IMG/VR virus record: IMGVR_UViG_3300035698_001663
Coordinates: 1 to 28,816 of that record
Length of the DNA stretch: 28,816 bases
Source of the DNA: a virus
Reading direction: 5' to 3' (one strand)
How positions within the stretch are numbered: the first letter of the stretch is position 1; each line of letters begins with the position of its first letter. Below are positions 1-28,816 of this stretch, piece after piece. The notes beneath the pieces were generated by a model. That model searched no databases, was not told the DNA's origin, and saw nothing but the letters and a program-made list of their open reading frames with translations. The position numbers were made by a program, and so were the translations under genes.

Positions 1-53
1 AAAGCATCGAGCACCTTGGATGGGGAGACGCCTTCTTTATTCGTAGACCATGA
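1..53 (+). CDS. 3' end of an upstream gene (partial)
   Basis: A reading frame enters from the left edge and ends with TGA at 51-53. Its visible C-terminus is SIEHLGWGDAFFIRRP. The stop overlaps the next start as ATGA, the same coupling used between later genes of this operon, which is the main reason to think the frame is real. Too little protein is visible to name a family. It is probably another member of the sugar/surface operon. Confidence 0.55.
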   Translation, partial: SIEHLGWGDAFFIRRP

Positions 54-781
54 AAAAAATAGTACTAGGACAGCCTGGAGCCTTTGGAGATCTTCTCATC
101 TGCGCTCCTATTGCTGAGATCTTATCGGAACAGTATGAAGTAGTTTGGCCCTGTGGGGCTGAACACCTTTCCACCCTAGAGAGGTTCAGTTACGTCACCC
201 CCCTGGTCCTACCCAGGCTAACCATGTTCAATCATGGAGACGAAAACGAGAACACTTACTCCTCTAGGATCTATATGGGAATGATTATTGCCGACTCGAT
301 TGGTGCTGAGTACCTTAATCTAGGCAACCGAGTCTTTGAAAACAATACCGTAGCTGATACTCCCCACCCTGGATTAACAGTTGAGGAGTACAAGTACCAA
401 CAAGCGGATATTCCTTTTGAAGCAAAGCAGCAACTCAGATACAGCCGGAACACAGACAAGGAGTCTAGACTCTACGATGAAATGGTTGAACCGGCAGAAG
501 AATACGTCTTTGCTCACTTACTTCAGTCGGATGGTACTAGGGCTGTTATGCCTGAGAAAGAAAAGAGGAAAGTGATTGAGTGTTTGCCCCATGAGGGCTA
601 TGATATATTCGATTGGGCTAAGGTGATCGCTGAGGCTAAGGCCATCTACTGCATTGAGAGCAGCCTGCAGTGCCTTGTTGACGGTAGAATAAATACCTTT
701 AAACAACCCAAGTACCTTCTAACCACAAAACCAGGCCGTACTACGACCGTATCTGCGGGCTGGGACAAACGATATATATGA
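50..781 (+). CDS. Glycosyltransferase family 9-like (heptosyltransferase-like) protein
   Basis: This 243-residue protein opens with GQPGAFGDLLICAPIAEIL, which matches the N-terminal Rossmann motif of GT-B ADP-heptosyltransferase-like enzymes (G-x-x-GD-x-L...P). A C-terminal stretch with AIYCIESSLQCLVDGR resembles the nucleotide-sugar-binding region, where family members have a short Ser/Thr-rich segment followed by a helix. It is shorter than typical GT9 enzymes (about 320-350 residues), so it may be a reduced version. The likely role is transfer of a sugar onto a surface glycan or virion component. It is coupled to its neighbours by ATGA overlaps at both ends. The family-level call is by motif only; acceptor and donor cannot be read from sequence. 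Confidence 0.6.
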   Translation: MKKIVLGQPGAFGDLLICAPIAEILSEQYEVVWPCGAEHLSTLERFSYVTPLVLPRLTMFNHGDENENTYSSRIYMGMIIADSIGAEYLNLGNRVFENNTVADTPHPGLTVEEYKYQQADIPFEAKQQLRYSRNTDKESRLYDEMVEPAEEYVFAHLLQSDGTRAVMPEKEKRKVIECLPHEGYDIFDWAKVIAEAKAIYCIESSLQCLVDGRINTFKQPKYLLTTKPGRTTTVSAGWDKRYI

Positions 782-1269
782 ACTACGTTTACTGTCAAGG
801 TGAAAAGTACCCTGAGTTCCAAGCTAGGGGCAATGCTGCAAAGTATATTATGCCTATGGCTTTGGAATACTGTGAAGGCGAGGGAGTGGATGTAGGATTT
901 GGTAAACCAGAATGGCAGATGCCTAACTCTATTGGTGCTGATCTAGCAGACGACTCTAATGAGTACGATGCTTATTGCCTTCCTACAGACCTAGATTACG
1001 TCTTTTCTAGTCACTGTCTTGAACACCTAGTTAGCTGGGTACGCGCAATTAGCTATTGGGCAATGTGCCTAAAGCAAGGAGGAACTATGTTTCTCTACCT
1101 CCCCCACCCAGACCAAGTATACTGGAGACCCTGGAACAACCCTAAGCACAAGCATATTCTCCATCCCCAAGATGTCGAAAACTGCATGAAGTTCTATGGA
1201 CTTGGAGCGACCACAGTAACAGGGATAGACCTAAATCACTCCTTCGCAATAACCGGAACCAAACTATGA
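778..1269 (+). CDS. Small class I SAM-dependent methyltransferase
   Basis: The 163-residue product has GVDVGFGKPEW (a variant of the SAM-binding glycine loop of motif I), then DLDYVFSSHCLEHL, which fits the motif in which a central strand is followed by S-x-x-x-LEH in Methyltransf_11-type enzymes, and LKQGGTMFLYLPHPD (motif III region). The ending LNHSFAITGTKL is a plausible final beta-hairpin. It is short but contains the full SAM-binding core. The start is ATG overlapping the stop of the glycosyltransferase (ATGA). In this operon it could methylate a sugar or a sugar-peptide acceptor; the substrate is unknown. Confidence 0.7.
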   Translation: MNYVYCQGEKYPEFQARGNAAKYIMPMALEYCEGEGVDVGFGKPEWQMPNSIGADLADDSNEYDAYCLPTDLDYVFSSHCLEHLVSWVRAISYWAMCLKQGGTMFLYLPHPDQVYWRPWNNPKHKHILHPQDVENCMKFYGLGATTVTGIDLNHSFAITGTKL

Positions 1270-2057
1270 AAAAGATCGCATTCAGTACTTGGTGTACAGA
1301 CGACTACATTAACAAAGTAGGGCTAGAGGGTCTCAAAAACTCTCTAGCCTATTTTCATCCTGAGATCCCTCTGTTCGTATATGATACAGAGAAGACACAG
1401 GGGCTAAAGATTCAGTGGGGAGCTTTAGCTAAACCTTACTTCATGATGCCTCTTACTTGTATTGACCTAGCTGAGGGCTACGATATGGTTATCCATATTG
1501 ATGCTGACAGTACAGTGACAGGCCCCCTGACTGAGCTTCTAGAGTCTGATGAGGACATCATTGGAGTAGTGAATAACAACTCCCAAGGCAAAGCAGGACG
1601 ATGCCCCGGAATCACTATTCAGGATATCCCTGTAGCAGACTTTCTGAATGCTGGCCTTGTTGGCAGTAATAACCTTCAGTTCTGGAGGGATTGGAGAGGA
1701 CTGAATCACAGGTACGGTGAGAAGTTTGAAGGACATGAACAAGATATCCTAAACATCATGGCTAAGAGTGAGGACTTCTCTGTTAAGATCCTAGACCCAA
1801 TCGGTAGTGAGATTTCCTACGGACAGTCTAACGTCTGGGGGACTGAAACTCATTGGGATAGCTGGAGCCTGATGTACATGAAGGATAACCAACTCTGCTT
1901 GGATGATCCTGTCACAGAAAAAACAATGGTAGTGAAGGTGCTGCACCAAGCTGGAGGCAATGCTTCGATCTATCCCATGCGTCCTTGGATGGACTCAATT
2001 GTAGCCGATGATGTCCGAGACTACCTTCACATAATTTGTAATGAAAGACAAGATTGA
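1266..2057 (+). CDS. GT-A fold glycosyltransferase-like protein
   Basis: The 263-residue protein begins with MKKIAFSTWCTDDYI, typical of nucleotide-diphospho-sugar transferases, and has a DxD metal/donor motif at residues 79-81 in the context MVIHIDADSTV. A later stretch, FLNAGLVGSNN, followed by EGHEQDILNIM, resembles the conserved 'N-x-G' and 'D-Q-D' segments of GT8-like enzymes, which bind the acceptor and close the active site. The start overlaps the upstream stop as ATGA. The 3' end overlaps the next gene by 17 nt. The likely role is sugar transfer in the surface-glycan pathway; donor specificity is not predictable. Confidence 0.65.
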   Translation: MKKIAFSTWCTDDYINKVGLEGLKNSLAYFHPEIPLFVYDTEKTQGLKIQWGALAKPYFMMPLTCIDLAEGYDMVIHIDADSTVTGPLTELLESDEDIIGVVNNNSQGKAGRCPGITIQDIPVADFLNAGLVGSNNLQFWRDWRGLNHRYGEKFEGHEQDILNIMAKSEDFSVKILDPIGSEISYGQSNVWGTETHWDSWSLMYMKDNQLCLDDPVTEKTMVVKVLHQAGGNASIYPMRPWMDSIVADDVRDYLHIICNERQD

Positions 2058-3324
2058 CAAGTTCCTGGCTTCTCTTGATGACGAGGATATTCTTCGGTAC
2101 GCCTATAACCAGAAATGCGATATTCCAGTATACTATTCAGGCCCTTCTTGGGACCGAGAGGAGCTTTCCGCAGCTATAAGTTCTCTGGTGTGTGGGCAAT
2201 GGCTATCCTCAGGGGAAGAGGTAACCAAGTTCGAAAAGCAGTTCGCCCAAAGTGAGGGCGTAAACTCTGCTCTAATGGTGAACTCAGGTAGCTCTGCTAA
2301 CCTAGTACTCCTAGCTGCTTGCAAGAAGCATTACGGCTGGTCCGATGATTCTGAGATTGTAGTTTCAGTAGTCGGCTTCCCCACTACCATTGCGCCTATT
2401 GTCCAGAACAACATGGTGCCTAAGTTCGTGGATATCGAAATGGATAGCCTGAACTTCAACCTAGAGCTAGTAGAAGAAGCTATCACAGATAAGACTGTAG
2501 CCATCTTCCTCTCCCCAGTTCTGGGTAATCCATGCGACATGGAAGAACTTAGTAGGATTTGCATGGAGAAGGATGTCATGCTCCTTCTAGATGGGTGCGA
2601 TAGCTTTGGTACACAATACCTAGGACAGCCCCTAGCCAAGTATGCAACTGCTACCACTTGTTCCTTCTACCCTGCTCACCACATTACTACAGGGGAAGGA
2701 GGCATGGTCTACTCAGATGATACTCGTCTCATTCAAATTGCTCGTAGCATTGCTTGGTGGGGTAGAGACTGTTTCTGTGTAGGCTCATGTAACCTCCTAG
2801 CCAATGGAATGTGTAACAACAGGTTCTCTAACTGGCTACCTGATTATGATGGTATCGTAGACCACAAATATGTCTTCACTAATGTAGGGTACAACCTAAA
2901 GCCTCTTGATCTACAAGGAGCCATCGGGCAGGTTCAACTAAAGAAGGCACCTAAACTACATGAGAGAAGACAGAGGAACAAGATTCGAATTAGTTCTATT
3001 ATGTCTAAAGTTGTTAGCGGCATCAGGATTCCCCTTAGCGAGAGAAACTCTACGGTGTCTTGGTTTGGAGTCCCTATTATCTGCTGCAACGATGAACTGA
3101 AACTCAAACTAGTCTCCTTCCTAGAGGCAAACAAGATTCAGACAAGGAACTACTTCGCTGGCAATATCCTCATGCACCCAGCCTACAGAGACCTGGGTAA
3201 TTTTAGAGACTACCCCAATGCTAACGAGGTGTTAGAGAGAGTCTTCTTCCTAGGCACCTCCCCCTCCTACTCAGAAACTACCTTCGATTACATCGAAGAC
3301 GTAATGAAAAAATGGCAAGAGTAA
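2041..3324 (+). CDS. rfbH: RfbH-like CDP-4-keto-6-deoxyhexose 3-dehydratase (E1-type, PMP-dependent)
   Basis: This 427-residue DegT/DnrJ/EryC1 fold protein has the hallmarks of the 3-dehydratase branch rather than of a sugar aminotransferase. The segment SFYPAHHITTGEGG places His (213, with a second at 214) where aminotransferases have the PLP-binding Lys, as in RfbH/AscC and ColD. Four cysteines at residues 244, 246, 250 and 258 (DCFCVGSC then C) match the [2Fe-2S] site of the E1 dehydratases, although the last gap is longer than I expect for the family. SGSSANLVLL is the PMP phosphate-binding loop. The known reaction removes the C3 hydroxyl of a nucleotide-linked 4-keto-6-deoxyhexose and needs a reductase partner (E3), which is not in this window. 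Confidence 0.85.
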   Translation: MKDKIDKFLASLDDEDILRYAYNQKCDIPVYYSGPSWDREELSAAISSLVCGQWLSSGEEVTKFEKQFAQSEGVNSALMVNSGSSANLVLLAACKKHYGWSDDSEIVVSVVGFPTTIAPIVQNNMVPKFVDIEMDSLNFNLELVEEAITDKTVAIFLSPVLGNPCDMEELSRICMEKDVMLLLDGCDSFGTQYLGQPLAKYATATTCSFYPAHHITTGEGGMVYSDDTRLIQIARSIAWWGRDCFCVGSCNLLANGMCNNRFSNWLPDYDGIVDHKYVFTNVGYNLKPLDLQGAIGQVQLKKAPKLHERRQRNKIRISSIMSKVVSGIRIPLSERNSTVSWFGVPIICCNDELKLKLVSFLEANKIQTRNYFAGNILMHPAYRDLGNFRDYPNANEVLERVFFLGTSPSYSETTFDYIEDVMKKWQE

Positions 3325-5093
3325 AAGTATCAGACTACATCTTCGATTACCTTCGTAGGAACATTGATTGCGACCATGCTTTCTCTCTGACAGGAGGAGG
3401 TAGTATGCACCTGAATGATTCCCTTGTGAATAGGGGGTTTGAAGTAGTCTACACTCACCATGAGCAGGCTGCTGCTATGGCTGCGGTAGCATATGCTAAG
3501 ACTAACAATAAGACAGGACTGGCAGTAACAACTACAGGCTGTGGGTCTACCAATGCTATCACAGGACTTCTAGATGCCTGGCAGGACAGCATCCCCGTCA
3601 TCTTTATCTCAGGACAGGTTAACGTAAAGCACACCTGTACTATTAGGAAGGGTATTAGGAAGCTTGGTGTACAGGATTCCAACATCATTGATATCGTAAA
3701 GCCTATCACCAAGTACGCTAAGATAGTTACCGAAGCTTCGCAGATTCAAGAAGCCTTAGAGACTGCTGTTATCAAAGCTACGATGGGAAGACCTGGCCCC
3801 GTATGGCTTGATATCCCTCTGGATATTCAATCAGCCTACATTGAAGAACCTACTAAGGAAAAGGTTTCTTTTGTGCTTAATCACCCCACCAAGCCTACCT
3901 GGCAACTATCCCAGCTTGTAGAGAAGATGAATGCGGCTGAACGCCCTATCTTCCTTGTTGGAAATGGAGTATACCTGGCTGGAGCAGAGCGCATTTTCTG
4001 TATTCTAGCTAAAGAAGCTAACATTCCATATGTAACTACGTTCCTAGGTAAGAACGTATCCCCTGAAGAGGAGGGGAACTTGGGCACTGTGGGTATCAAG
4101 GGCAGCAGATCAGGCAACTTCGCTCTCCAAAGGGCTGACCTAGTAATTGCTATTGGTACTAGTCTAAGCGTGCCTGTTACTGGATACAACTTCGATCACT
4201 TTGCTCCTGATGCTGAGGTTGTAGTTATTGACATCGACCAACAGGAACATCAGAAGGATACCGTTAAGATTGATGAGCTAATCGTAGCTGATGCTTTGTT
4301 TGCTTGCAACTACCTCCTCAATCTAGAACCAAAGTACAATTGTTGGAAGTGGAGAGCGGAGTGTTTGGATAACCACCATGAGTGGGGCATTACCAAAAAG
4401 TCAAGTGCTTCTGGACCCGTTAGTATCTACACACTCCTAAAGCAGATTAGCAAGATAGCTATGCCTGACACTGTTTTTGTTGCTGATGCTGGCTCTGCTT
4501 TCTATGCTTCCTGTCAAGCTCTTAAGCTTCGCAATAAACAAAAACTCATCGTCCCTGGTGCTCAAGCTGAAATGGGATTTACCATCCCCGGAATGCTAGG
4601 TGCTGCGAAAGCAAATCCTGATTCCCTAGTGTTCGGAATTACCGGGGAAGGTTCCTTTATGACGAATGTACAAGAACTGCAAACCTTAAAAGATAATGGA
4701 GTTTGTGGTGCCCTCTTTGTCATTAAGAATGGAGGCTACAGTTCAATTAAGAATACCCAAGATAAGTTCTTTGGAAGGAGAACAGGTGTAGATGAAAATT
4801 CAGGTGTAGGCTTCCCTAGAATTGAAAAAGCAGTAAGAGCTTTTGATATTACAGCTTACACTGTTGACAGTACTGCTGCACTGGATGATATCTCTGCACT
4901 TCAATGTAAGATCAGGTTGGAAGGACTGGTAGTTTTTGTTGTTGATTGCATTGAACAGGAGCAAATCATTCCCTCATTGGCAGTTGAGAAGGCCGAAGAC
5001 GGGACTATTATAACTAGACCTCTGGAGGATATGTACCCCCTGATGAGTCGAGAGGAATTCCATTACAAAAGAAAAGGTAGCCCCTTAGAGTAG
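3312..5093 (+). CDS. Thiamine-diphosphate enzyme, acetolactate synthase (IlvB) family
   Basis: The 593-residue protein has the three-domain layout of the ThDP/acetolactate synthase family. The Pyr domain has the activating Glu51 in THHEQAAAMAAVAYA. The middle domain has the LVGNGV / NLGTVGIKGS / DLVIAIGTSL run. The PP domain has GEGS at about residue 445 followed by KNGGYSSI, the GDG-to-NN ThDP/Mg motif with Glu in place of the second Asp. Family members include YerE, which adds a two-carbon unit to CDP-4-keto-3,6-dideoxyglucose to make a branched sugar, so the position immediately after an RfbH homologue (13-nt overlap) is suggestive. Other possibilities are a decarboxylase or lyase acting on a keto acid. 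The fold call is firm; the substrate is inference. Confidence 0.85.
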   Translation: MARVKVSDYIFDYLRRNIDCDHAFSLTGGGSMHLNDSLVNRGFEVVYTHHEQAAAMAAVAYAKTNNKTGLAVTTTGCGSTNAITGLLDAWQDSIPVIFISGQVNVKHTCTIRKGIRKLGVQDSNIIDIVKPITKYAKIVTEASQIQEALETAVIKATMGRPGPVWLDIPLDIQSAYIEEPTKEKVSFVLNHPTKPTWQLSQLVEKMNAAERPIFLVGNGVYLAGAERIFCILAKEANIPYVTTFLGKNVSPEEEGNLGTVGIKGSRSGNFALQRADLVIAIGTSLSVPVTGYNFDHFAPDAEVVVIDIDQQEHQKDTVKIDELIVADALFACNYLLNLEPKYNCWKWRAECLDNHHEWGITKKSSASGPVSIYTLLKQISKIAMPDTVFVADAGSAFYASCQALKLRNKQKLIVPGAQAEMGFTIPGMLGAAKANPDSLVFGITGEGSFMTNVQELQTLKDNGVCGALFVIKNGGYSSIKNTQDKFFGRRTGVDENSGVGFPRIEKAVRAFDITAYTVDSTAALDDISALQCKIRLEGLVVFVVDCIEQEQIIPSLAVEKAEDGTIITRPLEDMYPLMSREEFHYKRKGSPLE

Positions 5094-5114
5094 GAATTAA
5101 AGAAGGAAGATACC

Positions 5115-6695
5115 ATGCTAAATAGAAAGATAATTACTACTAAAGCCATTAAGCTTGCAAGGCGTTCTAATACTGACGCCTTTTCCGATGCTGACGTTAC
5201 AGAGGTGTTCAATGATCTAGTAGCAGAGTTTGAGATTGTCCCTGTTCCTCCCCCATCTGAAGGACTTGTAGGGGTAGTTGTAGGTGGAATCGAATATGCC
5301 CTACCCATCGGAACCCAGTCCCATCTTGGTAATGGTTTGTACCTTACTCCTTGTGATGATTTTGGGATTAAGACTCTGGTTTTCACCAATCCTAATACGA
5401 GTAGGATCAGCTATGAGTTTACCTGTCTTGAGTGGACTCTTACTGGTGCTTCTGCCCTTGTTGCTGGTGGAGTAGGGGTCTTCCAAAGCATCTATAACTT
5501 CAATGATGATTGGGTTTCTAGTGTAGACTACAATATCTTCGATGAGCTATCTATCCCTGGTAAGCAAGCAGTTAGTAAGTTCTGGAGTCATAACGCAAGC
5601 GTCCTTCTAGGCCAACACCAATATCCCTATGACCTGAATGAGGGTAGTGGATTCCTTGTATACCCTAACCAGAGTTGGATGAACTGCCCTGATGGTATTC
5701 GTCTAGCCTGTCAATACGTCCGTCGCTATGCTAACTGTATTTCTACGGCTTTCCCTTTAGCTATTAAAGAGCATGGGTTCATTGGAAATGATGGTAGCAA
5801 GTCCTACATTTGGGGCGAGCGTTATGGTATTAAGACACCTGGATTCAACTATGTTGCTATTATCCATAACGGTAATCTTAGGGAGCTAGACCATGAGCAC
5901 CTTGGACGAATTACCCACCTGGCTTATCGTCTTGCGAAGCTTGGTTTCGTCTGGGCGAAGAAGGTTATGGAGCATATCGTTATGGAGGTACGTCAGAAGT
6001 GGCTTACCCCTAACACTTCAGACGGAAACATCAAGAGAGTTTCCTGGTGGAGTGTTGATGGATTCCTCGAAACCCCCGAATACGCAGGTAAGGGCTCAGA
6101 ACACGTTGGCCGAGATACTGGTCATGTTCTAACTGCATTAGCTTACGGGGTAGATCTTGGACTAGCAACCAACGAAGAACTAGAGCGAATGATTTACTTC
6201 GTGGAGTATATGTTCGTCTTCGACCTGCCGGATGTTGCTCATATGCTTTACTATAAGGATCCTGTAACGGAATACGAAAGTAATGCGTGGGAGAGGAAGT
6301 TACAAGATTACCTACATGAGATCCCCCCTAACCTCCCAGCACGCACGAAAGAGAAGATTAGCCTAGTGGTGGGTTTCGAAGAGGTAATCATTGCTTGTGG
6401 TTTGTTTGTTGCTTCTCAAATCCAAGGCTCTCGCGGATTGAATAATAATTCTGCTTCTAACCTATTCCATATAATGTTCGACTCCATCAGCGATACTCCT
6501 GATATGCTTCAGGTCTTCTACGAAGGGGAGTACATGAAGAGCCTTTCCGATACTAGGAGTAGTACCTGGGTGAACTACTTCCTTAATGATCCTCTTGCAC
6601 TAGAGCACGCTAAAACCCTGGCAGGTAATAGTGATTTCGCTTCTAACCCTACTACCCTAGTCCTAACCAACGACTTCCCCTACAGACAACCATGA
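5115..6695 (+). CDS. Unrecognised 526-residue protein within the sugar operon
   Basis: I do not recognise this family. The start is supported by a clear AAGGAAG ribosome-binding site before ATG 5115, unlike most neighbours, which rely on overlap coupling. The first 50 residues look like a short helical head. Residues 50-150 are beta-rich (GLVGVVVGGIEYALPIGT). The rest is rich in aromatic residues and in paired helices such as GRDTGHVLTALAYGVDLGL. This could be a helical-toroid carbohydrate-active domain or a virion-attached receptor-binding protein, but no catalytic motif is evident. No signal peptide or membrane segment is visible. It ends in an ATGA overlap with the PanB-like gene. Confidence 0.75.
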   Translation: MLNRKIITTKAIKLARRSNTDAFSDADVTEVFNDLVAEFEIVPVPPPSEGLVGVVVGGIEYALPIGTQSHLGNGLYLTPCDDFGIKTLVFTNPNTSRISYEFTCLEWTLTGASALVAGGVGVFQSIYNFNDDWVSSVDYNIFDELSIPGKQAVSKFWSHNASVLLGQHQYPYDLNEGSGFLVYPNQSWMNCPDGIRLACQYVRRYANCISTAFPLAIKEHGFIGNDGSKSYIWGERYGIKTPGFNYVAIIHNGNLRELDHEHLGRITHLAYRLAKLGFVWAKKVMEHIVMEVRQKWLTPNTSDGNIKRVSWWSVDGFLETPEYAGKGSEHVGRDTGHVLTALAYGVDLGLATNEELERMIYFVEYMFVFDLPDVAHMLYYKDPVTEYESNAWERKLQDYLHEIPPNLPARTKEKISLVVGFEEVIIACGLFVASQIQGSRGLNNNSASNLFHIMFDSISDTPDMLQVFYEGEYMKSLSDTRSSTWVNYFLNDPLALEHAKTLAGNSDFASNPTTLVLTNDFPYRQP

Positions 6696-7588
6696 AAAGA
6701 ACCCTATTAAATCTTCTGGACAGAACTAAAAAGCAGGTATGGGTTACAGCCTACGATTACTGTACTGCTTGTGCTGCATCCCAAGCTGATGTGTGTGCAA
6801 TTCTTGTTGGAGATTCAGGAGGTATGGTGAATCTAGGTTATTCCACTACGAACCCCGTCACTATGGATGAGATGATTTCCATGTGTCAAGCTGTTCGTAG
6901 AGGAGCACCCAAAACGTTCCTCATTGGGGATATGCCCCAAGGATCTTATGAGGTTAGCGATGAGGAGGCTGTCCGTAACGCTATGAGGTTCATCAAGGTA
7001 GGTGGTGTTGATGCTATTAAATTGGAGGGATGCAACCAAAGGATAGTGAGTAGTATTAGGGCTATTTCCCAAGCAGGAATCGTAGTAGTAGGTCATGCTG
7101 GCCTAACACCCCAATCATCAGCTAAGTTTGGTGGGTATCGAGTTCAGGGGAAAACTAGGGAGTCTTATATCAGTCTGCTCAGTAACATTAGGCTTCTATC
7201 CCTAGATTGCTCTCTAATCCTAATTGAAGCTGTCCCCAAGGAAGTAGGTCGATCTATCTACAAGAATACTATTAAGAACGACACTCCCCTCATTGGTATT
7301 GGAGCAGGGCCACACATGGACGGCCAGCTACTAATTTGTGCTGATATCACAGGCACCTACCCTAACTTCACTCCCTCCTTCGCCAAGTGCTATGTGCCAC
7401 AGGCAATTGCTAGGGCAGAAGAGTACTCTTCCCAGGCCACTAGCTCAGGGTACAACCTAATGTTTTCTTGCTTCCTTGAATACATTACGGAGGTTGAATC
7501 TGGTGCCTTCCCAAGCGATGAGTTTTGCTACCACCTAACCAATGCTCAACTGGAAGATCTAAAAGGATATTATGATTTCACCGAATGA
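6692..7588 (+). CDS. panB: PanB-like 3-methyl-2-oxobutanoate hydroxymethyltransferase
   Basis: The 298-residue product follows PanB motif by motif: LVGDSGGM (Asp41), IGDMPQGSY (Asp80), IKLEG (Glu112), VGHAGLTPQSSAKFGGY, LIEAVPKE (Glu179), GIGAGPHMDGQ and EVESGAFPS. These correspond to the Mg ligands and catalytic glutamate known in E. coli PanB, so the active site appears intact. The known reaction transfers a one-carbon unit from methylene-tetrahydrofolate to 2-oxoisovalerate to make ketopantoate, the pantothenate/CoA precursor. No other pantothenate gene is nearby, and it sits between an unknown protein and an SDR in a sugar operon, so it may have been recruited to hydroxymethylate another 2-oxo acid. 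The start overlaps upstream as ATGA. Confidence 0.9.
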   Translation: MKRTLLNLLDRTKKQVWVTAYDYCTACAASQADVCAILVGDSGGMVNLGYSTTNPVTMDEMISMCQAVRRGAPKTFLIGDMPQGSYEVSDEEAVRNAMRFIKVGGVDAIKLEGCNQRIVSSIRAISQAGIVVVGHAGLTPQSSAKFGGYRVQGKTRESYISLLSNIRLLSLDCSLILIEAVPKEVGRSIYKNTIKNDTPLIGIGAGPHMDGQLLICADITGTYPNFTPSFAKCYVPQAIARAEEYSSQATSSGYNLMFSCFLEYITEVESGAFPSDEFCYHLTNAQLEDLKGYYDFTE

Positions 7589-8408
7589 AGGTAAGACTGT
7601 TGTAGTTACGGGAGCCACTGGATTCATTGGTAGCCACGTTGTTATAGAGCTAGAGAAAAGTGGTTACTGCGTAGTAGCTCTTGAAGGAAGAGAGATGCTA
7701 AACCTGTTAGATGGGAAAGCGGTACATACGTTCCTTAAGGAAACTGACCCCACGTTCATTGTACATTGTGCAGGAGAGCAAGGCTTCCGTGAGTCTGACC
7801 AGACGCCTGAACTATTCTACAACAATGTAATGATGTTTCAACACCTGCTTAAGTGGGTTAGAGGGGCTGGTAGAGGTATGTGCAAACTAATCAATCTGTC
7901 CTCTGGGTGTGATAATAGAACTGATACTTACTACTCTGCGTCTAAGAGTGTTATCAAAGACTTTATTACTACTTCTGTCGTTCACCTAGTTCCCTTTGGA
8001 GTATTTGGTATGGGGGAAAGCTCTAACCGATTCTTCCCTACCTGCTTCGAGGCTTGTGCTAGAGGAGAACCAATCAAGATCTTTCAGGATAAGCTAATGA
8101 GTTACGTCTATGTCAAGGATCTAGCTCGCATGATTGAGAGTATTCTGTCTGTAGAAGCAACTCAGCCTAGTTATACACGGAGAGTTCACGCTGTATACGA
8201 TAAGCATACTTCCGAGTACCTATCAGACTTTGCTGAAATGGTATGCTCTGTAACAGGAGCCGCTGTACCCATTTGGGTATCACAATATAACATGGATGAG
8301 CCCGACTATCGTGGCTTCTCTAATAAACAAGGACATCCCTTCCTGTATGAAGGGTCAATTTTAGAAGGAATTAAGGAGTACTACGCAGAATGGAAAAACG
8401 AGCAATAG
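7572..8408 (+). CDS. NAD-dependent epimerase/dehydratase/reductase (extended SDR)
   Basis: The 278-residue protein has the N-terminal dinucleotide motif VVVTGATGFIGSHV, HCAGEQGFRESDQTPELFYNN in the region after strand 4, a Ser-rich strand (NLSSGCD) and the Tyr121-x-x-x-Lys125 catalytic pair in YSASK. The segment SYVYVKDLARMIESIL is the conserved end of the substrate domain. It resembles GDP-fucose-synthase/4-keto-reductase type enzymes but is a little shorter than the usual 310-330 residues. Here it could reduce the 4-keto group of the sugar product made by the upstream enzymes. It overlaps PanB by 17 nt and the next gene by 19 nt. Confidence 0.85.
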   Translation: MISPNEGKTVVVTGATGFIGSHVVIELEKSGYCVVALEGREMLNLLDGKAVHTFLKETDPTFIVHCAGEQGFRESDQTPELFYNNVMMFQHLLKWVRGAGRGMCKLINLSSGCDNRTDTYYSASKSVIKDFITTSVVHLVPFGVFGMGESSNRFFPTCFEACARGEPIKIFQDKLMSYVYVKDLARMIESILSVEATQPSYTRRVHAVYDKHTSEYLSDFAEMVCSVTGAAVPIWVSQYNMDEPDYRGFSNKQGHPFLYEGSILEGIKEYYAEWKNEQ

Positions 8409-9367
8409 TTTGTGGAGCCGGTGGTTTCATCGGTGGTCACATGGTTAAACGTCTTCTAGAAGAAGGCTATCAGGTAGTTGGTGTTGACATCAAACGTAAA
8501 CAGGACTGGTATCAACTGGATGAACGAGCACTAAATAAAGGCTGCTTTGATCTGCGTAATGCAGAGCACTGTATGTCCCTCCTACGCTCTCATCCTTCTG
8601 AGCTTTACCAGCTTGCTGCTGATATGGGTGGTGCTGGATACATCTTTACTGGAGAGCACGATGCTGACGTTATGCATAACTCAGCCTCTATCAATCTCAA
8701 CATCGCTAATGCGGTTAAAGAGAACGCTCCCAAGTGTAAGGTCTTCTACTCTTCCTCAGCCTGCATCTACCCAGGCGAGAATCAGACAGATCCAGAGAAC
8801 CCTAACTGCAAGGAGGACTCTGCTTATCCCGCTAACCCAGACTCAGAATACGGGTGGGAGAAACTATTCTCCGAACGTCTATGGAAGTCCTACTCTAGGA
8901 ATTATGGTATCCAAGTTCGTATCGCTAGGTTCCACAATATCTTTGGGCCTTATGGCACTTGGACAGGTGGAAAAGAGAAAGCTCCTGCTGCAATGTCTCG
9001 TAAAGCTATCCTAGCTGGTGAGTCTATGGAGGTCTGGGGGCCAGGAACTCAGACACGCTCTTTCCTATACGTTGACGAATGCGTGGAGGCCGTTCGACGC
9101 CTAATGCAGGCAGACACAGAGAGCATTATCAACATCGGCTCTGATGAAATGATATCCATTAACGGGCTGGCTCGTATGGCTCTTTCCATTGTAGATAAAG
9201 ACTCTACCTGCATTGAAAACATTGAGGGTCCAGTAGGAGTAATGGGTCGCTGTTCTGACAACACTCTCATGGAACAAGTCCTCGGCTGGAAACCCTCTAT
9301 GACTCTTGTAGAAGGCATGGAATTTACTCTGGATTGGATCCGAGAAGAGATGGTTACCAAGGTATAA
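8390..9367 (+). CDS. GDP-mannose 3,5-epimerase-like extended SDR
   Basis: The 325-residue protein matches plant-type GDP-mannose 3,5-epimerase (GME) unusually well for a phage protein. It has GAGGFIGGHMV at the N-terminus, LAADMGGAGYIF, SSACIYP with catalytic Cys125, Tyr154-x-x-x-Lys158 (YGWEK), RFHNIFGPYGTW, and GGKEKAPAA with Lys197. Cys and Lys at these places are the acid/base pair of GME. The known reaction converts GDP-D-mannose to GDP-L-galactose or GDP-L-gulose. It is the last gene of the sugar operon, and its stop (TAA 9365-9367) lies inside the TATAAT element of the next transcription unit. Confidence 0.88.
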   Translation: MEKRAIVCGAGGFIGGHMVKRLLEEGYQVVGVDIKRKQDWYQLDERALNKGCFDLRNAEHCMSLLRSHPSELYQLAADMGGAGYIFTGEHDADVMHNSASINLNIANAVKENAPKCKVFYSSSACIYPGENQTDPENPNCKEDSAYPANPDSEYGWEKLFSERLWKSYSRNYGIQVRIARFHNIFGPYGTWTGGKEKAPAAMSRKAILAGESMEVWGPGTQTRSFLYVDECVEAVRRLMQADTESIINIGSDEMISINGLARMALSIVDKDSTCIENIEGPVGVMGRCSDNTLMEQVLGWKPSMTLVEGMEFTLDWIREEMVTKV

Positions 9368-9368
9368 T
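9363..9368 (+). promoter_or_regulatory. TATAAT -10 element placed 5 nt before ATG 9374
   Basis: TATAAT lies 5 nt upstream of the ATG at 9374 and overlaps the stop codon of the epimerase gene. No convincing -35 hexamer is seen 16-18 nt upstream. The run TATAATAAGCTATGAAC is nearly identical to the one before the recombinase gene at 10881 (two differences in 17 nt). Normal sigma70-type spacing would put +1 within about 1 nt of the ATG, so the transcript would be leaderless. Confidence 0.6.
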
Positions 9369-9373
9369 AAGCT

Positions 9374-9495
9374 ATGAACACCAGCTACCAGATCATCGTG
9401 TGTGGAGGACGCGGTTACGAGGCAAAGGAACTAATAACATGATAAAACAAGCAGAGGAACACGGAGTTCCCGTACTTAGGATTGAAGGAACATGA
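9374..9495 (+). pseudogene. Remnant of a DUF2493/SLOG-type gene, now two tiny ORFs
   Basis: Two micro-ORFs lie end to end: 9374-9442 (22 residues, starting MNTSYQIIVCGGRGY) and 9439-9495 (18 residues, MIKQAEEHGVPVLRIEGT). They are joined by an ATGA overlap, and the second joins MazG by another ATGA. The first looks like the N-terminal nucleotide-binding strand and glycine loop of DUF2493/SLOG proteins, and the second like their C-terminal A-x-x-x-G-V-P-V strand, so the middle has apparently been deleted and the frame shifted. The pieces may persist as leader peptides that carry ribosomes from the putative leaderless start to MazG. The assignment is by eye from short segments. Confidence 0.5.
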
Positions 9496-9821
9496 ACTTT
9501 AAGGAATATGATGTAAACGTAGCCAAGACGGCAATCTACCCTAGTAGGGGTAGTAACATCCATTACCCAACTCTGGGTCTAGGAGGAGAGGTTGGAGAGA
9601 TCTTCGAAAAGCTAAAGAAGATTGCCCGCGATAAGGGTGGGAATATGTCTACTCAGGATAGGAAAGATCTTATGCATGAATGCGGTGACGTACTCTGGTA
9701 TCTCTCTACCTTCCTTTTCGAGCTTGGTTACTCTCTAGAAGAGGCAGCTAAAGCTAATAACAAAAAGCTACTTGATCGTCAAGCCCGTGGAGTCATCGGG
9801 GGCTCAGGAGACAACCGCTAA
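9492..9821 (+). CDS. MazG-like nucleotide pyrophosphohydrolase
   Basis: The 109-residue single-domain protein has the all-alpha NTP pyrophosphatase signature: GGEVGEIFEKLKK supplies the E-x-x-E Mg ligands of the first helix pair, and HECGDVLWYLSTFLFELG supplies the E-x-x-D of the second. Small MazG proteins hydrolyse (d)NTPs to monophosphates. In phages they are linked to nucleotide-pool control and possibly to host stress signalling. The start overlaps the preceding micro-ORF as ATGA, and the stop overlaps the next gene as TAATG, so it is translated as part of a chain from ATG 9374. Confidence 0.88.
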   Translation: MNFKEYDVNVAKTAIYPSRGSNIHYPTLGLGGEVGEIFEKLKKIARDKGGNMSTQDRKDLMHECGDVLWYLSTFLFELGYSLEEAAKANNKKLLDRQARGVIGGSGDNR

Positions 9822-10030
9822 TGCCTTTTTACCAATACCACTGTTCAGGGTGTGATATGATTTGGGAGAAGTTCGCCTCTATGACAGAGGACTACATTAA
9901 CCCAGCTACCCACTGTCCTGAATGCGACCCTAAAGAGAAAGAGGAGGGAACCATGCAAAAGTATCTTGGAGATTGCACCCCTAGGTTTAACCTCAAGGGT
10001 AACGGTTGGTTTAAAGGAGGTATGTCGTGA
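9821..10030 (+). CDS. FmdB-like zinc-ribbon protein
   Basis: The 69-residue protein starts MPFYQYHCSGCDMIWE and has CPEC at about residues 37-40, giving the C-x-x-C...C-x-x-C zinc ribbon of the FmdB regulatory family. The end, FNLKGNGWFKGG, matches the family's usual short tail after the ribbon. Such proteins are often small nucleic-acid- or protein-binding factors; no enzymatic role is indicated. It sits between MazG and a hypothetical gene with one-base or four-base overlaps, so it is certainly co-transcribed with them. Confidence 0.8.
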   Translation: MPFYQYHCSGCDMIWEKFASMTEDYINPATHCPECDPKEKEEGTMQKYLGDCTPRFNLKGNGWFKGGMS

Positions 10031-10542
10031 TTGAACCGAAAGAAGATCAAGATGAGACGCTTCGTAACCACCTCAGAGAAGGGCTTCTCCGTCTAGATGA
10101 TGGCTTCCACTACTTCCCCGAAAACAGGAGAGCCATTAGCTCGCATGAGATTCGAATTATTGGAGAACTTCTCGAAGAGAAAAACAAGGAGTGGGATAAG
10201 CAAGTAAAGAAAGACCTTGCGAAAAGAAGTGTTGATATGACGATCCACGAAAAGGCTTTCGCCAGAGTCATGAAAAAAATGGAAGGAAACGTAGTCCAAT
10301 TCCATGCGAAGCATGGCGTTACCTCCTTCCACCCTAAGAACCAAACCCAAGTTCTAAGTATGGCCCGGATTATGTTCACGGCTAGGTATGAAGAAGGATG
10401 GTACTCTGACGATGAGGGGTGCCCTTTCCCAGCCGATAGGATTTACGAAGATTACCTCTCCCGACACGCTCTCGTGTATCTCTATGCTCGTAGTGTTCGG
10501 GAGTATGAAGGAATTGAAGTCTTCAAACCAGAGCCCCTGTAA
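10027..10542 (+). CDS. Conserved phage hypothetical protein
   Basis: This 171-residue protein starts at GTG 10027, overlapping the zinc-ribbon stop as GTGA. The N-terminal half has ISSHEIRIIGELLEEKNKEWDKQVKKD, a helical segment of a kind often seen in hypothetical proteins of T4-like phages. The C-terminal half contains YEEGWYSDDEGCPFPADRIYEDYL. No catalytic motif, signal peptide or membrane span is seen. The next gene begins at the last base of its stop (TAATG). The function is unknown; operon position suggests a role near nucleotide or replication metabolism. Confidence 0.75.
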   Translation: MIEPKEDQDETLRNHLREGLLRLDDGFHYFPENRRAISSHEIRIIGELLEEKNKEWDKQVKKDLAKRSVDMTIHEKAFARVMKKMEGNVVQFHAKHGVTSFHPKNQTQVLSMARIMFTARYEEGWYSDDEGCPFPADRIYEDYLSRHALVYLYARSVREYEGIEVFKPEPL

Positions 10543-10877
10543 TGAAACTTAATAGCCCGCCGATGAGGGCAGCCCGACTTGAATCTGAGAAATCCACTCA
10601 CCGTTTCAAGATTGGTGCTGCCATTGCCAAAGGCAAAAAAGTTCTAAGCAAAGCTTCTAACACCAATAAGACTAACCCTCGGTTTGGTAGTGGTAATTAT
10701 GATACCCTACACGCCGAGGGTCACGCTATCTATAGAGCAGTAAGACAGGGAATTGATATCTCTGGGGCTAGCATTTACGTCTATAGGCTTAACGAGAACC
10801 TCGCCAAGCCTTGCCCTGGGTGTATGGCTCTGATTAGAAAGTTTGGTATCAAAGAAGTGGTGTATACTGGAGTCTGA
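10542..10877 (+). CDS. Cytidine/deoxycytidylate deaminase-fold protein
   Basis: The 111-residue product has the zinc-site motifs of the CDA superfamily: LHAEGHAI (His57, Glu59) and PCPGCMALI (Cys91, Cys94). The strand-loop FKIGAAIAKGKKVLSKASN before them is the usual KxG...G...N element. It is shorter than dCMP deaminase, and a second, fuller dCMP deaminase lies at 19008, so this one may act on a different cytidine- or guanine-type substrate. All zinc ligands and the catalytic Glu are present. It directly precedes the recombinase, and its stop is 4 nt before the next TATAAT. Confidence 0.8.
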   Translation: MKLNSPPMRAARLESEKSTHRFKIGAAIAKGKKVLSKASNTNKTNPRFGSGNYDTLHAEGHAIYRAVRQGIDISGASIYVYRLNENLAKPCPGCMALIRKFGIKEVVYTGV

Positions 10878-10880
10878 GTC

Positions 10881-10886
10881 TATAAT
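10881..10886 (+). promoter_or_regulatory. TATAAT -10 element placed 5 nt before ATG 10892
   Basis: TATAATAAGGCATGAAC repeats the 9363 element with two changes, including the same 5-nt gap to ATG. The best -35 candidate at 17-nt spacing (10858-10863) matches TTGACA poorly. The expected +1 falls on or next to the A of the start codon, giving a leaderless recombinase mRNA. No Shine-Dalgarno sequence is visible downstream of that point. Confidence 0.6.
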
Positions 10887-10891
10887 AAGGC

Positions 10892-11866
10892 ATGAACAGT
10901 AACGTCATTGAAAAGCTAAAGAACGCGGGGCTTCTATCAGATTCAGTAGAAGATTTAGGCTTTGTTTCCACAGGAAGCTATGCTCTAAACAAGGTTATCT
11001 CAGGTAACTATCGAGATGGTATCCCTATTGGGGGTATCAGTCAGTTTCATGGTGAGGCGAGTACTGCTAAGACTGTATTCGCTACCCATATCCTGAAGGA
11101 AGCCCAAGCTCTAGGGCATTACACAATGCTGGTAGATAGTGAGAACGCTTACAATGCAACGTTCGCAGAGCATCTGGGCCTTGACCCAAAGAAGCTAATC
11201 TACGCTGCCCCAGAAACCGTAGAGGATTGCTTCAACGTCATAGAGCAGACTATCAAGGAGATTAGGGAGCTAGACAAGGACACCCCTATTGTCATTGCAT
11301 ACGATAGTATAGCTGTCTCTCCTTCCAAGGCAGAGTACGAAGCTGAGAACTACGATGGCAACAATATGCAGGGAGCAGTTAGAGCTAAGTGTGTGGGTAA
11401 TTGCCTGAAGAAGATCAACCCTATCCTCCGCAAGTATAAGGTAGCCCTCATCATCATCAATCAGATCAGAAACAAGGTGGGTGTTATGTTTGGTAGTCCA
11501 GACACAATGGCTTCTGGTGGTAAGTCCCTAGAGTACTACCTGTCAGTCAATATGAAAACGATCTCGAATAAGACAAGCGATCTTATCAAGGATGAGCATG
11601 GTGACGCTATGGGTATTGAGGGACGCCTCCGTAACACTAAAAATAAGGTATCCCTACCCTTCCGAGAGACTGAGTTCAGACTACTATTCAATAAGGGCCT
11701 GATTCCTCACTATGGCCTGTTGGAAGAACTTGTGAAGGAAGGAACAGTAATTCAGGGTGGAGCCTGGTATACCTTTGGGGACATGAAATTCCAAAAGAAG
11801 ACGTTTATCGACCAGTTCCCTACAGAAAAGTTCAAGCCCATTAGAGATCACCTGGGTCTTTCCTAA
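10892..11866 (+). CDS. uvsX: UvsX/RecA-family strand-exchange recombinase
   Basis: The 324-residue protein has a RecA-type ATPase core. The Walker A loop is HGEASTAKTVFATHIL (GEASTAKT, residues 54-61), with Ala where the canonical loop has Gly. Walker B is TPIVIAYDSIAV, and VALIIINQIRNKVG followed by MASGGKSLEYYLS matches the loop L1/L2 region of phage UvsX. Substitution of the Walker A glycine also occurs in T4 UvsX. The protein forms presynaptic filaments on single-stranded DNA for recombination-dependent replication and repair. It appears to start its own transcription unit from the TATAAT at 10881. Confidence 0.9.
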   Translation: MNSNVIEKLKNAGLLSDSVEDLGFVSTGSYALNKVISGNYRDGIPIGGISQFHGEASTAKTVFATHILKEAQALGHYTMLVDSENAYNATFAEHLGLDPKKLIYAAPETVEDCFNVIEQTIKEIRELDKDTPIVIAYDSIAVSPSKAEYEAENYDGNNMQGAVRAKCVGNCLKKINPILRKYKVALIIINQIRNKVGVMFGSPDTMASGGKSLEYYLSVNMKTISNKTSDLIKDEHGDAMGIEGRLRNTKNKVSLPFRETEFRLLFNKGLIPHYGLLEELVKEGTVIQGGAWYTFGDMKFQKKTFIDQFPTEKFKPIRDHLGLS

Positions 11867-11909
11867 ATAATTCGGGATTACTTTCCGAGAAAATACTTAC
11901 CGAGGCTAT

Positions 11910-11915
11910 TATAAT
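11910..11915 (+). promoter_or_regulatory. TATAAT -10 element abutting ATG 11916/11919
   Basis: TTATAATATGATG places the hexamer directly against the first ATG and 3 nt from the second. This is closer than in the 9363 and 10881 cases, so the true start could be the second ATG, or TATAAT may be fortuitous. No good -35 is visible. The 49-nt gap after the recombinase gene contains no hairpin. Confidence 0.4.
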
Positions 11916-12218
11916 ATGATGAGAGAATACGCCGACTTCACCTACGACAACCTGGCCGATGCCATCAACAAGGCTATTTCCAGGAAGGTAGGACGAACTC
12001 CCAAGCCAGTAAAAGAAGAGAGTAACAAACCTCTCTCCAAGGATGCTCAGACTATTTTTGAGCTTCTGAAGGCAGAGAAGAAACCCCAAGGTAAGTCTTG
12101 GATCCTCCTCAATGCTGGAATTGATGCCGCTGATTGGACTGACACAATTAACGAACTTAAGAACCATAATCTCGTAACTCAAACTGGTGCCAAACGAGGC
12201 ACAAAATACCATGCTTAG
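11916..12218 (+). CDS. Small protein with winged-helix-like C-terminal domain
   Basis: The 100-residue protein has a basic linker (VGRTPKPVKEESNK) followed by about 55 residues that look like a winged helix: IFELLKAEKKPQGKSWILL, then IDAADWTDTINELKNHNLVTQT and a short wing GAKRGTKYHA. This is the arrangement of MarR/DprA-type helix-turn-helix domains in which the helix is followed by a wing of a few beta residues. A DNA-binding or regulatory role is likely but not proven. Two ATG starts (11916, 11919) are possible. It overlaps the DUF932 gene by 8 nt. Confidence 0.7.
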   Translation: MMREYADFTYDNLADAINKAISRKVGRTPKPVKEESNKPLSKDAQTIFELLKAEKKPQGKSWILLNAGIDAADWTDTINELKNHNLVTQTGAKRGTKYHA

Positions 12219-12981
12219 AAACGAAGAACTGCTCCGTGAAACCTGTCCTGCGATTTTTGCTACTGGCCCCGAAGAGGCCCGTGTCTCTGATCGATACTCT
12301 TTCCTCTCTACCGAAGAGATCCTCAACCACTTCCAAGAAGAGGGCTGGGAGGTCGTTTACGCTGGTCAGGTGAAAACCCGTACTTGGAGCCCTGAACACG
12401 CTCGTCATGTGGTTCGTCTTCGTCACGAATCTAGTTTTGAGCAGGATTTCGGTGTTGGTGATTCCGTTCCTGAGCTTGTTCTTATGAACGCTCACAACGG
12501 TCTTGCTGGTCACACTCTGAAAGCAGGAGTGTTCCGCTTTGTCTGCTCTAATGGAATGATTGTTTCGGACACAGAGTTCGGTAGCATCTACTTCCGCCAC
12601 GTTGGCTTCGACCCTTCCCAAGTCCGAAAAGCTTCTGACACACTTCTGGCTAACGCTACGAAGATTTCCAACGTCATTAACAAGTGGGAGGGCATTGATC
12701 TTACGTTCGACCGCAGTTCTAGCTTCGTTAAGGAAGCTGCTGCCCTTCGCTTTGATGCTTTCGATGATGAAATGCTTCTCAACCTGAATACGGCTCGTCG
12801 TCCTGGCGATACGGGTAGCAATCTGTGGAAGACCTTTAACCGTGTTCAGGAGAACCTGACCAAGGGTGGCTTCATTAAGCAGAAGACTGGCCGCAAAGTG
12901 CGAGAGATCACTAACATTCAGCTTGACGTTAATCTCAACACTCAACTGTGGGATCTGGCTTCTCAATACGCTAGCAACTAA
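12211..12981 (+). CDS. DUF932 phage/plasmid-like protein
   Basis: The 256-residue protein carries the core DUF932 region: PELVLMNAHNGLAGHTLKAG followed by FRFVCSNGMIVSD. These proteins are common in phages and plasmids and are usually near recombination or replication genes; the biochemical role is not established. I chose ATG 12211 (overlapping the upstream stop) over GTG 12187 because MLRNEELLRETCP looks like the natural start. Its Arg codons are almost all CGN and its Leu codons favour CTT/CTG, unlike the AGA/AGG- and CTA-rich sugar operon, which suggests high expression. A strong terminator follows. Confidence 0.88.
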   Translation: MLRNEELLRETCPAIFATGPEEARVSDRYSFLSTEEILNHFQEEGWEVVYAGQVKTRTWSPEHARHVVRLRHESSFEQDFGVGDSVPELVLMNAHNGLAGHTLKAGVFRFVCSNGMIVSDTEFGSIYFRHVGFDPSQVRKASDTLLANATKISNVINKWEGIDLTFDRSSSFVKEAAALRFDAFDDEMLLNLNTARRPGDTGSNLWKTFNRVQENLTKGGFIKQKTGRKVREITNIQLDVNLNTQLWDLASQYASN

Positions 12982-13043
12982 AAATCTTTCTAGTCCTAGA
13001 GTTTTTTGAACTAAATACTAACGAGAGCTTTGCTTGCGCTCTT

Positions 13044-13086
13044 GGGAGGGACCGTTTTTCCCCCGTCAACGGTCCCTCCCTTTTTT
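13044..13086 (+). terminator. Rho-independent terminator after DUF932
   Basis: GGGAGGGACCGTT (13044-13056) pairs perfectly with AACGGTCCCTCCC (13068-13080), a 13-bp GC-rich stem with an 11-nt loop, followed by six T. This is the strongest terminator in the window. The next ATG (13090) is only 3 nt beyond the T run. Confidence 0.92.
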
Positions 13087-13089
13087 CCA

Positions 13090-13419
13090 ATGAAGAAGAC
13101 ACCTTTTAGAAAACCCTATAGCATGACCAATGTAGATGGTCACTATATTACGAAGACGCAACTAGCCTTCTTTCTAAATGACTACGCTCCTAGAGAGAGA
13201 ATAGAAGCCCTTACTTCAGATGAGTTCACCAAGTATTACGAGAACTGCGTAATATACAATCTGATCTATGATAAGATGGACATGGATCCTGGGTGTGCTG
13301 TCCTGTATTGGGATCCTAGGAAGGAAAGAGTAGCTATCCTAGCTCCCATTAGGGGGGCATTCCCTTCAGTAGAGACGCTACCCAGCATACTCAAGAAAAT
13401 CAAAAACCCCTTTAAGTAA
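13090..13419 (+). CDS. Hypothetical protein starting right after a terminator
   Basis: The frame is open from a TTG at 13030, but that start lies upstream of the terminator, so ATG 13090 (109 residues, MKKTPFRKPYSMTNVDGHYI) or ATG 13123 is more credible. Seen in the protein: TKTQLAFFLNDYAPRERIEAL, then TKYYENCVIYNLIYDKMDMDPGCAVLYWDP, and a basic end KKIKNPFK. I do not recognise the family. It has no Shine-Dalgarno sequence and no visible promoter, so expression must rely on readthrough or an unseen signal. It is followed by a palindrome and the 2OG oxygenase gene. Confidence 0.7.
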   Translation: MKKTPFRKPYSMTNVDGHYITKTQLAFFLNDYAPRERIEALTSDEFTKYYENCVIYNLIYDKMDMDPGCAVLYWDPRKERVAILAPIRGAFPSVETLPSILKKIKNPFK

Positions 13420-13437
13420 AGGACTACGGGCCTCCTA

Positions 13438-13452
13438 ACGCTATGATAGCGT
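13438..13452 (+). promoter_or_regulatory. 15-bp perfect palindrome over a TATGAT -10, 5 nt before ATG 13453
   Basis: ACGCTATGATAGCGT is a perfect inverted repeat (7-bp arms, one central base). It contains TATGAT (13442-13447), whose distance to ATG 13453 (5 nt) equals that in the 9363 and 10881 elements. It could be an operator over a leaderless promoter or an RNA hairpin; no good -35 is visible. Confidence 0.5.
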
Positions 13453-14046
13453 ATGATGGTCACTGTACACAACCCGGAGCCAACTTTCGTTACGGCAGAA
13501 AACGCTGTAACAGAAGAGTTGGCTCAAAAACTAATTGAGCTAGTAGATCAAAGGGGAAAGAGATCTGCTTGGTCTTATAACCCCGATTGTTTGGAGATGC
13601 AGATTGCTAATCCATTCAGCCAGGTTTCCCGCAAGAACGATGAGAAGATTGTAGACGTACTACCTGATCTCTTTGCTCTAGGGGAAAGCTGCATGAGGAA
13701 GATGAACTTCCTCTTCAAGAATAACGCTTGTGATTACGTCACAGGCTATCACGGCTTTTGGATCCTCCGATATGATGTTGGAGGCAAGTTCGATATGCAC
13801 TGTGATTGGGACTCTGGCCCCAATGGAATTCGACCTCCTGTAGTTGCTACAGCCTGTGTCCTCCTAAATGACCAGTTTACAGGAGGGGAGACCTTACTGC
13901 TTACCCCTCCAGAGAAGGAGTTCTTCATTAAACGAACTAAGTACTCTCTAGCGATGTGGGACGGGTTTACTCAGCATAAAGTAGCACCTGTTACAGAAGG
14001 ACAAAGGTACGTCCTAATTATGCACTACACAGGAAATGTTAAGTAA
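13453..14046 (+). CDS. 2-oxoglutarate/Fe(II)-dependent oxygenase (prolyl-4-hydroxylase-like)
   Basis: The 197-residue protein has the double-stranded beta-helix iron site. The H-x-D motif is His116-Cys-Asp118 in KFDMHCDWD, the distal iron ligand is His175 in TQHKVAPVTEGQRYVL, and Arg185 is placed to bind the 2-oxoglutarate carboxylate. FTGGETLLL is the usual strand between them. Family members hydroxylate proteins, nucleic acid bases or small molecules; the substrate cannot be read here. The TATGAT palindrome sits just upstream, and the following gene starts at the final base of the stop (TAATG). Confidence 0.85.
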   Translation: MMVTVHNPEPTFVTAENAVTEELAQKLIELVDQRGKRSAWSYNPDCLEMQIANPFSQVSRKNDEKIVDVLPDLFALGESCMRKMNFLFKNNACDYVTGYHGFWILRYDVGGKFDMHCDWDSGPNGIRPPVVATACVLLNDQFTGGETLLLTPPEKEFFIKRTKYSLAMWDGFTQHKVAPVTEGQRYVLIMHYTGNVK

Positions 14047-14294
14047 TGGGTTGGATTTGGAATAGCCACAAGAAGCCTCAGAAGAAAACTAAGCTGAACT
14101 TCGACTCTAAGAATAGACGAGAGAATCAGATTAGTGGTAAGCTGAGAGTTACGCTTGAACTAGATATGGATTACCCAGGCGCAATCGATATCGCTCAAGC
14201 TATTAGGGATACCAAGCTTTCGTTTGCTCTCCCTACAGGCATCGAACTAAATGATGCTCACCTATCAAGAGTAGAGATTCTAAGTGAGAAGTAA
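14046..14294 (+). CDS. Small hypothetical protein
   Basis: The 82-residue product begins with a basic segment (MGWIWNSHKKPQKKTKLNF) and continues with an alpha/beta portion: GKLRVTLELDMDYPGAIDIAQAIRDTKLSFALPTGI. The start overlaps the oxygenase stop by one base. No motif for catalysis, metal binding or membrane insertion is visible. The family is not recognised; being in a chain of overlapping genes supports it as real. Confidence 0.65.
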   Translation: MGWIWNSHKKPQKKTKLNFDSKNRRENQISGKLRVTLELDMDYPGAIDIAQAIRDTKLSFALPTGIELNDAHLSRVEILSEK

Positions 14295-14451
14295 GAACGT
14301 TGATGAACAGGATATGTCCTGGAAGCCTTTCGGGCTAAACCTAACATATGGGCAATGGGAGCTATGCAGTTCAGTTTTTATCCAAAAGTGGATAGGTCAA
14401 TACCTAGATACTAAGGAGAATAAGAAAAATGCCCACACCATATACCCCTAA
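14284..14451 (+). CDS. Hidden small ORF (55 residues) bridging two genes
   Basis: A frame from GTG 14284 (or ATG 14314, 45 residues) to TAA 14451 fills the only gap between 14294 and 14429. The product includes MSWKPFGLNLTYGQWELC and IQKWIGQYLDTKE, which looks like a compact Trp-rich protein rather than random frame. It overlaps the upstream gene by 11 nt and the downstream gene by 23 nt, and the AAGGAG ribosome-binding site of the next gene lies within it. This is typical phage packing. There is no recognised family. Confidence 0.5.
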   Translation: MRSKNVDEQDMSWKPFGLNLTYGQWELCSSVFIQKWIGQYLDTKENKKNAHTIYP

Positions 14452-14779
14452 AACAAGAGCCCTCAGTCCCACCCGTATTCAAAAGATTTGTAAAGACCTT
14501 ATTGGAGAGTCGGGAGACGATAGAGGCTTGGCGCTAGAAGCCCATAAGTTTTTCAAGGCAATGGTGGAGGAGAATCCCCAAGACAATGCAGCTAAACAGC
14601 TAATGGTCGATTGCCTAAAAGCAGCACAGACTTCGAAGAACAACGTCATTAAGATTCTAGACTTGGTTATCAAGCTAGAAGATAAGCTTCCCGAAACGGA
14701 TAAAACAAAGAATAGTGCGTCGAATAACAATAGTGTCTTTAGTCAATTGGATTCCTTCCTAGATGAGCAAAAAAAATAA
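14429..14779 (+). CDS. Helical hypothetical protein
   Basis: The 116-residue, largely helical protein has a clear AAGGAG ribosome-binding site about 10 nt before ATG 14429. Residues 30-85 (ALEAHKFFKAMVEENPQDNA, then SKNNVIKILDLVIKLEDK) form two or three amphipathic helices. The tail is Asn/Ser-rich and ends FLDEQKK. A weak resemblance to the central helices of small terminase subunits was noted but is not enough for a call. It overlaps the Clp-like ATPase gene by 17 nt, so the two are probably expressed together and may interact. Confidence 0.7.
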   Translation: MPTPYTPKTRALSPTRIQKICKDLIGESGDDRGLALEAHKFFKAMVEENPQDNAAKQLMVDCLKAAQTSKNNVIKILDLVIKLEDKLPETDKTKNSASNNNSVFSQLDSFLDEQKK

Positions 14780-16079
14780 ATCAGCATTCTTCCGTATTGT
14801 ATGTGACGAACTCGACGTAGTTCTAAGAGTAAGAGTATTAACCATTAGTCAGGAATCAAAGATCTATGAAGGTCTACGCCGTGGCATTACTTCCTCTACT
14901 GAACCTATCTGTGTTCAAGAATACAAGAAAAGCATTGTAGAGCTTACCACTACCTCTGCACTAGACTTATCAGAAAGAGACTACGAATCTGTTTACGATT
15001 CTGTTGTTTCCATTTATCCCTCTCTCAACCTGGAAATCCTCTGTGCTGATATTAACAATCAGGTTATTCAAGAGCAGGGAATAGATCCCTTCCTTGATAA
15101 GCTGAAGAAGACTATCAATAGCAAGCAGTCTGAGATTACTTCTGGTATTGAGTATACTCTCAATACTAAGGAGGATCTAGAAGAGATTGAGAAGGCTATT
15201 GGTATGAACATCGTAGGGCAGGAAGATGCGGTAAGCTCAGTCATGCAAACGCTGAAACTTATTGCTGCTGGTATCTCCCAACATAGTTCTATGTTCTTCG
15301 TAGGACCAACAGGTGTGGGCAAGACTGAACTTGCAAGAACCCTGGGTGCTAACTACACAGGTAACTTCTTTAAGATCAATTGCGCTGAGTACTCTGGTCA
15401 ACACGAATACGCCAAGCTGATCGGCTCTCCTCCAGGCTACGTCGGGCACTCTGAAAAGAGCCTGCTTTACGAGAAGGCCGAAAAGTCAAACGCTTGGGTC
15501 TTCCTCTTCGATGAGATTGAGAAGGCTCACCATAAACTGTATGATTTCCTACTGTCTCTCCTAGACGATGGCACCTGTACTGATAACGTAGGACGAGTCC
15601 TAGACTTCAGCAAGTCCATCTTTATCTTCACCTCCAACCAAGGAGTAGGAGAAGTAAAAAGGGAAGCACTAGGTTTCGATAGGCAGGAAGCTAATGTTAG
15701 TGATGTCGAAATCAAGAGTACGGTGATGCAATCTGTCAAGCGTCACTTCAGTCCTGAGTTCTTAAATCGCATTGACGAGACTATCTTCTTCACCACCTTA
15801 AATGAGGAGCAGGTTAAGAAGATCGCCAAGATGCAATTGCAGCAACTACCTATTCGAATTACTGAGGCCGTACTTAAGTACGTTGTCAAGGGAGGCTACT
15901 CTCAAGAGTATGGTGCTCGTAATATTAAGCGATTCATTAAGCTGAATATCGCACCCAAAGTAGCAGATGAGATTCTCGACAATACGATCCCCAGTAAGGG
16001 TGATCTCTACAAGTGCAAGGTTAGCAAAGGCCAACTAAGTATTGTAGATGTGGAAAAAATTTACACTAAAGAAGCCTAG
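14763..16079 (+). CDS. Single-ring ClpA/ClpC-type AAA+ ATPase with a phage N-terminal domain
   Basis: This 438-residue protein has one AAA+ module most like the second ring of ClpA/ClpC: Walker A GPTGVGKT (181-188), a pore loop in PPGYVGHSEK, Walker B VFLFDE (246-251), arginine finger Arg336 in EFLNRIDE and sensor-2 Arg386 in GARNIKR. It unfolds proteins using ATP. At residues 303-305, in the place where ClpA carries its IGL ClpP-docking loop, it has LGF, which fits the [LIV]-G-[FL] docking consensus; ClpB lacks such a loop. The first 130 residues are not a Clp N-domain and may be a phage-specific substrate or structural adaptor. No ClpP is encoded here. Confidence 0.88.
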   Translation: MSKKNKSAFFRIVCDELDVVLRVRVLTISQESKIYEGLRRGITSSTEPICVQEYKKSIVELTTTSALDLSERDYESVYDSVVSIYPSLNLEILCADINNQVIQEQGIDPFLDKLKKTINSKQSEITSGIEYTLNTKEDLEEIEKAIGMNIVGQEDAVSSVMQTLKLIAAGISQHSSMFFVGPTGVGKTELARTLGANYTGNFFKINCAEYSGQHEYAKLIGSPPGYVGHSEKSLLYEKAEKSNAWVFLFDEIEKAHHKLYDFLLSLLDDGTCTDNVGRVLDFSKSIFIFTSNQGVGEVKREALGFDRQEANVSDVEIKSTVMQSVKRHFSPEFLNRIDETIFFTTLNEEQVKKIAKMQLQQLPIRITEAVLKYVVKGGYSQEYGARNIKRFIKLNIAPKVADEILDNTIPSKGDLYKCKVSKGQLSIVDVEKIYTKEA

Positions 16080-16098
16080 AGAATCCCACAGGCCACGG

Positions 16099-16104
16099 TA
16101 TAAT
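16099..16104 (+). promoter_or_regulatory. TATAAT -10 element ahead of tRNA-Ile
   Basis: GGTATAATACTTG starts 20 nt after the Clp stop codon. The expected +1 is near 16111, about 37 nt before the tRNA. No matching -35 is found at 16-18 nt. It probably drives the tRNA and the exported-protein genes that follow. Confidence 0.5.
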
Positions 16105-16117
16105 ACTTGTGTCGGGG

Positions 16118-16147
16118 GGAGAGGTGGCTCTCTCTCCTCCACTCTCC
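16118..16147 (+). other. Hairpin abutting the 5' end of tRNA-Ile
   Basis: GGAGAGGTGG (16118-16127) pairs with CCACTCTCC (16139-16147) with one bulged G, leaving an 11-nt pyrimidine-rich loop. The 3' arm ends exactly one base before tRNA position 1. It may help present the RNase P cleavage site or protect the 5' leader. Confidence 0.55.
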
Positions 16148-16225
16148 GGGCCATATGCAAATATAGGTATATGCACCGAGCTTATATCTCGGAGATATTT
16201 GGTTCAATTCCAAAATGGCCTACCA
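16148..16225 (+). tRNA. tRNA-Ile (anticodon UAU), CCA encoded
   Basis: The cloverleaf can be drawn fully: acceptor GGGCCAT/ATGGCCT (G1:U72 wobble), D-arm GCA/TGC, anticodon arm CCGAG-CTTATAT-CTCGG, T-arm TTTGG-TTCAATT-CCAAA, discriminator A and encoded CCA. The anticodon TAT (16183-16185) reads AUA. Position 8 is A instead of the near-invariant U, which is odd. Most bacteria read AUA with a lysidine-modified CAU anticodon, so a UAU tRNA removes the need for that modification. Confidence 0.88.
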
Positions 16226-16231
16226 ATCACC

Positions 16232-16259
16232 TACATAAACCTTATTACATAAACCTTAT
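16232..16259 (+). repeat. 14-bp perfect tandem duplication
   Basis: TACATAAACCTTAT occurs twice back to back (16232-16245 and 16246-16259), starting 6 nt after the tRNA-Ile CCA and running into the ATG at 16258. Confidence 0.95.
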
Positions 16260-16665
16260 GAAGTCTCTACTACTACTCGCACTAATTACCCACCCCTTTT
16301 CCGTGGACTGCTCTGTCCCCACTCCTAATGGAGATTTTCACTCTGGAGCCACCCTAGCCCAAACCACCAACGATCTACTGGTTTCCTGGAATGGCTGCTA
16401 TGGAAATACGGCGATGGTTGTTTACTCTCCTATGGCTACGGTTTCTACTCCTATTGGTCACGGTAACCTTTGCATGAATGGTTTTGCTCAGGGTGCTGGT
16501 TCAGGGGCTATTCGCTTCTACGATGAAAAGTACGGCCAAGCTGCTTTTCCTTTCACCCTTTCTGAAATTCCTGTTGGTTACTACGCTCAGATTGCTTACC
16601 GAGATAACGATAGCGACTGGAACTTCTCCAACCGAATTCAAATCACTGACACAGGTATTGACTGA
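16258..16665 (+). CDS. Predicted exported protein (135 residues)
   Basis: A longer frame begins at 16048, but it would read through the tRNA gene, so ATG 16258 is the credible start. From there the protein opens MKSLLLLALITHPFSVDCSV, a short basic residue followed by a hydrophobic core typical of a Sec signal peptide; there is no canonical lipobox. The mature part is beta-rich (LLVSWNGCYGNTAMVVY, then YAQIAYRDNDSDWNFSNRI) and might be an Ig-like or fibronectin-like fold. It carries three cysteines after the hydrophobic core. The stop overlaps the next gene as TGATG. The role is unknown; export suggests action at the host envelope or on the virion. Confidence 0.7.
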   Translation: MKSLLLLALITHPFSVDCSVPTPNGDFHSGATLAQTTNDLLVSWNGCYGNTAMVVYSPMATVSTPIGHGNLCMNGFAQGAGSGAIRFYDEKYGQAAFPFTLSEIPVGYYAQIAYRDNDSDWNFSNRIQITDTGID

Positions 16666-17072
16666 TGCTAGATATTCTTAAAGGTCTCTTTTGGTCGATT
16701 ATTTTCATTGTCGTAAGCAGCATTGTAATGCTGGGTCTTTGGGGCTTTTACCTCTCCGGTAATGTCGCTGAGAAGTTTGCTGAACAAGCTGCTGCTGTGG
16801 AAGAACAAACCGCCGCTGATGAAGCCCTTACTGTTCTGCGTAGGCGCTGGCCTGTTTATCGTGACCATGTTCGTACTTGTGCAGACCTGGCTATTGATGC
16901 TGGAATGACCAAGACTGAGTTCGCTGAGGAGTATGCTGTTTTCATGACCACCGTAATCTACGTTCAGTGGATTGAAGAGTTTGGTACTGATATTGCTACT
17001 TGGATGATCGCGGATATGACTACCTTGATCGGCGCGTTGCTTGCAGACGAATACCCTGATTGGGAGTTTTAA
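16665..17072 (+). CDS. Small membrane-anchored protein
   Basis: The 135-residue protein has one N-terminal transmembrane helix (LFWSIIFIVVSSIVMLGLWG) followed by an Ala/Glu-rich helical stretch (EKFAEQAAAVEEQTAADEAL) and a compact helical domain with YRDHVRTCADLAI and TTLIGALLADEYPDWEF. Charge distribution suggests a cytoplasmic start and a domain after the membrane segment on the other side. It overlaps the exported protein gene by one base, so the two may act together at the envelope. The family is not recognised. Confidence 0.7.
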   Translation: MLDILKGLFWSIIFIVVSSIVMLGLWGFYLSGNVAEKFAEQAAAVEEQTAADEALTVLRRRWPVYRDHVRTCADLAIDAGMTKTEFAEEYAVFMTTVIYVQWIEEFGTDIATWMIADMTTLIGALLADEYPDWEF

Positions 17073-17078
17073 GAACAA

Positions 17079-17152
17079 CGGGAGTTAGTATAACGGTAGA
17101 ACATTGGGCTCATAATCCAAAGATATAGGTTCGATTCCTATACTCCCAACCA
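17079..17152 (+). tRNA. tRNA-Met (CAU), initiator-like, CCA encoded
   Basis: The only seven-pair acceptor possible is C1-G2-G3-G4-A5-G6-T7 against ACTCCCA, giving a C1:A72 mismatch, the hallmark of bacterial initiator tRNA. The anticodon stem is TTGGG/TCCAA, so the initiator GGG is present but the third pair is G31:U39. The anticodon CAT is at 17111-17113. The T-arm is ATAGG-TTCGATT-CCTAT, discriminator A, encoded CCA. The D-stem has U11:A24 and an A12:A23 mismatch, unlike the A11:U24 of E. coli tRNA-fMet, so initiator identity is likely but not certain. Confidence 0.85.
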
Positions 17153-17153
17153 A

Positions 17154-17207
17154 CCACAATCCTCCATACTATGACTGTTACCACAATCCTCCAGACTATG
17201 ACTGTTA
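17154..17207 (+). repeat. 27-bp tandem duplication (one mismatch) carrying a start codon
   Basis: 17154-17180 and 17181-17207 are identical except for one base (CCATACT versus CCAGACT). Each copy contains ATGACTGTTA, so the start of the following gene has been duplicated in frame. It begins 2 nt after the CCA of the initiator-like tRNA. Confidence 0.95.
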
Positions 17208-17494
17208 CAAAAACGCTGACTGGCCGCTCTTTCCTTAATCGCACTGATTCCGTTTACGATTCCACGGTTTCCTATACTATGAAAAATTGGGAAGAGTATG
17301 CTGAGGGATCTTTCCGGGTTAGTGATTGCTTCAAGAAAATTAATCTGGACTTGAAGTGGGAAACTGCTGAGGAGTACGATAACAGCATGTACAAGCTTAA
17401 TATCCTTGAGGGCATGGCTAGAATGGCTAGGCTTGATTTGGAATCAATGAGAACTGCTTTCCTTAGTGGGAAGGCTAAGAACGAGACTCAGTAA
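17171..17494 (+). CDS. Hypothetical protein with a duplicated start
   Basis: The 107-residue frame can begin at ATG 17171 or, because of the tandem duplication, at ATG 17198 (98 residues). The protein starts MTVTTILQTMTVTKTLTG, in which the second MTVT is the duplicate. The remainder has SVYDSTVSYTMKNWEEYAEG and LNILEGMARMARLDLESM, a mostly helical C-terminus. No motif is recognised and there is no signal peptide or membrane helix. There is no clear Shine-Dalgarno sequence before either ATG, so start choice is open. Confidence 0.65.
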   Translation: MTVTTILQTMTVTKTLTGRSFLNRTDSVYDSTVSYTMKNWEEYAEGSFRVSDCFKKINLDLKWETAEEYDNSMYKLNILEGMARMARLDLESMRTAFLSGKAKNETQ

Positions 17495-17513
17495 TCAAAG
17501 CAGGATACCAAAA

Positions 17514-17708
17514 ATGACCCACCCCCAGAACAAAGGCTTCCTTCCCCCGCTTAAGAGTGACCGAGAGTATGAAGCTGAAATTGATGCACTCAAGCAGCGT
17601 CTAGTTGAGATCAATAGCATTGTGGAAAGAGCAAAACAACGATTTCATTATCAGTTCCTAGAAGATATTGCTTGGTACTGTGATGAACATTACCTGGACA
17701 GGTCATAA
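17514..17708 (+). CDS. Small helical hypothetical protein
   Basis: The frame is open from 17466, but ATG 17514 is preferred because an AGGA motif lies about 8 nt upstream and the longer version would overlap the previous gene. The 64-residue product contains one long helix (REYEAEIDALKQRLVEINSI) with a heptad-like pattern that could form a coiled coil, then FHYQFLEDIAWYCDEHYLD. It ends 7 nt before tRNA-Arg. The function is unknown. Confidence 0.65.
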   Translation: MTHPQNKGFLPPLKSDREYEAEIDALKQRLVEINSIVERAKQRFHYQFLEDIAWYCDEHYLDRS

Positions 17709-17715
17709 TACACAT

Positions 17716-17790
17716 GGGGCGTTGGCCGAATAGACAGGCACGAAACTTCTAATTTCGCTCATGCGGGTGCAAATCCTGTACGCCCTACCA
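17716..17790 (+). tRNA. tRNA-Arg (UCU), CCA encoded
   Basis: Acceptor GGGGCGT/ACGCCCT (G1:U72 wobble), anticodon arm CGAAA-CTTCTAA-TTTCG with anticodon TCT at 17748-17750, T-arm GCGGG-TGCAAAT-CCTGT with two wobble pairs, discriminator A and encoded CCA. The T-loop has G in place of the usual second T, and the D-loop lacks a clear GG pair, so this is a divergent tRNA. It reads AGA/AGG, which are common in the phage's sugar and structural genes. Confidence 0.87.
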
Positions 17791-17827
17791 AATATAGACT
17801 CGAACCAAGAGTCTGCCAACAAACATT

Positions 17828-18043
17828 TTAGCGTCTAAGGAGAATAGACTTAGCTTTAGCTAGAAAGGATTTCTTCATAGCAGACTTGTTATCGTTCTTG
17901 ATACCCTCTCTGTTCCTTAGATCAGTAGCCTTGTTCTTGAACTCATGTCCCTTGGACTTGATCTTATCTCTAACCCTCTTCAGGGAGATATCAGTGCTAT
18001 TCTTCTTCCCAACGTCAGTATTCAATTCTTGTATGTTCTTCAT
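17828..18043 (-). CDS. Small lysine-rich protein on the minus strand
   Basis: The 71-residue frame fills a gap that has no plus-strand gene. The protein (MKNIQELNTDVGKKNSTDI at the start, KSFLAKAKSILLRR at the end) is very basic and helical, as expected of a small nucleic-acid-binding or host-interaction protein. It is divergent from the exported-protein gene at 18170. A TTGACA hexamer on the minus strand (18082-18077) overlaps the -35 of the opposite promoter, and TACAAT ends 2 nt before its ATG. No family is recognised, and the frame could still be fortuitous. Confidence 0.5.
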   Translation of the reverse strand: MKNIQELNTDVGKKNSTDISLKRVRDKIKSKGHEFKNKATDLRNREGIKNDNKSAMKKSFLAKAKSILLRR

Positions 18044-18075
18044 CTATTGTATGTAGTTAATAAATCTATGGTTTC

Positions 18076-18105
18076 TTGTCAAAAATACTCCTTGTGGGGT
18101 ATTAT
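18076..18105 (+). promoter_or_regulatory. Candidate divergent promoter, TTGTCA-N18-TATTAT
   Basis: TTGTCA (18076-18081) and TATTAT (18100-18105) are 18 nt apart, with TATACT at 18105-18110 as an alternative -10. TTGTCAA read on the other strand gives TTGACA (18082-18077), pointing at the minus-strand gene. The plus transcript would have a leader of about 58 nt before ATG 18170. Confidence 0.45.
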
Positions 18106-18169
18106 ATACTAAGTGTCCCCAATACCGCGTCTTTGGGGATCGACACTCAGACAGACGCAACATTAGATA

Positions 18170-18811
18170 ATGAAATTTCACACAAAACTGGCTACTGTTC
18201 TTGCAGTAGCCCTCACCTCTTTCGCTCTTTTCAGTTTCGGTGGGGGCTCTACTAGAGCCGCTGACCTCTTCCAAGACATTGATTGGAACGGATCTCAGTT
18301 CACGGGACTCACATTCCAAAAGTTCGATCCTAGTCGTGGCACTCTTGTTGGCGTCCAGTATGGCATTGAAATTGATGCTCAGTGGGATTCCACTTACAAG
18401 AACACGGGAAATACCATTGGTCAACTTGCCCTATCGTGGGATCAACTGGAGGAAGGTTACTTCCCTCCAACTCGTAGCGATATTGGCACTCCTGGACACT
18501 CTCCTTGTGCCCTTCAGCTATCCCTTCCTAGTGCTGGACTCTTCAGTAGAACTGTTTCTCGTCCTGTAGAACTTCTTACTGCTGCACCTGGGGCGACTGT
18601 CCCTGCTACGGCTTCTGTGGACACCCAATTTGCTTGGGGGCCAGTTTTTGATTTCCCTGGTGCTCTACAGTCTGTGACTGGAACGGGTACGTTCCTCCTT
18701 CCTATCAATACCACAATGACCTTGGAGAATGCCGGGGGCTCGCAAAGCGAATGTTCGTACAGTACAGCGGCTCAAGGAGTCGTTGGAGTTCGATACCTCT
18801 TCGTCCAGTAA
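18170..18811 (+). CDS. Exported protein, choice-of-anchor E-like domain
   Basis: The 213-residue protein has a textbook signal peptide (MKFHTKLATVLAVALTSFAL, then a likely cleavage after STRA) and a beta-rich mature region. FDPSRGTLVGVQYGIEIDA resembles the opening of choice-of-anchor E domains (F-D-P-x-x-G-x-L-x-x-V) known from exported bacterial proteins. No PEP-CTERM or other sorting tail is present, so the product would be periplasmic or secreted. Codons are CGT- and CTT-biased. Such a domain is unusual in a phage; it may have been acquired from the host and could alter the cell surface. The function is not known. Confidence 0.72.
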   Translation: MKFHTKLATVLAVALTSFALFSFGGGSTRAADLFQDIDWNGSQFTGLTFQKFDPSRGTLVGVQYGIEIDAQWDSTYKNTGNTIGQLALSWDQLEEGYFPPTRSDIGTPGHSPCALQLSLPSAGLFSRTVSRPVELLTAAPGATVPATASVDTQFAWGPVFDFPGALQSVTGTGTFLLPINTTMTLENAGGSQSECSYSTAAQGVVGVRYLFVQ

Positions 18812-18819
18812 TAAACAAT

Positions 18820-18849
18820 AGAGAGTGGACAAACTAAAGTCCACTCTCT
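18820..18849 (+). terminator. Stem-loop after the exported-protein gene
   Basis: AGAGAGTGGAC (18820-18830) pairs perfectly with GTCCACTCTCT (18839-18849) around an 8-nt A-rich loop. The following bases (TATCATAATG) are not a T run, so termination may be weak or the hairpin may instead stabilise the mRNA 3' end. Confidence 0.6.
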
Positions 18850-18856
18850 TATCATA

Positions 18857-19030
18857 ATGAAGACCAAAGCCCCTTTCGCAGAATACGACAAGCGACATAG
18901 GAAAGATAATATCCAAACCACACTACTTGTAGTCGGTATGTGCATCGTCTTTCCTGTGCTTGTCTTCTCTCTCACCAACCTCATTTACCTTTCCCTAGAG
19001 TTCCTCCTTGGCCTCACAAAAACAGCTTGA
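18857..19030 (+). CDS. Hidden 57-residue membrane protein
   Basis: A small frame from ATG 18857 to TGA 19030 encodes a charged head (MKTKAPFAEYDKRHRKDN) and then a long hydrophobic span, LLVVGMCIVFPVLVFSLTNL and on through IYLSLEFLLGL. One or two membrane helices are possible, with the basic head likely cytoplasmic. It lies between the exported protein and dCMP deaminase, overlapping the latter by 23 nt. The stem-loop ends 7 nt upstream of its start. Its size and hydrophobic character fit a phage membrane peptide such as a holin-like or envelope-modifying factor, but no family is recognised. Confidence 0.55.
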   Translation: MKTKAPFAEYDKRHRKDNIQTTLLVVGMCIVFPVLVFSLTNLIYLSLEFLLGLTKTA

Positions 19031-19466
19031 CACCGTATACATGGACAACGCAAAGTCCTTTGCCACTCTCTCCAACGCTAGCAGAGCTAAAGTAGGATGT
19101 GTAGTAGTAAAGAACGGGGCTATTATTTCAGACGGTGTGAATGGAACTCCTACAGGATTCAGTAATGAGTGTGAGTACACAGACTTCTTAGGCTTTACCT
19201 ATACTAAGCTGGAAGTCCTCCACGCAGAGAAGAATGCCATTGCCAAGCTAGCCTGTAGCACCCAATCATCAGAAGGTGCTACAATCTACGTTACTATGGC
19301 TCCCTGTATTCCTTGTGCTACCCTGATTATCCAGGCAAAAATCAAGCGAGTTGTCTATGATAAGGTGTATCACAGTAGCGGGCTGGAATACCTAATACAA
19401 GCAGGAGTCATCGTTGAGCAGTTTTACACAAACAAGCAAGGAGTTCCCATTTCTTCAGCAACTTGA
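19008..19466 (+). CDS. Deoxycytidylate (dCMP) deaminase
   Basis: The 152-residue protein carries the complete zinc site: VLHAEKNAI (His72, Glu74) and APCIPCATLI (Cys100, Cys103), with RAKVGCVVVKNGAIISDGVNG as the usual substrate-binding N-terminal region. The known role is dCMP to dUMP, feeding dTMP synthesis. The TTG start at 19008 keeps QLDTVYMDNAKSFA, which matches the family N-terminus; ATG 19041 is the alternative. It overlaps the small membrane protein gene and the next hydroxylase gene, so translation is coupled. Confidence 0.87.
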   Translation: MASQKQLDTVYMDNAKSFATLSNASRAKVGCVVVKNGAIISDGVNGTPTGFSNECEYTDFLGFTYTKLEVLHAEKNAIAKLACSTQSSEGATIYVTMAPCIPCATLIIQAKIKRVVYDKVYHSSGLEYLIQAGVIVEQFYTNKQGVPISSAT

Positions 19467-19929
19467 AAACGGTTGGAGAGATATTCGAGAAGAGGCATTA
19501 AAGTCCCACCAGTACTCAGTTCCCTACTTGGAGACTGATCTATACTCTGGAGAGTGGGACGTACTGCCTCTTATTACGTTTGGTAGACAGCATTACGTTA
19601 ATACTCAAATGTGCCCTAAGACCTGGGACTTAGTAAAAGACATCCCAGGGCTACAGACCGCAAGCTTCTCCATTCTTAGGTATCAGACTGAGATTACTCC
19701 CCACACTGGGTTTACCGATGAGGTACTTAGAGCACATCTGGCGCTAAAGATTCCCAAAGAGAACTGTGGACTCCGTATCGAAAACCAAGAAGTCAAATGG
19801 GTTGAGGGGGAGGCTTTTGTCTTCAATGACAGAAACCTCCACTCAGTATTTAATCTGTCCAGCGAATCACGAATCATCCTAATTATCGATTTCCTTAAAG
19901 ATGCAAATTCTAGCGAACGAAGCCTTTAG
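19414..19929 (+). CDS. Aspartyl/asparaginyl beta-hydroxylase-fold oxygenase
   Basis: The 171-residue protein follows the Asp/Asn hydroxylase (PF05118) pattern: MCPKTWDLVKDIPGL, then ILRYQTEITPHTGFTDEVLR with His97, HLAL with His108, and FVFNDRNLHSVFN with His143. The histidines are the expected iron and 2-oxoglutarate ligands of this two-His family, which includes LpxO, a lipid A hydroxylase. The TTG start at 19414 is supported by AGGAG 6 nt upstream. It overlaps dCMP deaminase by 53 nt. The substrate could be a protein, a lipid or a metabolite and cannot be settled from sequence. Confidence 0.82.
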   Translation: MSSFTQTSKEFPFLQQLENGWRDIREEALKSHQYSVPYLETDLYSGEWDVLPLITFGRQHYVNTQMCPKTWDLVKDIPGLQTASFSILRYQTEITPHTGFTDEVLRAHLALKIPKENCGLRIENQEVKWVEGEAFVFNDRNLHSVFNLSSESRIILIIDFLKDANSSERSL

Positions 19930-20956
19930 CTTTGACGATGTTCTTCTCGTACCTCAGAAGTCTGAGATCTGGAGTAGAACAACAGGTTGTGACACAACCA
20001 CAACTCTTGGGACTCTAAAGCTTCCCATCCCCATCATTGCAGCAAACATGGATACCATCACAGGGCACGATATGATCCTTAGCATGAATTCCTATGGGGG
20101 AGGTGCTGTTCTTCACAGGAATATGCCAGCTATGGAAGCTCTGCATATTGCAAATGAAATTCCCTACAACGCAAATCTGATGGTTGCTGTTGGAATTTGG
20201 TCTAATGATGCTACGAGAATTAAAGGGCTATTAGATCTAGCAAAGAGACGACCTATCACATTCTGTATTGATGTTGCTCATGGGCACTCAATGGCAATGG
20301 AACAAACCATTAAGAAGATTAGAGATAGTGGTTTTGAGGGAGATATCATTGCAGGCAATGTTGTTACTCGTCAAGCCGTAAGAGATCTTGAGATTTGGGG
20401 AGCAACTATAGCAAAGGTAGGAATTGGTCCTGGCTCTGCTTGCACCACAAGAACTAAAACAGGTTGTGGCTTTCCTCAATTGGCTGCCGTTGCTCAGTGT
20501 GCTGATGTGAGCATTCCTGTAATTGCAGACGGTGGTATCAGAAGCCCTGGGGACGCAGCTAAGTGCTTGGCCGTAGGAGCCGCAGCAGTAATGGTAGGAG
20601 GCGTCCTAGCTGGATCTGACCGTACTATCGGGTGGGATCCTCGGAAGGCTTACAGTCAATTCAGAGGGATGGCCTCAAGGGATGCCAAAGAGGTTCTGAA
20701 TCAAAAAGTAGTCAACATGGAAGGTATCTCCAAAGCAGTACCAACCCTCCCAGCAGGAAGTACAAAGATGATCGTGCAATACTTCCAAGAGGGAATCAAA
20801 TCAGCTATGTCCTATGTTGGGGCTAGAAACCTAAACGAGTTCAGAGAAAAGGCAGTCTTTGTTCGTGCTACTTCCAATATTACCAATGAAAACTCTCCTC
20901 ACGATGCCTCAGTAGGAGACCAGCTTTACGGGGAACCCAATGTCTCACTACGATGA
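19901..20956 (+). CDS. guaC: GMP reductase-like enzyme (IMPDH/GMPR family)
   Basis: The 351-residue TIM-barrel protein lacks the CBS insert of IMP dehydrogenase and is the length of GMP reductase (E. coli GuaC is 347). The active-site loop KVGIGPGSACTTRTKTGCGFPQ has the catalytic Cys181 and the T-R-T-K-T-G form typical of GMP reductase rather than IMPDH. The C-terminus with FRGMASRDAKEV and SYVGARNLNEFREKAVFVR also fits. The known reaction is GMP + NADPH to IMP + ammonia. In a phage it would shift guanine nucleotides towards IMP/adenine, or act on a modified purine. It overlaps the neighbour genes on both sides. Confidence 0.85.
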   Translation: MQILANEAFSFDDVLLVPQKSEIWSRTTGCDTTTTLGTLKLPIPIIAANMDTITGHDMILSMNSYGGGAVLHRNMPAMEALHIANEIPYNANLMVAVGIWSNDATRIKGLLDLAKRRPITFCIDVAHGHSMAMEQTIKKIRDSGFEGDIIAGNVVTRQAVRDLEIWGATIAKVGIGPGSACTTRTKTGCGFPQLAAVAQCADVSIPVIADGGIRSPGDAAKCLAVGAAAVMVGGVLAGSDRTIGWDPRKAYSQFRGMASRDAKEVLNQKVVNMEGISKAVPTLPAGSTKMIVQYFQEGIKSAMSYVGARNLNEFREKAVFVRATSNITNENSPHDASVGDQLYGEPNVSLR

Positions 20957-21254
20957 ATACAGAAAAACTTACCTAGGTAATTGTTGGTACAGCACAACAA
21001 AATCAACTAACAAGGAGACTCCCGAAATGGAAAAGAAAGCAGACCCCGAAGTAGTACAGCCCGATCACTACACAATGGGAGGGATTGAAGTTCTGGATAT
21101 TATGAAGGCCAAACTCAGTCAGGAGAAGTTTGAAGGGTATCTAGAAGGAAACGTTATCAAGTACATGATGCGAAGTGCCTATAAAGGTAAACGCACACAA
21201 GACCTGGCTAAGGCTCATTATTACCTAGAAAGGCTTATTCAGGAAATCGACTGA
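20940..21254 (+). CDS. DUF3310 protein (SaV-like, T7 gp1.7-related family)
   Basis: The C-terminal 65 residues match DUF3310: VQPDHYTMGGIEVLDIM, then GYLEGNVIKYMMRSAYKGK and AKAHYYLERLI. The family includes T7 gp1.7, a nucleotide kinase-type protein, although no P-loop is present. Two starts are plausible: ATG 20940, which overlaps GuaC by 17 nt, and ATG 21027, which has a strong AAGGAG 9 nt upstream and removes an N-terminal extension not typical of the family. Both could be used. A terminator follows directly. Confidence 0.82.
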   Translation: MSHYDEYRKTYLGNCWYSTTKSTNKETPEMEKKADPEVVQPDHYTMGGIEVLDIMKAKLSQEKFEGYLEGNVIKYMMRSAYKGKRTQDLAKAHYYLERLIQEID

Positions 21255-21265
21255 GATTTAAAGAG

Positions 21266-21295
21266 GCTCTCCTATATACTAGGGGAGCTTTTTTT
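21266..21295 (+). terminator. Rho-independent terminator overlapping the next ribosome-binding site
   Basis: GCTCTCC (21266-21272) pairs with GGGGAGC (21282-21288, one G:U), 9-nt loop, then seven T ending at 21295, the base before ATG 21296. The 3' arm contains AGGGGAG (21281-21287), which is also the only Shine-Dalgarno sequence for the 1142-residue gene, 8 nt from its ATG. Confidence 0.85.
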
Positions 21296-24200
21296 ATGAG
21301 TAATACAAGCGGAATTTCAGGAAACGTCAACGAGATCTCTTTCTTAGGGAGCAAAACTTGCCAAAGTAGAAGCGTACATTGGGCTACTAGGGAAGGAGAT
21401 GTACGAGCTAAGATTTTCAAGATGACTAGAGAGAGAGATAATATCTCCTTCGTCTACCGAGAGAGTCTTAGAGGCATGATGGCATCAATTAATGATATCG
21501 TCTACCTTACCTCTGATATGAAGTCTACGGATATCAAGGTAATGCACGCTAATGCTGAAAGAGCAGTAGCCAAGCTCACCCAGGAGAATAACATCATTCT
21601 CCCTGTTATCTCTATTGCTCAGACTACTACAAAGGATGATGACTCAAGACGTAGAAACGAGAGTATCCTTGTACATGAGAAGGTCTGGGATGAGGAGAAG
21701 AGACAGGCATTCAGAGTACTGAGCCTGGCCCCTAGACCAGTAAACATTCAGTACGATATCAATATTTGGTGTAAGTATCGTTCTGACATGGATCAAATCC
21801 TTGAGCAAGTGAGATTGAAGTTCAATCCAGAGATGCAAGTTCCTACTAAATTCTCTACACTAGCTAAGGCACACATCATTTCAGAAGATGATACTGGTTC
21901 TGTTGAAGCTGCTGATAAAGAAGATCGTCTAATCCGTAAGCGTATCTCTGTAGTACTAAGAACCTATATCCCAAGTCCAAGATACCTTGTTACCGCAACA
22001 GGTGAGATCACAGAGTTCAACGCTGATGTTTTTATTCCTAAGTCCGTTAGCAATGATGGATCACTAGGTTATGAGTCTGACAATAATGGAAATGTCTCCT
22101 TCAATACTGATGGAGACGGTAGCAATGATGCTAGTGGTGGTGATACAAGTGATACAAGTGATACAAGTGGAACAGATGGATCCGGTACAACCGGTGGAAC
22201 TGAAGACCTAACCTTCAATTTTGATATTAGCATTATCTTCGATCAGCACTACCTTAATTCAGATGCAGGGGAAGGCTCGTTGGGTTCGGAAGCTAATGCT
22301 ATTATGCGTAAGACTATCAATATTGATAGTGCTGATACTTTCGTCCGTGATGAAGTGAATGGCATGAGCTTCCTTTGGAAATATGCATCCCTACCTCTAA
22401 ACGATAGCTATATCCCTGGGTCTCCTACCTTTGGCATTCCGCCCGATAGTACCCTAGCAGACTTTGAAACTCTCTACGACCAACATTCCGATGGAGTAGG
22501 TTACCTCTCTGATAACAAAGCTCTGGGTATCCATGCTTGTGTTGTAGAGCATGACGAGTTCCCAGGATCCTTTGAGGTCAATGTAATGCTTACCAATGGC
22601 TTTCAGGCTGTTGGATTTGTCTACGGGAACTCCCTATCTGTTACGGTAACAGAAAACGTAACAGGAGAAACCAGACTGTATAAACAAACTACCCCTCTGT
22701 ACTTCCGTACAAGAGCCTGTCTGCCCGTAAAACTATCCTTTGGTGCTGATAGAGCCAGCCTAATCAATTGTACCCATTACGATATGGATGAGACAGATCT
22801 GGTTCCTCGTCCAACAGCATACAGAGATCAGATTGACGGTATTACTGCTGAGTACGATATCGTAGGGGGAGGAACTTATAAGAAGTCCGGTTTTGTCCAA
22901 CCCTGGTTCATGGGGAATAAGAACATGGGTAGTAGTACTGGGGGTAATGGTATTGCTCCTTATTGGGGATGGAGAAAGGGCAGACCAGGCGCTCGTCTAT
23001 GGAGAAGGGAGATGATGGGCGAGATTACTCGTTCAGAGATTGCTGCACTAACTCTTGCAACAGGAGAGCCCCTTCTGATTAATGGAGAGGTTAATGGAGC
23101 AACCACAGGTACGAAGCTAATCATCCAAGGAGGAGATCCATACTGGGGAGGTTCTGATAACAAATCCTTCCACCTTGCAGGCTACAATGAGTATGCCCTA
23201 GGTCTAGGTTCTGGTTTGAACACTTCTAATCTACAAGGAACTGACCCTGTTGCGTACAACCTATTTCCTAAGTTTAATGATACTAATAACAACCTAAGAA
23301 GTTGGCTAGACGATGGTATTTTTCACGGTACATTCCTAAGAACTGCCGTTGGTGGAAACATCCTCGAACCAAGAGATCACAACGCAACTAAATGGACTAG
23401 GCACGCACATACCCACCTGTCTAGAGAATACAGAGCAGCAGCAGAGCTAGCAAGAAAAGATCCTTTGGCTAGACTGTGGATGAAGTTTTCCTTCTGGAAT
23501 GTTAAACAATGGTTCAGCCAAACTAGATTCGATGATGACAGTTCTACTCTAACAAAAAGTATTAACAAGCTTACCTTGGATGCTTTTGCACCTGGAGGAG
23601 ATGCTGGTGGCGGTACAACTTGGGGGGATAGAGGTTTCTCTCAACCAACTAGACTAATCACAACCGTTAATAGGCTCAACGCTGAATGCACTACTGGAAC
23701 TGGCCCTGTTCCCGATGCAGAAGCACAAGTGTCTAGATCCGAAGTTGCTAGGGCTGTAGACGCTGGTATCCATACTAATTATGGTTTCATGTTTAGGAAA
23801 TCAGTAAACTCAGGTCAAGCTCTAGCTTTGAAGGCAGTTTGGCTAATGAACCCTCAGTATGCCAACAACTTTAATCTAGCTAACCTAACTGATCCCACCA
23901 ACCAAGACTACCGGGATTCTAGCATTAGACTATCGAGAGGATTCCAAGCACAGTTGTTTGCTTCCTTGCTGAGAGATATTGAAGAAGGGACACCAGGCAA
24001 CATTGGTCTGTTTGAAAACAGTACTGCTGAACCTGGCAAAACTATCAACGCAAGATTACTAGAGAAGCTAGGTTTGTTCCGCACTACTTTTCCCAGTACC
24101 ACCAAAGTACCTAACTGGTTCGAACCAGAATGGATGACTAACTGGATTGCCCTTCGTGATGCAAAAGAGGCTGCTGTCGGCACATTAGGAGGAGATGGAT

Positions 24201-24724
24201 GGTTTGGTAGCCTAGTGCCTTCTGATGATGCTACTCATCCACTCTATCCTACCTATTGGGCAACAAGAGATGTTGCCCTACGTTGTTCAGATAGTTTCGG
24301 TAGAAATGAAACTCCTATGGGTTTCTTTGGAGGCAATACTGAATACCCTTCCGGTCTACCTTGTACCAACACTAATGGTTCTTTCACCTACACAAACCTA
24401 GATGATGGATCCAGTACTAACGGTGCTAATAATATTGCTTTCAATAACACTGACGGTAAGGACAGATATTATCACGGAATGTATCACGATGCTATCTTCA
24501 TGGATAAGACCCTAATTGTAGATGAGGGTATAGCAGAAGGATCTATTCAATTTGGAGGATACAGTGATACTCTTGGCTGGGATGCAGCAGGTAGTGACGT
24601 ATGGGAAATCTTGCTAGACCAAAAGATGTTCCTGGGTGGACAGAATGTTGTTGCACATGAGTACTTGGATTCTACCCACCCCTCTGCTTATCAAGGTAAG
24701 CTCAGGCCAATGTCTGAAGCTTAG
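21296..24724 (+). CDS. Large virion protein with tail sheath stabiliser-like N-terminus
   Basis: In the 1142-residue protein, residues 1-250 resemble tail sheath stabiliser/completion proteins (T4 gp15-like) through the run LSLAPRPVNIQYDINIWC, DQILEQVRLKFNPEMQ and RKRISVVLRTYIP. After a low-complexity Asp/Ser/Thr/Gly linker (about 265-305, with a DTS triplet repeat) comes an 830-residue region I cannot name, containing YWGWRKGRPGARLWRREMMG, HAHTHLSREYRAAAEL and NGSFTYTNLDDGSSTNGANN. This looks like a structural tail module fused to a large decoration, receptor-binding or carbohydrate-active domain. It has its own Shine-Dalgarno sequence within the preceding terminator and is convergent with the PAS gene. 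Confidence 0.82.
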   Translation: MSNTSGISGNVNEISFLGSKTCQSRSVHWATREGDVRAKIFKMTRERDNISFVYRESLRGMMASINDIVYLTSDMKSTDIKVMHANAERAVAKLTQENNIILPVISIAQTTTKDDDSRRRNESILVHEKVWDEEKRQAFRVLSLAPRPVNIQYDINIWCKYRSDMDQILEQVRLKFNPEMQVPTKFSTLAKAHIISEDDTGSVEAADKEDRLIRKRISVVLRTYIPSPRYLVTATGEITEFNADVFIPKSVSNDGSLGYESDNNGNVSFNTDGDGSNDASGGDTSDTSDTSGTDGSGTTGGTEDLTFNFDISIIFDQHYLNSDAGEGSLGSEANAIMRKTINIDSADTFVRDEVNGMSFLWKYASLPLNDSYIPGSPTFGIPPDSTLADFETLYDQHSDGVGYLSDNKALGIHACVVEHDEFPGSFEVNVMLTNGFQAVGFVYGNSLSVTVTENVTGETRLYKQTTPLYFRTRACLPVKLSFGADRASLINCTHYDMDETDLVPRPTAYRDQIDGITAEYDIVGGGTYKKSGFVQPWFMGNKNMGSSTGGNGIAPYWGWRKGRPGARLWRREMMGEITRSEIAALTLATGEPLLINGEVNGATTGTKLIIQGGDPYWGGSDNKSFHLAGYNEYALGLGSGLNTSNLQGTDPVAYNLFPKFNDTNNNLRSWLDDGIFHGTFLRTAVGGNILEPRDHNATKWTRHAHTHLSREYRAAAELARKDPLARLWMKFSFWNVKQWFSQTRFDDDSSTLTKSINKLTLDAFAPGGDAGGGTTWGDRGFSQPTRLITTVNRLNAECTTGTGPVPDAEAQVSRSEVARAVDAGIHTNYGFMFRKSVNSGQALALKAVWLMNPQYANNFNLANLTDPTNQDYRDSSIRLSRGFQAQLFASLLRDIEEGTPGNIGLFENSTAEPGKTINARLLEKLGLFRTTFPSTTKVPNWFEPEWMTNWIALRDAKEAAVGTLGGDGWFGSLVPSDDATHPLYPTYWATRDVALRCSDSFGRNETPMGFFGGNTEYPSGLPCTNTNGSFTYTNLDDGSSTNGANNIAFNNTDGKDRYYHGMYHDAIFMDKTLIVDEGIAEGSIQFGGYSDTLGWDAAGSDVWEILLDQKMFLGGQNVVAHEYLDSTHPSAYQGKLRPMSEA
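22142..22168 (+). repeat. Three perfect 9-bp tandem repeats encoding Asp-Thr-Ser
   Basis: GATACAAGT is repeated three times (22142, 22151, 22160), giving DTSDTSDTS at residues 283-291 in the linker of the large virion protein. Slippage by whole units would keep the frame and alter linker length. Confidence 0.95.
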
Positions 24725-25242
24725 ACTCTATCCTTAAGGAATTCAAACAAGGCAGTAAAGCCTGCCATCATTGCTGTGATAGTAGTGAGTACTACAAGCA
24801 TGAATTTCTTATTGGACTGTAACCAATTGAAGATTAGGACAGTAGGTTCAATCCTAAACTCATCTATGTTGGAAGTAGGCTTCAGGTTGAACCTTGGAGT
24901 CATTTGAGATAGGAAAAACTCGAACTCCCCTTTAGAGTTGGTTAGGCCGTAAACCATAATGTCCATCATTACAGGATAACCAGACTTCTTCAGATAAGTC
25001 TTAGTCATCTTGTAGTAGTCTAACTCCCCAGATGCTAACCTCCTAGCCATCTCTAGATCTGGTTTCTGATCTGATGGTAAGGTAATGTCCTTAAAGTGCT
25101 TTCCCACTAGTTCTACATCTGAATACTCTAAAATCTCACACAACCTAGAGTTCACATCCAAGAAGTATCCGTTCTTGTCCAGCAAGGCCAAGCCAATAAC
25201 AGATTTTTCCCAAAGCAGCCCTAACGTCTTGTTGTCAATCAT
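24721..25242 (-). CDS. PAS-domain sensor-like membrane protein
   Basis: From ATG 25242 the product has 173 residues; a longer frame starts at 25323, but a TATAAT at 25331-25326 on this strand would start transcription inside that codon, and GAGGA precedes ATG 25242. Residues 8-115 form a PAS fold: SVIGLALLDKNGYFLDVNSR, EILEYSDVELVGKHFKDIT and SGYPVMMDIMVYG. A C-terminal membrane helix (KFMLVVLTTITAMMAGFTAL) follows, with no kinase, cyclase or DNA-binding output domain. It could sense a ligand, light or redox state, or act by pairing with host sensors. It is convergent with the large virion gene; the stop codons overlap by 3 nt. Confidence 0.8.
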   Translation of the reverse strand: MIDNKTLGLLWEKSVIGLALLDKNGYFLDVNSRLCEILEYSDVELVGKHFKDITLPSDQKPDLEMARRLASGELDYYKMTKTYLKKSGYPVMMDIMVYGLTNSKGEFEFFLSQMTPRFNLKPTSNIDEFRIEPTVLIFNWLQSNKKFMLVVLTTITAMMAGFTALFEFLKDRV

Positions 25243-25325
25243 TCCTGTATCCTCAATATAAAGAGAAGCTCCCCTTATAAGCTTCCTCAAAATATATACT
25301 AGTAGTAACCTTCTAATTACCATTA

Positions 25326-25331
25326 ATTATA
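25326..25331 (-). promoter_or_regulatory. TATAAT -10 element for the PAS gene
   Basis: On the minus strand, ACATATAATTAATG has the consensus -10; the -35 position (GGATCT) is poor. The predicted start near 25319 gives a leader of about 77 nt containing a small hairpin (GAAGCT...AGCTTC) before ATG 25242. Confidence 0.45.
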
Positions 25332-25333
25332 TG

Positions 25334-25361
25334 TTGAGTATTGCCCAAAGATCCCTATGAT
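25334..25361 (+). promoter_or_regulatory. TTGAGT-N16-TATGAT promoter, 5 nt before ATG 25367
   Basis: TTGAGT (25334-25339) and TATGAT (25356-25361) are 16 nt apart, and the ATG follows after 5 nt (GGGTT), the same gap as at 9363, 10881 and 13442. It lies back to back with the PAS promoter. Confidence 0.5.
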
Positions 25362-25366
25362 GGGTT

Positions 25367-25549
25367 ATGAAGGTTACTATGACGCTGGAGTGGGATTTTC
25401 CTGAAAAGGATTGGGTGGGCTCTGAAGATCACAGAGAGCAAATGAAGCACCAACCACAAATCATGGTGAAAGATGATGTTATTCATACTCTCTTTCACCT
25501 GAATGATCTTACCTATCCCAAAGTACTTAAGTGTGAAGTAGAAAGTTGA
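25367..25549 (+). CDS. Small protein, first frame of an apparently frameshifted gene
   Basis: The 60-residue frame (MKVTMTLEWDFPEKDW at the start, YPKVLKCEVES at the end) stops at TGA 25547-25549. Its beginning looks like a normal small phage protein, and it sits behind a TTGAGT/TATGAT promoter with a 5-nt gap. Immediately after the stop the +1 frame continues with protein-like sequence and has no start codon of its own, so the true product may be 89 residues. No family is recognised. Confidence 0.6.
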   Translation: MKVTMTLEWDFPEKDWVGSEDHREQMKHQPQIMVKDDVIHTLFHLNDLTYPKVLKCEVES

Positions 25550-25637
25550 GGCCGCTGTTACTGCTGCTAAAGAAAAAGCTCTCCTAAAGAAGCTAAAGAA
25601 GAAGTACGAAGAAGAAGAAACTTCCAAAAACCGCTAG
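25548..25637 (+). pseudogene. Second frame of the frameshifted gene (+1), ends at TAG 25637
   Basis: If the ribosome shifts +1 at AGT-TGA-G, 29 further residues follow: EAAVTAAKEKALLKKLKKKY and then a Glu-rich basic tail. The frame is open only from 25542, between a TAG at 25539-25541 and the TAG at 25635-25637, and has no ATG, GTG or TTG start, so it can only be translated by a shift or after a lost base. The residues continue a charged helix or coiled coil. Whether this is programmed frameshifting, a mutation or a sequencing error is open. Confidence 0.5.
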
Positions 25638-25643
25638 AGAAGC

Positions 25644-25672
25644 TTGACACTAGCCTCCCAGCATGGTATAAT
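25644..25672 (+). promoter_or_regulatory. Consensus sigma70 promoter TTGACA-N17-TATAAT with extended -10
   Basis: TTGACA (25644-25649), a 17-nt spacer and TATAAT (25667-25672) preceded by TGG, giving an extended -10 as well. It is a perfect match to the bacterial housekeeping consensus. The ATG at 25679 follows after 6 nt, so +1 is expected at the start codon. Confidence 0.88.
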
Positions 25673-25678
25673 GGAGGC

Positions 25679-26239
25679 ATGATGAACGAAGAACAACACG
25701 CGCTTATCGAGGACCGTTACGGTAGGCTAATTCACATGGTTGCTAACCGGATTTCCGGTGACATCATTATCTCCTCCCATGATGATACTGTCCAAGACCT
25801 TTGGATTGCTGCTATGACTGCAATTCGAGGTTACGCTAAGAAAGAGAAACAAGAGTTTGCTGAGTTCTGCGACTCCAAAGGCTTTGACAAGTATTTCAAG
25901 ACTGTTCTTTGGAACTGGAAGAACTCTTTTGGTGCTCGTATCACTAAGCGCCAGGGCCTCACGCAAGGTACTGTTAATGTGTTTGAGAATGAGGAGGTTC
26001 TTCGCCTTGAAGACATGAGCCTTCCTGACCCTGAAAGCAACATATTCCTTGAACAAATCAGCGCCATCCTTAACGATAAGCAGATGGAAGTTGTTACTCT
26101 CATTACTACAAATCCTTCCTACCTCAAGCCTTCAGGCAACGCCAACGTTCAAGCCCTATCGCGTGAACTTGACCTGACCTGGAGTGATACGCGAGATCTT
26201 CTCGACTCCATTGGCGACAAAATTGGTAACCAACTCTAA
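25679..26239 (+). CDS. Sigma-70-like phage transcription factor
   Basis: The 186-residue protein has a sigma region 2-like N-terminus: YGRLIHMVANRISG, then DDTVQDLWIAAMTAIRGY, comparable to the region 2.1/2.2 core-binding helices, and FKTVLWNWKNSFGARITKR, comparable to regions 2.3/2.4 that melt and read the -10. The last 60 residues (LNDKQMEVVTLITT, then NVQALSRELDLTWSDTRDLL) look like a short region 4 helix-turn-helix. Its size is close to T4 gp55, the late sigma factor. It is read from a perfect host promoter, so it is probably made early and would redirect RNA polymerase later. Either ATG 25679 or 25682 may be the start. Confidence 0.72.
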   Translation: MMNEEQHALIEDRYGRLIHMVANRISGDIIISSHDDTVQDLWIAAMTAIRGYAKKEKQEFAEFCDSKGFDKYFKTVLWNWKNSFGARITKRQGLTQGTVNVFENEEVLRLEDMSLPDPESNIFLEQISAILNDKQMEVVTLITTNPSYLKPSGNANVQALSRELDLTWSDTRDLLDSIGDKIGNQL

Positions 26240-26535
26240 TGAAATACAGCAAACTACGTCTTCGCAAGAAAGACCAATACAATTGGGTGATCGAAGGGTT
26301 CGAAGAGGGTGGTGGAATCATTAGCCGTGGACCTCACCAGGGTAAGACAAAGAAAGGTGGGTGGCAAGAGTCCTTGCCTATTGGATATTTCAGTACGCTA
26401 AAAGACGCTGCCACTCGTCTGCTTGATGAGCACCTTAAACTACAGTTTGAAAGCGAAGTTCCTCTTGAGGACATTCTTCAGGCTATCCAGAACGCAAAGA
26501 ATGAAGTAATCAAAGAGGTTAACGGACATGAATAA
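26239..26535 (+). CDS. Small phage hypothetical protein
   Basis: The 98-residue protein starts at the final base of the sigma-like gene's stop (TAATG). The N-terminal half (KLRLRKKDQYNWVIEGFEEG, then GGWQESLPIGYFSTLKDAA) is beta-strand then helix and has the look of small DUF5405-like phage proteins; the C-terminal half is a single helix (LEDILQAIQNAKNEVIKE). It overlaps the next gene by 8 nt. The function is unknown. Confidence 0.7.
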   Translation: MKYSKLRLRKKDQYNWVIEGFEEGGGIISRGPHQGKTKKGGWQESLPIGYFSTLKDAATRLLDEHLKLQFESEVPLEDILQAIQNAKNEVIKEVNGHE

Positions 26536-27142
26536 TCGATCACTGAGGAAGCAAGATCGCCCCGTACGGTCTGTCATTAACGAGGTTGATACTTTGCTTA
26601 ATGAAGCTTACGATACCCTTAATAAATGCACCTATGAAATTGATGTCCTGACTGATAATGAGGACATCAATGAATCGGATGCTGAGTCCCTCGGAACTCT
26701 CCTAATGTCCCTAGAAGAGGCTAGTGCGGCTGTTGGTGATTCAAATGAGCACTTGGAGGATTTGGAACTTGAAGCCCTGGATAAGGAGAATGCAAAAATG
26801 TTTAAGGAATTCGAAGGGAAGACTGTGTACATTAGTGGTGGTATTAGTGGCAAGGATTGGATGAAAGTTCAAGACCAATTCGGTAATGCTCGTAAGTTCC
26901 TTGAGGAGCAAGGAGCCCAGGTCATTACTCCAATGAACCACACAATCAAAACCCCCCCTGGTATGTCTGATCTTGACAAGTGGGATAAGTACATGAGGGT
27001 TTCTATTGCAGAGTTGATGCGTTGTGATACCATCTTCCTTCTAGAAGACTTCACCGGTAGCAAGGGTGCCATGATTGAGTACGACTTGTCTCAAAGATTG
27101 GGAATGCTTACGTACTACGCCCCTGACTACATTGAGGACTAA
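26528..27142 (+). CDS. DUF4406 nucleoside deoxyribosyltransferase-like protein with helical extension
   Basis: Residues 91-204 match DUF4406: GKTVYISGGISGKDW, FLEEQGAQVITPMNH, MRVSIAELMRCDTIFLLEDF and SKGAMIEYDLSQRLGM, the nucleoside 2-deoxyribosyltransferase-like fold. Residues 1-90 are an acidic helical extension (INEVDTLLNEAYDTLNK). An internal in-frame ATG at 26798 (residue 91) has AAGGAG 9 nt upstream and would make the DUF4406 domain alone. The fold acts on nucleosides or nucleotides in its known members; the substrate here is unknown. Confidence 0.82.
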   Translation: MNNRSLRKQDRPVRSVINEVDTLLNEAYDTLNKCTYEIDVLTDNEDINESDAESLGTLLMSLEEASAAVGDSNEHLEDLELEALDKENAKMFKEFEGKTVYISGGISGKDWMKVQDQFGNARKFLEEQGAQVITPMNHTIKTPPGMSDLDKWDKYMRVSIAELMRCDTIFLLEDFTGSKGAMIEYDLSQRLGMLTYYAPDYIED

Positions 27143-27144
27143 CT

Positions 27145-27366
27145 ATGAAGTGCCATTGCGGATTTGAAGAAGTGTGTAGCGAGGAAGTTAAACTTCCCGT
27201 TTACTTCAAGAGGGGTGCTAGGAAAGGACAACTCAAGTCGTACTCAAGCGATTACATTTATGGTACTTACATGGAGGAGCTTAGTTTCGGTATTGGCTCG
27301 TCAAACATCACTCTTAAGGTTTGCCCTGAGTGTGGTCTAGTCTACAAAGATGGTTACTACTCCTAG
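27145..27366 (+). CDS. Small zinc-ribbon-like protein
   Basis: The 73-residue protein begins MKCHCGFEEVC (Cys3, Cys5, Cys11) and ends with KVCPECGLVYKDGYYS (Cys60, Cys63), so a C-x-C plus C-x-x-C zinc site is likely, with a beta-rich middle (KLPVYFKRGARKGQL). It starts 2 nt after the DUF4406 gene and ends one base before the next gene. The role is unknown; such ribbons usually bind nucleic acid or protein partners. Confidence 0.72.
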   Translation: MKCHCGFEEVCSEEVKLPVYFKRGARKGQLKSYSSDYIYGTYMEELSFGIGSSNITLKVCPECGLVYKDGYYS

Positions 27367-27825
27367 ATGAAGAACGTCCAAACTGTAAAATACCTCACCA
27401 ACATCCAACTCCGTGAGGCTCATAAAATGTTGGTTGAAGAGTTCCCTGACCATGCTGAAACTGGCTTTGGTTACTACGAATGGAAGAGGTTTGCATTCAT
27501 TGGACATGAGATCGTTGGCCTCATTACTGCCCAGAAGTATCTCCCCAATAAAGCTCTCGTTGCTGACATTGTTGTCAAGAAGGAATACCGAAGCCAGGGG
27601 GTAGGCATTATCCTCCTCAGAGATTTGGGTGAGGAACTACTACAAGACGGTTACACGCAACTCATGGGGTTTACACCCAAGCACTGTACCGAAGCTCTCA
27701 GTACATACAAGAGAGTTAAAACAAAACAAACAGAACAGATTGTAACGTGCTCTGAATTGAGCCAATCTGTACCACACATCGACAGGCTACTGTCCAGAAT
27801 CAAACAAGCTAGGAAGAAAACATGA
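27367..27825 (+). CDS. GNAT-family N-acetyltransferase
   Basis: The 152-residue protein has the GNAT acetyl-CoA motif A: ADIVVKKEYRSQGVGIILL, in which R-S-Q-G-V-G supplies the pyrophosphate-binding loop, after strand FIGHEIVGLITAQ. The C-terminus is basic (SRIKQARKKT). The target could be a host protein, an RNA or a small molecule. Its ATG follows the previous stop with no gap, so translation is coupled. Confidence 0.8.
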   Translation: MKNVQTVKYLTNIQLREAHKMLVEEFPDHAETGFGYYEWKRFAFIGHEIVGLITAQKYLPNKALVADIVVKKEYRSQGVGIILLRDLGEELLQDGYTQLMGFTPKHCTEALSTYKRVKTKQTEQIVTCSELSQSVPHIDRLLSRIKQARKKT

Positions 27826-27837
27826 TGACCTCACTAG

Positions 27838-28278
27838 ATGACGCTGAATTTATTTCAGGTGCAGTTTATGCACACACTGATTAACGGCTGGACCCAAGAG
27901 GGTATGATTGAGCTTATTAGGAAGCACGTTCCTGAGAACTCTAGGTGCGGAGTTTCGATTCCTTCGGCAAGTGGTGATCGCCCTACTTTTGCCTGCCTCT
28001 ACCTAAACGAGGACAATAAACGATGTGCAGTAGGAGCCTTCATCCCAGATGACCATGAGGTTTGGGGAAGGCTGAATATGTCTAACCATAAAAATCAAGT
28101 TGATGCTGACCGTCTCATGAGGAAATATGGCCTCGCAGAACATATGCCTCTCGATGCTCAGGGAATGGAGTCTATGCAAGAACTTCACGATGGCTGGGGT
28201 AAATTTTACGAAGGAGCTAACGGTAGATCACTCCATGAGTATCTGATTTCTTGGATTGAGGTTAACACAAAAGAATAA
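27838..28278 (+). CDS. Conserved hypothetical protein with C-x-V-G-x-x-I-P-D motif
   Basis: The 146-residue protein contains CLYLNEDNKRCAVGAFIPDD, a pattern shared by many hypothetical phage and bacterial proteins in which Cys-Ala-hydrophobic-Gly-x-x-hydrophobic-Pro-Asp follows an acidic turn, then MQELHDGWGKF near the end. The start may be ATG 27838 or ATG 27868 (AGGTG 7 nt upstream); the second gives MHTLINGWTQEGMIELIRK. The function of this family is not known to me. The stop overlaps the next ATG by one base (TAATG). Confidence 0.72.
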   Translation: MTLNLFQVQFMHTLINGWTQEGMIELIRKHVPENSRCGVSIPSASGDRPTFACLYLNEDNKRCAVGAFIPDDHEVWGRLNMSNHKNQVDADRLMRKYGLAEHMPLDAQGMESMQELHDGWGKFYEGANGRSLHEYLISWIEVNTKE

Positions 28279-28493
28279 TGAAGACACTAAAGTACAAGCT
28301 ACTGAGTTACGTTGACGCTTGGTTGAATTTAAGTGGGATGGATCAACTGGCTACCCTATTGACACTCCCCTTAGTTGTGGTTTTATACCCCTTCAGGTTG
28401 TTTATAGAGCTAGTGGTAAGATCCCTGCTCGTCTGGGAACAGATTAGTGAGAAAACAAGGAAACCTGTTCATAAAGGATACCGTAGGAAATAA
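28278..28493 (+). CDS. Small membrane protein
   Basis: The 71-residue protein has a hydrophobic middle, MDQLATLLTLPLVVVLYPFR followed by LFIELVVRSLLVW, which could form one long or two short membrane helices, between basic ends (MKTLKYKLLS; KTRKPVHKGYRRK). Positive-inside charge suggests both ends face the cytoplasm. No family is recognised. Confidence 0.65.
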   Translation: MKTLKYKLLSYVDAWLNLSGMDQLATLLTLPLVVVLYPFRLFIELVVRSLLVWEQISEKTRKPVHKGYRRK

Positions 28494-28497
28494 CAGG

Positions 28498-28788
28498 ATG
28501 AACCTAACAGAACTGAATACCATCTTCAACTACCTAGACACAACTATGTTTAGAGAAGGACCAGAGCTAAAGTTTATTATTAACGAATACGCTCAAGTAG
28601 AAGCTGATCTTTCCGAGAAGCAGCACGATTTCCTGAAGGCAGCACTGGAGAGACAGGACGAGTATGACAAGGCATTCTGTACTACTACTGATACAGTGCT
28701 CAACCAAAGAATGAAGGATGCTATTTTCCTCAATAGGATTGTACTGGATCAAGGGGAGGTACTCTATTGGATGACCCTAATCTTCTAA
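28498..28788 (+). CDS. Hypothetical protein (96 residues)
   Basis: A longer frame begins at 28447, but ATG 28498 just after the upstream stop, with ACAGG before it, is preferred. The protein (MNLTELNTIFNYLDTTMF at the start) is helical, with LKFIINEYAQVEADLSEKQ and FLKAALERQDEYDKAF. No domain is recognised. Its 3' end holds a strong ribosome-binding site for the next gene. Confidence 0.65.
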   Translation: MNLTELNTIFNYLDTTMFREGPELKFIINEYAQVEADLSEKQHDFLKAALERQDEYDKAFCTTTDTVLNQRMKDAIFLNRIVLDQGEVLYWMTLIF

Positions 28789-28816
28789 TCATTTCCCTAC
28801 TAGACGAGGACTCCCT
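28767..28816 (+). CDS. 5' end of a gene running off the right edge (partial)
   Basis: TTG 28767 is preceded by GGGGAGG at 28753-28759, 7 nt away, one of the best ribosome-binding sites in the window. The frame reads MDDPNLLIISLLDEDS with the TTG as Met and is open to the edge. It overlaps the previous gene by 22 nt. The family cannot be named. Confidence 0.5.
   Translation, partial: MDDPNLLIISLLDEDS

Follow-up and report, generated by a model that had tools for sequence, protein, structure and literature searches.

What would a phage do with an RfbH-type sugar dehydratase whose gene runs into that of a ThDP-dependent enzyme? The two genes lie in a stretch of 28,816 nucleotides of IMG/VR record IMGVR_UViG_3300035698_001663, here called the window. 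Its source is an uncultivated T4-like phage, and a related cassette occurs in dozens of other phages. A preliminary description had taken the pair, with nearby sugar-modifying genes, as a possible branched-deoxysugar pathway. We conclude that the run of genes from position 50 to 9367 probably encodes such a pathway in a phage-specific form, with a donor made by a PanB-like enzyme and a hydroxy-acyl branch. The argument draws on enzyme families, active-site residues, conserved linkage, phylogeny and a CDP-glucose route in a related phage.

Gene content of the run

Both frames of the original pair are open (Table 1), and the coordinates bear out the 13-nt overlap that had been described between them. 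Overlaps of 4-19 nt occur in seven of the eight pairs of adjacent genes in the run, so that this one is ordinary for the phage.

Table 1. Features of the run, with positions in the window
Feature	Position	Strand	Length	Basis or remark
GTa, possible glycosyltransferase	50..781	+	243 aa	open frame; opens the run of overlapping genes
Methyltransferase-like ORF	778..1269	+	163 aa	Methyltransf_23 24.6 bits, below cut-off of 27; order kept in L008
GT8-like glycosyltransferase	1266..2057	+	263 aa	Glyco_transf_8 17.5 bits, below cut-off of 24.3; 64% identity in L008
E1/RfbH-type NDP-4-keto-6-deoxyhexose 3-dehydratase	2041..3324	+	427 aa	NCBIfam RfbH, E1 structures, His and four Cys
YerE-like ThDP-dependent carboligase	3312..5093	+	593 aa	TPP_enzyme N/M/C, JanthE match, tree, model
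ORF between ThDP gene and PanB	5115..6695	+	526 aa	insertion seen only in this window
PanB-like 2-oxo acid hydroxymethyltransferase	6692..7588	+	298 aa	Pantoate_transf, TIGR00222, catalytic residues, ThDP-linked viral clade
Extended SDR (RmlD/epimerase type)	7572..8408	+		Epimerase 90 bits; candidate branch-ketone reductase
GDP-mannose-3,5-epimerase-like SDR	8390..9367	+	325 aa	2c59 295 bits; PHROG nucleotide-sugar epimerase 254 bits

The SDR and the GDP-mannose-3,5-epimerase-like protein named in the preliminary description are real. Its methyltransferase and two glycosyltransferases stand less firmly: the methyltransferase and GT8 matches fall below their cut-offs, and the first ORF matches no family in Pfam, NCBIfam or PHROGs, so that the "two glycosyltransferases" are a matter of resemblance only. 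The first ORF does have a homologue in another phage contig, L008 (47% identity), where the gene order is kept. The ORF inserted between the ThDP and PanB-like genes has no family in the same three collections and no relative in phages or IMG/VR, and its single-sequence structure model was unusable (pLDDT 37).

The ThDP enzyme groups with YerE-like carboligases

The ThDP enzyme has all three TPP domains and retains the catalytic Glu51, while its ThDP motif reads GEG, not GDG. The best solved relative is JanthE of Janthinobacterium sp. HH01 (8rph, also 8rpi and 8rpj; 330 bits and 35% identity to 8rph, with the next protein at 216), an enzyme whose substrates include 2-oxo acids, short as well as longer, and non-activated ketones, and that differs from the window enzyme in having CDG in place of GEG. 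Grouping with acetolactate synthases or oxalyl-CoA decarboxylases would have spoken against the proposed sugar role. In a quick tree of 120 rows (SH-aLRT support, without bootstrap, JanthE being the named YerE-like reference), the enzyme instead falls within a YerE-like clade of 111 rows (SH-aLRT 99) and, with JanthE, in an inner clade of 98 rows (SH-aLRT 99). E. coli IlvB, IlvI and Gcl, as well as Oxc and PoxB, lie outside the YerE-like clade, and the NCBIfam cut-offs for acetolactate synthase are missed by a wide margin (312 vs 738 and 305 vs 538 bits).

A structure model of the enzyme (pLDDT 82.8) superimposes on 8rph with Z 45.2 and an rmsd of 2.8 over 585 residues, a fold comparison that does not separate the subfamilies, since acetolactate synthase reaches Z 46.4. 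The JanthE hot spots V121, P293 and Y297 are conserved as V120, P288 and Y292. JanthE K567 corresponds in the sequence comparison to Ser555, and the exchange of K567 for Ser in JanthE increases tertiary-alcohol formation fivefold. Taken at the sequence level, these data support the assignment of the protein as a putative YerE-like ketone carboligase.

A PanB-like enzyme is linked to the carboligase

The most informative gene of the run, absent from the preliminary description, is the one for the PanB-like protein. It scores 257 bits against Pfam Pantoate_transf (cut-off 28.7) and passes TIGR00222 with 213 bits (cut-off 207.6). A place in an aminoethylphosphonate pathway, with PEP mutase and phosphonopyruvate decarboxylase, was considered and rejected, as PEP_mutase reaches only 21 bits against the 257 of Pantoate_transf. 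Like PanB/KPHMT of E. coli and M. tuberculosis, the protein matches over its whole length and retains all catalytic residues: D45, D84, K112, E114 and E181 (E. coli numbers), which handle metal and catalysis, do not vary in any of the 58 viral rows. Unlike these enzymes, it belongs to a separate viral clade, lies in a nucleotide-sugar operon, and carries V214I, I/V212L and V179L, which are common to all 58 viral rows (positions compared by sequence). Positions 202 and 212 of PanB have been engineered to shift 2-oxo acid scope, and V214G changes substrate use. Viral ThDP-linked PanBs form a single clade (support 100/99), with cellular PanB and the PanB of Microcystis phage MaAM05 outside it. 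Neither PanC nor IlvD was found in 32 viral ThDP-PanB records, which are fragments, and because PanC context is absent there we speak of a PanB-like enzyme and not of PanB by role.

Single-sequence PanB scans of viral and bacterial contigs gave no match, so that profile scans were needed; with viral PanB queries, no record in a collection of 50,697 phages matched at 60% identity or more. Searches with tblastn for the ThDP and PanB proteins in phages and plasmids retrieved mostly housekeeping genes, in phage-named records apparently of host DNA, and were left out. Of 50 distinct ThDP loci in IMG/VR that were informative, 35 have PanB directly next to the YerE-like gene and three more have it nearby; seen from the other side, a ThDP gene lies in the flanking sequence at every one of the 80 PanB loci retrieved. 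An SDR follows PanB in 50 of the 51 informative loci with the order ThDP, then PanB. At loci L083 and L215 the PanBs are 92% identical, the ThDP enzymes only 36%, and the gene order is reversed: viral PanB has been re-paired with divergent ThDP lineages, in either order. Among the bacterial matches listed, none of 80 YerE-like loci examined has PanB alongside, and thus no cellular cluster of known sugar structure anchors the proposal. An HpcH/HpaI aldolase-like protein takes the place of PanB at two viral loci (L047 and L065) and at seven of the 80 bacterial loci listed; in the two viral proteins the catalytic His of the YfaU DxEH motif is missing, which leaves a functional swap suggestive at most.

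As a class II aldolase acting on 2-oxo acids, PanB yields 4-hydroxy-2-oxo acids (PMC7611260, PMC7610986). Its presence here suggests that the branch is of the hydroxy-acyl kind found in erwiniose, not the simple pyruvate-derived acetyl of yersiniose. The carboligase might alternatively add an acetyl branch from pyruvate, as YpYerE does (PMC12247030), with PanB hydroxymethylating the acetyl-branched sugar or making a pantoyl-like ester decoration. The 10 of 50 viral loci with neither PanB nor an HpcH-type protein fit this model, since the carboligase can evidently dispense with PanB there. However, the invariant PanB residues that handle metal, carboxylate and enolate suit a free 2-oxo acid and not a sugar ketone, PanB remains beside the ThDP gene across recombination, and the cassette yielded no acyltransferase in searches of Pfam, NCBIfam and PHROGs, all of which makes the acetyl-branch model unlikely.

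We consider it quite improbable that the two proteins are auxiliaries of central metabolism, an acetolactate synthase and a PanB for pantothenate and CoA that ended up in a sugar island by chance. It is true that their best NCBIfam names are acetolactate synthase and PanB, and that MaAM05 shows that a phage can encode PanB, PanC and IlvD together. Yet MaAM05, which served as a control, has a PanB of the cellular type that the ThDP-linked clade leaves out, as it does cellular PanB, and its partners PanC and IlvD are missing from the 32 viral records. Moreover, the tree and the family scores exclude the ThDP enzyme from the acetolactate synthases, and of 56 distinct ThDP loci in viruses, 51 have an E1 dehydratase with its His and Fe-S Cys. 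We lean towards the view that the phage PanB line has left its vitamin B5 duty and makes a hydroxymethylated 2-oxo acid for YerE-like grafting onto a deoxysugar.

The dehydratase and the sugar acceptor

The dehydratase is RfbH-like, as had been claimed. NCBIfam RfbH is its best family (358 bits, followed by PseC with 134), and since this score is under the curated equivalog cut-off of 423 bits we regard it as a diverged member. Among solved structures it is closest to the E1 dehydrases 3bcx and 3bb8 (254 and 250 bits), with ColD next (165). In the motif SFYPAHHITTGEGG, found in the window protein and its relatives, a His stands where DegT aminotransferases have their catalytic Lys. Cys186, 244 and 246 match the E1 [2Fe-2S] spacing C-x57-C-x1-C exactly, and the loop to the last, Cys258, is four residues longer than in the E1 pattern C-x57-C-x1-C-x7-C; the four are invariant in five phage proteins. 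Judged by alignment, both the Cys cluster and the active-site His, the features on which the preliminary description had made its case depend, are kept in the dehydratase as well as in related phage proteins. It is thus very improbable that the protein is an aminotransferase in an amino-sugar cassette where the ThDP enzyme would serve some unconnected step, even though most DegT members are aminotransferases and the PHROG name says the same, given the His in the Lys position, the four Fe-S Cys and the 95 bits of the best sugar aminotransferase chain against 254 for E1 structures.

The window contains no nucleotidyltransferase, 4,6-dehydratase or E3 gene. A related phage contig, L166, supplies the first two: beside terminase and portal genes it has, upstream of the ThDP-PanB pair, a row of glucose-1-P cytidylyltransferase, CDP-glucose 4,6-dehydratase and RfbH (RfbF 377, RfbG 492 and RfbH 669 bits, all above cut-off), which points to a CDP-3,6-dideoxy-4-ketohexose as the acceptor. 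Together with the tree and with the His and Cys residues, these genes lend support to the original idea of a branched-deoxysugar pathway. In bacteria, a 3-dehydratase is linked to the YerE-like gene at 35 of 80 loci among the matches listed. The E3 reductase, described as missing from the window, has no PF00175 match there, and a search of 46 viral records (fragments, counting the window and 45 others and including some of 642, 219 and 192 kb) found no such AscD-type reductase either. Ferredoxin is encoded in seven of the 46, and the host may supply the partner.

Proposed pathway

Together, these data suggest a model in which we infer the substrates, the action of PanB before the ThDP enzyme, which 2-oxo acid is used, what the SDR does and where the sugar is attached. 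A CDP- (or related) 4-keto-6-deoxyhexose would come from the host or from phage genes outside the contig, and the E1-type dehydratase would remove its 3-OH with a borrowed electron donor. The PanB-like enzyme would extend a small 2-oxo acid by one carbon, in the form of a hydroxymethyl group, to yield a 4-hydroxy-2-oxo acid. The ThDP enzyme would decarboxylate this acid and join the resulting hydroxy-acyl group to the 3,6-dideoxy-4-keto sugar at C4, so that a tertiary alcohol arises that bears the hydroxy-acyl branch. The SDR may then reduce the branch ketone, and the glycosyltransferases and the methyltransferase may decorate the branched sugar and attach it to the virion, the DNA or the host surface.

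We found no earlier description in the literature of PanB and a YerE-like enzyme paired for a branched sugar. If the model is correct, it is a two-enzyme route (C1 plus umpolung) to branched sugars that has not been described in cells, and products such as 4-C-(1,3-dihydroxypropyl)-3,6-dideoxyhexoses would be new glycan units. The cassette yields an assayable prediction of a donor, the enzyme that makes it and an acceptor. Its two enzymes also form a natural pair for making chiral tertiary alcohols, a goal that synthetic work now approaches by engineering. A 2025 review describes viruses as unexplored territory for YerE-like enzymes, most predicted members of which are without any known sugar structure (PMC12247030). 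Phage genes labelled ilvB or panB are tallied as auxiliaries for branched-chain amino acids or pantothenate, as ilvB is in KEGG-based lists of auxiliary metabolic genes (PMC8226683), but may be sugar-branching genes instead.

Relation to known systems

The pathway to yersiniose A in the Yersinia pseudotuberculosis O-antigen, in which YerE acts on CDP-3,6-dideoxy-4-keto-glucose, has the same sequence of an E1-type 3-dehydratase followed by a YerE-like carboligase and an SDR, and the CDP-glucose route that L166 shares. The phage cassette differs in its additional PanB-like enzyme, its T4-like phage setting and the E3 that was not found in the 46 viral records. Similar in donor type is ErwE of the erwiniose pathway (Pectobacterium atrosepticum), also of the YerE-like class, which prefers 4-hydroxy-2-oxo acids (PMC12247030), the product type of PanB chemistry. 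For the erwiniose pathway, we found no source of the hydroxy-oxo acid in the literature. Cyanophages S-H68 and S-B43 (Kyanoviridae), in which no YerE-like ThDP or PanB gene was seen, have a large glycan island with RfbH (54% identity) and a GDP-mannose-3,5-epimerase-like protein. The corresponding SDR at the end of the run in the window, which keeps its place in L008 with 66% identity, probably serves another nucleotide sugar of the same glycan.

Putative sugar-branching enzymes

The preliminary description had read two adjoining genes of the window as an RfbH-type dehydratase and a ThDP enzyme, possibly of the YerE kind, and both assignments hold. The dehydratase is nearest to E1 (CDP-6-deoxy-4-ketoglucose 3-dehydrase, 3bcx; 254 bits), with ColD second (165 bits), and the diagnostic histidine and four cluster cysteines, whose conservation had been proposed as a check, are present and unchanged across four further phage proteins. 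Since its score (358) stays under the curated RfbH cut-off (423), it is a diverged E1 and no textbook RfbH. Annotation libraries name the ThDP enzyme acetolactate synthase, with scores far under their cut-offs. Among solved structures it matches 8rph best, assigned in PMC12188165 to JanthE; this YerE-like enzyme joins 2-oxo acids to unactivated ketones. In a 120-protein tree it falls in an almost all-viral clade of 23 rows (support 100) nested in the YerE-like clade of JanthE (99), and IlvB, IlvI, Gcl, Oxc and PoxB are set apart. The catalytic glutamate is kept; the ThDP motif reads GEG, as in four other rows. Several relatives have a split ThDP gene (see table), possibly a two-subunit form.

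Features of the window and of related viral loci (L-numbers; positions within each locus)
Source	Position	Feature	Remarks
window	2041-3324	E1-type dehydratase
window	3312-5093	YerE-like ThDP enzyme
window	5115-6695	526-aa orphan ORF	between ThDP and PanB, an insertion confined to this phage; relatives searched, none found
window	6692-7588	PanB-like
window	7572-8408	SDR
window	10892	UvsX-like recombinase
window	19901-20956	IMP dehydrogenase/GMP reductase-type	254 bits to PF00478
window	21296-24724	1142-aa ORF	T4 gp15-like tail sheath stabiliser domain, confined to first quarter
L047	11766-12515	HpcH/HpaI family	adjoins YerE-like gene
L065	11754-12569	HpcH/HpaI family	adjoins YerE-like gene
L086	8555-9367	HpcH/HpaI family	adjoins YerE-like gene
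L047	12517-13674	LdpA-like 4Fe-4S protein	directly after ThDP or HpcH gene
L050	11818-12975	LdpA-like 4Fe-4S protein	directly after ThDP or HpcH gene
L002	11770-14394	DJ-1/PfpI, cupin, HAD-like, Ldh_2 (malate/lactate dehydrogenase type)	PanB-less, downstream of ThDP
L031	11768-14392	as L002	PanB-less, downstream of ThDP
L067, L070, L071/L072, L074/L075, L078	~10001-11841	split YerE-like ThDP	the two genes abut or share a few nt; ~335-361 aa and ~251 aa, the second half with the GDG-motif domain

Linkage of PanB and ThDP genes

A PanB-like gene (257 bits, passing the TIGR00222 cut-off) had been overlooked. A ThDP profile run against IMG/VR picked up 77 loci; 56 are distinct, and 50 of these have informative flanks. 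Among the 50, PanB immediately follows the ThDP gene in 35 and lies nearby in 3, an HpcH/HpaI-family gene takes its place in 2 (L047, L065), and 10 have neither. In the reverse scan, which covered the best 80 of 120 matches to a PanB profile built mostly from ThDP-linked PanBs, a ThDP gene flanks PanB in 80/80 loci; the 62 distinct ones comprise 41 with the order ThDP-PanB, 18 with PanB-ThDP and 3 with the genes near each other. The reverse-order group provides independent support because it was absent from the query profile. Of the 51 informative loci in forward order, 50 have an SDR after PanB.

The viral PanBs, including the window's, form one clade (n=58; 100/99), as against 16 cellular or cellular-type PanBs, among them that of Microcystis phage MaAM05. 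L083 and L215 share 92% identity in PanB and 36% in ThDP, with inverted gene order; ThDP identity is likewise 36% for L011/L217 (PanB 89%) and L026/L228 (PanB 85%). These sequence comparisons indicate that the pair is repeatedly split and re-formed by recombination, which argues for a functional link, since descent alone is insufficient to explain a pair so rebuilt.

In the HpcH/HpaI-family proteins of L047, L065 and L086, the metal-binding Glu and Asp are kept and the DxEH catalytic His of YfaU is absent. The genes after ThDP in L002 and L031 perhaps provide another route to the donor acid, or process the branch. A second, diverged ThDP clade (VVYGAANGNLID, TMHEQ) has PanB upstream, not downstream (L180, L184, L191, L193, L196, L212, L215, L217, L235), and is frequently accompanied by a ColD-like DegT protein of the His type that lacks Fe-S cysteines; its acceptor sugar is possibly a different, GDP-based one.

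Proposed role of PanB

PanB is a class II aldolase that converts formaldehyde and many 2-oxo acids to 4-hydroxy-2-oxo acids (PMC7611260, PMC7610986, PMC10127515). Acids of this kind are the preferred donors of ErwE, the YerE-like enzyme of the erwiniose pathway (PMC12247030). The catalytic residues D45, S46, D84, K112, E114, H136 and E181 (E. coli numbering) are invariant in the viral PanBs, and V214 is replaced by Ile and I/V212 by Leu in 58/58; residues 202, 212 and 214 are targets engineered to alter the substrates accepted. We infer from these residues that the original chemistry is kept and the 2-oxo acid pocket changed, probably to a smaller one.

Our data suggest a model in which PanB would join a 2-oxo acid and a C1 unit to a 4-hydroxy-2-oxo acid, from which the ThDP enzyme would place a hydroxy-acyl branch at C4 of a dideoxy-keto sugar, to be reduced by the SDR. 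Every step has family precedent; their combination in this cassette is what we infer. That PanB acts later, on the sugar, is less likely, as its carboxylate- and metal-binding site is intact. A role in pantothenate synthesis was rejected, as pantoate ligase (PF02569) and dihydroxyacid dehydratase (PF00920) are both missing from 32 viral ThDP-PanB records; these are fragments, and absence from a single one is weak, whereas absence across all 32 is not. MaAM05 has both genes, and its PanB lacks a sugar context. A published AMG table of Chlorobium phage contigs (PMC8226683) has both rfbG and ilvB, the latter under branched-chain amino acid/pantothenate synthesis; these genes may belong to a sugar cassette like the present one, assigned to a wrong pathway.

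The donor-making model for PanB extends the branched-deoxysugar interpretation of the preliminary description, which is supported by the YerE-like placement and by an E1-type dehydratase in 51 of 56 distinct viral ThDP loci. We propose YerE/ErwE-type sugar branching, the same reaction type as in the known systems, from which the phage cassette differs by its own, phage-specific PanB as the putative donor maker.

Probable acceptor sugar and electron donor

The L051 contig (IMGVR_UViG_3300044799_000242) encodes, after its terminase and portal, a glucose-1-phosphate cytidylyltransferase (377 bits against a cut-off of 300), a CDP-glucose 4,6-dehydratase (492 against 278) and RfbH (669 against 423), with ThDP, PanB and SDR 8 kb beyond. 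By this gene set, the route from glucose-1-phosphate to CDP-3,6-dideoxy-4-ketoglucose is complete in one phage but for E3, the reductase partner of E1. Neither cytidylyltransferase nor 4,6-dehydratase was found in the window, whose sugar nucleotide, by analogy, would be CDP. E3 is missing from the window, as had been noted, and the search for an AscD-type reductase domain was negative in all 46 viral records, a 642-kb one included; 7 of the 46 encode plant-type ferredoxins. The phages probably use host electron carriers for the dehydratase. In L047 and L050, the LdpA-like 4Fe-4S protein could be the missing donor.

Occurrence and gene layout

Among the matches listed, the 80 bacterial and archaeal loci with the best YerE-like matches include 35 with an E1-type dehydratase and none with PanB nearby, their neighbours being chiefly SDRs and glycosyltransferases; a cellular pair may occur outside this sample. 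No PanB at least 60% identical to the window's or two other viral-clade queries was found in 50,697 phage records, so the cassette is known here from uncultivated viruses only. The literature searched yielded no description of it, and a 2025 review of YerE-like enzymes treats viruses as unexplored territory (PMC12247030).

The 28.8 kb window comes from a T4-like phage (the IMG/VR record is fragmentary) and has three tRNA genes. Nine genes at 50-9367 lie on the same strand, with 7 of 8 junctions overlapping by 4-19 nt and the remaining one a 21-nt gap, the layout that one transcription unit would give.
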